Positions 1 through 64,000 of a stretch of 64,000 bases of DNA are shown piece after piece. Source of the DNA: Chloroflexota bacterium (GTDB taxonomy: Bacteria > Chloroflexota > Anaerolineae > Anaerolineales > Anaerolineaceae); NCBI GenBank assembly GCA_021825925.1, contig JAKAFP010000002.1:124001-188000 (forward strand), read 5' to 3'. The position numbers and the translations under genes are program-made. The notes below the pieces were generated by a model. That model did not search any database. It saw only the letters and a list, made by a program, of their open reading frames with translations, and had not been told where the DNA came from. How positions within the stretch are numbered: the stretch's first letter is position 1; each line of letters starts with the position of its first letter.

Positions 1-494
1 ATCTGGCAGAAATCGCTTCAAATGAGCGCAAATTTGCCGGATTCAGCGAGGACGACACCGGCTTCAACCCCGAAGCCCACAAAGGTAAGGTGCTGGTCAG
101 CACTTTCCATAAAGCCAAAGGGCTGGAATGGGATCGGGTCTACCTCATGTCGGTTAACAATTACGATTTCCCGTCCGCACAGGAGTTTGACAATTACAAA
201 GGCGAAAAATGGTTCATCGCCCGTCACCTAAACCTTGAAGCGGAATTGCTCTCCAAATTGAATTCCATTGTGAACGACGACATCCCCGGCATGTTCATGG
301 AACCCGGCTACGCCACCCGCCAAGCGAGGCTTGAATACTCCTCGGAGCGGCTAAGGCTGCTCTACGTGGGCATCACCCGCGCACGTGAATCGCTTTGCAT
401 CACCTGGAACACAGGCCGCCGCAAGGAAGCCCGTATGGCCCTGCCGCTCGAAGCGTTGTCTGCCCTATTGGAGGAAAAGAATGCTGCTGCCTGA
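1..494 (+). CDS. UvrD/PcrA-like superfamily 1 DNA helicase, C-terminal part (5' truncated by window edge)
   Basis: The reading frame is open from base 3 and runs in from outside the window, so only the last 163 residues are seen. Two SF1A helicase motifs are clear: the motif V region VLVSTFHKAKGLEWDRVYLM around residues 33-52 of the visible part, and the motif VI region with LLYVGITRARE. These bind ATP phosphates and couple hydrolysis to 3'-5' translocation. The C-terminus overlaps the start of the next gene, a PD-(D/E)XK nuclease, by 14 nt. This suggests translational coupling and a helicase-nuclease partnership in DNA end processing. Whether it is UvrD, PcrA or an AddA-like protein cannot be decided without the N-terminal part. 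Confidence 0.85.
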   Translation, partial: LAEIASNERKFAGFSEDDTGFNPEAHKGKVLVSTFHKAKGLEWDRVYLMSVNNYDFPSAQEFDNYKGEKWFIARHLNLEAELLSKLNSIVNDDIPGMFMEPGYATRQARLEYSSERLRLLYVGITRARESLCITWNTGRRKEARMALPLEALSALLEEKNAAA

Positions 495-1275
495 TTCCTT
501 CACCTTTACCCAGCAAAACCTGCAGGATTACAAGGATTGCGCCTACCGGTTCTATCTCAGGGAAATTCTGAATCTGGAATGGCCGGCCGTTGAAAGCGAA
601 CCCATCCGCGAGCAGGAAGCCCTGATGCAGCTTGGTACAAGCTTTCACCTGCTCTGCCAGCAGTATTTTTCGGGCATCCCGGCGGAAGTGCTGACCGCCC
701 AAATTTCACAGGACGAATTAGCCGAGTGGTGGCAGAATTTTCTCAAGCTTGACCTCCACCCCGCTGAGGGTGACTTTTCTGTTGAAAAACTGAATTCCGT
801 TCCCTTTGCCGGCTGCCGGCTGACAGCCAAGATTGACCTGCTGCTCAAATCGGATGGCAAGCTGGTTATTTATGATTGGAAGACCTCGCAGCATCAACCC
901 AAACGCCAATCCCTGCTGGCGCGCATGCAAAGCAAGGTTTATCCGCTGGTGATATCCAATCTGACTAAGAACAAAGCCCTGGCGCCGGAATCCATTGAAA
1001 TGATCTACTGGTATCCCGCGTTTCCGCAATCTCCGGTCAAATTTACTTATTCGAGCACCCAAAAAGACACAGATCAGACCGAGCTTGAACTGCTGGTGGC
1101 CGAGATTGCCGCCAAGGATAAGGAAGCGTTCAGGAAAACTGAAAATTTAAAATCCTGCAGTTTTTGCCGATATCGGTCGCTCTGCGACCGCGGCAAGGAA
1201 GCCGGTCTCAGCGATATGGAAAACGATCTTCCTGATTCTGATGACGCTTTTAATTTTGATTTTGATGCTATCTAG
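481..1275 (+). CDS. PD-(D/E)XK nuclease family protein with probable Fe-S cluster (RecB/AddB/Cas4-like)
   Basis: The start is the ATG at 481, behind GGAGG at 471-475; the frame is open further upstream but this start has the ribosome site and overlaps the helicase stop. The 264-residue product has a RecB-type nuclease core, with Asp119 in a KID motif and D132-W-K134 forming the D-(D/E)XK site. One cysteine near the N-terminus (C20, in YKDCAYRFYL) and three near the C-terminus (C226, C229, C235) match the four-cysteine layout that holds a 4Fe-4S cluster in AddB and Cas4 nucleases. An acidic tail follows. Coupling to the upstream helicase suggests a two-subunit end-resection nuclease. No CRISPR array is nearby, so a Cas4 adaptation role is unlikely. 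Confidence 0.8.
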   Translation: MLLPDSFTFTQQNLQDYKDCAYRFYLREILNLEWPAVESEPIREQEALMQLGTSFHLLCQQYFSGIPAEVLTAQISQDELAEWWQNFLKLDLHPAEGDFSVEKLNSVPFAGCRLTAKIDLLLKSDGKLVIYDWKTSQHQPKRQSLLARMQSKVYPLVISNLTKNKALAPESIEMIYWYPAFPQSPVKFTYSSTQKDTDQTELELLVAEIAAKDKEAFRKTENLKSCSFCRYRSLCDRGKEAGLSDMENDLPDSDDAFNFDFDAI

Positions 1276-1278
1276 CTC

Positions 1279-3615
1279 ATGAAGAACGCCCTTCCCCCAT
1301 CCGTCACGCGCTGGATAGATCCTCCGGAAAGCCCGCTGCCCGCTGATCTGGCCTCCATGCAGGCCATGCCTGAACTGGTGCTGCGCATCCTGCATCGCCA
1401 GGGGGTCCATTCCTCCGCGGATGCGCGTGCCTTTATGAATTTTCGCGCCTATACCCCAGCCTCGCCTTACGATCTCAAAGATATGGAAAAGGGAGTCGAA
1501 CGCACCTTGCAGGCAATCAAAGCCGGCGAGTTGATCGGTGTGTGGGGCGACTTCGACGTGGACGGTCAAACCGCCACTGCCACCCTGGTCTCAGCCCTGC
1601 GCCGCATTGGAGCGAAGGTGGTTTATCACGTGCCCGTGCGCGGACCCGAAAGCCACGGCATCAAACTTGAATTCCTGCAGCCTTTTGTCAAACAAGGTAT
1701 CAGCCTGCTGATCACCTGTGACACGGGCATCTCAGAATTGGAATCCATTGACTGGGCTCAATTTCAAGGTGTTGATGTGATCATCACCGACCATCACGCC
1801 CTGCCCGAGAGACTCCCCCAGGCTTTTGCCGTGATCAACCCCCAATTCCTTGATACCACCCATCCACTGCGTCCGCTGCCTGGCGTGGGTGTCGCCTGCA
1901 AGTTCGCCGAAGCCCTGCTTGAACGCTGCAAACTTTCTGATGAGGTCCGTTCGCTGCACGATCTGGCTGCGCTGGGCACCGTTGCGGATATCGCTGAACT
2001 GCATGCCGATGCGCGTTTTCTCGTCCAATCGGGTATTGACCTGATCCGCCAATCCCCCAGATCAAGCATCCGCGCCATGCTGCAAGCCGCAGAAATTGAA
2101 GCGGCCCAGTTTTCCGAGGAATCCATCTCTTTCGCGCTGGCACCCCGCATGAACGCCGTCGGCCGTCTGGCGGATGCCAACCCGATGGTGGAATTTCTTT
2201 TGTCTGACGACCCCGCCGTTCTCTCGGTCACAGTCAATCAATTGGAAGGGCTGAATGCCCAACGGAAATTATTGTGCGACCAGGTCTTTCAAGGTGCGCT
2301 TGCCCAAATTGAGCGCAACCCGGGGCTGCTCGACCATCCGGTGCTGATCCTTTCACATCCCGAATGGCCGGCCGGCGTGGTGGGGATCGTGGCCAGCCGT
2401 TTGATCTCGCTTTATCACCGGCCAGTGATCCTGATGGTTTCTCCCCCCGGTGGATTGATGCGCGGATCGGCCCGGTCCGTCGAAGGGATTGACATTACCG
2501 CGGCCATTCGACAAAACGCCATTTACCTGACTTCCTTCGGCGGCCATCCCATGGCTGCCGGTCTGGCGCTTGACCCGCAGCAGTTCAAGATCTTCCAACG
2601 TGAACTTGATAAAGCCGTTGAGCAGCAGTGTCTGCTCCACCCGGTGGTGAACGAGCTTCAGATTGATGTCTGGCAGCAGCCCACACACATAGACCTCTCA
2701 CTGCTTCAATCCATTGACCTGCTTGCGCCTTTCGGGGCAGGCAATCCGCCCATCGTTATGGCCTCAAAAAACATGAAGCTGGTTAGCGCCACGCCAATTG
2801 GAAAAACCAGGGAACATCTGCAGCTGCTTGTGGAGGATGCACAGGGACAGACCTCCAAATTCCTGTGGTGGCAGGCGGCCGGGCTGCCCCAACCTGAAGG
2901 TCCATTTGACCTGGCATTTACTGCGCGCGCCTCAACTTATAAAGGGCAGCCGCAGGTACAGCTCGAATGGCTGGATTTCCGCCCGGTTGAAATCGAAAGC
3001 ATAACACTCGCCACCCAAAAAAGAAAAAACATCGAGCATTTTGATTACCGCGGAAGCGCTTTCTCAGAAAGAGCGTTGAAAGAGATCTCATCCAAATATC
3101 AGCCCCAAATCTTTTATGAGGGTCTGCAAGCATCATCCACACCTGGGAAGAACCGCAGCGAACTCGGCCCCAGCGAGACGCTGGTCATGCTAACCCTTCC
3201 ACCCTCTCAAAGCATTTTGGATGAAATCCTGCAAAAAGTTCAACCCCAGCGCATCTTCTGGTTTGGCAGTGAACAACCTGATAACGAAACACAGACGTTG
3301 TTAATATCCTTGGCGCAAAGGGTCAAACAAGGTTTCAGCCAAAACAGAACCTTGTTTTCTCTTGATGCAATGGCGGTTGAACTGGCAACCACCACAGAAA
3401 TCATCTGCCATATCCTCCAATGGATGGCAGCGCGGGGTGATATCAGCATTCAAGATACTGGCAATAATAACCTTCTGCTGACACCAGGTGGCATAGCCGA
3501 TCCAACACAGGCTGATGGATTCAAAAAGAAAATTCAAAAAGCCATGAGCGAATGCCAGGCTTACCGGCGGTACGCGCTGCGCTGTGATATTTCTGATCTG
3601 GTGGATCATTCCTGA
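1279..3615 (+). CDS. recJ: Single-stranded-DNA-specific exonuclease RecJ
   Basis: A 778-residue DHH-family 5'-3' ssDNA exonuclease for recombination and mismatch repair. Visible motifs are DFDVDG (residues 91-96, Mn2+ ligands), ITDHHA (DHH at 171-173), a GTVADIAEL motif near 235, GRLADAN near 295, and the DHHA1 motif GGHPMAAGLAL near 420. An OB-fold region follows at about 460-570. A further C-terminal domain of about 200 residues makes it long, like the RecJ of many Gram-positive bacteria rather than the shorter E. coli type. It starts 3 nt after the nuclease stop, so helicase, nuclease and recJ look like one repair operon. Confidence 0.93.
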   Translation: MKNALPPSVTRWIDPPESPLPADLASMQAMPELVLRILHRQGVHSSADARAFMNFRAYTPASPYDLKDMEKGVERTLQAIKAGELIGVWGDFDVDGQTATATLVSALRRIGAKVVYHVPVRGPESHGIKLEFLQPFVKQGISLLITCDTGISELESIDWAQFQGVDVIITDHHALPERLPQAFAVINPQFLDTTHPLRPLPGVGVACKFAEALLERCKLSDEVRSLHDLAALGTVADIAELHADARFLVQSGIDLIRQSPRSSIRAMLQAAEIEAAQFSEESISFALAPRMNAVGRLADANPMVEFLLSDDPAVLSVTVNQLEGLNAQRKLLCDQVFQGALAQIERNPGLLDHPVLILSHPEWPAGVVGIVASRLISLYHRPVILMVSPPGGLMRGSARSVEGIDITAAIRQNAIYLTSFGGHPMAAGLALDPQQFKIFQRELDKAVEQQCLLHPVVNELQIDVWQQPTHIDLSLLQSIDLLAPFGAGNPPIVMASKNMKLVSATPIGKTREHLQLLVEDAQGQTSKFLWWQAAGLPQPEGPFDLAFTARASTYKGQPQVQLEWLDFRPVEIESITLATQKRKNIEHFDYRGSAFSERALKEISSKYQPQIFYEGLQASSTPGKNRSELGPSETLVMLTLPPSQSILDEILQKVQPQRIFWFGSEQPDNETQTLLISLAQRVKQGFSQNRTLFSLDAMAVELATTTEIICHILQWMAARGDISIQDTGNNNLLLTPGGIADPTQADGFKKKIQKAMSECQAYRRYALRCDISDLVDHS

Positions 3616-3627
3616 CCGAAAATCTGC

Positions 3628-3636
3628 TGGTATAAT
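3628..3636 (+). promoter_or_regulatory. Extended -10 promoter of the L,D-transpeptidase gene (leaderless type)
   Basis: TGGTATAAT is a perfect extended -10 element. The last T lies 9 nt before the ATG at 3646, so the predicted transcript begins about 3 nt upstream of the start codon. No Shine-Dalgarno sequence fits in that space. I see no good -35 box. Confidence 0.55.
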
Positions 3637-3645
3637 CCAGACAAT

Positions 3646-4707
3646 ATGAGTCAAGAATTCTCGCGCCGCAGCTTTCTCAAACTTGCAGGATTGACGCTTT
3701 CAAGCCTGGCTTTTAAACCCGCCTACAATTTCGCCGAACTTCAAGACAGCGGACCTTTGATCCGCGTGGCGCTTGATTCGGCCAACACGCTCAGTGTCTA
3801 CAGCCGTCCGGATGAAGAAAGTCCGATCAAATTCCAACGCCAGCGCGATGAGATTCTCCCCGTTTATTACGAGGTCATCTCAGACAAGAAACCCAAGTAC
3901 AATCCCAAGTGGTATCGCGTGTGGGGCGGATTTGTCCATTGTGCTTCAGTTCAACCCGTGGCAGTCCAACTGAATCAGGTTCCTTCCTTTTTACCTGAAG
4001 GACTGACCGCCATTGAGATCACCGTACCTTTTACGCAAAGCATGTTCCAGCGCACCCCCGGCGTGTGGACCGAAAGCTACCGGCTTTACTACGACACCTT
4101 CCATTGGGCGGTGGGAATCGCTGAAGGTCCTGATGGCGAACCCTGGTTCCGCATCCGCGATGAGATGTTAAAATATGCCGAAAATATGGATTATTACATC
4201 CCTGCCAAACATGCGCGTGTGGTGCCACCCTCTGAAATGTCGCCCATTGCGACGGACGTGTCGCCGGATAAGAAATTCATTGAAGTATCACTCGAAGACC
4301 AGGAATTAACCGCCTACGAAGACGGCAAGATCGTACTGCACACCAAGATCTCTTCCGGTCTGAATTACACTCCCCCTAACGGTTCAACCTGGAACACCCC
4401 AACCGGTTATTTCAATATCCAATCCAAGATGCTATCCAAACACATGGGCTATCAGGAACCGTACAACAACTATTCCAACGGCGCTTATGTGTTGCCAGGT
4501 GTCTCATGGACCTCATTCTTTGAAATGACCAACGGCGTGGCCTTCCACGGCACGCACTGGCACCAGGATTTTGGTGTGCCCAAGAGCCATGGCTGTATCA
4601 ACATGAAAACGGATGAAGCCCGCTGGATCTACCGCTGGGCGACTCCTGAGGCTGACCCTCAACTGATGGAAACCAACGGCTACGGTACACGCGTACATGT
4701 GTATTAA
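3646..4707 (+). CDS. L,D-transpeptidase (YkuD fold), Tat-exported
   Basis: A 353-residue cell-wall enzyme that forms 3-3 crosslinks or attaches proteins to peptidoglycan through a Cys nucleophile. The N-terminus has a twin-arginine signal (SRRSFLKLAGLTLSSLAF, from residue 6). The catalytic YkuD domain occupies roughly residues 210-353 and ends with a conserved His in VAFHGTHWHQDF followed by KSHGCINM, where C317 is the nucleophile. Residues 40-200 form an N-terminal extension with no fold I can name, perhaps an SH3-like wall-binding region. It ends in a 4-nt overlap with the convergent hemW-like gene. There is no ribosome site, and the promoter sits almost on the start codon. Confidence 0.88.
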   Translation: MSQEFSRRSFLKLAGLTLSSLAFKPAYNFAELQDSGPLIRVALDSANTLSVYSRPDEESPIKFQRQRDEILPVYYEVISDKKPKYNPKWYRVWGGFVHCASVQPVAVQLNQVPSFLPEGLTAIEITVPFTQSMFQRTPGVWTESYRLYYDTFHWAVGIAEGPDGEPWFRIRDEMLKYAENMDYYIPAKHARVVPPSEMSPIATDVSPDKKFIEVSLEDQELTAYEDGKIVLHTKISSGLNYTPPNGSTWNTPTGYFNIQSKMLSKHMGYQEPYNNYSNGAYVLPGVSWTSFFEMTNGVAFHGTHWHQDFGVPKSHGCINMKTDEARWIYRWATPEADPQLMETNGYGTRVHVY

Positions 4708-5921
4708 CTCTTTTTGAATTTCAATTCTTCCGGTTGAGCATTCCCCACAAATTGAGCAAAAACCTGGTTGCCGAAAAGCCTTCCACATCGGGTTAGCCGC
4801 AGACGCGATTCATCCCGTGGATGCTTTTCGATCAATCCACTTTTTAACAATTGATCAATTTGACTGCCAAATACTTTTTCCATACTCTGACCAAACATGG
4901 ATTGAAAATCAGTTTTAGAAACACCCTCATCCGTGAGCCGAAAACTCACCATCATATATTCCTGCATCAGATCCCATGTTGAAAGCGGTTCAAGTTCCTC
5001 ACCAGCAGGTCCGGTCGGGAAAACGCTCGAGTTGGCCTGATTGATTTTTTTTAGATACTCGATGATAGACCCAGTATTTTCGGTGCGCGTGCCGTTGACG
5101 AATCCATGCGCCCCCGCTCCAAAACCGAGATAGGGCAGAAAACGCCAGTACTGTAAATTATGTTGGCAGCGATTGTCAACACCATTCTGCCTGGCCCAAT
5201 TGGAAATCTCGTATTGAAGGTAGCCGGCCTCATCAAGCCTGGTCATGGCGGCCTCATACATGTCGGCCGCCAGATCGTCATCAGGTTGCGAGAGCAATCC
5301 GCGCTCGACCCAGTGGTGCATGGGCGTGCCCTCTTCAACGATCAGTGAATAAAGCGAGAAGTGGTCAATGTTTTCTGCCAGGGCCAGATCAAGGGTTTGG
5401 TTCCAGCGTTCACGACTCTGGCCGGGAATGCCAAAGATCAGGTCCAGGTTAATGTGCTTAAAACCAGCCTGTTTACTCCAGGTGATCGTGTTGATCACGT
5501 CTTCGTGCCTATGCTGGCGATCCAAAATATGCAAATCTTCGGGGTGTGCCGATTGCATGCCAAAACTGATGCGGTTGACACCAGCACTTCGGATGCCCTT
5601 CAAATAATCAAGGGTTACGGTGCCCGGATTGGCTTCGATGGTGATCTCAGCACTCATAGAAATATCAAAGTTGGCCTGACAGGTTTTAAGAATGCTTTGA
5701 TAATCCGTCACGGAGAGTAAAGAAGGTGTGCCGCCACCAAAGAAGAGTGTCCCCACATTGATCCGTTCAATCGAGGCACTGGCAACCAATTTGATTTCTT
5801 GACACACAGCCTGCACATATTGCGGTATAAAGGATTTCATGCCCGCAAATGTGTTAAAATCACAATATCCGCATCTGCGGTTGCAAAATGGAACATGAAA
5901 ATAGAGGCTGGTGGTATCCAT
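4704..5921 (-). CDS. hemW: HemW-like radical SAM protein (heme chaperone; oxygen-independent coproporphyrinogen oxidase family)
   Basis: A 405-residue radical SAM protein starting SLYFHVPFCNRRCGYCDFN. The cluster cysteines are C13, C17 and C20 (CX3CX2C). The residue after C20 that is a fourth Cys in true HemN is Asp-Phe here, which marks HemW rather than coproporphyrinogen dehydrogenase. FFGGGTPSLL near residue 60 and the HemN C-terminal domain (about 290-390) are present. HemW proteins bind heme and deliver it to respiratory enzymes. No heme genes are adjacent. The ATG at 5921 has no ribosome site, but a TGATATTCT element lies just upstream, so the message may be leaderless. Confidence 0.88.
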   Translation of the reverse strand: MDTTSLYFHVPFCNRRCGYCDFNTFAGMKSFIPQYVQAVCQEIKLVASASIERINVGTLFFGGGTPSLLSVTDYQSILKTCQANFDISMSAEITIEANPGTVTLDYLKGIRSAGVNRISFGMQSAHPEDLHILDRQHRHEDVINTITWSKQAGFKHINLDLIFGIPGQSRERWNQTLDLALAENIDHFSLYSLIVEEGTPMHHWVERGLLSQPDDDLAADMYEAAMTRLDEAGYLQYEISNWARQNGVDNRCQHNLQYWRFLPYLGFGAGAHGFVNGTRTENTGSIIEYLKKINQANSSVFPTGPAGEELEPLSTWDLMQEYMMVSFRLTDEGVSKTDFQSMFGQSMEKVFGSQIDQLLKSGLIEKHPRDESRLRLTRCGRLFGNQVFAQFVGNAQPEELKFKKS

Positions 5922-5929
5922 CGAATTCT

Positions 5930-5938
5930 AGAATATCA
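5930..5938 (-). promoter_or_regulatory. Probable extended -10 element of hemW (leaderless type)
   Basis: On the minus strand TGATATTCT precedes the ATG at 5921 by 8 nt, which predicts a transcript starting within about 2 nt of the start codon. The hexamer matches TATAAT at only four of six positions, so support is moderate. Confidence 0.35.
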
Positions 5939-5980
5939 CACACTCAAACCCTTGCAAAGGAAACCGGCGGTCATTTGTGA

Positions 5981-5989
5981 TGTTATAAT
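5981..5989 (+). promoter_or_regulatory. Extended -10 promoter of the LysM gene
   Basis: TGTTATAAT is a full extended -10 match, 31 nt before the ATG at 6021. This leaves a leader of about 25 nt containing GAAAGA as a weak ribosome site. No convincing -35 box is seen at 17 nt. Confidence 0.5.
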
Positions 5990-6020
5990 TCCACTTTTGA
6001 CCCTCTTGAAAGAATAAAAC

Positions 6021-7193
6021 ATGAGTCCTGAAACCAACACTTCACCCAGTAAAGTTTGTCCAACTTGTGGAACTCGCCTGAGCGAGAACGCCACCCGCTG
6101 TCTGGTTTGTGGCAGAAATTTCACCACCTCCACCAAGGCTGCAACACCAAGCCCGGTGCAATCACCCAAGTTACCCGAATTAAAATTAAGCCTGCCTGCA
6201 GCACTCGGCCTGGTGGTTCTGGTTCTGGGTCTCGGCGCTGCCTTGATCTTTGTGATCTTAAAGGGAACCGGCAGTATCGCCGAACCCACTGTCACCCCCA
6301 CCATTACCCTGACCCCTACCAGCACCAATACACCCGCGCCCACCACTGAACCCACCCTGGCTCCCACACCCACCAACCTGCCACCGATCAGTTATGTCGT
6401 CAAAGCCCAGGATTCCTGCAGCTTGATCGCTGCCATGTACGGCGTATCAGTTAACAGCATTGTTGCCCTCAACAACCTCGATACCGAATGCCTGACGCTG
6501 ACCGAAGGTCAAACCATTCTGGTGCCGGTGCCAACCCCGACGCCATCCCCCATGCCCACTGCCACTTTAAGTGCGCAGGAAGCCACAGAGAATGCCTGCG
6601 GCACGTATCCCTACACAGTTGTTGATGGCGATACACTGATGGGAATTTCTTTGAATTACAACATCAGCATGGATTCAATCAAGACTTTCAACAATATGAC
6701 GTCTGATGTCGTTTATGCGGGCATGCATTTGTCGCTGCCTTTGTGCGAAAGAAAGCCCACCGCCGGTCCGACTCCCACCCCGACCCTTCCGCCGCCTTAT
6801 TCGCAGCCAAGCCTTTTGCTGCCCGCGGATGGCACGGTTTACACCAACTTGAATGACACCATCACCCTGCAATGGGCATCTGTTGGCACCCTGCGAGAAA
6901 ACGACCGCTATGCCATCACAGTGGAAGACGTCAGCTCGGGTGGTGAAAAGAAGATGACGCAGTACGTTACCGAAACAAAATTCATCGTCCCGGCCAGCAT
7001 GCGCCCATTGGATAACACCAACCACATCTTCAGATGGTCCGTGGTGGCCGTGAGACAAAACGGCAGCACCACTGACGGTGAACCCATCTATGTCAATTTC
7101 GGCACAGTCAGCCTCTATCGGGTCTTTGGCTGGTCTGGAACCGGCACTGGCACGGGTACCAACCCAACATCTGCCCCGACGGCCACACCATAA
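6021..7193 (+). CDS. Zinc-ribbon, single-TM, double-LysM domain protein
   Basis: A 390-residue protein with an unusual order of parts. An N-terminal zinc ribbon (C13, C16, C27, C30; CPTCG...CLVCGRNF) is followed by one membrane segment at about 52-77, a Thr/Pro-rich linker, a LysM domain at about 127-170 (YVVKAQDSCSLIAAMYGVS), a second LysM at about 198-240 (YTVVDGDTLMGISLNYNIS) and a C-terminal beta-rich region that ends Gly/Thr-rich. By topology the ribbon is cytoplasmic and the LysM modules, which bind peptidoglycan-type glycans, are outside. The specific role is unknown; it may link envelope and cytoplasm. It is monocistronic between a TGnTATAAT promoter and a bidirectional terminator. 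Confidence 0.75.
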   Translation: MSPETNTSPSKVCPTCGTRLSENATRCLVCGRNFTTSTKAATPSPVQSPKLPELKLSLPAALGLVVLVLGLGAALIFVILKGTGSIAEPTVTPTITLTPTSTNTPAPTTEPTLAPTPTNLPPISYVVKAQDSCSLIAAMYGVSVNSIVALNNLDTECLTLTEGQTILVPVPTPTPSPMPTATLSAQEATENACGTYPYTVVDGDTLMGISLNYNISMDSIKTFNNMTSDVVYAGMHLSLPLCERKPTAGPTPTPTLPPPYSQPSLLLPADGTVYTNLNDTITLQWASVGTLRENDRYAITVEDVSSGGEKKMTQYVTETKFIVPASMRPLDNTNHIFRWSVVAVRQNGSTTDGEPIYVNFGTVSLYRVFGWSGTGTGTGTNPTSAPTATP

Positions 7194-7210
7194 TAAAATA
7201 ACCACCGAAA

Positions 7211-7247
7211 AAAAACACACTCCCGATTTTTTCAGGAGTGTGTTTTT
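7211..7247. terminator. Bidirectional intrinsic terminator between the LysM gene and trxB
   Basis: A perfect stem (AACACACTCC at 7214-7223 with GGAGTGTGTT at 7235-7244, extended by A:T pairs) encloses an 11-nt loop. An A run on the left and a T run on the right let it serve both convergent genes. Confidence 0.85.
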
Positions 7248-7263
7248 TTTCTTGGATTGGTGC

Positions 7264-8181
7264 TTATTCTGAAAGGAATCTTCCGGCTTCAATGGCGGCG
7301 GCTGCCCCCATGCCCGCGGACGTGATTACCTGTTTGAAATCAGAATCCGCTGCTTCACCGGCGGCGTAAACGCCTGCCACACTGGTATGCATTTTGGAAT
7401 CCACCTTGATGAATCCCCGTTCGTCCATCTCGAGCTGACCCTTGTATAGGTCATTGTTGGGGGTATGTCCGATAAAGATGAATATCCCGTCAGTTTCCAA
7501 AACGGAGTCCTGACCGGTTTTCACATTTGAGACGAGCAAACTTTCCACTTTGCCGCTCCCTCTGATCTCCTTAACTACTGAATCCAGCACCAGTTTAATC
7601 TTGGTGTTTTCATGCATGCGTTTTTGCAGAAGTGCTCCCGCGCGAAAAGCGTCTCGCCTGTGAATAATCGTCACTTCACTGGCATAACGGGTCAGGAAGA
7701 GTGCCTCTTCAAGTGCGCTATCTCCGCCGCCCACCACGGCAACCCGTTTCTCTTTGAAAAACCAGCCATCGCAGGTAGCACAGTATGAAACGCCCTTGCC
7801 CAACAAGGTATCTTCTCCCGGCACGTTCAACTTAACCGGGCTGGCACCGGTGGCAATGATCACCGATTCTGCCATTATTTCTCTGGCATAGGTATTGATC
7901 TTGAAAGGCTTTTTGCTGAAATCCACGGCGGTGACGGAATCATATTCCATGCGAGCGCCAAAGCGTTCAGCCTGTTTTTGAAAGAGATCTCCCAACTCTG
8001 AACCACCCACACCCTCAGGAAAACCTGGATAATTCTCGATCGTATGCGTGAGAGCGGCCTGCCCGCCTGGCTGAAGCCCGGTCAATACCAGCGGGTTCAA
8101 CTCCGCCCGAGCAGCGTAGAGAGCTGCGGAATATCCCGCGGGACCCGCACCTAAAACAACAACTTTTTCATTACTTTCCAT
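7264..8181 (-). CDS. trxB: Thioredoxin-disulfide reductase
   Basis: A 305-residue flavoprotein that passes electrons from NADPH through FAD to thioredoxin. The FAD motif GAGPAGYSAALYAARA lies near residues 11-26, the redox pair C134-A-T-C137-D in the next domain, the NADPH motif GGGDSALEEA near 157, and the C-terminal FAD motif GVYAAGEAADSDFKQV near 270. Length is typical for the low-molecular-weight bacterial type. The start at 8181 has a good ribosome site (GGAGTAAGGA) and sits 3 nt after the aminotransferase stop, so trxB is the last gene of a four-gene minus-strand operon. Classic trxB has Asp before the last FAD contacts, while here the motif reads GEAADSDF. Confidence 0.9.
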   Translation of the reverse strand: MESNEKVVVLGAGPAGYSAALYAARAELNPLVLTGLQPGGQAALTHTIENYPGFPEGVGGSELGDLFQKQAERFGARMEYDSVTAVDFSKKPFKINTYAREIMAESVIIATGASPVKLNVPGEDTLLGKGVSYCATCDGWFFKEKRVAVVGGGDSALEEALFLTRYASEVTIIHRRDAFRAGALLQKRMHENTKIKLVLDSVVKEIRGSGKVESLLVSNVKTGQDSVLETDGIFIFIGHTPNNDLYKGQLEMDERGFIKVDSKMHTSVAGVYAAGEAADSDFKQVITSAGMGAAAAIEAGRFLSE

Positions 8182-8184
8182 TCC

Positions 8185-9540
8185 TTACTCCCGATTCTTC
8201 GCAATTTTGTCTGTAATGGTGATCGCTTTTTCGATGACTTCAAATCCCTCTGCCAGTTCACTTTCAGTGATGATGAGCGGAGGGATCAATAATATGATGT
8301 TCCAATGCGTATAAAGATACACCCCATGATCGAGCAAATATTGTTTCAAAGCAATCAGTTCAGGGCTGCTCTTGCCAAACGGTGCAGCCGGTTCACGCGT
8401 AAGCTTGTCTTTCACAAGTTCGATCGCGCCAAACAAGCCGATCGAACGCACCTCCCCCACAGAGGGATGCCTTTCAACCAGTTCAGCAAGCATCTCAGCC
8501 ATCACCAAGCCTGTCTTTTTGGACTTTTCAATCAAATGGTCCTGCTGCATCACCTGGATATTGGCAATGGCCGCAGCCATGGAGACGGGATGAGCATTAT
8601 ACGTCAATCCACCCTGAAAGACTCGCTCGTTAAAGGTGGCTGCGATCTCGGGCTTCATTGCCACCGCGCCCAGCGGAGCATAGGCGGAGGTCAGTCCCTT
8701 GGCCATGGTCATGATGTCGGGAATGACTTGCCAATGATCCACGGCAAACCATTCTCCGGTGCGGCCGAATCCACTCATGACTTCATCTGCGATCATCAAA
8801 ATGTGATACTTGTCGCAAAGCTGTCGTACCCCCTGCATGTAACCAGCCGGTGGCACAAAGATGCCGTTCGTGCCGGTGACCGATTCCATCATGACGGCAG
8901 CAATGGTCTCAGGCCCTTCATACTGGATGATCTCTTCAAGATGATTCAGATAATCTTGACCAAACTGTTCTTCGCTGATATCGGGGTTCGTCCGGTGAAA
9001 AGTGGAGCGATAGCGATAAGGATCAAGAAAATGCACCACTCCGGGCATCACTGTGGGTTCCCAGGCCACCCGGCGCGGATCGCCAGTAGCGGCAATGGCG
9101 CCATAGGAGGCGCCGTGATAGGAGCGGTATCTGGTGAGGATCTTGTGTTTGCCAGTATAAGCCCTGGCCAGTTTGATGGCGTTCTCGTTGGCGTCCGCGC
9201 CACCCAGGGTATAGAGGAACTTGGTCAGTCCTGAAGGGCAGATCTCACTCAGGAGCTTGCCCAGCATGGCGCGTGGTTTGGTGGCCATGCCCGGACCGGC
9301 GTAAGGTAATTCCCTCACCTGGTCCACCATGGCGTTGATCACACGCTCATCGCCGTGACCGATGTTGACACACATGGTCATCGAATTAAGATCAAGGTAG
9401 CGTTTGTCCTGCACATCCCAAAAATAAACCCCTTTGGCGCGTTTGATCGCGATCGGGCTTACCTTGGACTGTGCCGACCAGGTCCAAAAATTGTGTTCCA
9501 TCGAAAGTGGCAGGATTTCGTCATCTGGAAGATCGATCAT
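8185..9540 (-). CDS. Class III pyridoxal-phosphate aminotransferase
   Basis: A 451-residue fold-type I enzyme of the omega-aminotransferase family. The PLP site is clear: ADEVMSGFGRTGEWFA with D252, then K281 in TMAKGLTSAYAPLGAV as the Schiff-base lysine. A glycine-rich FLYTLGGADANENAIKLAR at about 108-126 binds the cofactor phosphate. The protein starts with an EHNFWTWSAQ segment typical of a subgroup acting on omega-amino acids or beta-alanine/pyruvate type substrates. The substrate cannot be read from sequence. It lies between a kynurenine-formamidase-like cyclase gene and trxB, so a role in amino acid or amine breakdown is possible but is inference. Confidence 0.85.
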   Translation of the reverse strand: MIDLPDDEILPLSMEHNFWTWSAQSKVSPIAIKRAKGVYFWDVQDKRYLDLNSMTMCVNIGHGDERVINAMVDQVRELPYAGPGMATKPRAMLGKLLSEICPSGLTKFLYTLGGADANENAIKLARAYTGKHKILTRYRSYHGASYGAIAATGDPRRVAWEPTVMPGVVHFLDPYRYRSTFHRTNPDISEEQFGQDYLNHLEEIIQYEGPETIAAVMMESVTGTNGIFVPPAGYMQGVRQLCDKYHILMIADEVMSGFGRTGEWFAVDHWQVIPDIMTMAKGLTSAYAPLGAVAMKPEIAATFNERVFQGGLTYNAHPVSMAAAIANIQVMQQDHLIEKSKKTGLVMAEMLAELVERHPSVGEVRSIGLFGAIELVKDKLTREPAAPFGKSSPELIALKQYLLDHGVYLYTHWNIILLIPPLIITESELAEGFEVIEKAITITDKIAKNRE

Positions 9541-9585
9541 TTTGCCTCATATAGGGAAATAGAATATTCTCTAACTTACCAGTCA

Positions 9586-10221
9586 TTAATCCTGTGTCAG
9601 TATTACTCTTGCCGGAGCACCGTCCGCACCATGCAGTTTAAGCGGCAGGCAATACAGGTTATAAAATCCGGCCTTTACTGCCCGCAGGTCAAGTCCTTCG
9701 ATGATAATCATTTTAGCACCCAACAATTCATCGTGGGTGGGCTTGCTGATCTTGTATGGCGAGGCGGAAAGGTAGTCAATCCCGACCAGTTTAATGCCTC
9801 GTTTAACCAGCTCTTCTGAAGCACTCAGATCAATCCCTACAAAATCGGTATGGAAATCGTCGGTTTTTAGATCCCAATAATGCGAGTTGCTGGTTTTGAA
9901 CAGCAACCGCTTGGGTTCATCGGCAATTTTTAGACCGGCAATCACTTCAGCATTGATCACCTTGATTGAATCCGGTACTTCCACCACCTGGGCTGGTCCA
10001 ACCAGCACATCCAGGGGCATTTCATCTACTTTGGATCCGTCGGCAATGAAATGATAGGGTGCATCCACATGGGTACCGGTATGGGCACTGAGGCTTAAAT
10101 AGGACACATTGGCATGTGCTCCTTCTTCGATCTTGGCACGTCTTTGTAAAACCACCTGGTTGTCACCCGGCCAGACGGCCATTCCTTCATGGATGGTTAA
10201 ACTCACATCAAATATTCTCAT
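9586..10221 (-). CDS. Cyclase family protein (kynurenine formamidase-like metal hydrolase)
   Basis: A 211-residue member of the cyclase family (PF04199). The metal motif HTGTHVDAPYHF is at residues 47-58, with H47, H51, D53 and H57 as ligands, and a later THDELLG segment supplies further contacts. Members include kynurenine formamidase, isatin hydrolase and uncharacterised amidohydrolases. The N-terminus (DVSLTIHEGMAVWPGD) is typical. It begins 2 nt after the stop of the CapA-like gene and is followed 45 nt later by the aminotransferase. A true kynurenine route would need tryptophan dioxygenase or kynureninase genes, and none are in view, so the substrate is open. Confidence 0.85.
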   Translation of the reverse strand: MRIFDVSLTIHEGMAVWPGDNQVVLQRRAKIEEGAHANVSYLSLSAHTGTHVDAPYHFIADGSKVDEMPLDVLVGPAQVVEVPDSIKVINAEVIAGLKIADEPKRLLFKTSNSHYWDLKTDDFHTDFVGIDLSASEELVKRGIKLVGIDYLSASPYKISKPTHDELLGAKMIIIEGLDLRAVKAGFYNLYCLPLKLHGADGAPARVILTQD

Positions 10222-10223
10222 TT

Positions 10224-11909
10224 TTACCTCATTCCACTGGCGGAAAAAATTTCATCCAATAAAGCTTGACGGTCTTTTAATTTCATCGGTACCGGTTTCG
10301 ACCAATCTGTAAGTGTGGCAGTTAATAACTCGGTGCTGATATATTTTCCATTGTATATGATATGGCGGTCATAGAACTCGCGAATATTATGCGGCTCCAT
10401 TTGATCGAACAGGAAATTTCCAAGCCCGTAATGGATCAGGCTGTTATTGACGAATTCAAATCCCATGGGTACGTGGGCTTGTGACCCCTGGACGATATCC
10501 GCGCCTGCAGCCGCTGCATCCTTGAAAATCTTGCGATAATACTCGTCATACATCTGACGGTCAATTTCCCATGCCTGGAAAGTGGTAATAACAACATAGC
10601 CCTGACTTTTTAACTCAGTGATCTTTGAATTCATCCATTCATAGTCGCAGTTGGCAGAACCAGCCCGGGTCTCGGTCGCCCATGCTGTTTCAAATCCCAC
10701 GGGATTGCAGCCAATAAATGCGATCTTATTACCATTGACTTCGGTGGTGGCCGGCTGAAGCGCGGCCTCTTCGTTGATGCCACCTCCAAAACTCAACCAT
10801 CCTCGTTCCTGATACATCTTAAGCGTATTCGCGAACCAATCGCCGGGATAATCGTTGACATGGTTGCCTGTGGATTCCACCACATTGACCCCGATATTTT
10901 CAAGCACCTTGATCTGGTCCGGTTTGGAACAGAACTGCATGGTGAAAGCATCAGTATATTCACAGCCTTCCATGAATGCCACTTCGTTACTGACATGCCG
11001 CAGGTCGGCACTCAAAAACCAATCCTTAACCTGCTCAATTGGATATTCATAGCCGTTCAGTTCGATCTTTTTGAGTGTAACCCTAGCCAGTGCCGTGGTA
11101 CCGGTCATCATGACAATGGCCATTTTTGATTCATCACGGTTTGTGGCAGGGATGACCGAGCTTAATTTGTCAATTTCGAGCTTCCACAGGTTTTCACCAG
11201 CTTCTGTTCCTGTCAGATGATAAGAAATAGTTAAGCCATACGTATCAACCTGCATTGGGCGGTCCAATGGGCTTATGCCATCCACCTTCAAAACTTTAAA
11301 TCGGGGTTCAATCTCTTCAAAAGGCACAATGGCAAGTGCATCAGATGTTTTCCATAGCTCATCTACAAGTGATTGAGGATCAACTATTCTGATTACAGAC
11401 TCGTAGGGTGCTCCCCAAAAATGGTTACAGACTGTATAAGTTGCTTCAGACATGATTAACTGCCCAAAATTAGGTGAGGTTATTGAACCAGTTGACCAAG
11501 TCGCCTGTAATTCTTGAAGTGATAAACCATCGGTCACTGTATCAAAAGGTGCCACAACCGCATAAATTCTGTTGAAACTGGCAAGTTGTATTCCTTCTTC
11601 ACTTGAAGCCAAATCTATTTTCAGATCAGCTCTACTTGAATCATCAGTGATTAATAAATCCCCGGCATATTGCTTCCATTCTTGAGGAACAGAGGGGCCA
11701 AAATAAAGTTCTGCCTTTGCAGAACTTGACTGTTCAGGTGCCCCTGATGTCGAATTTAGGGTCTCCCCGGCGATGGGGGCTGAACCGTTACCAGGCTGGT
11801 TTGTTGAATTAGCCACCACTTTGTTTATGCTTTCAACAATGGCAGAGGAACAGGAAGTCAGAAAAAGAGTGAAACAAAGAATGATAATTAATCTTTTTTG
11901 GTTTTGCAT
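10224..11909 (-). CDS. CapA-family (PGA-synthesis-like metallophosphatase fold) lipoprotein with N-terminal binding-protein-like domain
   Basis: A 561-residue exported lipoprotein. The signal peptide ends at a lipobox (LFLTSCSS, Cys near residue 20). A Ser/Thr/Asn-rich linker leads into about 180 residues that resemble a periplasmic solute-binding fold (SRADLKIDLASSEEG, SDALAIVPFEEIEP). Residues 270-561 carry CapA/PGA_cap signatures: STGNHVND, a GVNVVE strand, GADIVQGSQAHVPMG and YGLGNFLFD. Two motifs differ from the family norm: HWG-type is FQAWE here and GHHPH-type is GSQAH. CapA proteins act in poly-glutamate export or wall-linked phosphoesterase chemistry. First gene of the minus operon. 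Confidence 0.78.
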   Translation of the reverse strand: MQNQKRLIIILCFTLFLTSCSSAIVESINKVVANSTNQPGNGSAPIAGETLNSTSGAPEQSSSAKAELYFGPSVPQEWKQYAGDLLITDDSSRADLKIDLASSEEGIQLASFNRIYAVVAPFDTVTDGLSLQELQATWSTGSITSPNFGQLIMSEATYTVCNHFWGAPYESVIRIVDPQSLVDELWKTSDALAIVPFEEIEPRFKVLKVDGISPLDRPMQVDTYGLTISYHLTGTEAGENLWKLEIDKLSSVIPATNRDESKMAIVMMTGTTALARVTLKKIELNGYEYPIEQVKDWFLSADLRHVSNEVAFMEGCEYTDAFTMQFCSKPDQIKVLENIGVNVVESTGNHVNDYPGDWFANTLKMYQERGWLSFGGGINEEAALQPATTEVNGNKIAFIGCNPVGFETAWATETRAGSANCDYEWMNSKITELKSQGYVVITTFQAWEIDRQMYDEYYRKIFKDAAAAGADIVQGSQAHVPMGFEFVNNSLIHYGLGNFLFDQMEPHNIREFYDRHIIYNGKYISTELLTATLTDWSKPVPMKLKDRQALLDEIFSASGMR

Positions 11910-11947
11910 ACCACAAATGTTATCTTTCTTAAAATAAGATATGCCAA

Positions 11948-11977
11948 ATTATACGCTACCCTGCCTCCAACTTCCAA
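11948..11977 (-). promoter_or_regulatory. Sigma-A promoter of the CapA-cyclase-aminotransferase-trxB operon
   Basis: On the minus strand TTGGAA (11972-11977) and TATAAT (11948-11953) are separated by 18 nt, about 38 nt from the ATG at 11909. It is divergent from the thiolase promoter. Confidence 0.6.
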
Positions 11978-12015
11978 CCGATTAAAAATTGATAGTTCTT
12001 GATAGGGTTACCCGA

Positions 12016-12021
12016 TATAAT
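12016..12021 (+). promoter_or_regulatory. -10 box of the thiolase gene
   Basis: TATAAT lies 30 nt before the chosen ATG at 12052. TTGATA copies at 11989 and 11999 are at unfavourable spacings (21 and 11 nt), so the -35 is unclear. The longer reading frame starting at 11989 would begin upstream of this -10 box. Confidence 0.5.
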
Positions 12022-12051
12022 CCAATAAGATCTATTAATAAAGGATGCCTT

Positions 12052-13206
12052 ATGCGAGAAGTTGCCGTTATTGGAATCGGGCAAGTCAAAGTGGATGAGA
12101 ACTGGGAAAAATCCCTGCGTGAACTCGCCGGGGATGCCGCCCTATCTGCGCTGTTGGATTCTGGCTTGCAAAGAGTGGACGCCGTTTACGTTGGTAACAT
12201 GATGTCAGGCTCTGCCAACCATCAACAGCACCTCGGGGCATACATCGCCGACTGGATCGGTATGCGCCACGCCGAGGCCATACGCATTGAAGCTGCCTGC
12301 AGCTCAGGTTCCGCCAGTTTTCGCACTGCCGTGATGGCGGTCGCCTCGGGTCAGGTGCAGACAGCTCTGGCCGTGGGAGTTGAAAAGATGACCGACAGTC
12401 CCGGTGACGAGATCACGGCGCAGCTGGCAACTGCTGCAGATGCAGATTGGGAGGCTGACCAGGGGCTCTCGTTTGTGGCATTAAACGCACTCATCATGCG
12501 GCGCTACATGTATGAATATGGCTGGGGAAAAGATGCTTTTGCCCCCTTCGCCGTGAACGCCCACGCCAATGCCGTACATAATCCCTATGCCAGGTTTCAT
12601 GAACCCACCAGTATCGAAAGCTATCTTAAAGCCGGCATGATCGCGGATCCGATCAACTTGATGGACGCCTCTGCCATTGGTGACGGCGCCGCCGCCGCAG
12701 TGGTTGTACCGCTGGAATTGGTTAAATCCGCCGGCCGCCGGGTGATCCGCGTGATCGGTTCCGCTGCTGCCACCGATACCATCGCTATTGATCATCGCAC
12801 AGATCCGCTTTGGTTAAAAGCCGCCTATGAATCAGGCAAAAAAGCCTACGACCAGGCAGGCATCACTCCTGCCGAGATTGATCTGTTTGAACTGCACGAC
12901 GCCTTTTCGATCATGGCGACCTTGTCGCTTGAAGCCAATGGCTTTGCCGAGCGTGGCAAGGGTCCGCAACTGGCTTTGGATGGAGAAATCACCCCAACAG
13001 GCAAAATCCCCATCGCCACCCGCGGTGGACTCAAGGCCCGCGGTCATCCGGTGGGCGCCACGGGAATGTATCAGATCGTGGAAGTCGTTCAACAACTGCG
13101 CGGCGAAGCTGCCGGTTCGCAGGTGGATGGCGCCCGCATCGGTATGGCCCAAAACATTGGTGGAAGCGGCTCAAATATCATCACGCATATTTTTCAGACG
13201 GTATAA
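12052..13206 (+). CDS. Thiolase-family protein (SCP-x / archaeal acetyl-CoA acetyltransferase type)
   Basis: A 384-residue thiolase-fold enzyme that condenses or cleaves acyl-CoA. The nucleophile is C83 in EAACSSGSASF. C-terminal motifs are LHDAFSIMA (His) and LKARGHPVGATGMYQ, with the closing glycine-rich NIGGSGSNI. Length and motifs fit the SCP-x/archaeal thiolase group rather than FadA or PhaA. That group often works with an HMG-CoA synthase and a DUF35 OB-fold protein, neither of which is next to it. I start it at 12052 (MREVAVIGIGQ), behind AAAGGA, because the frame from 11989 would add a 21-residue tail that overlaps the promoter. Confidence 0.85.
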   Translation: MREVAVIGIGQVKVDENWEKSLRELAGDAALSALLDSGLQRVDAVYVGNMMSGSANHQQHLGAYIADWIGMRHAEAIRIEAACSSGSASFRTAVMAVASGQVQTALAVGVEKMTDSPGDEITAQLATAADADWEADQGLSFVALNALIMRRYMYEYGWGKDAFAPFAVNAHANAVHNPYARFHEPTSIESYLKAGMIADPINLMDASAIGDGAAAAVVVPLELVKSAGRRVIRVIGSAAATDTIAIDHRTDPLWLKAAYESGKKAYDQAGITPAEIDLFELHDAFSIMATLSLEANGFAERGKGPQLALDGEITPTGKIPIATRGGLKARGHPVGATGMYQIVEVVQQLRGEAAGSQVDGARIGMAQNIGGSGSNIITHIFQTV

Positions 13207-13249
13207 TTGCTGAAAATATTATTGGGATAGTTGGTATTAAACCATTGTG

Positions 13250-14110
13250 ATGACGACACTTTCAGCAGGGCTGCTTAAACAATTTCAGGAAAAAACCTTT
13301 TGTACCGCCGAATCCGCCAGACTGCGGACGCCTCAACAGGCCGTAGATTTTGTGAACGAACGCGGCTTCATCTTCTTTTGGCCGGTTAAGGGGATTTGCA
13401 TGCCAAGTCTTTGGTGCGGTGTGGCTGGAGATCGCCCGGTACCGGACGAACATGATGACCCCGGCCACATCAGTTGGAGCTGGAAAGACCAGATGCTGGA
13501 TAAACGCGTCTGGTATTACGGACGTATTTTACGCAAGCGCAACACCATCTTATCCCTCCAAACAGCGCCTTATTTTTATGCGCTTTCACCCAATTTTGGT
13601 GAACCTGAGTTGGAGATCAGCGACCAATACCACGCTGGTCTTATCCCCCTTGAAGTCAAACTCATCTTTGAAGCTCTGCTTGAAAATGGTCCGTTGGATT
13701 CGCTCGCCTTAAGGCGTGAGGCTCACCTCTCCGGCCCAAACAGCAATGCTCCATTCAATCGTGCATTGGATATTTTGCAGCGCGATTTTAAGGTTATGCC
13801 AACCGCCATTGCCGAGGTTGGCACCTGGAAATACGCCTTTGTCTATGATTTGACACACCGCTATCACCCCGAACTGCTTGAACAAAGCCGTTTCATCTCT
13901 GAAAACCAGGCTCGCGATCATCTCGTCAGCTGTTATTTCAACTCTTTGGGTGCTGCCAGTGAAAAACAAGTGCAGTCATTGTTTGGTTGGACCCTGTCGG
14001 AAACCCAAAGCTCCTTAATGCGCCTTCAAGAGAAGGGTTTTCTCACCGGTAATATCGAAATGGAAAACGAGGCCAAGGAAGTGGTTTGTCTGACTTCCCT
14101 GACTAAGTGA
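13250..14110 (+). CDS. AlkZ-related protein (winged-helix, YcaQ/AlkZ glycosylase superfamily)
   Basis: A 286-residue protein resembling the HTH_42/AlkZ superfamily, whose members YcaQ and AlkZ excise alkylated bases and interstrand crosslinks. The start (LKQFQEKTFCTAESARLRTPQQAVDF), the WYYGRILRKRN segment and the C-terminal winged-helix-like repeats (residues 150-285) support the link. It is shorter than the roughly 400-residue E. coli YcaQ, and I could not place the QxQ-type catalytic motif, so enzyme activity is uncertain. It starts 43 nt after the thiolase. A GTG at 13247 directly precedes the ATG. No ribosome site is seen, and TGGTATTAA just upstream may give a leaderless message. Confidence 0.65.
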   Translation: MTTLSAGLLKQFQEKTFCTAESARLRTPQQAVDFVNERGFIFFWPVKGICMPSLWCGVAGDRPVPDEHDDPGHISWSWKDQMLDKRVWYYGRILRKRNTILSLQTAPYFYALSPNFGEPELEISDQYHAGLIPLEVKLIFEALLENGPLDSLALRREAHLSGPNSNAPFNRALDILQRDFKVMPTAIAEVGTWKYAFVYDLTHRYHPELLEQSRFISENQARDHLVSCYFNSLGAASEKQVQSLFGWTLSETQSSLMRLQEKGFLTGNIEMENEAKEVVCLTSLTK

Positions 14111-14124
14111 CGAACTGATAACAA

Positions 14125-14153
14125 AAAAGGACTGGCGATAAGCCAGTCCTTTT
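14125..14153. terminator. Bidirectional intrinsic terminator between the AlkZ-related gene and the MCP gene
   Basis: A perfect 12-bp stem (14125-14136 with 14142-14153, AAAAGGACTGGC/GCCAGTCCTTTT) closes a 5-nt loop. A and T runs flank it on both sides, suiting two convergent genes. Confidence 0.88.
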
Positions 14154-14170
14154 TCTTGATTGAGTGTTCT

Positions 14171-16762
14171 TTAGAGCGTAAATCTTTCTGTACTTTCGCG
14201 TAAAGTGACAGCCATTTCTGAGAGGGATTGAGCGCTTGCGTTCACCTCTTCTACTTGGGCAGTCATCTCCTCAGTTGAGGCGCTAACCTCTTCAACCGCT
14301 GCGCTGCTTTCCTCACTGACGGCAGCGATGTTCTCGATCGCTTTCATGACTTCATTGCTGGATTCAGCCAGTTTTTCAGTGATGACTTCATTTTCCTTGA
14401 CCACATTTGCAACCGCTTCAATGGATTCCATAAGATCAACGCTTGCCAGGTTAATTTCTTGAGCCGCTGAAGTGGATACAATCACTGCTTCCTGAACTGT
14501 CTTTTGAATTTCATTGATCAAAGTTCCAATTTCTTTTGTGGCTATACTGGATCTTTCAGCCAGTTTCCGTACCTCATCGGCAACCACGGCAAACCCTTTA
14601 CCCTGTTCACCAGCCCTGGCAGCTTCAATGGCTGCATTGAGGGCCAATAAATTCGTCTGCGAGGCTATATCATCAATGGTTTCAACGATCGCTCCGATCT
14701 TATTGGAGCGTTCTCCCATCTCCTCCACTTTTTTATTGGATTCCAAGACTTTATCAGATATGCCGCCTGCACTGGTGATCAAATTGGTTACTTCTCCAGC
14801 TTTTCTAACCGCCAGACCTTGTCTTTTCGTACCTTCCACGAGATCATTAATTGCATTCACTTCGTTTTCAACCATACTTGTAACTTTGGCAGTGGCTTCG
14901 CTTTGCTGGGTAACACCTTTGGTCACTTGTTGAATCGTCGTGGCAATTTGGGATGTGGCTTGTCCAGCCTGTTCGCTGGCCATTGCCAGTTCAACAGAAC
15001 TTTGAGTCACATTCTTTGAGTTTTCGATGACATTGGCGATCATGGTCCTTAGCATTTCTCTGGCTTGTTCAAGGTTTTCCATGATCGTGATGAAGTTTTG
15101 TTTTACTTCCTTTGTGTTCTCATCCGCCTCAGGTAAGGCTTCGATATCAAACCCGAGTTGACCATCTGCCATTTGTTCGAGATAGAAACTGAGTTTATCA
15201 ACTGCCTGTTTTTCATACCGGGAAGCCGATACCAGGTTGGTGATCACGCTGACCACTTCAACATGGCCGATTTTTTCGCCTTTACTATCCATAATGTAAC
15301 TTGTGTCAACTTTGAAGTTCTGTCCGAATTGATCAAACAGGGTTTGAGCATAACCATTTCTGAGTCTGGCAATACCACAATCGAGTGTCTCGCAAATACC
15401 AGCTTTCCAATTCTTGCATTGGGTTCCTCGTGCTTGAGCCCGAGTGATTCCCAACAAACCTTCAGTGGGTTTATTGATGAATGTCCAGTTCATATCCATA
15501 TCGGTGACCGAAAGAGGAAATGGAATGCTATCCAAAATACCTTCGTACCAAACCACTTTTTCGATCATGTTTCTGGTGGCAACATCCAGGGAGGTTGCCA
15601 GAGAACTGATTTCATTGAAAGTCTCGTATACTGGTTTGAATTCTTTTTTGGGGATTTCCCATCTCAATTCACCACCTTCAATCACTTTGGCTGCTTTTTC
15701 GATTACTCTTAGCGGCCGGGTGACACTGCCTGTGACAAACCAGATGACAAGCACTGCAATTAATAGCAGCGATAATGAAATGATGATCAATTTTTTCAAA
15801 CTCTCATTTGACGCTTGAAGTACATTTTTCATGGGAACGGTGATTAAAACCGACCATGGATTCGGTGACAACCCGATGTAAAAGGGAACATTTACCTTAA
15901 GAAATCCATTCTCCTGTTCGAGAGTGAAATCGCCTTTTTGGCTGCTTGCGAGTAGAGCAGAATCATCCTCTCCGGGGAAAGCTTCACTCAAAGGTTTACC
16001 GATTAATTCCGGCTTTCCAGTAGCCCCCACGATCAACCCCTGGTTGCTTAGAATATACATTGTGGCAGCACCATCGAAATAATTAAAACTGTCGGTTTTT
16101 TGTTGGAAAGAGTCCAATTTGAAATCAACACCCACCACGCCGACAAACTTGCTGTTATTCATGATGGGAACCATTAGGGAGGTCAAGGCCACATCAACCC
16201 CATTGATCGGATAAAGGTAGGGTTCGATCACAACTTCCTTAAGAGTCTTTTTTGGTAGAAGGTAATAATCACCCACACCCTCGGTCTCATAATCAAGCAG
16301 ATTGGTCAATTCAGGTTTTCCCTGATCATTCCGATACCAATATGGGATTAAGCGTCCACTGGCATCGGATGGAAAGACGCCTGCATTTTCTTTATCTTTC
16401 CCATCAAAGGCATCGGGTTCCCATCCAGTGGAAATGCCAAAAAATGTGGGATTATTCGTAATCACTTTTTGCAACATCTTAATCAAGACGTCACGAGTCA
16501 ATGTATTTGTCGCTGCATTTTGGTTGCCAAGTGTATCTGCGAGAGTTCTTGAGGCATCCATGGCAACTTCCATATCAGCCTTTAATTGCCTGCCTGTTGA
16601 TTCAGCCATTGATCGAATTTCAGCTTCGACCGATGAGGTTGCCGCCCTTGTTTGAACCATTGCTGAATAGGTTGTTACCAATATAAGTACCAATACCATT
16701 ATGAAAGCACTAAGCATAACAAACGCTGCCCGTAAAGACATCAAACGCTTCTTATTTTTCAT
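14171..16762 (-). CDS. Methyl-accepting chemotaxis protein with dCache sensor, HAMP and PAS-like domain
   Basis: An 863-residue chemoreceptor. TM1 is at about 13-35, then an extracytoplasmic double-Cache sensor at about 36-315 ([28 protein letters not shown]), TM2 at about 322-343, HAMP at about 345-398 and a PAS-like domain at about 408-505 containing a Cys cluster ([18 protein letters not shown]). The C-terminal signalling coiled coil is at about 560-863, with the hairpin tip [20 protein letters not shown] that contacts CheA and CheW. The PAS cysteines could bind a cofactor, which is inference. No che or flagellar genes are in the window. The start has GAGGA 8 nt upstream and a second Cache-type receptor partner is not seen. 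Confidence 0.93.
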
Positions 16763-16871
16763 ACCATCCTCTATTCAATTTTTCACAAATAAATTTTAGT
16801 AATTCGCTTAAGGTTAATTATGGAAAGAGCCCCCGTAAAATGAATAAAAAAAATGTTAAGAATTTAAAATG

Positions 16872-16885
16872 CCCTATTAATAGGG
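16872..16885. repeat. 14-bp perfect palindrome upstream of the GH13 gene
   Basis: CCCTATTAATAGGG is self-complementary and lies in the 259-nt divergent gap between the MCP gene and the GH13 gene, about 95 nt before the probable GH13 -10 box. It has the form of an operator for a dimeric regulator, but no regulator gene is adjacent. The rest of the gap is AT-rich without other clear structure. Confidence 0.35.
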
Positions 16886-16977
16886 GTATCAATCAAGCAG
16901 ATCATAATAATTGACGGTACGAGTTACTTGTTTAAAAACATGCACGTTCAAAAGACACCCACTTTTCAACGAAGGGA

Positions 16978-16983
16978 TATAAT
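16978..16983 (+). promoter_or_regulatory. -10 box of the GH13 gene
   Basis: TATAAT lies 39 nt before the ATG at 17022. No good -35 is seen at 16-18 nt. Confidence 0.45.
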
Positions 16984-17021
16984 TTAGATGCTGGCAAAAT
17001 GGTTTGATCGGGAGAATAAAG

Positions 17022-20000
17022 ATGCGATTTCCAATTACCAAACGGGCACGCACTAAATTTCACTTTGATTCTTCACTTTTTGCTCCCGATGGTAAAGTCT
17101 TTTTGCCGGATGTCAGAGCATTAAATTCCTTTGTTTTTCAGATAAATCAGAACAGCCAACTTCATGACCACGCTGTCAGAACATTTAAAGCCAGTCAAGT
17201 TCATGGCATGGGACTATTGAACGAAATCTTCCGCAGAGTATTCTCGCTTTATCTGCAAGAGAATCCTAAAGTGGTAAACGATCTAATTTCTTCTCTTCAA
17301 TTAACTTTTGCACCTTCCAATCTTGATATACTGCTAAATCTTTATATCAAGCATTATCCTCCGCTAGATGTCTTGGAGGATCGAATTTCAACACAAGATT
17401 ACCTTGCAGCAATTGGAATTTCAGGTCCAAACCAAGAAGCCGCCATCGTTGATCTGATCCTGTTATGGGTATCCACCCAAAACCAGGCGCTGATCCAATT
17501 TGCCAGTCTGATCTGGGAACCTGACGTCCTCATCCATCCTCTTTTCAACCCTATCTTAAAGCACATTGAACGTACTTTTGCAGAAATGCCAGGCTTCGGT
17601 CCTGAGAGACAATCGCTGATCGAAATGCTCAAATCGCCTGCCGAAAAAGTACCTGATTCCATTCCCGGTCAGCTTGAATACATCCGCATTCATTGGGGAT
17701 TTCTGCTGGGCGATCTGATCAATTTTCAACTTTTAAACAATATTGACCTAATCAAAGAAGAGGAAAAATCCGGTTTTTCAGGTCCTGGACCGGCGCAAGT
17801 GCTGGTATATGATTCAAATACCATGTCATCATCGTTCTCTGCATCTGGTTATGACCGCGAAGTTAAAGCGTTCAGCCTGGATCGCGAATGGATGCCCGGA
17901 CTTGTACTGATCGCCAAGAATATATTCGTCTGGCTTGAACAATTATCCAAAAAATATAACCAATCCATCACAACCCTGGACCGTATTCCAGATACCGAGT
18001 TGTTGAATCTGCAAGCGCATGGCATCAATGGATTGTGGTTGATCGGTCTGTGGCAGCGCAGCCCAGCCTCAGCCAGGATCAAACAACTCACCGGTAATCC
18101 GGATGCGGTAAGTTCAGCCTATTCGCTCTACTCCTACAAAATTGCCGAGGAACTTGGCGGCAACGCCGCCTATGAAGTGCTTAAGCAAAAAGCCGAGAGA
18201 TTCGGTATCCGCCTGGCATCGGATATGGTTCCAAACCATATGGGAATTGATTCTGAATGGGTGATCCAGCATCCCGAATGGTTTCTTTCAGTGGATGCCA
18301 GTCCCTTCCCTGCTTACAGCTTTAACGGACCTGACCTTTCATCAGATGACAATATTCTCATTCAAATCGAAGATCATTATTATGAACGCACAGATGCTGC
18401 AGTTGTGTTTCGACGAATTGACAAACGCAGCGGAGATGTCAGATATATCTATCACGGCAACGACGGTACGGCCATGCCCTGGAACGATACCGCCCAATTA
18501 AATTATCTTGATCCGGCTGTTCGCGAGATCGTCATCCAGAACATCATCGAGATCGCGCGGAAATTTCCGATCATCCGTTTTGATGCAGCCATGACCCTGG
18601 CAAAAAAACACATTCAACGCTTATGGTATCCTGAACCAGGTGCCGGCGGTGCGATTCCATCAAGATCCAATCACTCGATCTCACAGCATGATTTTGACCG
18701 TGCGGTTCCCAAGGAATTTTGGCGTGAGGTGGTGGAACGGGTTGAAAGAGAAGTACCCGGCACACTGCTCTTGGCTGAAGCCTTCTGGCTGATGGAAGGA
18801 TACTTCGTCCGCACCCTGGGGATGCATCGGGTCTACAACAGCGCTTTCATGCACATGCTGCGTGACGAGGATAATACCGGCTATCGCAAACTCATCAAAA
18901 ACACGCTCGAATTTGATCCTGAAATCTTGAAACGTTTTGTCAATTTCATGAACAATCCAGACGAACGCACTGCGATTGATCAATTTGGCAGCGGAGACAA
19001 GTATTTTGGGGTCTGCACCCTTATGGTCACTCTGCCTGGGCTGCCCATGTTCGGGCATGGCCAGATCGAAGGTTTGACCGAAAAATATGGCATGGAATAC
19101 CGAAAACCGAAATTGGATGAGACCGGAATTTATGAATTTGACAAACAACATTTTCATAAAATAAGTCCGCTTCTGCAGCACCGCGAGTTGTTTGCCAATG
19201 TTGACCATTTTCGCTTGTTTGATTTTCAACAATCAGATGGCGGTGTCAATGAGAACGTATATGCCTACACCAACCAATTCGGAAAACAACGTGTTTTGGT
19301 CCTGTTTAATAATGCTTATCAAGAGACGCATGGCAAGGTGATCAACTCTTTCGCTCACACAGATTCAGCAGACCGCCATACGGGTAAATATTCCTTGAAT
19401 ATTGCTGCAGCATTTGGGCTATTTACTGATAATCACCGCTATTTGTGCCTGCATGATCTTTCCACAGACAGCTATCAGATCCGGCTTGCCAACCAGATCG
19501 TGGAACAGGGATTCGAAATTCATCTCAATGGATATGAATATCACGTATTTACCAAAGTTCAACCAAATGAAGTTTTAAATGACGAAACCTTAAAACAGTT
19601 ATATGCAATATATGGACAAAACCCGATTTCAAATCTGCAAGATGCGCTAAATCAACTTTACAACCAACAAACTCAACCAACGAGAACCAACTCAGATCTA
19701 TTAACCCATATATTGAATTGCTTGGTTGAACTGCGCAGCAATAACACTCCTAAAAATAAAGAACTCCTGTCTAACGCTGTGCAGACCTATCTGAATAATG
19801 TTAAAGATATTTCGGGTTTCCAGGGAGATACTTCCAGTTTGCAGTCTGAGATCTTGCGCATGCTTTCCACCCTTGTGCAACTGCCGCAACTCGCCAGATC
19901 TTTTGAGGTGCCTGGAACAAAGAACGTAGCAAAACGCCTCACAAAGATCAACTCTGACCTGGAAAACAATTTGCCCCGCTGGCTATCCCTTGCCGCATGG

Positions 20001-20498
20001 ATAGTCGTAAGTCAGTTCTACAAATACATTCCTGGGTTGAGTACGCCAGCTGACGGAATGAATTGGATCAAGAAGTGGAAATTGGATCAATCGGTGGCAA
20101 ATTCACTTTCCAAATTTGGCATAAGCGATGACTCTGCCAGCCAAAAAACGCTCTTATTATCCTTGTCAGTCAAATATCAGGATTGGTTTATTGAGGTTCG
20201 CAAAAAAACCTTCTCTGAGATTTTAAAGAGCTGGATGGTCTCTGCAGATATTCGCGAGATACTAAAAGTGAATTTTTATGAAGATACCTTGTGGTATCAC
20301 AAAGAATCCTTTAGCGAATTGATGTGGTGGATGGAAATTGTGCCCATCCTATTAGCTTTTTCGCTGCCTGAAGCAAACAGAGTTACTGCTGCCGAGACCG
20401 TGCTGGCCTTGGAATCAGTATTCAAGAAAATTGAAGCCAGGCATCAAAAATCCTACTGCAAGGTGGACCTGCTTCTTGGCAAGAACGCGCTATCCTGA
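17022..20498 (+). CDS. Very large GH13 (alpha-amylase family) glycosidase/transglycosylase-like protein
   Basis: A 1158-residue protein with a central GH13 TIM barrel. Catalytic regions are region I DMVPNH (401-406), region II IRFDAAM with the nucleophile D521, region III LLAEAFW with acid/base E586, and region IV NNPDE with D647. In region IV the usual His of NHD is Pro. About 300 N-terminal residues of helical sequence and about 350 C-terminal residues of unknown fold flank the barrel. No signal peptide is seen, so it is probably cytosolic and may act on stored glucan or maltooligosaccharides. I start at the ATG 17022 behind GGGAGAA; a TTG at 17004 is in frame. It ends in a 9-nt overlap with a convergent GH57 gene. 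Confidence 0.82.
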   Translation: MRFPITKRARTKFHFDSSLFAPDGKVFLPDVRALNSFVFQINQNSQLHDHAVRTFKASQVHGMGLLNEIFRRVFSLYLQENPKVVNDLISSLQLTFAPSNLDILLNLYIKHYPPLDVLEDRISTQDYLAAIGISGPNQEAAIVDLILLWVSTQNQALIQFASLIWEPDVLIHPLFNPILKHIERTFAEMPGFGPERQSLIEMLKSPAEKVPDSIPGQLEYIRIHWGFLLGDLINFQLLNNIDLIKEEEKSGFSGPGPAQVLVYDSNTMSSSFSASGYDREVKAFSLDREWMPGLVLIAKNIFVWLEQLSKKYNQSITTLDRIPDTELLNLQAHGINGLWLIGLWQRSPASARIKQLTGNPDAVSSAYSLYSYKIAEELGGNAAYEVLKQKAERFGIRLASDMVPNHMGIDSEWVIQHPEWFLSVDASPFPAYSFNGPDLSSDDNILIQIEDHYYERTDAAVVFRRIDKRSGDVRYIYHGNDGTAMPWNDTAQLNYLDPAVREIVIQNIIEIARKFPIIRFDAAMTLAKKHIQRLWYPEPGAGGAIPSRSNHSISQHDFDRAVPKEFWREVVERVEREVPGTLLLAEAFWLMEGYFVRTLGMHRVYNSAFMHMLRDEDNTGYRKLIKNTLEFDPEILKRFVNFMNNPDERTAIDQFGSGDKYFGVCTLMVTLPGLPMFGHGQIEGLTEKYGMEYRKPKLDETGIYEFDKQHFHKISPLLQHRELFANVDHFRLFDFQQSDGGVNENVYAYTNQFGKQRVLVLFNNAYQETHGKVINSFAHTDSADRHTGKYSLNIAAAFGLFTDNHRYLCLHDLSTDSYQIRLANQIVEQGFEIHLNGYEYHVFTKVQPNEVLNDETLKQLYAIYGQNPISNLQDALNQLYNQQTQPTRTNSDLLTHILNCLVELRSNNTPKNKELLSNAVQTYLNNVKDISGFQGDTSSLQSEILRMLSTLVQLPQLARSFEVPGTKNVAKRLTKINSDLENNLPRWLSLAAWIVVSQFYKYIPGLSTPADGMNWIKKWKLDQSVANSLSKFGISDDSASQKTLLLSLSVKYQDWFIEVRKKTFSEILKSWMVSADIREILKVNFYEDTLWYHKESFSELMWWMEIVPILLAFSLPEANRVTAAETVLALESVFKKIEARHQKSYCKVDLLLGKNALS

Positions 20499-21899
20499 TT
20501 TCTGGGAGTGCTCAAAACGATGGATGGCTTCTTCATAGAAATCCAGGGCTGAAACGCTGTTCTGCCAGTTCTTACTTTTCTCAAGCAGAGGCTTGATCTT
20601 ATTTGATAAATCAATTCCGATGGCTTGCCGGGTCAACCAAATAGCGTGTGCAGCGTAGGTCACTGCATTCTTTGGTTCGATGCGGTCAAGTTCATTGAAA
20701 AACCATCCGCATGAGGTGAACATGCGTTGGCATTCTTTTTCCGCTTGAAAAAGTTTGTCAAGCTGATTGATCTTTTCTATCGAAAGATCAGATCCACTCA
20801 AAGCTTGAAGCCATTCTCCGATTTTTCGATCTCCGCTGAAGACCTCAATATATCGGTCACGCGCTTCCCATGGATTCTCAATAATACCCTGGGTGGATTC
20901 TACAAAAATCTTGTCTATTTCATCTGAGAGACATTCCAAGGCTTCTCGCAGCGGTTTTTTCCAATCCGCGTTGGGTGTACAAGAACACACCCCGCTCCAA
21001 CGCTGTACACCATGGTGGCAGCTCCAAGAAGTATTATCCCGAATTTTGACCACAGGGAACACTTTTTGTTGGGTTAACTGCAGGCCCGGATAATCGGTTT
21101 CAATGTGCTGAACAGAAATTGAGCCATCCAAAAGATAAGAAAGAAATTTATCGCGAAAAATCTGATGGTGTCCATAAAGTTCACCATCCGTGGCGATCAT
21201 CAACCACTGGTTTTGGTCACCTGCGACAAATTCCGGTTTCACAAAATTTCGGGCAAAATTATCTGCGTTTTCAGTGGCATGGGGATCAAAACTAACGCGC
21301 GCACTCAGCCCGCTGTGATAGAAAAAGACTTTGATGGATCTGTGCCCTGGAAGAATGACCTGGTAGGCCTTGCGTGGATCCACTTCTTTGCCATCGGCCT
21401 GCCAGGGAGCCAGGATGGTGAATTCGATGCCGTTCTCCACCAAGATTTCCAGGGTTTCATTATCCACAGCTGTTTCGGGCAGCCACATTCCCTGTGGTTT
21501 ATGTTTAAAAGTACGTTCAAATTCGTAGATGCCCCACCGGATCTGGGTCTGCTTGTCGCGCCTTTTCCCCAGCGGCAAAATTGTATGATGGTAAGGTTGG
21601 GCAATGGCATTGCCAATGCCATAATGTTCGATGTTCTTATGATCTGCTGCGACGATCTGATCCAAAACGTCTGGATGATATTGTTTTAACCATCTCGAAA
21701 GTGTCGGTCCAATATCAAAACTGATGCGTGAAAAATTTCCTAGCGCAGCATTGGGTTTATAACAAGCCTCATAGATCAGCTCGTTCCAATTTGAGAAAGG
21801 GTGAGCGCCGGGTTCAAAGGGGATGACGCCTGTGAGTGGATCTTCGCGGGTGGGTTGATAAAAATGGGCATGGACGCAAAGAGAGTGTCGGTTGGGCAT
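20490..21899 (-). CDS. Glycoside hydrolase family 57 protein
   Basis: A 469-residue GH57-type protein with the typical N-terminal HAHFYQPTREDP segment, RISFDIGPTLSRWL near residue 60, the GMWLPETAVDNETL motif near 138, and MIATDGELYGHHQIF near 230, whose Asp-x-Glu and HH residues match the GH57 catalytic acid region. The family includes amylopullulanases, 4-alpha-glucanotransferases and branching enzymes. No signal peptide is visible, so it probably works on cytosolic glucan together with the convergent GH13 enzyme. It follows the SDR gene by 8 nt on the same strand. The exact activity cannot be fixed from sequence alone. Confidence 0.82.
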   Translation of the reverse strand: MPNRHSLCVHAHFYQPTREDPLTGVIPFEPGAHPFSNWNELIYEACYKPNAALGNFSRISFDIGPTLSRWLKQYHPDVLDQIVAADHKNIEHYGIGNAIAQPYHHTILPLGKRRDKQTQIRWGIYEFERTFKHKPQGMWLPETAVDNETLEILVENGIEFTILAPWQADGKEVDPRKAYQVILPGHRSIKVFFYHSGLSARVSFDPHATENADNFARNFVKPEFVAGDQNQWLMIATDGELYGHHQIFRDKFLSYLLDGSISVQHIETDYPGLQLTQQKVFPVVKIRDNTSWSCHHGVQRWSGVCSCTPNADWKKPLREALECLSDEIDKIFVESTQGIIENPWEARDRYIEVFSGDRKIGEWLQALSGSDLSIEKINQLDKLFQAEKECQRMFTSCGWFFNELDRIEPKNAVTYAAHAIWLTRQAIGIDLSNKIKPLLEKSKNWQNSVSALDFYEEAIHRFEHSQKSG

Positions 21900-21907
21900 T
21901 CTGTTGG

Positions 21908-22816
21908 TTATTTCCTTTTTTGTATTTCAGTGTTGAGATAGTCTATATGCTGGTGAAACCTGGCGGGCATAATACCAAATTCGCGGGGCAGGCTGTCAAG
22001 GTTGGCGGTTCGGTCTTCAGCCAGGTGATCCAGCCAGAAAATGGACACAGGAAATGAAGGAAAGATCTGATCTATCCACAACGTCAGGGTGCGCAAGGTA
22101 GCCGGCGAAACAGGAATGACAATGCGTTTCTTGCCGGTTTTGTTCATGATCAAACGGACGATTTCACGGTATGGCAGAGGTTCCATGCCGCCAATGGAAT
22201 AGATCCGGTTCACAGCCTTCGGGTCTTCCATGATCAAGAGCAAAACATTGATCAGATCATCAATCCAAAGTGGTTGCAGCAAGACATGCCCTTTGGCCGG
22301 CATTAAGAATACCAAGGGAGAGATCTTGATCAACCTGGCTAATGGAACCGTGAATTGATCCCCCGGCCCGAACACCGAACCGGTGCGCACAATGGTGTAA
22401 GGAATTCCGCTGTTGATGATCCAGTGTTCGGCAATGGCTTTGGCTTTCAACACAGGGTAAGCCGAGGCACGCGCCGCACCATGATGGCTGAGATAGTAAA
22501 TACGCTCAATTTTTGCTTCTCTGGCCGCCTGCATGAGTATGGATGTACCTTCCACATCCACCTGGTTCAAATCACCGCGGCTGCCTTTGCGTTCAGCCCC
22601 GGCCAGATGGAAGATCTGGGTCACATCTTTGAGCGCCGCGCGCACACCGCGCTGGTCAGATAAACTGCTCACCGCCACTTCCACCGCGATCCCTTTGGGG
22701 AAATTAGGGGATGTGGTGGATGGTTTTAGTAGAATCCTCACCTTGTGGCCTGATTCAACCAGCGCCTTGATGAGATTCCTGCCGATAAAACCTGTTCCGC
22801 CTGTAACCAATATCAT
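21908..22816 (-). CDS. NAD(P)-dependent epimerase/SDR-family protein (NDUFA9-like atypical SDR)
   Basis: A 302-residue Rossmann protein starting MILVTGGTGFIGRNLIKAL, with the TGGTGFIG dinucleotide motif. Its middle resembles atypical extended SDRs of the complex I 39-kDa (NDUFA9) type, with the active-site Tyr region weak (LSHHGAARASAYPVLK). Such proteins act on sugar nucleotides or quinone-linked substrates, or only bind NADPH. The frame also has an ATG at 22825, but that codon overlaps the -10 box, so 22816 is the more likely start of a leaderless message. It is first in a two-gene unit with the GH57 gene. Confidence 0.8.
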   Translation of the reverse strand: MILVTGGTGFIGRNLIKALVESGHKVRILLKPSTTSPNFPKGIAVEVAVSSLSDQRGVRAALKDVTQIFHLAGAERKGSRGDLNQVDVEGTSILMQAAREAKIERIYYLSHHGAARASAYPVLKAKAIAEHWIINSGIPYTIVRTGSVFGPGDQFTVPLARLIKISPLVFLMPAKGHVLLQPLWIDDLINVLLLIMEDPKAVNRIYSIGGMEPLPYREIVRLIMNKTGKKRIVIPVSPATLRTLTLWIDQIFPSFPVSIFWLDHLAEDRTANLDSLPREFGIMPARFHQHIDYLNTEIQKRK

Positions 22817-22823
22817 GAGTGAC

Positions 22824-22832
22824 ATTATAGCA
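22824..22832 (-). promoter_or_regulatory. Extended -10 promoter of the SDR-GH57 unit (leaderless type)
   Basis: On the minus strand TGCTATAAT is a perfect extended -10. Its last T is 8 nt upstream of the A of the ATG at 22816, so the predicted first base is within 1 nt of that codon. The upstream in-frame ATG (22825-22823) lies inside the hexamer and would not be transcribed. Confidence 0.6.
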
Positions 22833-22919
22833 GACGATTTAATCCTTAATTAACCAAGATGGCACAGTACTTGCTACATTGTCCTTGAGTTAACTTTATC
22901 AGGCCAGGTTGAATGCACA

Positions 22920-24245
22920 ATGATGAACTCAAAAACTGAAACAGAAAGCAATCGTCTTGGACTTCACTACTTCCAGGATACTTTGCATTATTCCGCCCAG
23001 GATCTTTCCGTCTGGCTTCCTGAATTAACCAGACTGAATGCCTCATGGGTGGTTCTGCTTTCTGATTCAAACCGTGCCATCCCTGAAAATTTCATTACCG
23101 GGCTGGTCGAAGCCGGTATTCAACCCATCGTGCATTTCAAACTACAACTGCCTGATGCCCCTTCGGCTGCTGAAATAAAACCGATCCTTTCAGCTTACTC
23201 CCGTTGGGGAGTCAAGCATGTGGTCTTCTTTGATAAACCCAACGATTCATCAAGTTGGTCCTCCGCCGGTTGGTCTCATCAAGATCTGGTTGAGCGATTT
23301 ATTGACCGTTTCCTGCCTCTTGCGCTTGAAGCCCAACGCAACAGATTGACCCCGGTCTTTCCGCCGCTTATGCCTGGTGGTAGTTATTGGGATACTTCTT
23401 TCTTTAAATCCTCTCTTCAATCGCTTCAGCGCCGCGGACAACAGAATTTGCTGAATACCATGGCTGCAGGCGCTTATGCCTTCACTTATGGACATGAACT
23501 TTCGTGGGGCATGGGCGGTCCCACAAAATGGATCCATTCCAGGCCTTACATGACCCCGACTGGTTCTGAAGACCAGCGTGGATTCAACAATTACGAATGG
23601 ATAGGCTCCATCGCCGCGGCAGCAGGAATCAAGAAAATGCCCATCATCCAATTCGGCGCAGGCATTAAGCAGCCCGGTTCCTATTATTCACCTGAAGTGC
23701 ATGCCGAAATGGTTGAAGCCATGCTGTCCTTGATCAATGACGTGGATGAACTTGAATCCGCTCATGCCATCCTGGCCTGCAATTTCTGGCTGCTGGCTGC
23801 CGATCCTGATTCAGAAGAATATCCCCAGAGCTGGGTTAAATCCGAGACCAACGCCCTGCCAGTGGTGCGCGTCCTAACACCTGCGTCCAAACGGGTAATT
23901 CCTCCTGCCCCAACTGCCATGGTTCAAGATTCCCAAGTTTCAAAAACAGAAGAAACTCCTGCTCCTGCAGCCGCTTTTCAAATCGAGCATTACCTGCTGC
24001 TGCCCGTTTACGAGTGGGGTCTGGCCGATTGGCATCTGGATGTAACCCGACCCTTCATTCGGAAATATAAACCGACCGTCGGTTTTTCACTCAAAGAAGC
24101 CGCCATGGCGCGCAAAGTCACCATCATCGGGGGCGAAAAAGATTTCCCCACTGATGAGATCAATAAACTGCGTGACATGGGCTGTCTGGTGGATCAAATC
24201 ACCGGCGATGGTACAAGTATTGCAACACAACTCCTTGAGAGGTGA
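22920..24245 (+). CDS. Unknown protein with TIM-barrel-like domain and C-terminal wall-binding-repeat-like segment, upstream of ftsZ
   Basis: A 441-residue protein with no secretion signal that I can see. Residues about 14-330 read like a glycosidase-type TIM barrel (LGLHYFQDT at the start, VVLLSDSN, IQPIVHFKLQL, VKHVVFFDKPN, AYAFTYGHELSW), but I cannot name a family or catalytic pair. A Pro/Ala-rich linker near 320-355 leads to a C-terminal segment of about 85 residues. Its KVTIIGGEKDFPTDEINKL and GDGTSIATQLL pattern recalls cell-wall-binding repeat 2 units. It precedes the ftsZ-like gene by 4 nt and two small genes follow, so a link to division or envelope is suggested by context only. A second ATG directly follows the first. 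Confidence 0.55.
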   Translation: MMNSKTETESNRLGLHYFQDTLHYSAQDLSVWLPELTRLNASWVVLLSDSNRAIPENFITGLVEAGIQPIVHFKLQLPDAPSAAEIKPILSAYSRWGVKHVVFFDKPNDSSSWSSAGWSHQDLVERFIDRFLPLALEAQRNRLTPVFPPLMPGGSYWDTSFFKSSLQSLQRRGQQNLLNTMAAGAYAFTYGHELSWGMGGPTKWIHSRPYMTPTGSEDQRGFNNYEWIGSIAAAAGIKKMPIIQFGAGIKQPGSYYSPEVHAEMVEAMLSLINDVDELESAHAILACNFWLLAADPDSEEYPQSWVKSETNALPVVRVLTPASKRVIPPAPTAMVQDSQVSKTEETPAPAAAFQIEHYLLLPVYEWGLADWHLDVTRPFIRKYKPTVGFSLKEAAMARKVTIIGGEKDFPTDEINKLRDMGCLVDQITGDGTSIATQLLER

Positions 24246-24249
24246 AACC

Positions 24250-25437
24250 ATGATTATCACTGAGTCTGCAACCCCATTGGAACATACTCCCATTGAAGCC
24301 AGAAACCCGGTTCTGAAAGTCATTGGTCTGGGCGGTGGTGGACAAAATGCAGTGGATCGAATGATCGAACTCGGTCTTTCAGGGATTGAGTTTATTGCAG
24401 CCAATACAGATGCCCAGGTATTGAAATCCAGCCAGGCACCAGTCAAGGTTCAACTTGGCCCGCTGCTCACTCGCGGTCTTGGCGCCGGCGGAAATCCCGA
24501 AGTGGGAGAAGCCGCGGCTGAAGAAAGCTATGCTGAACTTAACCAGGTTTTGGCAGGTGCAGATATGGTCTTCCTCACCGCAGGCATGGGTGGCGGGACT
24601 GGAACGGGTGCCATCAGCGTTGCTGCGCGTGTTGCAAAAAGCCTTGGCGCAGTAGTCGTAGCTGTGGTCAGCCTGCCCTTCTCATTTGAGATGGGACGTC
24701 GCCAAAAGAATGCCCGAGAAGGCCTGGCAAAACTGCAGCCTTTCACCGACACTTTGATCACTGTTCCCAATGATCGTTTGCTATCTGCAGCTCCGCGCGA
24801 TCTTCCACTTGAAATGGCCTTCCGCATGGCGGATGATATTTTACGCCAGGGTATTCAAGGCATCTCCGAATTGATCACCCAACCTGGTTTGATCAACGTG
24901 GATTTCTCTCACATTCGCAACCTGATGAAAAATGGTGGCGGTTCCTTGCTGGCCATTGGTACTGGCGAGGGAGACAACAAGGCTATTGATGCTTTGGAAC
25001 ACGCACTTCATCATCCCATGTTAGAAACCATCAACCTTTCAGATGCAGGCGGTATTATTGCCAACTTTACCGGCGGCACCAATCTGACCTTCTCTGAAGT
25101 GACTGATGCACTTAGTTATCTTCAAGCCAGAACTGGAACCAGCGTCGAGATCATCCCCGGCGTCATTTGTGATGAATTGATGGAAGACCGTGTTCAGGTC
25201 ATTCTGGTGTTAACCGGAATTGGAGCAACTTCCATTGACACTCAAAAAGTTCAAACTGAACGACCCAGAGTTCAAACCGAAACATCAAGAATTCAACCCA
25301 TTCCGATGGATCTGCAAATGGCGGGAGAACCGGTGCAAGTGAATACCTTCGCTCCGACTCCCGTTCCCCAGGTGGACATGGTGATCAACCAACCCAACCT
25401 GGATGTTCCGGCCTTTCTTCGCCGCCGGGTGAATTAG
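24250..25437 (+). CDS. ftsZ: FtsZ-family GTPase with altered T7 loop
   Basis: A 395-residue tubulin-like protein. The GTP-binding motifs are intact: GLGGGGQNAV near residue 20, ANTDAQVL near 50, GLGAGGNPEVG near 78, and the tubulin signature GGGTGTGA near 117. The C-terminal peptide is DVPAFLRRR, the site that normally binds FtsA, ZipA or SepF. The T7 loop reads NVDFSHIR. D218 matches E. coli D209, but H221 stands where catalytic D212 should be. That Asp completes the active site of the next subunit in the filament, so GTP turnover may be slow. The start is ATG 24250 behind GAGGTGAAACC. It is not in a dcw cluster, so a second FtsZ elsewhere is possible. Confidence 0.88.
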   Translation: MIITESATPLEHTPIEARNPVLKVIGLGGGGQNAVDRMIELGLSGIEFIAANTDAQVLKSSQAPVKVQLGPLLTRGLGAGGNPEVGEAAAEESYAELNQVLAGADMVFLTAGMGGGTGTGAISVAARVAKSLGAVVVAVVSLPFSFEMGRRQKNAREGLAKLQPFTDTLITVPNDRLLSAAPRDLPLEMAFRMADDILRQGIQGISELITQPGLINVDFSHIRNLMKNGGGSLLAIGTGEGDNKAIDALEHALHHPMLETINLSDAGGIIANFTGGTNLTFSEVTDALSYLQARTGTSVEIIPGVICDELMEDRVQVILVLTGIGATSIDTQKVQTERPRVQTETSRIQPIPMDLQMAGEPVQVNTFAPTPVPQVDMVINQPNLDVPAFLRRRVN

Positions 25438-25445
25438 GAGTAATT

Positions 25446-25664
25446 ATGGATGCCAGCGCAAAAAATCGCGTTTGTAGCTCGGTCTACAGTCAATTCCCAG
25501 AGGTTCGCGGGTCAAACCCGACCATCTCAACCCTGCCTGGCGATAAGTTTCAATTGATCTTCCATGGAAAAGTAAAAACCGCTGACGGAAAAACCATGGA
25601 ACGGACCGTTCGAGTTTCTGCCGCCGCGGATGGCAGAATTTTAAAAATGACCACATCAAGGTAA
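25446..25664 (+). CDS. Small protein of unknown function downstream of ftsZ
   Basis: A 72-residue soluble protein with a good ribosome site (TAGGAGTAATT before ATG 25446), 8 nt after the ftsZ-like stop. The sequence has a GDKFQLIFHGKVKTADGK segment and ends VRVSAAADGRILKMTTSR, which suggests a small beta-sheet fold. No motif or family is recognised. Position between ftsZ and a small membrane protein hints at an accessory role in division, which is context only. Confidence 0.6.
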   Translation: MDASAKNRVCSSVYSQFPEVRGSNPTISTLPGDKFQLIFHGKVKTADGKTMERTVRVSAAADGRILKMTTSR

Positions 25665-25673
25665 AGGTGAACC

Positions 25674-25892
25674 ATGATCTCTCAACTCTCCAAGAAAATA
25701 GAACTTAAGTTTTGGGATGCCGTCATTCCAGTTTTATCCAATTCAGCGTGGCTGAGAACAACGGCCAAGACAATATCTGACTTCTATCATGACGAGCAGA
25801 TCGTCAGGCATATCGCCATCGGAGTGGTAATTGCATTTGCGGGGTTTGCCAGCGGGTTCCTGCTTTTTTCTCTCAGCACGATCTTTTCATAA
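25674..25892 (+). CDS. Small single-TM membrane protein in the ftsZ cluster
   Basis: A 72-residue protein with an amphipathic or charged N-terminal 40 residues and one membrane segment near the C-terminus (about 46-70, HIAIGVVIAFAGFASGFLLF). It starts behind AAAGGTGAACC and is followed by an intrinsic terminator, so it is the last gene of the cluster. It could be a membrane tether or regulator for the FtsZ-like protein, but nothing in the sequence proves this. Family not recognised. Confidence 0.6.
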   Translation: MISQLSKKIELKFWDAVIPVLSNSAWLRTTAKTISDFYHDEQIVRHIAIGVVIAFAGFASGFLLFSLSTIFS

Positions 25893-25898
25893 ATGATC

Positions 25899-25920
25899 AA
25901 CGGCGCTAACGCGCCGTTTT
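25899..25920 (+). terminator. Intrinsic terminator of the ftsZ cluster
   Basis: Stem AACGGCGC/GCGCCGTT (25899-25906 with 25911-25918) with a TAAC loop, followed by TTTT and a further short T tract. Confidence 0.8.
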
Positions 25921-25994
25921 CATTTCCCTTGATTTAATCATGATGGTAAAATAATTAACAATTACTCATCAAATTGTCTGGACAAAGACTCAAT

Positions 25995-26702
25995 ATGAAA
26001 AAGATCGTCATACCGGTCGTGATTGTCGTTTTTGGAGTGTGTGCCTTTTTTGGTTTTAAGGCCGCTTCAAAAATCCTGGCCTCCAGGCAAACACCAGAGT
26101 TGCAATCCACGTCACCCGTCGAAAACCCCACCATTAATCAAAAGAATTTCATTTTCATCCATGTCAACGATCTGACCCTTGAGAAACCAGAACTGATCTC
26201 GGTATGGGCAGGCTTTGTCAACGACACCACCCCTCCCCAATTCATGTTCCTACCTTTGTTCCCAACCTATAATGCCGAAATTCACGAACGCATCAACAAG
26301 AATTTCAGCCTAAATGCGGATAAAAAGGTTAACCAACGTTTTATTAATCAATTGCAATCTTCTTTTGATTTTCAAATTTCGGGTTATGTATTAACTGATG
26401 ATGTCGGGGTTGGCTATTCGAACCTTTGGATTTCTGGTGTGGAAGCCCCTGTTGCTTCCATTGCAGCCACGACCGACACTGAAAAACACACCTTGCTGTT
26501 AACCGGACAAACATCCTGGCAGCAATTCTGTCAGCTGGTAGCCACTGGCACGGCAAACAATTACTTTTCGGCCATCAATTGGGGTCTGCTCCTTCCTGAC
26601 CATTTTTCTACCAGTCTTGATTTTGAAAGCCTCACCCTGCTCACCGACCAAATTGTCCATGCCTCCAGCCCGGTGGGTTGTGAAGTACTTTCAAACGAAT
26701 AG
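25995..26702 (+). CDS. Membrane-anchored protein of unknown function (possibly LCP-like)
   Basis: A 235-residue protein with an N-terminal signal anchor (KKIVIPVVIVVFGVCAFFGF) and an extracytoplasmic remainder. The region from about residue 50 (NFIFIHVNDLT ... ELISVWAGFVND ... FMFLPLFPTY) runs like the start of LytR-CpsA-Psr domains. The Arg and Asp residues that bind polyprenyl phosphate there are not evident, so if related it is degenerate. I start at ATG 25995; the frame is open from a TTG at 25974. TGGTAAAAT at 25944-25952 may be its promoter. It precedes the DUF362 gene by 26 nt. Confidence 0.5.
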   Translation: MKKIVIPVVIVVFGVCAFFGFKAASKILASRQTPELQSTSPVENPTINQKNFIFIHVNDLTLEKPELISVWAGFVNDTTPPQFMFLPLFPTYNAEIHERINKNFSLNADKKVNQRFINQLQSSFDFQISGYVLTDDVGVGYSNLWISGVEAPVASIAATTDTEKHTLLLTGQTSWQQFCQLVATGTANNYFSAINWGLLLPDHFSTSLDFESLTLLTDQIVHASSPVGCEVLSNE

Positions 26703-26728
26703 TTTCCCATTATTACAGGAGTTCAACG

Positions 26729-27739
26729 ATGGAAGATCAAACCAGGCGTGAATTTTTGCGCAACTTAATGTTGGGTGCCACCACCCTTGCTGCTCAACCT
26801 TTGCTGGCTTCCTGTGCAGCCAAGCCCACGGTTACAACCCAAGTCCCCGGGACTGCAACGGCTGCTACCACAGAGACCGCGGCAACTGAAAACGCGACTG
26901 AATCCGCAACAGAATCGCAGAACCAGTATCCCTACCTGGTGGTTACTCGCGGAAGTGATGCCGAGCAGATGGTCAGGCAGGGCATGCAGGCCCTGGGTGG
27001 AATGGAAAGGTTCATGAAACCCGGAGCGGATGTGATCGTCAAACCGAATATCTGCATTGGATACTATTCCTACGAATTTGCCGCAACAACCAATCCTTGG
27101 GTGGTTGCCGCGATCGTTAAGATGTGCCTTGAAGCCGGTGCCAAACGTGTGCGCGTAATGGATTACCCCTTTGGCGGTACCGGAGAACAATGCTACAAGA
27201 ACAGCGGAATTGCTGACCTGGTCACAGCCGCCGGCGGCGAGATGGAAGTCATGTCCGAATTAAAATACGTCGAGACCGCCATTCCAGATGCGGTACGATT
27301 AAAAAAAGCTTCGATCTATCAAGACGTCTTGACCACTGACCTGCTTATTAATGTGCCCATCGCAAAAAACCATAGCATGGCCAGACTTACTTTGGGATTG
27401 AAAAACCTGATGGGTACCATGTTAAACCGCGAAAGCATCCATCCCTCCTTTGAGCAAAACCTGGTGGATCTTGCCACCGTTGTTCGTCCGCAGCTAACCA
27501 TCATTGACGCTATCCGCACCCTCATGGCCAACGGCCCCACTGGCGGAAACCTTGATGATGTTAAACTTCAAAACACACTCATCTTCTCGCATGACGTAGT
27601 GGCCGCCGACAGTTATGCCACCCGATTGTTCAGTCAAACGCCGGAATATCTGCCCTATGTCATCAAAGCCGCGGAACGCGGTTTGGGGAAGGCTGACTTG
27701 ACCGGTTTGGCCATTCAAGAGATCAACCTCAATGCCTAA
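26729..27739 (+). CDS. DUF362-domain Tat lipoprotein
   Basis: A 336-residue exported protein. It starts with a twin-arginine-like signal (TRREFLRNLMLGATTLA) and a lipobox ending in LLASCAAK near residue 29, then a Thr/Glu/Asn-rich linker to about residue 70. The DUF362 domain follows (VIVKPNICIGYYSYEFAAT, VPIAKNHSMARLTLGLKNLMG). Its function is unknown. It is often fused to or encoded beside ferredoxin-like proteins, as here: the next gene overlaps by 8 nt and encodes a membrane polyferredoxin. This suggests a membrane-anchored redox unit. A good ribosome site (CAGGAG) precedes the ATG. Confidence 0.82.
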   Translation: MEDQTRREFLRNLMLGATTLAAQPLLASCAAKPTVTTQVPGTATAATTETAATENATESATESQNQYPYLVVTRGSDAEQMVRQGMQALGGMERFMKPGADVIVKPNICIGYYSYEFAATTNPWVVAAIVKMCLEAGAKRVRVMDYPFGGTGEQCYKNSGIADLVTAAGGEMEVMSELKYVETAIPDAVRLKKASIYQDVLTTDLLINVPIAKNHSMARLTLGLKNLMGTMLNRESIHPSFEQNLVDLATVVRPQLTIIDAIRTLMANGPTGGNLDDVKLQNTLIFSHDVVAADSYATRLFSQTPEYLPYVIKAAERGLGKADLTGLAIQEINLNA

Positions 27740-29267
27740 GGCAAAAAATCAAAATAAATCCAAAACCAATGGCTGGGTGCTCGCCAGAAAGATCACCCAG
27801 GGTATTGCGCTTATTTTTTTCTTTTTGGCGGTGGTTTTCAGCCGTCAAAATGGATTGCCTGCGAATCTGGTGGATCTCACCATCCGGTTAAGTCCGTTGG
27901 CAATGCTCTCTCACCTTTTGAGCAGTAAAACATTTCTGGCGGGGTCGGCCCTCTCATTGCTCCTGCTGGTTTCAAGTTTGTTTTTTGGCCGCGCCTGGTG
28001 CGGATGGCTATGCCCACTGGGCACGATCCTTGATCTCTTTCGCTTTTCATATAAAACGGATCGCAAACAGCCACCTGAAAACTTGCGTAAACTGAAGTAT
28101 GGATTATTGATCGTCATTTTACTTTCAGCCCTCTTTGGCAACCTGACCCTGCTCTTTCTTGATCCGCTGACCATTTTTGTACGATCCACTAACCTCACTC
28201 TTCTGCCGGCAATGGACAGGGTCATCTATGCCCTTGAACGACTGCTGATCAAGGTTCCATTCCTTTCTGAAGCTGTGTTCAAGTTCGATGCATGGCTGCG
28301 GCCAGCGATCTTATCCAGTGCCGCACCCTCCATCCAATACGCATTTCTGGTCGGATTCTTCTTTGTCGCCATCGTTCTATTAAACCTGGTTGCCGAACGA
28401 TTCTGGTGCCGGTATCTCTGCCCTTTGGGTGGGTTGCTGGGCTTGCCTTCAAAAGTGGCTCTGTTTCAACGCCGTACCAATGCCACCTGTTCTGAATGCG
28501 GTTTATGTACAAGGGACTGCCCCACTGACACGATCAACCCGCAAAAGAGTTATCAAAGTGATCCATCTGAATGCACCCTCTGCATGAATTGCAAGCAAAG
28601 CTGCCAAAAAGACTCATTTTCCTTTTCTCCAAAATGGGAGTCGGCCGCCAGGCAACCATACGACCCTGATCGCCGCATGTTCTTTGCCTCGTTGGGTATC
28701 TCGATCGTTTCAGTGGCACTACTGAGTTTGGATTGGGTCAAACGCAAAGCCAGAAGTTTTCTCTTGCGGCCACCCGGCGTTTATGATGAAACCGATTTCC
28801 TTTCAAAGTGCATCCGCTGCGGCATTTGCATCAAGGAATGCCCCACCCAGGCGCTGCAACCAGATTTTACGCAATCCGGACTTGAAGGCGTGTGGACGCC
28901 CATCCTGATCCCTCGTAACGGATTTTGTGATTTTGGCTGTAATGCCTGCGGTCAAAACTGCCCGGTTCAAGCCATTCCACCGCTGTCACTGCAAGAGAAA
29001 CGCCAGACGCAGATCGGCCATGCCTACATTGACCACAACCGCTGCCTGGCCTGGTCGGACCATACCAACTGCATCGTGTGTGAAGAGATGTGTCCGATTC
29101 CTCAAAAGGCCATTACGTTGGATAAAAGCCAATTCACCCTTCCCGATGGCAGTCAGGTCGAGCTCTTGCTGCCTGTTGTGGATCGCAATCGCTGCATCGG
29201 TTGTGGCACTTGCGAAAACAAATGCCCCGTCAAGGGCGATGCGGCCATCCGTGTTTATACGCTTTAA
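27732..29267 (+). CDS. Membrane polyferredoxin, NapH/CcoG-like 4Fe-4S protein
   Basis: A 511-residue protein with about six membrane segments (residues 20-40, 60-85, 120-140, 210-235 and others) and two CxxxCP loops (AWCGWLCPLG near 95 and FWCRYLCPLG near 225) as in NapH-type proteins. After these come several CX2CX2CX3CP cluster motifs, including CSECGLCTRDCP, CTLCMNCKQSCQ, CIRCGICIKECP, CNACGQNCP and CIGCGTCENKCP. It is likely to move electrons across or along the membrane to an exported acceptor, perhaps the DUF362 lipoprotein. Four to five clusters can be counted. The start overlaps the DUF362 stop by 8 nt. Confidence 0.85.
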   Translation: MPKAKNQNKSKTNGWVLARKITQGIALIFFFLAVVFSRQNGLPANLVDLTIRLSPLAMLSHLLSSKTFLAGSALSLLLLVSSLFFGRAWCGWLCPLGTILDLFRFSYKTDRKQPPENLRKLKYGLLIVILLSALFGNLTLLFLDPLTIFVRSTNLTLLPAMDRVIYALERLLIKVPFLSEAVFKFDAWLRPAILSSAAPSIQYAFLVGFFFVAIVLLNLVAERFWCRYLCPLGGLLGLPSKVALFQRRTNATCSECGLCTRDCPTDTINPQKSYQSDPSECTLCMNCKQSCQKDSFSFSPKWESAARQPYDPDRRMFFASLGISIVSVALLSLDWVKRKARSFLLRPPGVYDETDFLSKCIRCGICIKECPTQALQPDFTQSGLEGVWTPILIPRNGFCDFGCNACGQNCPVQAIPPLSLQEKRQTQIGHAYIDHNRCLAWSDHTNCIVCEEMCPIPQKAITLDKSQFTLPDGSQVELLLPVVDRNRCIGCGTCENKCPVKGDAAIRVYTL

Positions 29268-29318
29268 CCTTGAAATTGGCTTAAATTGACCGAAGTTATC
29301 GAATAATGGCCTCTACCA

Positions 29319-29327
29319 TGTTATAAT
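29319..29327 (+). promoter_or_regulatory. Extended -10 promoter of the FKBP gene
   Basis: TGTTATAAT is a full extended -10, placing the transcript start about 33 nt before the TTG start at 29367. No -35 box is obvious at 16-18 nt. Confidence 0.5.
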
Positions 29328-29366
29328 CCGGGTCTATTTTTTACTATTTCCAGAAAGAGAGTTCCC

Positions 29367-29912
29367 TTGAGCGCTAAAACCGAATTAAACAAAGTAGCCA
29401 AAGACCTGGTTGTCAGCATGGAATATGAGTTGACTGTTGATGGTGAAGTTCTTGACTCCACTGATGCCGGCGATCCCATCGATTTTATTCAGGGATACGA
29501 GAATATCATTGCAGGTCTCGAAAAAGCCGTTGAAGGAATGGCCATTGGCGAATCCAAAGAAGTATTCGTCAAAGCTGCTGATGCATACGGCGAATATGAT
29601 GCCGACGGATTCGTTGAAGTCCCGAAAGCAGAGTTCCCTGAAGACATCCCCATGGAAGTGGGTGTTGAGATCAGTGTTACCAATGATGACGGCGAAGAAA
29701 TGACTGCCTTTATCGAGGAAGTCAGTGTTGAATCCATTACCTTAAACTTCAACCATCCCCTGGCTGGCAAAGATCTGACTTTTAAAGTCAAGATCGTTGC
29801 CATTCGCGAAGCGACAGCTGAAGAACTCGAACACGGTCACGTTCATTTTGACGACTGCGAATGCGGCGACGACTGCGAATGTGAAGACGGCGGATGCAAC
29901 TGCGGTAAATAA
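29367..29912 (+). CDS. FKBP-type peptidyl-prolyl isomerase, SlyD-like, with Cys-rich metal-binding tail
   Basis: A 181-residue protein. The FKBP domain with an inserted flap (residues about 8-150; VVSMEYELTVDGEVLDST, LEKAVEGMAIGE) resembles SlyD, which speeds proline isomerisation and acts as a chaperone. The tail (about 156-181) has HGHVHFDDCECGDDCECE and CNCGK, with six Cys in three CxC pairs plus three His, so it should bind metal such as Ni, Zn or Cu. The start is TTG at 29367, because the first beta strand (KVAKDLVV) is already needed and the next ATG is inside it. The gene is monocistronic, with a terminator after it. Confidence 0.87.
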   Translation: MSAKTELNKVAKDLVVSMEYELTVDGEVLDSTDAGDPIDFIQGYENIIAGLEKAVEGMAIGESKEVFVKAADAYGEYDADGFVEVPKAEFPEDIPMEVGVEISVTNDDGEEMTAFIEEVSVESITLNFNHPLAGKDLTFKVKIVAIREATAEELEHGHVHFDDCECGDDCECEDGGCNCGK

Positions 29913-29921
29913 CCAAAGATA

Positions 29922-29951
29922 AAAAAAATCACCCTCGCGGGTGATTTTTTT
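29922..29951. terminator. Bidirectional intrinsic terminator between the FKBP and MBL genes
   Basis: Stem TCACCC/GGGTGA (29929-29934 with 29939-29944) with a TCGC loop is extended by A and T runs on both sides. It serves the convergent genes. Confidence 0.87.
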
Positions 29952-29953
29952 AT

Positions 29954-30757
29954 TTAGAGATCCAAAACTTCACCAGGACTCATCCATTTTACCTTTTGGG
30001 TAGGATATTTTTCCCTGGCAAAACCATCGAGGCGCTGAGGATCAAGGCTGTTGATCTTGAACATATCATTGTGCATGGGGATGAGTAAACCGGCACCAAG
30101 GCTCCAGGCTAATGCAAGGCTTTCTTCAGGGTTCAGGTTGCCGATCATACCCATCGCTTCACGTTCGGCGTCCCTGCCGTTGGCCGGCAGACAGCAAACA
30201 TCATAATGATCCGAAATCTTCTTGAGGTTTTCGACCATGCCTTCATACAAGATCGTGTCACCGGCATGATAGATCACCTTTCCATCCACTTCGAGCACAA
30301 ATCCAAGAAAAGCATATTCACCTGTTGCTTCGTTTTTCTCCAGACCGTAATGCGCGGATGGGAGCGCAGTAAAGTGAAGGATGCCAATGGATTCTTTTTT
30401 AAACGCGTGTGCCAGACGAAGCTGTCCTTCACCCACTCCTACCGATTTAAGGTGGTCCAATGAAGGCTGCGGGCCAATCACCACACAGTGCGGATTGTTT
30501 TTCAAAATAGGTAAAAGTGTATCCGGATCAGTATGGTCCGCGTGATCGTGTGTCACAAATATGGCTTCGATTCCGCGTAAAGCCGCGGGATCAATAGGGG
30601 CAGGAAAAGCACGTGAAAAATGCTCTGCATCCCCAATTCCGCTGGTGACCACATAATTGCTTAAATAGGGATCAACCAAGAAAATGTGCTGATCACAAAC
30701 AATTTGAAAACCAGCCTGTCCCAGGTATTTAAATTCCATTCCATCCATCCTCATCAT
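29954..30757 (-). CDS. Metal-dependent hydrolase, UlaG-like metallo-beta-lactamase fold
   Basis: A 267-residue hydrolase. The start MEFKYLGQAGFQI and the metal motif VTHDHADHTDPDTL (HxHxDH type, near residue 70), together with LPANGRDAEREAMGMIGNL and LLIPMHNDMF, match the UlaG-like family that includes L-ascorbate-6-phosphate lactonase and many uncharacterised enzymes. No ascorbate genes are nearby, so the substrate is unknown. The ATG at 30757 is the longest start. MEF at 30739 is also plausible because an AGGATGG sits 5 nt upstream. Confidence 0.8.
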   Translation of the reverse strand: MMRMDGMEFKYLGQAGFQIVCDQHIFLVDPYLSNYVVTSGIGDAEHFSRAFPAPIDPAALRGIEAIFVTHDHADHTDPDTLLPILKNNPHCVVIGPQPSLDHLKSVGVGEGQLRLAHAFKKESIGILHFTALPSAHYGLEKNEATGEYAFLGFVLEVDGKVIYHAGDTILYEGMVENLKKISDHYDVCCLPANGRDAEREAMGMIGNLNPEESLALAWSLGAGLLIPMHNDMFKINSLDPQRLDGFAREKYPTQKVKWMSPGEVLDL

Positions 30758-30811
30758 GAAGTAAATTGCTACAAACCCTATACATTTTATACAATTTATT
30801 TTGTGTAACTG

Positions 30812-30817
30812 TATAAT
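30812..30817 (+). promoter_or_regulatory. -10 box of the DegV-DUF1295-DUF1475 unit
   Basis: TATAAT lies 42 nt before the DegV ATG, in a very AT-rich gap divergent from the MBL gene. No -35 is convincing. Confidence 0.4.
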
Positions 30818-30858
30818 ATTATAAGTGTTAGAAATAATAAATATGAAAACGAGGGAAA

Positions 30859-31698
30859 ATGTCCATCAAAATCGTAACCGACAGCACCTGTGACCTTCCC
30901 AAAGAAGTCATTGAGAAGTACGACATTACTGTTATTCCAGCTTATATCAATTTTACCGATGGTAGTTACCTGGATGGTGTGGAAATCAGCCGCAAGGAAT
31001 TTTATGAAAAACTACCGAATTATGAAACACCTCCAACCACCTCTGCCCCGGCGATTGGTACATTCGCCAGAGCATACAAAAACCTGATGGATGGAGGAGC
31101 CACCAACGTCCTCTCGATCCACATCTCTTCCACCTTGAGCGGAATTTATAACGTTGCCGTCCTGGCTGCTGAAGCCATGGAAAACATTGTGGTAAAAACC
31201 TTTGATGCCGGCAATCTTAGTCTGGGTACTGGGTTGATCGTTGAAGCTGCTGCAAAATTGGCAGAAGCCGGAAAAAGCATGGAGGAAATCCTGCAAAAAC
31301 TCAAAGACCTGGCTGAACGTACCTACACATTTGCAGCCCTTGATACTCTCAAGTTCCTGCAACGAAGCGGACGGATCTCAAGGTTAAAAGCAGGCTTTGG
31401 CAGTCTGCTTCAGATCAAGCCGATCTTACAGATGAACAACGGAAAAGTTGTAATGGAAGCAGCCCGTACGAGTAATGGTGCTCTTCACCATCTGCTTGAT
31501 ACCTTAAAATCACTCGGACCGCTCGAATCCATCGCATTGGTTCACACCAATGCCTCTGATAGAGCTGAAACTCTGAGAATGCAGGCTAAATCATTATGTG
31601 ACCAGGTTTCACAAGCCTATTCCATGGAAGTAACCCCTGTCATTGGGTCGCACATTGGCCCCGGTGCTATCGGTTTTGTAGCCATCAAAGCTTCATAA
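30859..31698 (+). CDS. DegV-family fatty-acid-binding protein
   Basis: A 279-residue DegV protein. The N-terminal motif KIVTDSTCDLPKEV, the PPTTSAPAIGTFA segment near 60 and the ISSTLSGIYN motif near 95 (Thr/Ser residues that hold the carboxylate) are typical, as is HIGPGAIGFVA at the C-terminus. Family members such as FakB bind a fatty acid and pass it to the kinase FakA for phospholipid synthesis. No fakA is in the window. A GAGGGA ribosome site precedes the ATG. Two small membrane protein genes follow on the same strand with 17 nt and a 4-nt overlap. Confidence 0.9.
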   Translation: MSIKIVTDSTCDLPKEVIEKYDITVIPAYINFTDGSYLDGVEISRKEFYEKLPNYETPPTTSAPAIGTFARAYKNLMDGGATNVLSIHISSTLSGIYNVAVLAAEAMENIVVKTFDAGNLSLGTGLIVEAAAKLAEAGKSMEEILQKLKDLAERTYTFAALDTLKFLQRSGRISRLKAGFGSLLQIKPILQMNNGKVVMEAARTSNGALHHLLDTLKSLGPLESIALVHTNASDRAETLRMQAKSLCDQVSQAYSMEVTPVIGSHIGPGAIGFVAIKAS

Positions 31699-31715
31699 TA
31701 AAGAAAAGAGAAAAA

Positions 31716-32519
31716 ATGAATATGATCTCGATATTTTTAACCGCAGGTGCGGTGATTTTTGGTTTGATGTTTGCCTTGTGGCTGGTCAGTCTTTTACTTC
31801 GCAACTCAAGCATCGTGGATATTTTTTGGGGATTTGGTTTCGTCATTTCAGCCTGGGTTTATTTTTTACTGACACCCGATGGCTTCATGCTTCGTAAACT
31901 GTTGATCGCCGGCCTGGCCACGATTTGGGGACTGCGGCTTACGATCCATGTTTTAACCAGAAATTGGGGCAAACCTGAAGATTTTCGTTACCAAAAGTGG
32001 CGCAATGAATCCGGCAAGGTTTGGTGGATCAAAAGCTTGTTCAAAGTTTTCATCCTGCAAGGCTTCTTGATGTGGATCATCTCAACTCCGCTCCTGGCAG
32101 CACAAAATTCAAACCTCCCTTCCTATTTGACAATTTTTGATTATCTGGCAGTGGTCATCTGGATCATCGGATTCTATTTTGAAACTGTCGGGGATTTACA
32201 ATTGACAAAATTCAGAAGCGATCCAGCCAACAAGGGTCACATCCTTAACACTGGCGTGTGGCGTTTGACCCGACACCCCAATTACTTCGGAGATTCCGCC
32301 CAATGGTGGGGATACTACCTGTTTGCCCTGGCAGCTGGCGGTTGGTGGAGCATTTTCAGCCCGATCATTATGACGCTCTTCCTGATCAAAGTGTCTGGTG
32401 TAGCATTGCTTGAAAAAACCTTGAAAGACACCAAACCGGGCTACCGTGAATACATGGAAACCACAAGCGCCTTCATCCCATGGATCCCCAAAAAATCTGC
32501 TTCTAAGGAAATCAAATGA
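31716..32519 (+). CDS. DUF1295-family membrane protein (steroid 5-alpha-reductase fold)
   Basis: A 267-residue protein with about six membrane segments. The C-terminal part has NTGVWRLTRHPNYFGDSAQWWGYYLF, split here as the family hallmark: TRHPNYFG with W residues before and a later KVSGVALLEKTLKDTKPGY. The fold is shared with steroid 5-alpha-reductases and isoprenylcysteine methyltransferases, which use NADPH or SAM. The substrate of bacterial DUF1295 proteins is not generally known. It ends with a 4-nt overlap with the next gene, so the two are coupled. Confidence 0.85.
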   Translation: MNMISIFLTAGAVIFGLMFALWLVSLLLRNSSIVDIFWGFGFVISAWVYFLLTPDGFMLRKLLIAGLATIWGLRLTIHVLTRNWGKPEDFRYQKWRNESGKVWWIKSLFKVFILQGFLMWIISTPLLAAQNSNLPSYLTIFDYLAVVIWIIGFYFETVGDLQLTKFRSDPANKGHILNTGVWRLTRHPNYFGDSAQWWGYYLFALAAGGWWSIFSPIIMTLFLIKVSGVALLEKTLKDTKPGYREYMETTSAFIPWIPKKSASKEIK

Positions 32520-32848
32520 AACTGGCCAAGATTATTTCATTTATCGGTATTCTGGCAATGACAGGTGTGATTGGCTGGGCATTCATCAGCGGGGATTTTG
32601 CATCCGAAGGGTCCAAGTTATTAGCCATGCCCTGGGGTATCGTCTCGATGGTGGATCTGTATGTGGGTTTTATCTTGTTTTCCATGTGGATCATCTATCG
32701 CGAGAAAGCAGTTCTGCCTTCCATCGTATGGGTTTTCTTCATGCTCACATTGGGTTTCTTTACTGGCAGCCTTTATGTCTTTATTGCCTTGCAAAAAAGC
32801 GGAGGCAATTGGCAGCACTTCTGGCACGGCAATAGGATCAAAAATTAA
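32516..32848 (+). CDS. Small membrane protein, probably DUF1475-like
   Basis: A 110-residue protein with three membrane segments (about 5-22, 45-65 and 70-92). The core motif LLAMPWGIVSMVDLYVGF is reminiscent of the DUF1475 family of unknown function. Its ATG overlaps the DUF1295 stop by 4 nt. Two copies of the pair could form a complex, which is inference from coupling only. A strong terminator follows. Confidence 0.65.
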   Translation: MKLAKIISFIGILAMTGVIGWAFISGDFASEGSKLLAMPWGIVSMVDLYVGFILFSMWIIYREKAVLPSIVWVFFMLTLGFFTGSLYVFIALQKSGGNWQHFWHGNRIKN

Positions 32849-32859
32849 CCAGACCCCTT

Positions 32860-32886
32860 AAACGTCCGGCAGGTGCCGGACGTTTT
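32860..32886 (+). terminator. Intrinsic terminator after the DegV-DUF1295-DUF1475 unit
   Basis: Perfect 11-bp stem AAACGTCCGGC/GCCGGACGTTT (32860-32870 with 32875-32885), AGGT loop, then T-rich sequence. Confidence 0.85.
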
Positions 32887-32895
32887 ATTTGGCCG

Positions 32896-32904
32896 TGATA
32901 TACT
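32896..32904 (+). promoter_or_regulatory. Probable extended -10 of the YgiQ-methyltransferase unit
   Basis: TGATATACT is an extended -10 with a TATACT hexamer, 29 nt before the TTG start at 32934. It fits the TGnTATAAT-like pattern seen upstream of several genes here. Confidence 0.4.
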
Positions 32905-32933
32905 GAAAGTCCAATAATTCAAAGGAAAACGCA

Positions 32934-34712
32934 TTGTTTTTACCGACCACTAAAGATGAAATGACCGCCCTAGGATGGCACGAACTGGATGTTATTCTGA
33001 TCAGCGGTGATTCCTATATAGACAGCCCCTATTCAGGCGTTGCCGTCATTGGCAAGGTGCTTCAAAAAGCAGGTTTTAGGGTTGGCATCATCGCTCAACC
33101 TGAACTGACATCCGATGTTGATGTTTCACGCCTGGGTGAACCGACCCTTTTTTGGGGGGTCACAGGCGGAACAGTTGATTCGATGGTGGCCAATTACACC
33201 GCCACTCTGCGCAAACGCCGCTCCGACGATTTCACCCCCGGCGGCGAAAACAACCGCCGCCCGGACCGGGCAGTGATCGCCTATACCAATCTGATCAAAC
33301 GTGTTTTCAAGAATACAAGGCCCATCGTGTTGGGAGGAATAGAAGCCAGTTTGCGGCGTGTCACCCACTACGATTACTGGTCAGATAAACTGCGCGCTCC
33401 TGTTCTTTTTGATTCCAAAGCAGATTATCTACTTTATGGCATGGCAGAAACCAGTGTGGTTGAACTCGCCAAAGCATTCAAGGAGAAAAAATCACCCCTC
33501 TCCATCCGGGGCTTGTGTTATTTGGCCAAAACACCGCCAGAAGAATTTATCACACTACCCTCTTTTGAAGAGTGCCTTGCAGACCAGTCTGCTTTTACCA
33601 GAATGTATCATCTTTTCTATCAGAATAATGATCCGATAACCGCCAAAGGGCTTGCTCAACAAAAAGGTGATCGCTACCTGGTGCAGAATCCGCCAGCATT
33701 GACCCTCTCCCGACCCCAATTGGATAAGATCTATTCCCTGACTTATGAACGTGAGCAGCATCCGTATTACGAAAAACAAGGGCCAGTGAAGGCACTTGAG
33801 ACCATCCGTTTTTCCATCCCCACACATCGCGGATGTTACGGTGAGTGTAATTTTTGTTCCATCGCCGTCCATGAAGGGCGCACCGTGGCATCCCGTAGTG
33901 AAACCTCCATCCTGGCTGAAGCGGAAGTCATGACCCGCCACCCCAAATTCAGAGGCATTATCTCCGACCTGGGTGGTCCTACGGCCAACATGTATGCGAT
34001 CGAATGCGCCAAAAAGCTGCATAACGGCGCCTGCCCAGATAAACGCTGCCTCTTCCCTGAGATCTGCCCGGTCTTGAAAATAGATCATTCCTCACAAATT
34101 GATCTGTTGACCAAAATCCGCAAAATTCCCGGTATCAAGAAAATTTTTGTCGGCTCCGGCATCCGCTACGACATGGTGCTGGCAGACAAACAAAATGGAT
34201 TGGCTTACCTCAAGGAAATCGTAGCTCATCATACCTCCGGCCAGCTTAAAGTTGCACCGGAACATGCCGAGCCTTATGTCTTGAAAATGATGGGCAAACC
34301 TTCGGTTGGATCGCTTTTGAAATTTAAAAAAATGTTTGAGACTCTGACCTTTGAAGCCGGCAAGGATCAATATCTTACTTATTACTTGATCGCAGCTTAT
34401 CCGGGCAGCAGTGATAGAGAAATGAAGCAGCTCAAGGAATTTGTGACCAATAAACTTCATTTGACCCCTGAACAAGTACAGGTCTTTACCCCTACTCCAT
34501 CCACTTATGCCAGTGTGATGTACTACACTGAAAAAGACCCCTTCACAGGCGAAACCATTTTCGTCGAAAAGAACATTGCACATAAAGTGGCTCAAAAAGA
34601 AATGATCGCCAAGCCAACCTCCAATTCAACTCAAAAAAACGAGTTGGTGAAGAAACCCAAGCCAGTTAATGGCTACGCGAATAAATCCAGGCCTCAGAGG
34701 AGACCAAAATGA
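32934..34712 (+). CDS. YgiQ-family radical SAM protein
   Basis: A 592-residue radical SAM protein of the UPF0313/YgiQ group. The N-terminal domain (LDVILISGDSYIDSPYSGVA) and the SAM motif HRGCYGECNFCSIAVHEGR are clear, with cluster cysteines C301, C305 and C308. A second Cys group (CPDKRCLFPEICP near 365) may hold another cluster or fold zinc. The reaction is unknown. The start is TTG at 32934 with AAAGGA 7 nt upstream. A basic tail (KSRPQRRPK) ends the protein, and the next gene overlaps by 4 nt. Confidence 0.88.
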   Translation: MFLPTTKDEMTALGWHELDVILISGDSYIDSPYSGVAVIGKVLQKAGFRVGIIAQPELTSDVDVSRLGEPTLFWGVTGGTVDSMVANYTATLRKRRSDDFTPGGENNRRPDRAVIAYTNLIKRVFKNTRPIVLGGIEASLRRVTHYDYWSDKLRAPVLFDSKADYLLYGMAETSVVELAKAFKEKKSPLSIRGLCYLAKTPPEEFITLPSFEECLADQSAFTRMYHLFYQNNDPITAKGLAQQKGDRYLVQNPPALTLSRPQLDKIYSLTYEREQHPYYEKQGPVKALETIRFSIPTHRGCYGECNFCSIAVHEGRTVASRSETSILAEAEVMTRHPKFRGIISDLGGPTANMYAIECAKKLHNGACPDKRCLFPEICPVLKIDHSSQIDLLTKIRKIPGIKKIFVGSGIRYDMVLADKQNGLAYLKEIVAHHTSGQLKVAPEHAEPYVLKMMGKPSVGSLLKFKKMFETLTFEAGKDQYLTYYLIAAYPGSSDREMKQLKEFVTNKLHLTPEQVQVFTPTPSTYASVMYYTEKDPFTGETIFVEKNIAHKVAQKEMIAKPTSNSTQKNELVKKPKPVNGYANKSRPQRRPK

Positions 34713-35875
34713 TCAGTTCTGAAAACCTGCACTTTTACGTATCCTGCCCTCCCGGGCTTGAACCCATGCTGGCGGCTGAATATAAAACGCTGGGCTTTGT
34801 CAGAGTCAAACTCAAAAAAGATGAAGACAATCAGATCATTCACACCATTGGCGAAGACACCGGCGGCATGGAATTCGAAGGTCCCCTTGAACATGTTTAC
34901 CTGGCCAATTTGCATTTGCGCACAGCCAGCCGTGTCACCGTTCGACTGGGTGATTTTAAAGCCATCACTTTTGCTGAACTGCGCAAGAAGGCCTCCAAGT
35001 TGGATTGGGGAAAATACCTCCTCCCCGGTCAAAAAGTGTCAATTCAGGTTACCTGCCACAAATCCAGGCTTTATCATTCAGATGCAGTCGCTGAACGCGT
35101 ACTTGGGTCCATTGGTGACCATTTTTCTGCATCTGGTAAGAAAACGGAACAATCGGCAGAAGGCCAGCTCATTCTGGTGAGGTTGGTAAACGATAACTGT
35201 ACCGTCAGCGTTGATTCTTCTGGCGAACTACTTTATAAACGCGGATACCGTCAGGCAGTGGCCAAGGCTCCTTTGCGGGAGAACCTGGCCGCAGGCATGA
35301 TCATGGCATCAGGTTGGGATCGGGTGTCGCCTTTAATTGATCCGTTTTGCGGTTCCGGTACCATCCCCATCGAAGCGGCCATGATGGCACAACAAATCGC
35401 TCCCGGTATCAACCGCTCTTTCAGATTTTCAACTTGGCCCACTTACAACAAGGCAGTTTGGAATGAGATTTTGGACCAGGCCAAGAAACAAATTCTAAAA
35501 GAATCTCCGCCCCTTTTCGGCTATGACAGGGATGCAGGTGCCATTGAAATGTCAAAAGCCAATGCTGCTCGCGCTGGACAAAAAGACCACATCCAGTTTA
35601 TCTGCCAGGCTGTCTCATTGCTTGAGTCCCCTGCCCCTGCAGGTTGGATCGTGACCAATCCACCTTATGGCATCAGAGTCAGTGAGAACAAAGACCTGCG
35701 TGATTTATATGCCAGATTTGGATCTATAGTAAAACAGCACTTCTCTGCCTGGCATGTATCGGTACTTTGCAACGACGATCAACTTATCACCAATATGGGG
35801 CTGCAGAAACCCCAAAAGACCATCCGCTTAATGAACGGCGGAATATCAGTTAAGCAGGTAATCTGCTTTTTATAG
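34709..35875 (+). CDS. THUMP-domain class I SAM-dependent RNA methyltransferase (RlmL/Trm14-like)
   Basis: A 388-residue enzyme. The N-terminal half has a THUMP RNA-binding domain (about 45-160), and the C-terminal half a Rossmann methyltransferase with IDPFCGSGTIPIEAAMMA near residue 210, acidic FGYDRDAGAIEMSKAN near 270 and the catalytic TNPPYGIRVSENKDL near 317. NPPY marks N-methylation of a base. The closest known relatives are the N-terminal half of E. coli RlmL (23S G2445) and Trm14-like tRNA enzymes. It has AGGAGACC upstream and is coupled to the YgiQ gene. Confidence 0.87.
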   Translation: MISSENLHFYVSCPPGLEPMLAAEYKTLGFVRVKLKKDEDNQIIHTIGEDTGGMEFEGPLEHVYLANLHLRTASRVTVRLGDFKAITFAELRKKASKLDWGKYLLPGQKVSIQVTCHKSRLYHSDAVAERVLGSIGDHFSASGKKTEQSAEGQLILVRLVNDNCTVSVDSSGELLYKRGYRQAVAKAPLRENLAAGMIMASGWDRVSPLIDPFCGSGTIPIEAAMMAQQIAPGINRSFRFSTWPTYNKAVWNEILDQAKKQILKESPPLFGYDRDAGAIEMSKANAARAGQKDHIQFICQAVSLLESPAPAGWIVTNPPYGIRVSENKDLRDLYARFGSIVKQHFSAWHVSVLCNDDQLITNMGLQKPQKTIRLMNGGISVKQVICFL

Positions 35876-36237
35876 CATTTTCATTTGCTTATTTACGTAA
35901 AGCTGTATAATTAATTACATAAATACATAAGATCGTCCGACTCTCTTCTATGGAGAAACGAGATTATGCAAATATATGATCAAAGTGAAATGTTTCGATC
36001 CATTCATCATCATCGGGGAAAACGTCGAATTCGAAACAAGTTATTTTTGGGGATAACTCATTGTTGGTTCTGTTTCTCCTTTTTTAAATAAATTCAATCT
36101 TTATTCGCAAATTTATTTATAAAAATCAAATTTCACTTGATCATGGATATTTTTACATATGAGTTTTTAGAATTATTGTTTTTTATTTGTGTCCCTTCTT
36201 TCTGATCAGCATTAATAGTAGAGCGGATGAGGAAATA
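35876..36237 (+). other. AT-rich 362-nt intergenic region before the signalling operon
   Basis: No tRNA, repeat or GC-rich terminator is visible. TATAAT at about 35907 is the best -10 candidate. One short reading frame with a possible ribosome site lies at 35966-36091 and is listed separately. The 3' half is over 70% A+T and holds no clear structure. A GAGGA ribosome site ends the region just before ATG 36238. Confidence 0.5.
35966..36091 (+). CDS. Possible 41-residue small ORF in the intergenic region
   Basis: ATG at 35966 follows GGAGAAACGAG by about 8-12 nt and gives a 41-residue peptide with a His/Arg/Lys-rich middle (RSIHHHRGKRRIRNK) and a hydrophobic, Cys-containing end (LFLGITHCWFCFSFF). 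It could be a real small protein, a regulatory leader or a gene remnant, or chance. There is no homology that I can recall. Confidence 0.25.
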   Translation: MQIYDQSEMFRSIHHHRGKRRIRNKLFLGITHCWFCFSFFK

Positions 36238-37158
36238 ATGACACCAGAAAAAGAAATAATAAAAACGATTCAGGATTTCCAATCGAATAGCGATAAAAAA
36301 CTGTTAAGAATAATTGATGATATTTTGGAAGGAGTTCAGATTTTTGATGAAAATCTGAACTATTTGTATATAAATAAAGCCGCTGAAAAACAAAACCAAC
36401 GTCCCAATAATGAGCTGATTGGACGTAATTACAAGGATTCATGGCCTGGAATAGAAAACACCCGGGTATATCAAGCCATCCTCCAATGTTTGAAAGAACA
36501 AATAAATATCCAATTCGAAAACGAGTTCATTTTTCCGAATGGCAGCAAAGGTTGGTTCTATCTCAGTATTCAACCCGTTCATGAAGGATTGCTAATACTT
36601 TCTTTGGATATTACGGGTCGGATGATATTAGGGCAAGAAATCACTAACCGGGAAAAAATTTATCAAAACCTTTTTGATAATTTACTTAATGGCTTTGCTT
36701 ACTGCAAAATGGATTATCAAAACGGAATACCGGTTGATTTTACATATATTAATGTTAATAAAGCCTTTGAGAAATTAACCAGCCTGGTTGGGGTTGTCGG
36801 AAAACGTGTATCAGAGGTCATCCCAGGAATCCATGAATCTGATCCACAACTCTTGATCACCTATGGGCGAGTGGCAGACACAGGCATTCCTGAAACTTTC
36901 GAATACTTCCTTGAAGCACTTCAAATGTGGTTCTTTATCAGTGTATACAGCCCAGAAAAGGGCTTCTTCGTTGCAATATTTGATGTCATCACCGAACGTA
37001 AGATGGCCGAAAAGAAAGTGCATGATCAATTGGAAGAATTACAGAGATGGTATGCAGTAACCATTGATCGAGAACAACGGTCAATTGAACTAAAAAAGGA
37101 AATTAACCAACTTCTAAGTGAATTGGGAAAACCACCCAAATACACCATCACTGATTAG
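36238..37158 (+). CDS. Double-PAS sensor protein without kinase domain
   Basis: A 306-residue cytosolic protein. PAS 1 (about 20-125, DDILEGVQIFDENLNYLYINKA) and PAS 2 (about 140-262, YQNLFDNLLNGFAYCK) are followed by a helical tail LEELQRWYAVTIDREQRSIE, the linker that in many sensor kinases joins PAS to the kinase core. Here the protein stops at that point, so it senses or passes a signal without phosphorylating. I start at ATG 36238 behind GATGAGGAAATA. A 17-residue longer frame exists upstream without a ribosome site. It heads a six-gene signalling operon. Confidence 0.82.
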   Translation: MTPEKEIIKTIQDFQSNSDKKLLRIIDDILEGVQIFDENLNYLYINKAAEKQNQRPNNELIGRNYKDSWPGIENTRVYQAILQCLKEQINIQFENEFIFPNGSKGWFYLSIQPVHEGLLILSLDITGRMILGQEITNREKIYQNLFDNLLNGFAYCKMDYQNGIPVDFTYINVNKAFEKLTSLVGVVGKRVSEVIPGIHESDPQLLITYGRVADTGIPETFEYFLEALQMWFFISVYSPEKGFFVAIFDVITERKMAEKKVHDQLEELQRWYAVTIDREQRSIELKKEINQLLSELGKPPKYTITD

Positions 37159-37189
37159 TTTTGATAGTGGGAATTAAAGAAGGGAATAA

Positions 37190-40100
37190 ATGCAGATTCA
37201 ATTCTTTTTCTCGATGATCATTGGAAGTTGCGCTTTAGCCCTGGCTTTATCTTTTTACGCTTTCAGGCAGCGTGATGTACCTGGAACCCGGTTGTTTGGT
37301 TTTTTTGCATTGTGTGAAGCATTCTTGGCGTTATCTGAATTCATTTCAATGATCAGCAAAACTAATCAGGGTGCTCTTTTCTGGTTCAATATGCGCATCC
37401 CCTTTCTGGCACTCACACCGGTATTATGGCTTTTATTCGTTGTACGCTACTTTCAAAAACAATATTGGCTAACAAAATGGGGAGTTGTTGTCAGCTTCAT
37501 TATTCCATTCTTGACCATTGTCTTCCATTTCCTTCCTGGTGCCACACATTTTTGGGTCCAACAGGATGTTAGTTTTTATCAAAAAGATTCCTTCTGGTTG
37601 GTTGATACAAGCACCAGAATTCCAGGTTTCTGGTACTATGTTCACACTTGTTACAGCCTGCTACTCACTATTGGAAGTACTGCCATAATCTCCCATGAAG
37701 TCTTGACCAATCGGCCCAGTAAAAGGTATCAATCTATCGCTTTGCTGGTTGGAACACTTATTTATTTTGGAGTGGGATTATATCCAGCTTTCTTCCCTGT
37801 TATTCCCCCGGCATTAAATCCTGTGGTCCCAGGAATTGGCGTAGGCGCCTTTATTCAAATCATTGCCATTTTTACACTTAATTTTCTAAAACCCCTTTCT
37901 ACTCAAAATCAAAAACTGACTGAAGAAACCCTAAAAATCCAGGAAAGGGAATCCCTTAATCTTTTGGTTCTGGTCTTTGTAGTGATCGCTGTCAGCATTG
38001 CATCATTAGGCTTTTTATCTTTTAAAAATTTCCAACGTGAATATCGTTCTCAAGTTGAAGCCCAACTCACTAGCATCTCATTAATGAAAGTTGCTGACAT
38101 TCAAAAATGGCGCAGTGAACGTCATAATGATGCACAGGCTTTTTATCAGAATAATTCTTTCAGCGAATTGGCAGATAACTTCCTGCAAAGTAGGTCAAAT
38201 AGCAAAGATAAAGTGTTAATTCAAGCATGGTTAAAAGCTTATGTAGCACATGATGAATATGATAAGGTCTTCTTTATTGATTCAGCACAGACTATTATCA
38301 TAACCGCCGATGATACGACGATTGAAGTTGCACAACATTTGGTAAAGGAGATTCCTCAGATACTTGAAAATGGAAAAATTGAGTTTATAGATTTTCACAG
38401 AGACAGTGAAAACTCAAAAGTCTATCTGGCAATGATTATTCCAATTTATTCAACAAACAATTCGCCCCTGGGAGTTGTGGTCATGCGAATTGACCCTGAA
38501 GTCTATCTCTATCCATTAATTTTACGCTGGCCGGTTCCGAGTGAAAGCGCTGAAACAGCTCTTGTTCGCATGGAGAATAATAAGGTTCAATATTTAACTT
38601 CCCTCCGTTTTGAACCTGATTCATTGCTAAATAAGTATATTGATCTATCTGAAACGAATCGTCCATCGGTTAAGGCAGTAACCGGTTCGGTGGGTATCGT
38701 TGAAGGAGTCAATTATCGCGGTAAACAAGTGATAGCCGATGTCAGAAGTGTACCGGATACTCCTTGGTTTCTCGTTTCTAGAATTGATCAGGAGGAAGTG
38801 GCCGCACCACTCCTTGAACGTGAAAGATTGTCCTGGATTTTATATTCCAGTTTGATCTTGGCAACAGGAGTAGCCCTAAATCTGATTTGGCGACAACAAA
38901 GATTTCGCTCGCTGATCACAAATAATAAGATTCAATCCGAAATTCTGGAAAGAGACCGCAAGCTATTAGAAGCCCAAGAAATAGCCCATCTTGGTTTTTG
39001 GTTTTGGGATGTCAAAACGGGTGAAGTTGAATGGTCTGATGAGGTCTATAAGATATTCCAGATTGAACCAAATAACTTTAAACCCAGAATTGATTCCATT
39101 CTGGCATTATCACCCTGGCCTGAAGAACAAAATCGCGATAAAGAATTAATAGAGCGCGCCATAAAGACTCATCAACCAGGGATGTATGAGCAAAAATTCC
39201 TTCGTCCTGACAATTCAATCGGTTACTACTCCTCAACTTTTTTGGGCCAATTCGATGAAAAAGATGAACTAACCTCCATCGTCGGTTCTGTAATGGATAT
39301 TACAGAAAGGACTATTCAAGATCAAGCTTTGCGGCTGAGCGAGCATCGCTTTAGAACACTCTTTGAGCATGCAGCCGTGGGGGTAGCAATTATTGACACT
39401 AAAACTGGCCAATATCTTGAGGTCAATCAGAAATACTGTGATTTTCTAGGGTATTCAAAAGATGAAATGCTCAAACTATCTTTTAGTGATGTGACAATAC
39501 CTGAAGATGCTAGAGCGAATACAAAATACAATCATAAATTAATCCGGGGAACAATTGATGAATTTTCCCTTGAAAAAAGATATATCCGTAAAGACGGAAA
39601 AATTGTATGGGGAGAATTAAATGCTTCTCCTTTGTGGGAACCGGGCGAAACCCCTGAGGTGTATCAACATATTGCCGTGGTCAAAGATATTACTGAACAA
39701 AAAATCGCTGAACTTGCCTTACGAGAAAGTGAGAAAAAATTTAGAGAAACAGTTGCCAATCTCGATGAGGGATTCTTCAGTGCAACGAACGAAGGTGTTC
39801 TGGTTGACCACAATGAGGCATTTAATCGAATCCTCGGATTACCGGAACATCAGGATTCAAGAGGATTATTGGTTCCCGATTTTTGGCTTAATGTTGAAGA
39901 AAGACAAAAATATTTGGACGCGCTAAAAGAAAAAGGATCTGTTTCATCATATCAAATAACCGCGAAAAAAATTGATGGTGAACAAATCACAGTTCTGCTC
40001 AGTTCACATGTCGTGAAAGATGCAAATAATGTACCTTATAAGACTGATGGCGTTTTTTTGGATATAACGGCGCGTATCAAACAAGAAGAACGATTGCTTG

Positions 40101-40954
40101 CCTCTCAATCAGAGTTGAAAACACTTTTGGAACAAGCTGAACAATCCCGGCGAGCGTTATTAACTATTATTGAAGATCAAAAACTTGCTCAGGATGAGAT
40201 CCGGCAATTAAACAAGACTCTAGAGGAAAGGGTAAATCAACGTACAGCACAGTTGTTGGCTTCCAATGAGGAACTTGAATCTTTCGCTTATTCCATCTCT
40301 CATGATCTACGAGCACCATTGAGGGCAATTGATGGGTACTCTCGCATCCTCGAACAGGACTATGCAAAAGTTCTAGATACCGAAGGCGTCAGGCTTCTAA
40401 ACATCGTGAGAAGCAGCACAAAGAATCTTGACAGGTTGATCACTGACCTGCTTTCTCTCTCAAGGGTCGGTAGAAGCGAATTGAAATTCGATAGCCTGGA
40501 GATGAACTCACTGGTTGAGTCAACGTATTTGGAGTTAACTACTCCAGAAATTCAAGAAAAGATAAAATTTACTGTTCATGATCTTCCCGTCGGATACGGC
40601 GATCCGACGCTCATCAAACATGTGTGGATGAATTTGATCTCCAATGCCATCAAATACAGTGCACCTAAACCCCACCCTGAGATTGAAATAGCTGGTTTTT
40701 CTGATCCAGAAAAATGTACCTATATCATCAAAGACAACGGTGTGGGTTTCAACTCGGACTTTAAAGAAAAATTGTTTGGGCTATTCCAACGGTTGCACAA
40801 AGCAAGTGAGTTTGAAGGAACCGGCGTGGGGCTGGCCATCGTACAAAGAATTGTGAAACGCCATAACGGAGAAGTCTGGGGAAATGGAGAAATTGACCAG
40901 GGAGCCGAGTTTTCGTTTACCCTGCCTAAAAGGAGTGAACTGAATGTGCAGTAA
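37190..40954 (+). CDS. Large membrane sensor histidine kinase: 7TM, extracellular sensor, three PAS, HisKA-HATPase
   Basis: A 1254-residue kinase. The N-terminus has about seven membrane segments (1-235) of the histidine-kinase 7TM type. A further membrane segment (about 253-275) leads to an extracytoplasmic Cache-like sensor (about 276-545) closed by another segment (about 556-575). Three PAS/PAC units follow (about 590-705, 720-840, 850-960). The kinase core has FAYSISHDLRAPLRAIDGYS with phospho-acceptor H1038, and ATPase motifs MNLISNAIKYSAP, DNGVGFN and GTGVGLAIVQRIV. It has no receiver of its own; the next gene, overlapping by 11 nt, supplies one. Two separate outside-facing sensing modules in one kinase are unusual. 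Confidence 0.9.
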   Translation: MQIQFFFSMIIGSCALALALSFYAFRQRDVPGTRLFGFFALCEAFLALSEFISMISKTNQGALFWFNMRIPFLALTPVLWLLFVVRYFQKQYWLTKWGVVVSFIIPFLTIVFHFLPGATHFWVQQDVSFYQKDSFWLVDTSTRIPGFWYYVHTCYSLLLTIGSTAIISHEVLTNRPSKRYQSIALLVGTLIYFGVGLYPAFFPVIPPALNPVVPGIGVGAFIQIIAIFTLNFLKPLSTQNQKLTEETLKIQERESLNLLVLVFVVIAVSIASLGFLSFKNFQREYRSQVEAQLTSISLMKVADIQKWRSERHNDAQAFYQNNSFSELADNFLQSRSNSKDKVLIQAWLKAYVAHDEYDKVFFIDSAQTIIITADDTTIEVAQHLVKEIPQILENGKIEFIDFHRDSENSKVYLAMIIPIYSTNNSPLGVVVMRIDPEVYLYPLILRWPVPSESAETALVRMENNKVQYLTSLRFEPDSLLNKYIDLSETNRPSVKAVTGSVGIVEGVNYRGKQVIADVRSVPDTPWFLVSRIDQEEVAAPLLERERLSWILYSSLILATGVALNLIWRQQRFRSLITNNKIQSEILERDRKLLEAQEIAHLGFWFWDVKTGEVEWSDEVYKIFQIEPNNFKPRIDSILALSPWPEEQNRDKELIERAIKTHQPGMYEQKFLRPDNSIGYYSSTFLGQFDEKDELTSIVGSVMDITERTIQDQALRLSEHRFRTLFEHAAVGVAIIDTKTGQYLEVNQKYCDFLGYSKDEMLKLSFSDVTIPEDARANTKYNHKLIRGTIDEFSLEKRYIRKDGKIVWGELNASPLWEPGETPEVYQHIAVVKDITEQKIAELALRESEKKFRETVANLDEGFFSATNEGVLVDHNEAFNRILGLPEHQDSRGLLVPDFWLNVEERQKYLDALKEKGSVSSYQITAKKIDGEQITVLLSSHVVKDANNVPYKTDGVFLDITARIKQEERLLASQSELKTLLEQAEQSRRALLTIIEDQKLAQDEIRQLNKTLEERVNQRTAQLLASNEELESFAYSISHDLRAPLRAIDGYSRILEQDYAKVLDTEGVRLLNIVRSSTKNLDRLITDLLSLSRVGRSELKFDSLEMNSLVESTYLELTTPEIQEKIKFTVHDLPVGYGDPTLIKHVWMNLISNAIKYSAPKPHPEIEIAGFSDPEKCTYIIKDNGVGFNSDFKEKLFGLFQRLHKASEFEGTGVGLAIVQRIVKRHNGEVWGNGEIDQGAEFSFTLPKRSELNVQ

Positions 40955-41372
40955 TTTACCCTTGGAAATTCTATTGATCGAGGATAATGACCAGGATGCA
41001 GAATTGACCCTTCGCGCGATGCGCGAGTACAATATGGGGAATAGTATTGTCCGATTCTTTGATGGTCAAGAAGCAATGGAATACTTCTTTTCATCCAAAT
41101 CGGATTGCATTGATATCCCACGATTGATCCTTTTGGATATAAAACTCCCTGGGATCAGTGGATTGGAAGTTCTCAAAAACTTAAAAAACAACGAGAAAAC
41201 CAAATCAATTCCAGTGGTTATTCTTACTTCTTCAACAGAAGAAAAAGACATTCAAGCGTGTTATCATCTTGGTGTTAATAGTTATATATCCAAACCGGTT
41301 GAGTTTGACAGTTTTCAAAACACCATGAAAACCTTGGGCATGTACTGGTTATTAATGAATAGAGCTCCGTAA
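40944..41372 (+). CDS. Stand-alone response regulator receiver (Rcp1/CheY-like)
   Basis: A 142-residue single REC domain. Acidic pocket residues lie in LLIEDNDQDAELT, the phospho-acceptor is D65 in LILLDIKLPG, with T/S in VILTSS and Lys in ISKPVEF. The style (IEDNDQDAELTLRA, with an inserted segment before the Asp) is that of Rcp1-type regulators, which pair with bacteriophytochrome-like kinases that end in HisKA-HATPase. It overlaps the preceding kinase gene by 11 nt, so it is very likely its partner, and probably passes phosphate to later proteins in the operon. Confidence 0.9.
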   Translation: MCSNLPLEILLIEDNDQDAELTLRAMREYNMGNSIVRFFDGQEAMEYFFSSKSDCIDIPRLILLDIKLPGISGLEVLKNLKNNEKTKSIPVVILTSSTEEKDIQACYHLGVNSYISKPVEFDSFQNTMKTLGMYWLLMNRAP

Positions 41373-41375
41373 ACA

Positions 41376-43022
41376 ATGAACCCACCTTACCGCATACTTC
41401 ATACCCTTGAATCTGAAAATGGTGAATCACTAATTGCGGACGAATTGGATAATGACAATTTCCAGTTTACATCGTCATATGTCGAATCAATTGATTCCTT
41501 TAATAAAATTATCAATGAATTCCATCCTGACCTGGTTATCACGGATTATCGCCACAAAAATTTTGATGGCATAACTGCCCTTACCCAGGCCACAAAAGCT
41601 TTTCCTGATACCCTCTTCTTTATCCTGACTGAACAGATTTCTGAATTTGACGCCATCGAGTGCATCAAAGCCGGTGTTTCAAATATCATTAACAAAGATC
41701 AGATTTCCAGCATTCTGATGATCGTTCAGGAAGCGCAAAAATATCAACAAGCCCGGTTGGAAAAGAGGCAAGTCGAGGAACAACTTGCAAGAGAAAGAGA
41801 AATATTATCCATTTCTCTGGCGAATATTGGTGAGGCGATTGTCACCCTTAACATCTCAGGAGAGATCGTTTTATTTAATAATGCCGCCCAACAGATCACG
41901 GGTTATACAGAATTAGAGGCTGTCGGAAAACCCGCTCAAGAAATTCTGAGAATCCTGGATGAGAGAACCAACAAACTGCTCGAAGATCCGATCCAGCATC
42001 TATTGGAAATTGATAATTCTTATGATATCAACACCGGTCAACGGCGTCCGGTTTTGGTAACAAAAACAGAAAAAAAGATTCTCATTTCTGGAAAAATAAC
42101 ACCCATTCGTATTGATCAACATTCACACGCTGGTTATGTGTTGGTCTTTGACGATGTCACTGAAAAAGAACGAATTGCTGCTCAATCCATGTTGTCTTCC
42201 AAGATGGAATCCATTGGTCAATTGGCCGCCGGCATTGCTCATGAAATAAACACACCCATCCAATACCTCGGGGATAACCTGCATTACCTTCAACATGCAC
42301 TTGAAACCTACATTGAATCTGATGAAAAACTAACCCATTTCTTGCTATCCATTGCTGCCTCCAACACAAAAGCTCAAGAAACCCTGGATTACAGAAACAG
42401 CCAACGAATTGAGCATCTCAATGCAGAGATCCCAAATGCCATACAAGAGTCATTTGAAGGACTCGAACGGGTTCGAAAAATTATCCAGGCGATTCGCGAG
42501 TTTTCTCACCCCTCCCAAAAGGAAAAAACGTATTCAGATATCAATAAATCCGTTCAGACCACTGTAACGATATCTCGAAACGAATGGAAATACTGTGCAG
42601 ATCTGGTGACCGAACTGGACCCGAATTTACCATTGGTTTTGTGTCGGATTGACGAACTTAACCAGGTCTTATTGAATATGATCGTAAATGCATCCCATGC
42701 CATTCAAGAAAAACAAAAAGATACCGATAAAGAGAAAGGCAGGATCACGATCAGCACGAAACATGATACAGAAAAAGTGATCATCTCAATTGCGGATACC
42801 GGCTGTGGAATATCTGACAAGATCGTGAACCGAATTTTTGATCCTTTTTTCACCACCAAAGAAGTTGGCAAAGGTACAGGGCAGGGTCTTTCTTTAGCTT
42901 ATAATATAATTGTTAATCATCATCACGGTGCTATTAATGTACACACACAAGAAAATATAGGTACAACTTTTACAATAGAATTACCAATCGCAAAAACAGA
43001 AATAGAGGAAACCCGTGATTAA
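41376..43022 (+). CDS. Histidine kinase with N-terminal pseudo-receiver and PAS domain
   Basis: A 548-residue soluble kinase. Residues about 1-125 have a receiver fold with a possible acceptor Asp in DLVITDYRHKNFDG and Lys in NIINKDQIS. The usual acidic pair is missing, since strand one reads RILHTLESENG. This domain is therefore probably a degenerate receiver. A PAS domain (about 145-265) and the kinase core follow, with H289 in GIAHEINTPIQYLGDNL and a full HATPase (LLNMIVNASHAI, ADTGCGIS, GTGQGLSLAYNI). The HEINTP type often acts on stand-alone receivers. It starts 3 nt after the REC gene. Confidence 0.88.
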   Translation: MNPPYRILHTLESENGESLIADELDNDNFQFTSSYVESIDSFNKIINEFHPDLVITDYRHKNFDGITALTQATKAFPDTLFFILTEQISEFDAIECIKAGVSNIINKDQISSILMIVQEAQKYQQARLEKRQVEEQLAREREILSISLANIGEAIVTLNISGEIVLFNNAAQQITGYTELEAVGKPAQEILRILDERTNKLLEDPIQHLLEIDNSYDINTGQRRPVLVTKTEKKILISGKITPIRIDQHSHAGYVLVFDDVTEKERIAAQSMLSSKMESIGQLAAGIAHEINTPIQYLGDNLHYLQHALETYIESDEKLTHFLLSIAASNTKAQETLDYRNSQRIEHLNAEIPNAIQESFEGLERVRKIIQAIREFSHPSQKEKTYSDINKSVQTTVTISRNEWKYCADLVTELDPNLPLVLCRIDELNQVLLNMIVNASHAIQEKQKDTDKEKGRITISTKHDTEKVIISIADTGCGISDKIVNRIFDPFFTTKEVGKGTGQGLSLAYNIIVNHHHGAINVHTQENIGTTFTIELPIAKTEIEETRD

Positions 43023-44229
43023 TCAGAAAAGACAGATCATTTTTGTTGACGACGATGTTTATGTGTTAAAAGGCTATCAACGGGCTTTGGAACCTTATAT
43101 TAATGATTGGGATGTTTATTTTTGCACCACCGGCCCTGAAGCGCTGACCATCATGGGGCGACAACCGATAGACGCCATTATCACAGACATGCGAATGCCT
43201 GGAATGAGCGGCATTGATCTGTTGGAACAGGTCATTCAACACTATCCTTCCATCATTCGCATGATCATGTCTGGCAGCGTGGAAGAACCTTCCGCTTACA
43301 GAGCAGCAAGCTTGGCACATCAGTTGATGGCGAAACCATGCGACATCCAAACCATTTTTTCGGCAGTCGAGGATACCTGTCACCTGCGGGATGCACTCTC
43401 TGATAAGAAACTGGTAAAAATCATCACTGGTTTAAAAAGTCTTCCCAGTGTACCAACCTTATATGTCAGACTCCTAAAAGAATTTGAACGCGAACAACCG
43501 ACTCTTGCAAAAGTTGGAGAGATCATCAGTATGGATATCGCCATGACAGCGAAGATCCTCCAATTGGTCAATTCTGCCTTTTTTAGCATTCCCTATAAAG
43601 TCTCAAACCTCAATCAGGCGCTTTCCATTTTGGGACTCAACACCATTAAATCGCTCGTCCTGAGTGTAGGTGTGTTTTCTGAATATCAGAATCGGTCCTT
43701 TAGTGCCTTCTCAATTGACGAGCTTTGGCAGCACAGCATTTTCGTCGGCAATCTTTCACGGGCGATCGCTGTTTCGGCCAACCTGAGCCGCGCTGAACAG
43801 GATGAAGCGCAAATGGCGGGGATTTTGCATGATGTTGGCAAATTGATTCAAACCGATATCCCCGGTTTTTATCGCCTGCTATCCATGAACACGAAAATTC
43901 CTGAAATCCAGATGGAATACCATTATCTTGGCACTTCTCATGCTGAAATAGGTGCTTACATGCTTAGCCTGTGGGGATTACCAAGCACAGTGATCAAAGC
44001 GGTGGCGTTTCATCATAAACCTATTGCTGAGACCGCCTTTAAAATGGATGCAGTCTTTTGTGTCTATATTGCCAATCATTTCTATTACGACGAAAAACCT
44101 AACAATAAGAATACGCTAACCCTTCCTCCTTTGGACATGCAATTGCTTGAACAAGTAAAAGTTACTCATTTGTTGGAAGATTGGCGTTATATGGCCAAAC
44201 GCATCTATGCAGGTGAAAAACCTGATTGA
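43015..44229 (+). CDS. REC-HDOD response regulator
   Basis: A 404-residue output protein. The receiver (about 5-125) has FVDDD, the acceptor D58 in IITDMRMPGMSG and Lys in LMAKPCD. The HDOD domain (about 145-345) begins LPSVPTLYVRLL and keeps an HD pair (H272-D273 in GILHDVGKLI). HDOD domains usually lack phosphodiesterase activity and act in signalling or c-di-GMP-linked control. The start is GTG 43015 with GAGGA 7 nt upstream and overlaps the kinase stop by 8 nt. Confidence 0.88.
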   Translation: MINQKRQIIFVDDDVYVLKGYQRALEPYINDWDVYFCTTGPEALTIMGRQPIDAIITDMRMPGMSGIDLLEQVIQHYPSIIRMIMSGSVEEPSAYRAASLAHQLMAKPCDIQTIFSAVEDTCHLRDALSDKKLVKIITGLKSLPSVPTLYVRLLKEFEREQPTLAKVGEIISMDIAMTAKILQLVNSAFFSIPYKVSNLNQALSILGLNTIKSLVLSVGVFSEYQNRSFSAFSIDELWQHSIFVGNLSRAIAVSANLSRAEQDEAQMAGILHDVGKLIQTDIPGFYRLLSMNTKIPEIQMEYHYLGTSHAEIGAYMLSLWGLPSTVIKAVAFHHKPIAETAFKMDAVFCVYIANHFYYDEKPNNKNTLTLPPLDMQLLEQVKVTHLLEDWRYMAKRIYAGEKPD

Positions 44230-44256
44230 AAGAAGTCGTAACAAGGAGGGATATCC

Positions 44257-45453
44257 ATGAAAGAGGTCATCTTTCTTGTTGATGATGAACCGAATGTACT
44301 TAACGCATTAACTCGCGAATTAAATGCCAGTCAATTCAATGACATTGTTACAGCCAGAGACGGCATTCAAGCCATTGAACTTTTAAGAGCGACCCCTGAT
44401 GTAGCTGTCATCATATCGGATTACCGTATGCCAGGTCTGGATGGTATTTCCTTTCTATTGGAAGCCCAACAGATATGTCCGGATGCCACCCGCATGATCC
44501 TTTCAGGGGTAGCCGATCTTGAAATGGCCACCAACGCCATCAACCTTGGACAAATATTCCGCTTGATGCTCAAGCCTTGCCCACCTGAGCTTTTTATCGC
44601 CTCGGTCAAAGCCGGCATTCGCCAATATGAATTGGTAACCAGCGAACGTGACCTTCTGCAAAATACACTTAAAGGCAGTATAAAAATCCTGACCGATCTG
44701 CTGGCTGCGATCAATCCAGATTCTTTTTCACAATCCACCCGTATCAGCGCCCTGACCCGCAAATTTGCCACATCTCTGGGTTTGATCAATGCCTGGGAGC
44801 TTGAATTAGCCGGCCTCCTTTGCCGGATCGGTTGTGTGACGGTTCCCCCTGAAGTACTTGAAACCTGGATGAAGGGGCGGATCTTGGATGATGGTCAACG
44901 TCGCATGATAGATTCAGTGGGTAAAATTGGTCACCATCTGCTGCGAAATATTCCCCGCCTTGAAAAAATCGCTGAGGGAATTCTCTACCAATCAACCCCC
45001 TTTCAACCTCTTGGACAGAATGCAAATCAAACACCTAGAGGTACAGATATCCCAATCATTGGCAGGATTTTAAAAATCGTCATTGATTATGATCGGTTCC
45101 TGACCATAGACCCAAACCCAAAAGCCGCATTATCCAGACTCGCCAGCCAGGCCAACGAATATGACCTTGACCTCTTAAAATCCTTTAGGGAATTGATCAT
45201 CAGTGAAGTTGAAGGTGAAAGAACTGGTGTTGCGAAGAAAGAGTCCGCGTTAACAGAAGTTGCAATAGATGACGTAAAAATCGGCATGGTCATCATGGGC
45301 AATGTCTTTGATAAAAAAGGACGTCTCTTGATCGGAAGCGGCACCCAGGTTACTGATATCATCAAGTTGAGATTGGAAAATTACAATAATATTTATGGTC
45401 TTGATCAAACCTTGTTAGTCAGAAAAATGGAATTATCAACTTCAAATAATTAA
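44257..45453 (+). CDS. REC protein with degenerate HD/HD-GYP-like domain
   Basis: A 398-residue response regulator. The receiver (about 3-120) has LVDDEPN, the acceptor D55 in IISDYRMPGLDG and Lys in LMLKPCP. Residues about 150-290 align by pattern with an HD-type domain, but the metal pair is C189-R190 (LLCRIGCVTVPPE) where HD-GYP enzymes have H-D followed by IGK. It is therefore unlikely to cut c-di-GMP. The C-terminal 70 residues (VAIDDVKIGMVIMGNVFDKKG) resemble a module often found with HD-GYP proteins. A pure ribosome site (AAGGAGGGA) precedes the ATG. It is the last gene of the signalling operon. Confidence 0.85.
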   Translation: MKEVIFLVDDEPNVLNALTRELNASQFNDIVTARDGIQAIELLRATPDVAVIISDYRMPGLDGISFLLEAQQICPDATRMILSGVADLEMATNAINLGQIFRLMLKPCPPELFIASVKAGIRQYELVTSERDLLQNTLKGSIKILTDLLAAINPDSFSQSTRISALTRKFATSLGLINAWELELAGLLCRIGCVTVPPEVLETWMKGRILDDGQRRMIDSVGKIGHHLLRNIPRLEKIAEGILYQSTPFQPLGQNANQTPRGTDIPIIGRILKIVIDYDRFLTIDPNPKAALSRLASQANEYDLDLLKSFRELIISEVEGERTGVAKKESALTEVAIDDVKIGMVIMGNVFDKKGRLLIGSGTQVTDIIKLRLENYNNIYGLDQTLLVRKMELSTSNN

Positions 45454-45491
45454 TATTTAATGAAAATAATCTTAAAAAATGGTGTAAATGC

Positions 45492-45520
45492 TTGACATTT
45501 GCCGTATAGGGTTGTATAAA
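45492..45520 (+). promoter_or_regulatory. Promoter of the ilv-leu operon
   Basis: TTGACA (45492-45497) and TATAAA (45515-45520) are separated by exactly 17 nt. The predicted transcript start is near 45527, about 62 nt before the leader peptide ATG. Confidence 0.8.
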
Positions 45521-45588
45521 CAAGTAATTAATTTTATAGAGTATCTAAAAAGGAACTTTTCGAGCATTTTTCGGATAAAAATAAACTC

Positions 45589-45693
45589 ATGAACTTTTTT
45601 GCCTCCCTCGTCCTTATTAGCATTATTTTGGTTCTCGTCCTTATTGAGAGCCAAATTACGGTTGGATGGAAGAGGGAAGGTGTAAAAGCATAA
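45589..45693 (+). CDS. ilv-leu leader peptide (attenuator)
   Basis: A 34-residue peptide not otherwise annotated. Residues 7-19 read LVLISIILVLVLI, with 12 of 13 being Leu (5), Ile (4) or Val (3). Such a run is the mark of leader peptides like that of E. coli ilvGMEDA, where lack of any one charged branched-chain tRNA stalls the ribosome. The ATG is the only in-frame AUG after the upstream stop. The ribosome site is weak (GGAT about 12 nt upstream). The 12-nt codon block CTCGTCCTTATT occurs twice, 27 nt apart. The peptide itself is probably not kept. Confidence 0.8.
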   Translation: MNFFASLVLISIILVLVLIESQITVGWKREGVKA

Positions 45694-45718
45694 AACACCA
45701 AGCAACATGAAAAACCAA

Positions 45719-45749
45719 AACCACCCAATCAGATCGGGTGGTTTTTTTT
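45719..45749 (+). terminator. Attenuator terminator upstream of ilvD
   Basis: Stem AACCACCC/GGGTGGTT (45719-45726 with 45736-45743) with a 9-nt loop is followed by a run of eight or more T. Its position before the first gene of the operon, after a leader peptide, means it works as an attenuator rather than an end-of-gene stop. Confidence 0.85.
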
Positions 45750-45778
45750 ATTCTTTTTCATAAAACGGAGGCTTCATC

Positions 45779-47446
45779 GTGCGCTCAGACAAGATCAAAC
45801 TAGGATTCGAACGTTCTCCCCACCGGGCTTTGTTAAAAGCAACCGGCGTTACTGACGCCGATATGAACAAACCCTTCATTGCCATCGTCAATTCCTACGT
45901 GGATGTTGTTCCTGGACATGTACACTTGCAAGCCTTCGGTAAGATCATTAAAGATGCCGTCCGTGCTGCAGGTGGAGTGCCTTTCGAATTCAATACCATT
46001 GCCGTGGATGATGGCATCGCCATGGGACATCAGGGTATGAAATACTCGCTGCCCTCACGTGAACTGATCGCTGACAGTGTAGAGACCATGCTCGAGGCAC
46101 ACCAATTCGATGGCATGGTGTGTATTCCAAACTGCGACAAGATCGTTCCGGGGATGTTAATGGCTGCCATGCGCGTCAACATCCCCGCAATTTTTGTTTC
46201 AGGCGGCCCAATGCCCGCCGGCCGCACCCCTGATGGCGAAGCCGTTGACCTGATCTCAGTTTTTGAAGGGGTCGGCGCCTACCAGACTGGAAAAATTGAC
46301 CTGCAGCGTTTGAAAATGCTCGAAGATCTGGCCTGCCCCGCATGCGGATCATGCTCTGGCATGTTTACCGCAAACAGCATGAACTGCCTGATGGAAGCTT
46401 TAGGCCTGGCACTGCCCTACAACGGGTCTGCTTTAGCCCTCACCCCAGAACGTGACTCCATTGCTCAAAAAGCGGCGGGCTTGATCATGACCCTGGTTGA
46501 AAAGAACATCACCCCCCGCCAGATCGTTACCGCCGAAGCTTTCGACGATGCTTTTGCTTTGGACATGGCCATGGGTGGTTCTTCCAATACCGTTTTGCAT
46601 GCACTAGCGATCGCCAATGAAGCCGGAGTGGATTATTCACTCGAACGCATCAGCAAGGTCGCGGATCGCATCCCTTACCTGTGCAAGGTCAGCCCGGCTG
46701 GTAAATGGCACATGGAAGATGTTCACCGCGCCGGCGGCATCCCTGCTATCCTCGCTGAGCTGCAAAACAATGCCCACTGCCTGCACACCGACCGCATCAC
46801 CGTAACCGGTGAATCCTTTGGTAAAAGCTTTGCCAATGCAAAGATCCTCGATCCTGAAGTAATCCATCCTTACGCTCAAGCCTATTCCCCTCGCGGTGGC
46901 CTATCCGTTCTCTTCGGCAACCTGGCCCCCAATGGCGCAGTGGTAAAAACCGGCGGTGTCAGCGAGAACATGAAAAAATTCAGCGGACCCGCCCGCATCT
47001 ATGATTCACAAGATGCTGCCCTGGCAGGCATCATGGCCGGTGAAGTCAAAGCCGGTGAAGTGGTCGTCATCCGTTACGAAGGTCCCAAGGGCGGCCCCGG
47101 TATGCAAGAAATGCTCTCTCCCACCAGCGCACTGATGGGCATGGGTTTGGGCGACAAGGTTGCTCTGATCACCGATGGCCGATTCTCCGGTGGTACCCGC
47201 GGGGCCTGCATCGGACACGTTTCACCTGAAGCCGCTGCACGCGGCCCCATCGCGGCATTGCAAGCCGGTGACATGATCGAACTCGATATTGAAGCAAGAG
47301 TTTTGAATGTCAAACTGGATGACGCCACCATAAAATCCCGTCTGGCAGCATTGCCCGAATTTCAAACGACCATTCAAAGCCGTTGGCTGAGACGATATTC
47401 CAGCATGGTCACCAGCGCCGATACTGGTGCTGTGCTGCGCTACTAA
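45779..47446 (+). CDS. ilvD: Dihydroxy-acid dehydratase
   Basis: A 555-residue Fe-S enzyme that dehydrates 2,3-dihydroxy-isovalerate and -methylvalerate, the third common step to Val and Ile. Cluster motifs are [12 protein letters not shown] near residue 118 and [17 protein letters not shown] near 188. The substrate motif [15 protein letters not shown] near 264 and the C-terminal GRFSGGTRG near 463 are present. The start is GTG 45779, 7 nt after GGAGG. It is first in the eleven-gene ilv-leu operon and lies just past the attenuator. Confidence 0.96.
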
Positions 47447-47480
47447 GCAACTTTTTATTTGGAATTATTTTGGAGGAATG

Positions 47481-49187
47481 ATGAAGAAGACTGGTGCACA
47501 GATTTTTTGGGAATGTTTGGAACGTGAAGGGGTTGAGGTAATCTTTGGTTATCCCGGTGGGGCCACCCTGCCGATCTATGATGCTCTGGTCACCAGCAAA
47601 ATTCATCATGTCCTCGTTCGCCATGAACAGGGAGCCTCGCATATGGCGGATGGATACGCACGAGCCTCAGGCCGCGTGGGTGTTGCCCTGGCCACTTCTG
47701 GCCCTGGGGCCACCAATCTGATCACCGGCATCGCCACCGCTTTGATGGATTCTTCTCCCGTTGTCTTCATTACCGGTCAGGTTTCAAGCCCCTTGATCGG
47801 ATACGATGCCTTCCAGGAAACAGACGTGACCGGCATCACCCTGCCCATCACCAAACACAACTATCTGATCACAAATGTCAATGATATTGCCCCCACCATC
47901 CGTGAAGCTTTCTTCCTGGCAAAATCCGGTCGGCCTGGCCCTGTCTTGATTGACATCACCAAAGATGCCCAACAGGCCACGATTGACTGGGAATATAACG
48001 ACAAACCTGCCCATTTACCGGGTTACCGCCCAGATTTTCGGCCTGCCAATTCAGAATTCGATCGGGCCATAGAATTGATCCAAAATGCCCAAAAACCTGT
48101 CATTCTGGCAGGTCACGGTATATTGATCAGCGGCGCCATGGATGAAGTGTTGGAATTTGCAGAAAGAACTCAAACCCCGGTAGCCGACACCTTATTGGGC
48201 TTGGGCGCTTTCCCCGGCTCTCACTCACTTTCTTTGGGCATGATGGGCATGCATGGAGAAGCCTGGGTCAATAAAGCCATTCAAGAAGCTGATCTTTTAC
48301 TGGCTTTTGGGATGCGTTTCGATGACCGCGTAACCGGCAAGGTCAGCCACTATGCACCCAAGGCTAAAAAGATCCATATTGAGATTGACCCTTCCGAGGT
48401 CAACAAAAACGTCCAGGTGGATATTGCCTTGGTCGGTGATCTAAAAGAAACCCTGCAAAAGTTACTGCCCTCCATTACCACAGCTGATCACTCCGCGTGG
48501 CTTGAAGAGATCAATACACTAAGAGGTCACAGTGCCGTTCGTGACATCAAGAATCTGCCCGATAACGGTCATTTATACGCCGCCCATGTGATCAATGCGT
48601 TATGGCAGGTCACCAAGGGTGAGGCAATCATCGTCTCTGATGTCGGTCAAAACCAGATGTGGACGGCCCAATATTACAAACACGACCGCCCCAATACCTC
48701 CATCACCTCAGGCGGATTGGGCACCATGGGTTTTGGTCTGCCCGGTGGCATCGGCGCCAAATTCGCCAAACCCGACCAGGAAGTCTGGGTCATCGCTGGA
48801 GACGGCGGCATTCAAATGACACAGGCGGAACTATCAACCATCGCCCAGGAAGGCATCAAGGTTAATATCGCCATTTTAAACAACGGTTACCTCGGCATGG
48901 TGCGGCAGTGGCAGGAGTTTTTCTACGACAAACGTTATTCCGCCACCCCCATGAAGGGACCGGATTTGGTAAAGATCGCTGAAGCCCACGGATTAACAGG
49001 CTTACGAGTAACCAGCCGTGACCAGGTTGTGGACGCAATTGAAGCTGCCCGCAAGAACCCAGGAACTGTTTTGATTGATTTCAAGGTTGAAAAAGAAGAC
49101 AGTGTTTACCCCATGGTACCAACCGGCGCAGCCATTGATGCCATGATCCGCCGCCCCCTGCCTGAGTCAGTGGTCCAGGAATCTTAG
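47481..49187 (+). CDS. ilvB: Acetolactate synthase, large subunit
   Basis: A 568-residue ThDP enzyme that joins two pyruvates, or pyruvate and 2-oxobutyrate, at the first common step of the pathway. The catalytic Glu lies in VRHEQGASHMADGYARA, followed by SGPGATNLITG. The ThDP/Mg motif is GDGGIQMTQAEL...NNGYLGMVRQWQ. Start: two ATGs (47478 and 47481) follow GGAGG; I choose 47481 because it gives the same 4-nt gap as in ilvN. The frame upstream to 47427 has no ribosome site. It is followed by its small subunit ilvN 32 nt later. Confidence 0.95.
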   Translation: MKKTGAQIFWECLEREGVEVIFGYPGGATLPIYDALVTSKIHHVLVRHEQGASHMADGYARASGRVGVALATSGPGATNLITGIATALMDSSPVVFITGQVSSPLIGYDAFQETDVTGITLPITKHNYLITNVNDIAPTIREAFFLAKSGRPGPVLIDITKDAQQATIDWEYNDKPAHLPGYRPDFRPANSEFDRAIELIQNAQKPVILAGHGILISGAMDEVLEFAERTQTPVADTLLGLGAFPGSHSLSLGMMGMHGEAWVNKAIQEADLLLAFGMRFDDRVTGKVSHYAPKAKKIHIEIDPSEVNKNVQVDIALVGDLKETLQKLLPSITTADHSAWLEEINTLRGHSAVRDIKNLPDNGHLYAAHVINALWQVTKGEAIIVSDVGQNQMWTAQYYKHDRPNTSITSGGLGTMGFGLPGGIGAKFAKPDQEVWVIAGDGGIQMTQAELSTIAQEGIKVNIAILNNGYLGMVRQWQEFFYDKRYSATPMKGPDLVKIAEAHGLTGLRVTSRDQVVDAIEAARKNPGTVLIDFKVEKEDSVYPMVPTGAAIDAMIRRPLPESVVQES

Positions 49188-49219
49188 TTGCTTGTTATTG
49201 ATCGAATTTTGGAGGAATC

Positions 49220-49762
49220 ATGCGTCATACATTTGTAGCTTTAGTAGAAGATAAACCGGGTGTGCTGAACAGAGTGGTCTCTGTCTTTCGAAGACGAACA
49301 TTCAACATCGAATCGCTGACCGTCGGGCGCACCCATCAGGAAGGCATTTCGCGTATCACCATCGTGGTGGATAGTGACAAGACCGACGTCGAGCGAATCA
49401 TGCCCTACATGTACAAACTGATCAACGTCTTACAGGTCGAAGACCTCACCTACCAGCCGCACGTCAACCGCGACCTGGCCATGGTCAAGATCACTGCCAC
49501 CCCCGAGAACCGGGCAGCCATCATGCAGTTGGCCGAAGTCTTCCGCGCCCGTGTGGTGGACGTAACCAACAATTCTCTGATCATAGAGATCACTGGTGAT
49601 GAAGAGAAAATTGATGGTTTTGTGGATGTGCTGCGTCCTTACGGCATCATCGAAATGGTCCGCACCGGCATCATCGCCATGGAACGTGGCTCCTCAACCC
49701 TGATCAACAACATGGTTGAAAATCAAAATTATGAACTTCCCATCGAATACAAGATGGCTTAA
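49220..49762 (+). CDS. ilvN: Acetolactate synthase, small (regulatory) subunit
   Basis: A 180-residue regulator of acetolactate synthase. The N-terminal ACT domain (FVALVEDKPGVLNRVVSVFRRR, residues 4-25) binds valine for feedback control, and the C-terminal domain (about 80-165) completes the regulatory fold. GGAGG lies 4 nt before the ATG. It follows ilvB, its usual partner. Confidence 0.95.
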   Translation: MRHTFVALVEDKPGVLNRVVSVFRRRTFNIESLTVGRTHQEGISRITIVVDSDKTDVERIMPYMYKLINVLQVEDLTYQPHVNRDLAMVKITATPENRAAIMQLAEVFRARVVDVTNNSLIIEITGDEEKIDGFVDVLRPYGIIEMVRTGIIAMERGSSTLINNMVENQNYELPIEYKMA

Positions 49763-49800
49763 CGAAATTATTCTACATTACACAAACAAGGAGAAAAAAA

Positions 49801-50857
49801 ATGGCAAAGATCAATTTTGGTGGTGTTATCGAAGATGTGGTTACCCGTGAAGAGTTCCCCCTTTCACGTGCCCAGGAAGTCTTGAAGAATGAAGTCGTAG
49901 CAGTATTAGGTTACGGTGTACAGGGACCTGCCCAATCCCTTAACATGCGCGACAACGGCATCAACGTAATCATCGGCCAGAGAGAGAATCTGCCCGAATG
50001 GGATAAAGCCATCAAAGACGGCTGGGTTCCTGGAAAAACCCTCTTCTCACTCGAAGAAGCCACCAAACGCGGAACCATCATCCAATTTTTGGTCTCAGAC
50101 GCCGCCCAGAAAATGATCTGGCCGACCGTCAAACCCTACATCAATGAAGGCGATGCCATCTACTTCTCACACGGTTTCAGCATCGTCTATGCCGATCAAA
50201 CCGGCGTTGTTGCACCCAAAAACGTGGATGTCATCCTCGTCGCCCCCAAAGGTTCTGGCACCAGTGTACGCCGCAATTTCCTGGATGGTTCAGGTATTAA
50301 TAGCAGCTATGCAGTACATCAGGATTACACCGGTCGCGCCACCGAACGTACCATGGCCGTCGGCATTGCCGTGGGGTCCGGTTATCTCTTCCCGACCACC
50401 TTTGAGCAGGAAGTCTACAGCGACCTGACCGGCGAACGCGGCGTCTTGATGGGATGCCTGGCCGGCGTGATGGAAGCCCAATACGAAACCCTGCGCAAGT
50501 ACGGACACTCCCCCAGTGAAGCTTTCAACGAAACCGTTGAAGAACTCACCCAGAGTCTCATCCGTCTTGTGGCAGAAAACGGCATGGACTGGATGTATGC
50601 CAACTGCTCAACCACTGCTCAACGCGGTGCCCTGGATTGGCGCCCTGAATTCAAAAAAGCCACCCTGCCTGTGTTTGAAAGACTCTATAACAGTGTCAAG
50701 ACCGGCGAAGAAACCCGCATCACCATTGAAGCCAACAGCAAGCCTGATTATCAGGTGAAATTATCTGCAGAACTGAAAGAGATCCACGATTCAGAAATGT
50801 GGCAGACCGGCGCCACCGTCAGGTCGCTGCGCCCTGAAAACTGGGGTAAGGTCAACC

Positions 50858-50865
<8 letters not shown>
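49801..50865 (+). CDS. ilvC: Ketol-acid reductoisomerase
   Basis: A 354-residue NAD(P)H enzyme for the second common step (isomerisation then reduction of acetolactate). The cofactor motif is [18 protein letters not shown] near residue 36; Bacillus-type enzymes have GYGSQGHAHALNL, so S to V and H to P/Q changes give an unusual version. Conserved metal ligands lie in [22 protein letters not shown], and it ends [11 protein letters not shown], closer to the variant found in eukaryotes and Bacteroidota. SD AAGGAG precedes the ATG. The next gene, leuA, overlaps by 8 nt. Confidence 0.94.
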
Positions 50866-52480
<1,615 letters not shown>

Positions 52481-52506
52481 CTATTCATGAAGTAAGGAGA
52501 ATTATT

Positions 52507-52695
52507 ATGAAACCTGCACAATACTCCCAAATCCCTCAGACCGAGAGACCCATGGAAACCTTCCCACAGCCACGCACCATCCCCGAAGCCTGGGATATGT
52601 CCAACATGTTCACCTCCGATGAAGCCGGTTTTGACCTCAACGACACTGCCAAACCCACTGAAGAAACCGGAAGTGAAAAATGGGAAGCCCATTAA
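52507..52695 (+). CDS. Small acidic Pro-rich protein between leuA and leuC
   Basis: A 62-residue protein with a good ribosome site (TAAGGAGAATT before ATG 52507). It is rich in Pro, Glu and Thr ([20 protein letters not shown]) and lacks a membrane segment or Cys. Its last 16 nt overlap leuC, so its translation is probably coupled to leuC. It may be a small pathway protein or exist mainly to control leuC translation. I do not recognise a family. Confidence 0.6.
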
Positions 52696-54113
52696 CCCTT
52701 TTTCAGAAAGTCTGGAACGAACATTTAGTCACTCAACAGCCAGGCGCGCCAGGGATCTTGTATATTGACTTGCACCTGGTCCATGAAGTGACTTCCCCCC
52801 AGGCTTTCTCCAGTCTGCGCTCGCGTGGACTGGTCGTCCGCCGGCCAGACCGAACCATCGCCACCGTGGATCACGGCGTACCCACTCTGCCCTCCAAAGA
52901 TGGCACGGTTGAAGGTCGCCTGGCCTGGGCGGATGATCTCTGCCGCAAACAGATCGCGCAGCTTGAAGACAACGCCAAGACCTTTGGCATCCGCGCCTTT
53001 GGCCCCTCAAGTTCGAACAACGGCATCGTACACGTCATTGCCCCTGAATTGGGATTCACCCAGCCTGGCATGACTATCGTGTGCGGTGACAGCCATACCT
53101 CCACCCACGGCGCTTTCGGAGCACTGGCTTTTGGCATCGGCACCAGCGAAGTTGAGCATGTTTTAGCTTCTCAATGCCTCTTGCAGCACCAGCCTAAAAC
53201 CATGAAAGTGCGCATCGAAGGCAAACTTGCCAAAGGTGTGACTGCCAAGGATATCATCCTGGCGTTGATCGCCAAGATCGGTGTCGGCGGCGGCATCGGT
53301 TATGTGCTGGAATACTGTGGTTCTGCCATCCGTGCCTTGAGCATGGAAGAACGCATGACCATCTGCAACATGTCCATTGAAGCAGGTGCACGCGCCGGCA
53401 TGATCGCCCCGGATGAAGTCACCTACGACTACATCAAAGGCCGTGAATTCGCCCCCAAGGGTGCCGAATGGGATAAAGCCCTGGCCTATTGGAAGAGCCT
53501 TCCCACCGACGCAGGCGCCACTTATGACCGCAGTGTCACTCTGGATGCCGCCAGCCTGGAACCCATGGTCACCTTCGGTACCAATCCAGGTATGGGTATT
53601 CCTGTGAATGGCAGGATCCCCACCACAGCCGCTTTTACCGACGAAAGTCAGAAAACCGGACTCGAGAAATCCCTGACCTACATGGGATTGGATGCAGGCA
53701 GTTCACTTTTGGGACACCCCATCAATGTGGTCTTCATCGGCAGCTGCACCAATGGCCGCCTTTCCGACCTGCAGGAAGCCGCCAGCATCATGCGCGGACG
53801 CAAGGTCGCTGCCGGAGTGCGCGCCCTGGTGGTACCAGGTTCACAACAAGTCAAACGCCAGGCTGAAGCCCAAGGTCTCGACAAGGTTTTCAAAGAAGCC
53901 GGCGCCGAATGGCGTGAAGCTGGCTGCAGCATGTGCATTGCCATGAACGGCGACCAAATCGCCCCCGGCGAATACGCGGTCAGTACCAGCAATCGCAACT
54001 TTGAAGGCCGTCAAGGCAAGGGCGGACGCACCTTTTTGGCCAGTCCGCTGACTGCCGCCGCTGCCGCCGTTACCGGTTGTGTCACCGACGTCCGCACTTT
54101 GATGGAAAGCTGA
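52680..54113 (+). CDS. leuC: 3-isopropylmalate dehydratase, large subunit
   Basis: A 477-residue aconitase-family subunit. Start is the ATG 52680 ([17 protein letters not shown]), matching the family N-terminus. Cluster cysteines sit in [13 protein letters not shown] and [13 protein letters not shown], where the CxxC binds the 4Fe-4S cluster that does the isomerisation. The sequence [12 protein letters not shown] ends the active site. With LeuD it turns 2- into 3-isopropylmalate and, on the isoleucine side, acts on citramalate. Confidence 0.95.
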
Positions 54114-54125
54114 AAGGGAATCACC

Positions 54126-54728
54126 ATGGAACCTATCAAAACGATCACCTCACGTGCCATATCCCTTCCCCTGGATGACATTGACACCGATCAGATCATC
54201 CCCGCGCGCTTTCTCAAAGTGACCGACAAGGCCGGCCTGGCTGCCAACCTGTTTTCAGACTGGCGCTACAACGCGGATGGTTCGCCCAAGCCCGAGTTCC
54301 TGCTCAACCAACCGGCTGCTCAGGGTGCGCGCATTTTGTTTACCGGCAACAACTTTGGCTGTGGATCCTCCCGCGAACATGCTCCCTGGGCTCTAACCGG
54401 TTTTGGTTTTAATGCAGTCGTGGCCTTATCTTTTGGTGATATTTTCCGAAATAATTCGCTCAAAAACGGTTTACTGCCCATCCAGGTGGATGCTGGCACA
54501 CACGAGCGCTTGAAAGACCTGCTGGACGAAATTCCGCGCGCCGAGTGGACCATTGACCTCGAAGCCCAAACGCTAAATACGCCTGACGGCGAAAGCGTTC
54601 ACTTTGAAATTGATGCCTTTTCCAAGACCTGCCTGGTTCAAGGCAATGATGAACTGGGTTACCTGCTGTCTTTTAGCGACCAGGTCAAGGCTTATGAAGT
54701 TTCGCACCATAAACAGGTGGCAACATGA
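54126..54728 (+). CDS. leuD: 3-isopropylmalate dehydratase, small subunit
   Basis: A 200-residue swivel-domain partner of LeuC. Motifs are DDIDTDQIIPARFLK near residue 17 and GNNFGCGSSREHAPWAL near 75. Length fits the larger bacterial type. It begins 12 nt after leuC, with AAAGGGAA upstream, and its stop overlaps the cimA start (ATGA, 54725-54728). Confidence 0.95.
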   Translation: MEPIKTITSRAISLPLDDIDTDQIIPARFLKVTDKAGLAANLFSDWRYNADGSPKPEFLLNQPAAQGARILFTGNNFGCGSSREHAPWALTGFGFNAVVALSFGDIFRNNSLKNGLLPIQVDAGTHERLKDLLDEIPRAEWTIDLEAQTLNTPDGESVHFEIDAFSKTCLVQGNDELGYLLSFSDQVKAYEVSHHKQVAT

Positions 54729-56299
54729 TCGAAATATACGATACCACCCTCAGAGACGGCACGCAGCGCAAGGATATCTCGCTTTCTTGCAGCGATAAAC
54801 TGCGCGTGGCGCAGCGTTTGGATGAGCTGGGCGTCACCTTCATCGAAGGCGGCTGGCCTGGTTCAAACCCCAAGGATGTCGAATTTTTCAGCCGAGCTGC
54901 AGAAATCAACTGGAAGCACGCCCTGATCGCAGCCTTTGGCTCAACTTGCCGTGCCAAGGGCGGACCCGAAGACGATGCCAACATCAAGGCGCTGCTCGAT
55001 GCCAACACTCCGGTCTGCACCATCTTTGGCAAGACCTGGACGCTGCATGTCACCGATGTGCTGCGCACCACCCTGCCGGATAATCTGCGTATTATTGAGC
55101 AGAGTGTGGCTTACCTGCGCTCCAAAGGCAAGCGGGTGATCTACGACGCCGAGCACTTCTTCGACGGCTACAAAGAAGATCCCGCATACGCGCTTGAAAC
55201 ACTCAAAGCGGCCATCCGCGGCGGGGCGGAACGGGTGGTCATGTGCGACACCAACGGCGGCACCCTGCCGCATGAAGTGAGTACAATCGTAAAAGCTGTG
55301 CGTGAAGCCGTTGAAATTCCTCTTGGCATCCACGCTCATAATGACGGCGAATGCGCAGTGGCCAACAGCCTCGCGGCGGTTCAAGCCGGCTGCACCCAGG
55401 TGCAGGGCACCATCAACGGTTACGGCGAACGCTGCGGCAACGCAAACCTGTGTTCGATCCTGCCCGACCTGGAACTGAAATTGGGTTACCCATGCCTTGA
55501 AAAAGGCAAATTGGCCGGGCTGTATGAACTCTCCCACTTTGTGGCAGAGATGGCCAACCTTTCGCCGGATGAGTACCTGGCTTATGTAGGTCAGGCTGCT
55601 TTTGCCCACAAGGGCGGCGTGCACGTCAGCGCCATGCGCCGTTCAGCCAAGTCTTATCAGCATATTGATCCGGCTTTGGTGGGCAATCACATGAGCGTGG
55701 TCGTTTCGGAGCTTTCAGGTAAAGCCAATATTCTCAGCAAAGTAGAAGAGTACGGCCTTGAGGTGGAAGATAACGAACACGTCACCAGCACGTTAAACAA
55801 CATTAAGGAATTGGAAGCACAGGGCTTTTCTTTTGAGGCTGCAGAAGCCTCGGCCGTACTGCTCTTCAAGCGGCAGCAGCCTGAATACAAACCGCCTTTT
55901 GAACTGGTGGATTTCTTTGTCAACGTCGAAAGACGCCATGGAAGAAAGACTTTTGCTGAAGCCACTGTCAAGATCAAAGTGGGCGACGAGATCTTCCACA
56001 CCGCCGGAGAGGGTGTCGGTCCCGTGAACGCACTCGATATGGCCATGCGAAAGGCGCTGGTAGGCAATTATCCTTATATCAATGAATTTCATCTGATGGA
56101 TTACAAAGTCCGTATTCTCGATGGTTCTCTCGGCACCGAAGCCATTACGCGTGTCTTGATTGACACCCAGAACGGCTTCCACCGCTGGAGCACTGTGGGC
56201 GCCAGCGGCAACATCATTGAAGCCAGTTGGATGGCACTTGCTGATTCTTTTGAATACGGCCTGATGACCTCGAACGGCACTTTTGAAGACAGCAAATAG
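54725..56299 (+). CDS. cimA: (R)-citramalate synthase
   Basis: A 524-residue second isopropylmalate-synthase-type enzyme. The N-terminus IYDTTLRDGTQRKDISLSCSDK with FIEGGWPGSNPKD, in place of [13 protein letters not shown], is the citramalate-synthase signature. It has IHAHNDGECAVANSLAAVQAG and AFAHKGGVHVSAMRR, and a C-terminal regulatory domain of about 120 residues. It condenses pyruvate and acetyl-CoA, which then feeds the same LeuCD-LeuB enzymes to give 2-oxobutyrate and isoleucine without threonine deaminase. No ilvA is in the operon, which agrees with this. Confidence 0.93.
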   Translation: MIEIYDTTLRDGTQRKDISLSCSDKLRVAQRLDELGVTFIEGGWPGSNPKDVEFFSRAAEINWKHALIAAFGSTCRAKGGPEDDANIKALLDANTPVCTIFGKTWTLHVTDVLRTTLPDNLRIIEQSVAYLRSKGKRVIYDAEHFFDGYKEDPAYALETLKAAIRGGAERVVMCDTNGGTLPHEVSTIVKAVREAVEIPLGIHAHNDGECAVANSLAAVQAGCTQVQGTINGYGERCGNANLCSILPDLELKLGYPCLEKGKLAGLYELSHFVAEMANLSPDEYLAYVGQAAFAHKGGVHVSAMRRSAKSYQHIDPALVGNHMSVVVSELSGKANILSKVEEYGLEVEDNEHVTSTLNNIKELEAQGFSFEAAEASAVLLFKRQQPEYKPPFELVDFFVNVERRHGRKTFAEATVKIKVGDEIFHTAGEGVGPVNALDMAMRKALVGNYPYINEFHLMDYKVRILDGSLGTEAITRVLIDTQNGFHRWSTVGASGNIIEASWMALADSFEYGLMTSNGTFEDSK

Positions 56300-56311
56300 A
56301 TAAGGATCCTC

Positions 56312-57376
56312 ATGACAGAATTTAATATTACCCTTTTACCCGGTGACGGCATCGGACCCGAAGTGGTGGCGCAGGCTGTCAGGGTTTTGGATGAAATCTC
56401 CCGCCGCATCGGAGTGGTTTTTCACACCGAAGAACACCAGATTGGCGGCTGCTCGATTGACAAGTACGGCACTGCCCTCACGGATGAAACACTGGCTGCC
56501 TGCCAGAAATCTGATGCAGTGCTGCTGGGTGCAGTGGGCGGTCCCAAGTGGGATAACCCTGATTCCAAGGTTCGACCTGAGCAGGGTTTGCTCGGCTTGC
56601 GCAAGGGTCTTGGCGTTTACGCCAACCTGCGGCCAGTCAAAGTGCATCCAGCCCTGGTGGCTGCCTCACCTCTCAAGCCAGAAAAACTGGCCGGCGTGGA
56701 TATGATCGTGGTGCGTGAACTGACAGGCGGTCTGTATTTTGGGCAGCCTAAAGGCCGTGAGATCGTTGATGGCCATGAACGCGCCGTGGATACCCTCGTC
56801 TACACTGACGACGAGATCCGCCGTGTGGTGCGCATGGCCTTCAAACTGGCCGAGAAGCGCCGCAAGAAGGTCACTTCCGTGGATAAAGCCAACGTGCTTG
56901 AATCCTCCCGGCTGTGGCGCAAGATCACCATCGAAGTGGCTGCAGAGTTCCCCGGCATTACACTGGAACATACCCTGGTGGATACCGCCGCCATGCGTTT
57001 GATCACCTCCCCTGCTGCAACGGATGTGATGGTCACCGAGAACATGTTCGGCGACATCCTCACCGACGAGGCCTCTGTACTGGCCGGATCCATGGGCATG
57101 CTGCCATCCGCCTCTCTGGGCGATGCGGGCGCCGGGCTTTACGAACCCATCCACGGCTCCGCCCCTGATATTGCCGGCCGCGGAATTGCCAACCCCATAG
57201 GTACGATCTTAAGCGCCGCCTTGATGCTGCGCTATTCCCTGAACATGGAAAAAGAAGCCGTCATGATCGAAAGGGCGGTTGAAAAGACCATCAGCGACGG
57301 CGCCCGTTCCGCCGATCTTGGGGGCAGCCTGACCACCACCCAAATGGCGGATCTGATCATCAAGAATATGGAGTAA
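56312..57376 (+). CDS. leuB: 3-isopropylmalate dehydrogenase
   Basis: A 354-residue NAD-linked decarboxylating dehydrogenase. It starts ITLLPGDGIGPEVVAQAV, with substrate-binding RPEQGLLGLRKGLGVYANLRP near residue 90, and the metal/NAD motif TDEASVLAGSMGMLPSASLG near 250. It works in leucine synthesis and, with CimA, on 3-methylmalate. AAGGATCC precedes the ATG. It starts 12 nt after cimA. Confidence 0.95.
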   Translation: MTEFNITLLPGDGIGPEVVAQAVRVLDEISRRIGVVFHTEEHQIGGCSIDKYGTALTDETLAACQKSDAVLLGAVGGPKWDNPDSKVRPEQGLLGLRKGLGVYANLRPVKVHPALVAASPLKPEKLAGVDMIVVRELTGGLYFGQPKGREIVDGHERAVDTLVYTDDEIRRVVRMAFKLAEKRRKKVTSVDKANVLESSRLWRKITIEVAAEFPGITLEHTLVDTAAMRLITSPAATDVMVTENMFGDILTDEASVLAGSMGMLPSASLGDAGAGLYEPIHGSAPDIAGRGIANPIGTILSAALMLRYSLNMEKEAVMIERAVEKTISDGARSADLGGSLTTTQMADLIIKNME

Positions 57377-57439
57377 TCAATACCATGCGGCACCCCAGCG
57401 TGCGCATGATCATCACACAAGCATTTTGGAGGGAACACA

Positions 57440-58357
57440 ATGGGTAACGAGAGCAAGTTTATTTGGATGGACGGGGAACTGATCGAATTTGCCAAGGCCA
57501 CCGTGCCTTTTTTGACCAGCGCTCTACATTACGGTTCGGCTGTCTTCGAAGGCATCCGCTGCTATAAAACAGATAAAGGTCCTGCTGTTTTCCGTTTGAA
57601 GGAACACATGGAACGCCTGGTGGATTCCGCCATGGTGTTGGGATTCAAAAGCCTGCCCTATACCGCTGAAGAGTTGGGCGAAGCTGTGAAGAAGACCATC
57701 ACCGCCAACGGATTTGAAGAATGCTACATCCGCCCCCTGATCTACAGCGGCGGCCCCGTGCTCAGCCTTAACCTTGATGTCACGCAGGCCAAGGTCGGTA
57801 TCGCAGTCTGGGATATGGGCGCCTACCTGGGCAAGGATGCACTAGAAAACGGCATCCGCGCACATGTTTCTTCTTATACCCGCCACCATCCCAATGTCAC
57901 CATGACCAAGGCCAAGGTTTCTGGCAATTACGCCAACAGCCTGTTGGCCAAGACAGAATCCGTCCGTTTGGGCTTTGATGAAGCCATCTTGCTCGATCCG
58001 CAAGGTTACGTGGCCGAATGCTCTGGCGAGAACCTCTTCGTTGTGCGCGGCGATACCATCTACACCTCTCACACCGCAGCCATTCTCGAAGGCATCACCC
58101 GCAATTCACTGCTGACCATCTGCAACGACCTCGGCTATACCCTCAAGGAACAGCCCATTTCACGCGATCAACTCTATATCGCCGATGAATTGTTCGTCTG
58201 CGGCACCGCCGCCGAGTGCATCGCCATCCGTGAAGTGGATTTCAGGGTCATCGGCAGCGGCAAGGCCGGCCCGATCACCCAAAAGATCCAGGCTGCCTTC
58301 CACGAAACCTTGCGCGGCAAAGGCAAACACTCCCCCGAGTGGTGCGCCTACGTATAA
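57440..58357 (+). CDS. ilvE: Branched-chain amino acid aminotransferase
   Basis: A 305-residue fold-type IV PLP enzyme for the last step to Leu, Ile and Val. YGSAVFEGIRCYKTDKGP near residue 33 and the PLP lysine in AKVSGNYANSLLAK near 160 are conserved, as is EGITRNSLLTICNDLG near 215. GGAGGG precedes the ATG by 7 nt, and the gap from leuB is 63 nt. It is last in the operon, which ends in an intrinsic terminator. Confidence 0.95.
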   Translation: MGNESKFIWMDGELIEFAKATVPFLTSALHYGSAVFEGIRCYKTDKGPAVFRLKEHMERLVDSAMVLGFKSLPYTAEELGEAVKKTITANGFEECYIRPLIYSGGPVLSLNLDVTQAKVGIAVWDMGAYLGKDALENGIRAHVSSYTRHHPNVTMTKAKVSGNYANSLLAKTESVRLGFDEAILLDPQGYVAECSGENLFVVRGDTIYTSHTAAILEGITRNSLLTICNDLGYTLKEQPISRDQLYIADELFVCGTAAECIAIREVDFRVIGSGKAGPITQKIQAAFHETLRGKGKHSPEWCAYV

Positions 58358-58396
58358 TAAAAGAAGACAAAATAGAATTTTAAAGTACAAATAAAT

Positions 58397-58430
58397 GAGA
58401 ATGAGTTCAATTTTGAATTTGTTCTCTTTT
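58397..58430 (+). terminator. Intrinsic terminator at the end of the ilv-leu operon
   Basis: A 14-bp stem with three G-U pairs (58397-58410 with 58413-58426; the real loop is a few nt larger) is followed by a T-rich tract. It is 40 nt past the ilvE stop. It is AU-rich and weaker than the attenuator terminator. Confidence 0.6.
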
Positions 58431-58455
58431 TCTTTTGTTTAACTCAATAATTATC

Positions 58456-58461
58456 TATAAT
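58456..58461 (+). promoter_or_regulatory. -10 box of the Ntn-hydrolase-like gene
   Basis: TATAAT lies 41 nt before ATG 58502. TTGTTT at 58435-58440 is 15 nt upstream, a short spacing. The gene therefore probably has its own promoter, separate from the ilv-leu operon. Confidence 0.45.
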
Positions 58462-58501
58462 AATTCTATTGAAAAAAGTCATTAAAAATAAGGAGGGTAT
58501 T

Positions 58502-59326
58502 ATGACAGTAATCGTTACTATCATTAGTAAATCAGCATGTGTACACGCCTCAGATTCCTTTCTCACAATAGAAAAATTAACTGGAAGTGTTGATGTTATT
58601 GAAAAACATAAAACAAAAATCATTCCAGTTCCTTTTTTTTATGGAGCTCTATCTTATTGCGGAATGGCTAGTGGTCAAATAGTAAATAGTTATGGACGAT
58701 TGGTGAATTTCGAAACATATGAATGGTTAAAACAAAAATCGGCTAACGCAAGGAATTTTTCTACACCTGAAGAATTCGGTAATTATTTAAAGGACCAACT
58801 TAACTCCACCATTTCCGTTCAAAATTTTGGTGCAAATAAATACAAAACTGGCATAGTTATTCATTTTTCTGCATATGAAAAAATAGAAGGAGTTTTTATT
58901 CCAGAATTATTTGCAATTAGGAATTGTAACGGTATTAATTATCAAGACATAAGTCAAAATGGTTTTTCCATTTATAGAAGTACCTATGAATCAATACCTG
59001 AAGAGAAGAAATTACCAGATAAGGATATTAATCAAAATAATTATGAATGTAGAAAATTAGTTAAAGAATATCTTCAAAATGGTGGCATCTTTTTCTTTAA
59101 TAATGGGGATCCTTGGTTGAGTTCTCCATCGATAAATGCAATTCTTCGTATGAGTAAAGTAGCGAATGATCGTAATATACTAATTAATTCAACTGAAATT
59201 GATTTATTAAAAGAAATTGCAATTTGGGTGATAAAATCAGTCATTAAGTTTCAAGAAAAATTTTTACTAGCTGGTAGACAAGTTGTTGGTGGATATATTC
59301 ATACCAAAGTTATAAAATCAAGGTAA
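58502..59326 (+). CDS. Ntn-hydrolase-like protein (proteasome-beta-like N-terminus), AT-rich orphan
   Basis: A 274-residue protein with a strong ribosome site (AAGGAGGG, 58490-58497). After Met removal the first residue would be Thr2, and MTVIVTIISKSACVHASDS resembles the N-terminal strand pair of proteasome/HslV-type Ntn hydrolases (Thr nucleophile, then ASDS). KTKIIPVPFFYGALSYCGMASG fits the next strands. The catalytic Lys and the autocleavage propeptide cannot be confirmed, so function is open. The gene is far more AT-rich than both neighbouring operons, with many AAT, ATT and TTA codons, which suggests recent transfer. The frame is open from a TTG at 58469, but 58502 is better supported. 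Confidence 0.55.
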   Translation: MTVIVTIISKSACVHASDSFLTIEKLTGSVDVIEKHKTKIIPVPFFYGALSYCGMASGQIVNSYGRLVNFETYEWLKQKSANARNFSTPEEFGNYLKDQLNSTISVQNFGANKYKTGIVIHFSAYEKIEGVFIPELFAIRNCNGINYQDISQNGFSIYRSTYESIPEEKKLPDKDINQNNYECRKLVKEYLQNGGIFFFNNGDPWLSSPSINAILRMSKVANDRNILINSTEIDLLKEIAIWVIKSVIKFQEKFLLAGRQVVGGYIHTKVIKSR

Positions 59327-59373
59327 TTGAGAAATCTTTCATTCCTATTAATAAAATTTTCATTAATTGCTTG

Positions 59374-59402
59374 TTGACAAATGCAACAAAAATGGCTATG
59401 AT
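59374..59402 (+). promoter_or_regulatory. Promoter of the aro operon
   Basis: TTGACA (59374-59379) and TATGAT (59397-59402) are separated by exactly 17 nt. The predicted start is near 59409, about 16 nt before the leader peptide ATG. Confidence 0.78.
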
Positions 59403-59424
59403 ACTTAGAAATATAAAGGAATAA

Positions 59425-59508
59425 ATGAACAAATCATCTTTTAACTTCTATTTTAGCTACGTCTATTTTTATGGCTTTGGGAACCCAAAGACCTCTGACG
59501 CCGCTTAA
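59425..59508 (+). CDS. aro operon leader peptide (Phe/Tyr attenuator)
   Basis: A 27-residue peptide not otherwise annotated. Residues 6-18 read FNFYFSYVYFYGF, with five Phe and four Tyr in 13. AAAGGA (59415-59420) is an adequate ribosome site 4 nt before ATG 59425. The composition matches pheA- or tyr-type leaders and suits an operon that contains DAHP synthase, chorismate mutase and prephenate dehydrogenase. There is no Trp, so tryptophan supply is not sensed here. Confidence 0.82.
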   Translation: MNKSSFNFYFSYVYFYGFGNPKTSDAA

Positions 59509-59535
59509 GTAGTTTTAGAACAAAGAAGTAAGAAC

Positions 59536-59570
59536 AAAGAGCGAGGTCAAAGGCCTCGCTCTTTTTATTT
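59536..59570 (+). terminator. Attenuator terminator upstream of aroF
   Basis: Perfect 11-bp stem AAAGAGCGAGG/CCTCGCTCTTT (59536-59546 with 59554-59564) with a 7-nt loop, followed by T-rich sequence. It comes between the leader peptide and the first gene. Confidence 0.88.
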
Positions 59571-59586
59571 TTCAACGGGAGAAAAC

Positions 59587-60642
59587 ATGATGATGATTAT
59601 TATGAGCACTGAAGCTTCAGAAGTCCAAATTGACGAGGTGTTGGCCAAGATCAACACTCTCGGATTCACCCCCCATACTTCCCGAGGCGCTGAACGCACA
59701 GTGATCGGCGTGGTGGGCAACAATCCCATCAACGCCCGCGACACCTTCATGGTCATGGACGGTGTGGACCGCATCGTTCCCATTTCACGACCATACAAAT
59801 TGGCTTCACGCGAGTTCATTCCCGAGAACTCCTCCTTCCCTCTGGACGGGGTGCAGATGGGGGGCGACGGTGTGGTGCTGATCGCTGGCCCCTGCGCAGT
59901 GGAAGACCGCAACCAGATCCTTGAAACGGCCCTGGCCTGCCAGGAAGCCGGCGCCCACGCCCTGCGCGGCGGCGCTTTCAAACCCCGCACCTCACCCTAC
60001 GCCTTCCAGGGATTGGGTGAAAAAGCCCTCGAGATGATGGCCGAAGTTCGCGAGATCACCGGCATGCCGGTGGTGACCGAAGCCATGTCACCTGAACAGG
60101 TGCCCCTGATCGCCAAATATGCCGATGTGATCCAGATCGGCGCACGCAATATGCAAAATTACAGCCTGCTCAATGCCGCCGGCGAAAGCCAGACCCCGGT
60201 GCTGCTCAAACGCGGCATGTCAGCCACGATTGAAGAACTGCTCATGGCCGCGGAATACATCCTCTCGCACGGCAACCGCAAGGTCATCCTGTGCGAACGC
60301 GGCATCCGCACTTACGAAACGTCCACTCGCAACACCACGGATATCAACGCTATTCCCGTGCTCAAAAGCCTGACCCACCTGCCCGTCATTTTGGATCCCA
60401 GCCACAGCACCGGTCAGTGGCAGTATGTCACGGCCGTGGCGCGGGCCGGGGTGGCCGCCGGCGCGGACGGATTGATCATTGAAGTGCATCCCAACCCCGA
60501 AAAAGCCATGTCTGACGGTGGACAGTCGCTCAAACCCGAAAAATTCGCCACGCTGGTGCGTCAGATCCGCGGTATAGCCGAAGCAGTCGGTCGGTACGTG
60601 CCCCCCAGCAAGGTTCCTCAGAAAACCCAGGGGCAGGCGTAA
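59587..60642 (+). CDS. aroF: 3-deoxy-7-phosphoheptulonate (DAHP) synthase
   Basis: A 351-residue type I-beta DAHP synthase that joins phosphoenolpyruvate and erythrose-4-phosphate, the entry step to the shikimate pathway. The N-terminal ferredoxin-like regulatory domain (residues about 5-70, [19 protein letters not shown]) marks the I-beta type with chorismate-branch feedback. The barrel has [16 protein letters not shown] near 103, [17 protein letters not shown] near 127, and the metal site [10 protein letters not shown] near 275. GGGAGAAAAC precedes ATG 59587; MMM starts allow some play in the first residues. First gene after the attenuator. Confidence 0.95.
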
Positions 60643-60643
60643 G

Positions 60644-61012
60644 ATGGCGGTACGTGGAATTCGCGGCGCCATCACCTGTCAGGCAGACGAAGACTCCATC
60701 CTCGCCGCCACCCGGGAATTACTTACTGCCATGCTGAAGGCCAATCCTTCATTACAGACTGCGGATATGGCCAGTGTGTGGTTCACCGTCACAAGTGATC
60801 TGCAGCTGGTTCATCCTGCCAAAGCCGCGCGTGAAATGGGCTGGAATGAAGTGCCCCTTATGTGCTCAATGGAAATTGATGTCCCAGGCAGTCTGCCTCA
60901 GTGTGTACGGGTCTTGATCCACTGGAACACCGACCTGCCCCAATCCGCGGTTAAACACGTTTATCTGCGTGATGCCGTCAAACTCCGTCCGGACCTCAGC
61001 CATGCAGACTGA
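60644..61012 (+). CDS. aroH: Chorismate mutase, AroH class
   Basis: A 122-residue trimeric-type chorismate mutase converting chorismate to prephenate. It starts VRGIRGAITCQADEDSILAATREL, with the family signature ASVWFTVTSDL and a C-terminal KHVYLRDAVKLRPDL that holds the active-site Arg and Tyr. It starts 1 nt after aroF, so translation is likely coupled. Confidence 0.93.
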   Translation: MAVRGIRGAITCQADEDSILAATRELLTAMLKANPSLQTADMASVWFTVTSDLQLVHPAKAAREMGWNEVPLMCSMEIDVPGSLPQCVRVLIHWNTDLPQSAVKHVYLRDAVKLRPDLSHAD

Positions 61013-61913
61013 TCAAAACGCTCCCGATCCAGAGTCCGCATGGGTGCCCAAGACCCTCGCCGAAACCAGCGTCGCCATTTGGGGCATCGGTTTGATGGGT
61101 GGTTCGCTGACCATGGCTCTGCGCGGAAAAACGGCCGCCCTCTTCGGTATTGATCCTGATGATCAGGTCTGCCGCCAGGCTGTTGAAATGAAGCTTTTCA
61201 ACCAGGTTGGTTCGAACCCGGCAGAACTTTTATCAAAAGCCAACCTGATCATCGTGTGCGCCCCTTTGGGGTTGATCCCTGACTTATTAAAACAGATTCC
61301 GCTTGATCACCCCGGTCATGCGATCGTCATGGACATAGGTTCCACCAAAAAGAACATTCTACCCATCATGGAAGAACTGCCCAAGCGTTTCATTCCCATC
61401 GGCGGACATCCCATGTGCGGCAAGGAAGTGCGTTCGCTCTCAAACGCGGATGGCGACCTCTATCAGGGCGGCAGTTTCGCACTTCTGGAGCTGCCTCGTA
61501 CCACCCAGGCTGCTTCACACCTGGTGCTGCAGTTGGTCAAAGCCATCGGTGCACATCCCGTCTGGTTGGATCCGCTGGAACACGACCGCTGGGCTTCAGC
61601 CATCAGTGCCCTGCCCTACCTGGTGGCCAACTGCCTCTCAGGTGTCACGCCGCTTGAAGCGGCGCCCCTGGTTGGACCCGGTTATAAAAGCACCACCCGC
61701 CTGGCAGCGGAAAATATTGATATGATGCATTACATTCTCAGCAATAACCGCGAAAATGTGCTCGCGGACTTAAAGAATTTTCACGGCCGTTTGGAATTGA
61801 TCGAAAAAGCATTGGAAAAGAACGACTTTGAAGCGTTGCACGACCTTTTCAAGGAAGGTGCCGCCCGCCGTTCTGCAATCATGGACTCATTTGACAAAGG
61901 AGGGAAATCATGA
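61002..61913 (+). CDS. tyrA: Prephenate dehydrogenase
   Basis: A 303-residue NAD(P)-linked enzyme of the tyrosine branch. The dinucleotide motif VAIWGIGLMGGSLTMAL is near residue 24 and the catalytic IPIGGHPMCGKE near 129. The C-terminal helical dimer domain runs to the end; no ACT domain is fused. It could also act on arogenate. Start: ATG 61002, overlapping aroH by 11 nt, without a clear ribosome site; a GTG at 60969 would be longer. The last 4 nt overlap aroA. Confidence 0.9.
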   Translation: MQTDQNAPDPESAWVPKTLAETSVAIWGIGLMGGSLTMALRGKTAALFGIDPDDQVCRQAVEMKLFNQVGSNPAELLSKANLIIVCAPLGLIPDLLKQIPLDHPGHAIVMDIGSTKKNILPIMEELPKRFIPIGGHPMCGKEVRSLSNADGDLYQGGSFALLELPRTTQAASHLVLQLVKAIGAHPVWLDPLEHDRWASAISALPYLVANCLSGVTPLEAAPLVGPGYKSTTRLAAENIDMMHYILSNNRENVLADLKNFHGRLELIEKALEKNDFEALHDLFKEGAARRSAIMDSFDKGGKS

Positions 61914-63253
61914 ACCTGATTTCAAAATCTGGTAACCCCTTGACCGGAACCGTAGCCGCGGAACTTCCGGGCGATAAATCCATCTCGCATCGTGCCGCCC
62001 TTTTCGCCGCTTTCGCGGATGGCACCAGCCGCATTGAGCATTTCCAGGTTTCCGGTGTAACCCGTCCCATGCTGCAAGCTTTAACGTCTTTCGGCATCCA
62101 ATGGTCACTGGAGGGTGAAACCCTGATGGTTGAAGGCCGCGGCATAGGCGCCTGGAAAAACCCCACCTTCCCCATAGATTGCGGTAATTCCGCCACCACC
62201 CTGCGGCTGCTGGCCGGTGCCATCACCGGAGCGGGCGTCACCGCCACCCTGGATGGCAGTTACGGCCTGCGCCGCCGCCCCATGGACCGTATTGTGGACC
62301 CCTTGCGCAAGATGGGTGCGGTGATCAAGACCACTCCCGGCGGCATTGCACCTCTGACCATACAAGAACGCGCGGAAGGACAAAAACTTAAACCGCTGAC
62401 CTATGACCTGCCGGTCGCCAGTGCCCAGGTGAAATCCTGCCTGCTGTTGGCCGCCCTGGGTGCGGAAGGCACGACCGTGCTCAATGAACCCGGTCCTTCA
62501 CGCGACCACACTGAACGCATGCTCTCAAGCATGGGTGTGACGGTCAAATCGTATGAAGTGGAAGCGCATAACACCCTCCGCTACATGGTGGAACTTACTC
62601 CTCCAAATCCGTTGGTGCTCTCGCCATTAAATATGTCACTCCCGGCAGACCCCTCCGCGGCGGCCTTTTTGATCGTGGCCGCGCTGATCATCCCTGGTTC
62701 ATCCCTTGTGCTCAAGGGTGTCTGCCTGAACCCCACCCGCACCGGTCTGCTGGACGCCCTGCAAGCCATGGGCGGCGATATCACCATATCAAATCAACAT
62801 GAGTCCGGTGGAGAACTGGTCGGCGATCTGCTGGTAAATGCCTCAGATCTGCAAGGCACACAGGTTGGCGGTTCATTGGTGGTACGGATGATAGACGAGT
62901 TCCCCATTTTTGCCATCGCAGCCGCGTTCGCTCATGGCACCACGGTTGTCCATGACGCACACGAACTGCGCCTCAAAGAATCAGATCGCATCGCCATGCT
63001 GGCAGCCGAATTACGCAAGTTGGGTGTGGAGATCGAAGAACATCCCGATGGCTTCACCATCCACGGCGGAAAACTGCAGGGTGGCACGGTTGAATCCCAC
63101 GGGGATCACCGCCTGGCCATGTCGCTGGCCGTGGCCGGATTGGCGGCCGAATCACCCGTCACCATTCAGCAGGCCGATTGCACGGCTGAATCCTTCCCTG
63201 CCTTTGCCGCCAAGCTGCAAAAGTTAGGCGCATTGATTGTCAGCGAGGGTTAA
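61910..63253 (+). CDS. aroA: 3-phosphoshikimate 1-carboxyvinyltransferase (EPSP synthase)
   Basis: A 447-residue two-domain enzyme that transfers enolpyruvyl to shikimate-3-phosphate. Motifs are LPGDKSISHRAALFAAFADG near residue 20 (Lys and Arg for substrate), DCGNSATTLRLLAGAITG near 85 (PEP site NSATT/R), RPMDRIVDPLRKMG near 123, and RLKESDRIAMLAAELRKLG near 358. The Gly-Asn-Ser-Ala-Thr-Thr motif in place of GNAGT suggests class II-like glyphosate behaviour, though a test is needed. ATGA overlap with tyrA. Confidence 0.94.
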   Translation: MNLISKSGNPLTGTVAAELPGDKSISHRAALFAAFADGTSRIEHFQVSGVTRPMLQALTSFGIQWSLEGETLMVEGRGIGAWKNPTFPIDCGNSATTLRLLAGAITGAGVTATLDGSYGLRRRPMDRIVDPLRKMGAVIKTTPGGIAPLTIQERAEGQKLKPLTYDLPVASAQVKSCLLLAALGAEGTTVLNEPGPSRDHTERMLSSMGVTVKSYEVEAHNTLRYMVELTPPNPLVLSPLNMSLPADPSAAAFLIVAALIIPGSSLVLKGVCLNPTRTGLLDALQAMGGDITISNQHESGGELVGDLLVNASDLQGTQVGGSLVVRMIDEFPIFAIAAAFAHGTTVVHDAHELRLKESDRIAMLAAELRKLGVEIEEHPDGFTIHGGKLQGGTVESHGDHRLAMSLAVAGLAAESPVTIQQADCTAESFPAFAAKLQKLGALIVSEG

Positions 63254-63258
63254 CCGCC

Positions 63259-64000
63259 ATGCCAGATACCTATTCGCTTGGACTCACTGGTTTTCCACTC
63301 GGACACAGCCTTTCGCCCGTGCTTCATCAAACCGCTTTGGCTGAAGCCGGATTGACCGGCAAGTATGAACTCTTTACTGTTCCTCCCCTGCCTGAAGGTC
63401 AAAAAGACCTCGAGGTGCTGCTCAATCGTCTGCGCTCAGGTGAACTTCACGGATTGAACGTGACCATTCCGCATAAGCAGTCCGTCATTCCGCTGGTGGA
63501 TGAACTCTCGCCCTCAGCGGCAGCCATGGGTGCTGTCAACACATTGTATGTGCGATTTGGCAAGCTGGTTGGAGATAACACAGACGCCCCCGGTTTTTGG
63601 GGGGATCTTGCTCACCTACCGATTCAAAAAGCCAAATCCGCGCTGATCTTGGGAGCCGGTGGCGCTGCCCGAGCCGTGGTTTACGCCCTGCTTACCCATG
63701 GATGGACCGTCCGCATTACGGATTTGCGCCAAGAACAAGTGGATAGTCTCTATACGCATTATTCCGCACAGGAACTCGATTCCTCCAGGCTTGAAGTGAT
63801 TCCTTTTGCGCCTCAAGCCATTGAAACAGCTGGTTTGGATTCCGATCTGGTGGTAAATACCACCCCCGTGGGCATGCATCCGAATATTGACCACTGCGCC
63901 TGGCCTGGAAATATCCCCCTGCCGGCGCGTGCCTGCATTTATGACGTGGTGTACAATCCAATGGAAACCAAATTTTTAAGACTTGCCGCCGGCGCCGGGC
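63259..64000 (+). CDS. aroE: Shikimate dehydrogenase (3' truncated by window edge)
   Basis: The frame is open from ATG 63259 to the window end, 247 codons. It begins YSLGLTGFPLGHSLSPVLHQ, the shikimate-binding start. GLNVTIPHKQSVIPLVDEL near residue 60 has the catalytic Lys, then GDNTDAPGFWGDL near 108 and the NADP motif ILGAGGAARAVVYALL near 130. It starts 5 nt after aroA, so the aro operon continues out of the window, where aroB, aroC, aroK or pheA might follow. Confidence 0.93.
   Translation, partial: MPDTYSLGLTGFPLGHSLSPVLHQTALAEAGLTGKYELFTVPPLPEGQKDLEVLLNRLRSGELHGLNVTIPHKQSVIPLVDELSPSAAAMGAVNTLYVRFGKLVGDNTDAPGFWGDLAHLPIQKAKSALILGAGGAARAVVYALLTHGWTVRITDLRQEQVDSLYTHYSAQELDSSRLEVIPFAPQAIETAGLDSDLVVNTTPVGMHPNIDHCAWPGNIPLPARACIYDVVYNPMETKFLRLAAGAG

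Follow-up and report, generated by a model that had tools for sequence, protein, structure and literature searches.

A predicted ribosome-mediated Phe/Tyr attenuator 5′ of an aro gene cluster and its relatives in Chloroflexota

The pheL leader peptide of Escherichia coli is rich in Phe, the amino acid leaders of Proteobacteria have families of their own in Rfam, and a T-box binds tRNA directly, with no translated leader needed. Of the leaders described so far, the closest is that of aroR-aroF in Corynebacterium glutamicum, reportedly the subject of work by Neshat et al. in 2014. In the available passages of PMC11802643 and PMC4046766, aroR is a Phe-Tyr-Phe leader located 5′ of a DAHP synthase gene and acting by ribosome-stalling transcription attenuation; in the passages of the former, Phe limitation acts on it and Tyr availability is without effect. 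Passages of PMC11802643 likewise describe attenuation with a Phe-rich leader peptide for E. coli pheA (pheL) and pheST, and excerpts of PMC1183508 set out the control codons, the region I–IV logic and the ribosome–polymerase race of the trp and his attenuators.

As to the range of such systems, the authors of a 2010 survey state that they knew of leader-peptide systems shown only in Proteobacteria and Actinobacteria before their own Firmicutes case, and Chloroflexi go unmentioned in the part of the survey available (PMC2965389). In a survey of RNA motifs from 2013, Chloroflexi are credited with T-boxes, the term leader peptide being absent from the available part (PMC3766115), and T-boxes 5′ of trpE in Dehalococcoides have been published (PMC2494555, in excerpt). 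Our literature search found no description of leader-peptide attenuation in Chloroflexota, the accessible parts of PMC9413887 and PMC1262725 included; since subscription papers and preprints lay outside this search, we call the attenuator family described below apparently undescribed, and no more. The mechanism is a textbook one, and it is the Chloroflexota family and the lineage that are apparently new.

The window, that is, the whole 64,000-nucleotide stretch of DNA analysed here (G000:C14:124001-188000), contains a short region 5′ of its aro operon that, judged from its sequence, is very probably a ribosome-mediated transcription attenuator that senses Phe and Tyr (Table 1). An earlier reading of the letters alone, hereafter the sequence-only reading, had proposed a Phe/Tyr attenuator for this operon, and it is supported by the conserved codons, the partly co-varying alternative folds and the stall folding presented below. 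The likeness to C. glutamicum aroR-aroF lies in a leader of Phe and Tyr codons 5′ of DAHP synthase, and we claim a functional likeness alone; the phylum is another one, and nine aromatic codons stand in the window against the Phe-Tyr-Phe of the C. glutamicum leader, as the latter is given in the available passages. A mixed Phe–Tyr leader had been called unusual, which the aroR example, likewise 5′ of DAHP synthase, contradicts. In E. coli pheA and pheST, as far as the source at hand goes, the signal is Phe and one or few genes are concerned, whereas the window would combine Phe and Tyr over a nine-gene operon that begins with DAHP synthase. Unlike the trp and his attenuators of the excerpted PMC1183508, it would respond to two alternative signals, and its leader stop codon lies inside the antiterminator strand.

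Table 1. Features of the predicted attenuator, the aro operon and the upstream ilv/leu operon (positions in the window)
Feature	Position	Strand	Evidence or remark
Promoter, sigma-70-type, TTGACA-17-TATGAT	59374..59402	+	11/12 consensus bases
Leader peptide ORF, 27 codons + TAA, MNKSSFNFYFSYVYFYGFGNPKTSDAA	59425..59508	+	sequence, ORF scan
Control codons F6 F8 Y9 F10 Y12 Y14 F15 Y16 F18	59440-59478	+	nine Phe/Tyr within residues 6-18
Protector (1:2) hairpin, predicted to sequester the upstream antiterminator strand	59473..59493	+	RNA fold
Antiterminator upstream strand (region 2)	59488..59507	+	duplex with 59538-59557, -18.1 kcal/mol
Antiterminator downstream strand (region 3)	59538..59557	+	duplex energy, covariation
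Intrinsic terminator hairpin, then TTATTTTT	59536..59564	+	sequence scan, covariation
aroF, DAHP synthase (type I, ferredoxin-like domain), first gene	59587..60642	+	Pfam PF00793, PF18152
aroH-type chorismate mutase	60644..61012	+	Pfam PF07736
tyrA, prephenate dehydrogenase	60969..61913	+	Pfam PF02153, PF20463
aroA, EPSP synthase	61910..63253	+	Pfam PF00275
aroE, shikimate dehydrogenase, extends beyond window	63259..64000	+	Pfam
Ile/Leu/Val-rich leader MNFFASLVLISIILVLVLIESQITVGWKREGVKA	45589-45693		before ilvD of ilv/leu operon
Terminator of ilv/leu leader	45717-45745		before ilvD
ilv/leu operon	45779-58357		5′ of aro operon; last ORF ends 58357

The promoter, the leader ORF with its ribosome site, the hairpin and the terminator of the sequence-only reading were each found again at the same positions. 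When the window and six relatives were compared, the promoter hexamers and their spacing proved identical in L083, L084 and L085, and TTGACA-17-TACGAT is present in L086; the match is weaker in L107 (9/12 consensus bases), and no comparable promoter was found in L087, whose best match is 6/12. AAAGGAA precedes the leader ORF, giving a Shine-Dalgarno match of five bases. The RNA from 59409 to 59574 folds at -46.1 kcal/mol, compared with -28.9 (sd 3.69) in 200 shuffles (z = -4.66), and in the fold the protector consists of GGCUUUGG with CCAAAG-A-CC. Region 2 takes in the end of the leader ORF and two bases of its stop codon; region 3 comprises most of the 5′ arm of the terminator, plus the loop and the beginning of the 3′ arm, and the antiterminator fold excludes both the terminator fold and the protector fold. 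The GACCTC at 59490-59495 and the GAGGTC at 59543-59548, which had been proposed to pair, are both present, but their pairing alone amounts to -8.3 kcal/mol and is a shifted part of the antiterminator. These six pairs as the entire antiterminator are thus superseded by the register 59488-59507:59538-59557, at -18.1 kcal/mol.

From this arrangement, we infer a transcription start, translation of the leader and a response to starvation that would proceed as follows. RNA polymerase would start at the promoter, with a ribosome following on the leader ORF. A shortage of charged Phe- or Tyr-tRNA would make the ribosome wait at one of the nine control codons and hold the protector hairpin open, leaving region 2 free for region 3; the antiterminator would consume the 5′ arm and loop of the terminator, and the polymerase would continue into aroF-aroH-tyrA-aroA-aroE-aroC-aroKB-aroQ-pheA. 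When both tRNAs are charged, the ribosome would come to the stop codon, inside the antiterminator strand, and block the antiterminator, so that the terminator would form. In the absence of translation, the protector hairpin would block the antiterminator, and the terminator would be expected to form too.

To fold the RNA with a stalled ribosome, everything 5′ of the ribosome was hidden and the RNA was taken to end five bases beyond the terminator loop, the ribosome footprint being assumed to cover 13 nt from the first base of the A-site codon and kinetics being ignored. In these simulations, the window has 14–16 antiterminator pairs with the ribosome at each of the nine codons and none with the ribosome at the stop or with the RNA untranslated. 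Across the family, at least eight antiterminator pairs form at some stall in 54/54 leaders, at the stop in 2/54 and without translation in 21/54. Since the G+C-rich arm pairs with almost anything, such counts need shuffle controls: a stall at the last aromatic codon gives a mean of 12.4 antiterminator pairs versus 6.9 in shuffles, and the combination of at least eight pairs at that codon with fewer than eight at the stop occurs in 45 of the 54 leaders, where 14.4 are expected from shuffles, and is missing in nine. Stall-constrained folding had been suggested as a check on the attenuator, and its outcome agrees with it, both in the window and in these 45 family leaders.

How widely the arrangement recurs was assessed at 110 DAHP synthase loci, made up of the best 80 of 573 from named genomes and 30 from related genomes, 35/61 of which had a match; removing L029, L048, L069 and L089, with less than 150 nt upstream, left 106. 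The scan covered up to 1.5 kb upstream and called for an ORF of 10–60 codons with six or more Phe, Tyr or Trp in 13 residues and a terminator after it. Such a leader and terminator stand 5′ of DAHP synthase in 58/106 listed loci; the control scans gave 2 for the reverse strand and 0 each for the 1.5 kb downstream and for shuffled sequence. The window is one of the 58, three contigs were retrieved twice, and the set reduces to 54 distinct peptides, among them MLNLSVYYRYFYFYGSQNLAAVGGV (L002) and MKQTTFSRYFSFFYYFGFGHPDASGGA (L086). A chance aromatic-rich ORF beside an ordinary terminator might be suspected, since the 1 kb upstream in the window is A+T-rich (28–31% G+C) and favours Phe and Tyr codons; however, the counts just given against their controls, together with a median of 57% G+C in the 58 positive loci (19 of them at 60% or more), leave coincidence with next to no probability.

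The other 48 listed loci were negative by the scan, some of them in Anaerolineae. At least three of these, L097, L098 and L105, are false negatives in which a leader is present (MKSSTRFFAYYYFSDSPPAAVSA in G039, MKPTRRFAFYFYFSDSPPAAVPA in G052 and MSAKYFGGYYYFGAARAATVASP in G050), missed because tandem DAHP synthase genes place it more than 1.5 kb upstream. The first ORF of at least 60 aa after the terminator in the 58 loci is aroH in 38, aroF in 15, pheA in four and an unassigned 62-aa ORF in one; proximity to aroF is built into the design of the search, and proximity to aroH and pheA is not. Support for ribosome sites is thin in the family: a Shine-Dalgarno match of three or more bases is absent from 21/58 leaders at the start codon used, and 12/58 have one of at least four bases. 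The upstream scan also found leaders on contigs titled Thermoflexales, Promineifilum and Aggregatilineales. As separate observations, a Phe/Tyr leader, MINGFQISAVNRFFMFYYFVPPGG, lies directly 5′ of aroF in L016, on a contig titled Deltaproteobacteria, and G028 (within L117) has two tandem DAHP synthase genes with an attenuator copy each (C143:35328-35441 and 36762-36874).

The aromatic run is kept in these leaders while their length and flanking residues differ. In none of the 54 distinct leaders does the run contain fewer than two Phe or fewer than two Tyr (on average 3.8 Phe and 3.4 Tyr), a minimum not imposed by the search, which scored Phe, Tyr and Trp jointly; at least one Trp occurs in the run of 15/54. 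Within the 54 leaders, then, Trp is optional, and Phe and Tyr are not. Among G000, G001, G010 and G013, the control codons differ by synonymous changes (TTT/TTC), one Tyr-to-Phe change and one Phe-to-Ser change. Synonymous changes and swaps between Phe and Tyr thus leave the codons aromatic, which is the opposite of the free variation named beforehand as evidence against the attenuator.

Codons for Phe and Tyr are one base apart, and an attenuator effectively sensing just one of the two amino acids, be it Phe or Tyr, with the other residue tolerated, has a precedent in C. glutamicum aroR, where the Phe-Tyr-Phe leader responds to Phe limitation and not to Tyr in the available text of PMC11802643. 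We consider this unlikely for the present family, although it is the most serious of the alternatives: both residues are held at no fewer than two copies in every distinct leader, the folded window RNA forms its antiterminator at Phe and at Tyr stalls, and the operon makes both amino acids. Trp codons in leaders might have marked linked trp genes, and this idea is unsupported rather than excluded: trpE is found in 32/55 genomes and its linkage was demonstrated only in L051; in the other genomes, any judgement of linkage came from contig numbers or distances.

For every one of the 54 loci, the sequence between the last aromatic codon and the terminator was tested for pairing with the terminator 5′ arm, the loop and the first bases of the 3′ arm. 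The resulting antiterminator duplexes average -21.0 kcal/mol. With dinucleotide-shuffled upstream strands the mean is -16.2, and 32/54 duplexes are better than their own shuffles at p ≤ 0.05; exchanging partner strands among the loci gives -17.4 (sd 0.41), with -18.5 as the best of 200. The antiterminator strands are matched locus by locus.

An alignment was made of 22 of the 54 loci, selected because an anchor could be recognised in them (from an initial 25, L021, L103 and L110 were excluded). In it, the consensus antiterminator strands are GCCGTTGGTGGCGCTTA and GCGAGGCCAACGGC, and the 14-pair antiterminator is 79.9% paired, versus 35.5–52.8% in slid controls. Its cells with two-sided change number 13, against 5.2 in shuffles (sd 2.2; 1/500), and its covariation score is 0.231 against 0.180 (sd 0.017), reached by 3/500, with the reservation for these and the following comparisons that sequences lacking any structure may surpass such shuffles simply through relatedness, for which the leaders were not weighted. 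The number of antiterminator pairs with two-sided change (90/500) and of pair types (128/500) is not above shuffles in the 22 loci. For the terminator, pairing is 92.6%, with 42 two-sided-change cells against 9.8 shuffled (0/500) and a score of 0.483 against 0.173, which none of the 500 shuffles reaches. Across the 22 aligned relatives, UACGGC:GCCGU corresponds to the protector, and 88.2% of its cells are paired. The predicted alternative structures are therefore conserved and partly co-varying.

These matched strands also bear on a quite different account, in which a constitutive promoter-proximal terminator happens to follow a small protein with a function of its own and starvation elicits no response. 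The leader could indeed be a small hydrophobic peptide, but its length and flanks vary while the aromatic run stays, the RNA strands are matched at each locus, and a Thr-rich version, described below, precedes aspartokinase; we regard this account as very improbable.

Downstream of the attenuator, DAHP synthase, chorismate mutase, tyrA, aroA and aroE are the genes that the sequence-only reading had named, and all five are there, although the operon is larger. In the continuation of the genome (L112), aroE is followed by aroC, an aroK-aroB fusion, aroQ and pheA, then purB. The nine-gene cluster aroF-aroH-tyrA-aroA-aroE-aroC-aroKB-aroQ-pheA contains no trp genes, and from its gene content it spans the route from DAHP synthase to prephenate and both fates of prephenate. 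All nine genes would lie on one transcript, and a single switch would then govern nearly the entire shikimate–Phe–Tyr pathway. The true start of tyrA may lie 3′ of the listed GTG. Among the best 80 of 573 named loci, the DAHP synthase closest to that of the window is from Anaerolineales bacterium UBA4823, at 73% identity, which makes a member of Anaerolineales (Chloroflexota) the most likely host.

Charging of tRNA can also be sensed by T-boxes, which in Chloroflexi share with the attenuator a link to the aromatic pathway and occur in relatives of the window (T-box control of trpE is seen in the excerpted PMC2494555); the difference is that they are found 5′ of trpE and not 5′ of the aro operon of the window. 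Of 32 trpE genes found in genomes with a leader, 20 upstream regions were inspected, and 10/20 have a T-box above cut-off on the trpE strand; T-boxes occur in 12/12 genomes searched. In five of the 20 regions (L183, L186, L191, L197 and L200), an ORF containing two or more Trp lies close to a terminator, and none was judged a convincing Trp-leader attenuator because none has a Trp run; L186, L191 and L197 hold a T-box. G000 itself has T-box matches at C14:291901-292152, C9:58805-59098, C10:162909-163147 and C1:135533-135758, two of them above cut-off and all outside the window.

Given the four sites in G000 and the T-boxes 5′ of trpE in relatives, a T-box, or a riboswitch or a protein-bound leader, might be thought to control the aro operon. 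However, no Rfam 15 family, amino acid leader families included, matches the window at its gathering cut-off, T-box RF00230 gives no match in the window, and 0/4 of the G000 sites fall inside C14:124001-188000. Such control is extremely improbable, slightly more so than the small-protein account, and we retain the ribosome-mediated attenuator.

A covariance model built from the 22 aligned loci (R1) gives full-length matches at E < 1e-6 in 46/121 relatives, 19 of which supplied training sequences, and in 27/400 genomes of the phylum, only in the family or order of the window; weaker matches elsewhere, many to the terminator part alone, were left out of these counts. In the genus (G000–G015), the leader is present in all five genomes with a close DAHP synthase (G000, G001, G002, G010 and G013), and the other 11/16 have neither a close DAHP synthase (G015 has a weak one, E 2.7e-5) nor a full-length R1 match at E < 1e-6. 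Twenty R1 matches, mainly weaker or second ones, were inspected, and 14 are Phe/Tyr leaders 5′ of aromatic genes.

Another five of the 20 lie 5′ of aspartokinase and asd, with Thr-rich leader frames such as MFVISTTTTTTMTTEWHTTTVVS. These loci (L163, L164, L166, L175 and L176, in G039, G052, G134, G151 and G038) match R1 at E 1.7e-7 to 1.5e-5, and their downstream genes were identified by a family search in L163 only and by likeness of the first residues in the other four. The Shine-Dalgarno matches of the Thr-rich leaders are of 0–5 bases, mostly weak. Phe/Tyr and Thr versions coexist in G039, G052 and G134. Since the Thr-rich leaders stand 5′ of aspartokinase-asd, the identity of the control codons follows the pathway.

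The last of the 20 (L168, G017:C303, 582-2137) has a Tyr-rich leader, MNRFYYAYAYYYYGFRFSVSPGVV, and a terminator, and the protein downstream belongs to the tryptophanase/tyrosine phenol-lyase family, scoring above the subfamily cut-off and below the equivalog ones. If this enzyme is catabolic, its induction by Tyr shortage would be odd.

On balance, we lean toward the view that Anaerolineales reuse a portable attenuator scaffold whose codons fit the pathway, with Phe/Tyr for aro, Thr for aspartokinase-asd and perhaps Tyr for the tryptophanase-family gene, Trp being left to T-boxes and the aro version working as a two-tRNA OR-gate. Of all the leads here, the most interesting is that a single scaffold carries different control codons, and the natural Phe/Tyr, Phe/Tyr/Trp and Thr variants offer a direct test of how the identity and position of control codons set specificity. 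A conserved family in Chloroflexota would widen the known range of leader-peptide attenuation, and it allows the sensing of amino acid supply to be predicted, from sequence alone, in a largely uncultured lineage.

Upstream of the aro operon, the Ile/Leu/Val-rich leader and terminator at 45589-45745 are probably a second attenuator, and G013 carries an identical ilv/leu leader peptide. This ilv attenuator had been placed 1 kb from the aro leader; it actually lies 13.7 kb upstream, and it is the end of the ilv/leu operon that is 1 kb away. Between the two operons is an A+T-rich ORF (58469-59326, 28–31% G+C) with no Pfam match. In G001, G010 and G013, an ilvE-like gene is followed after about 250 nt by aroF, and in G002 two different ORFs separate the ilvE-like gene from aroF; given this variable gap in relatives, 58469-59326 looks like an insertion site.
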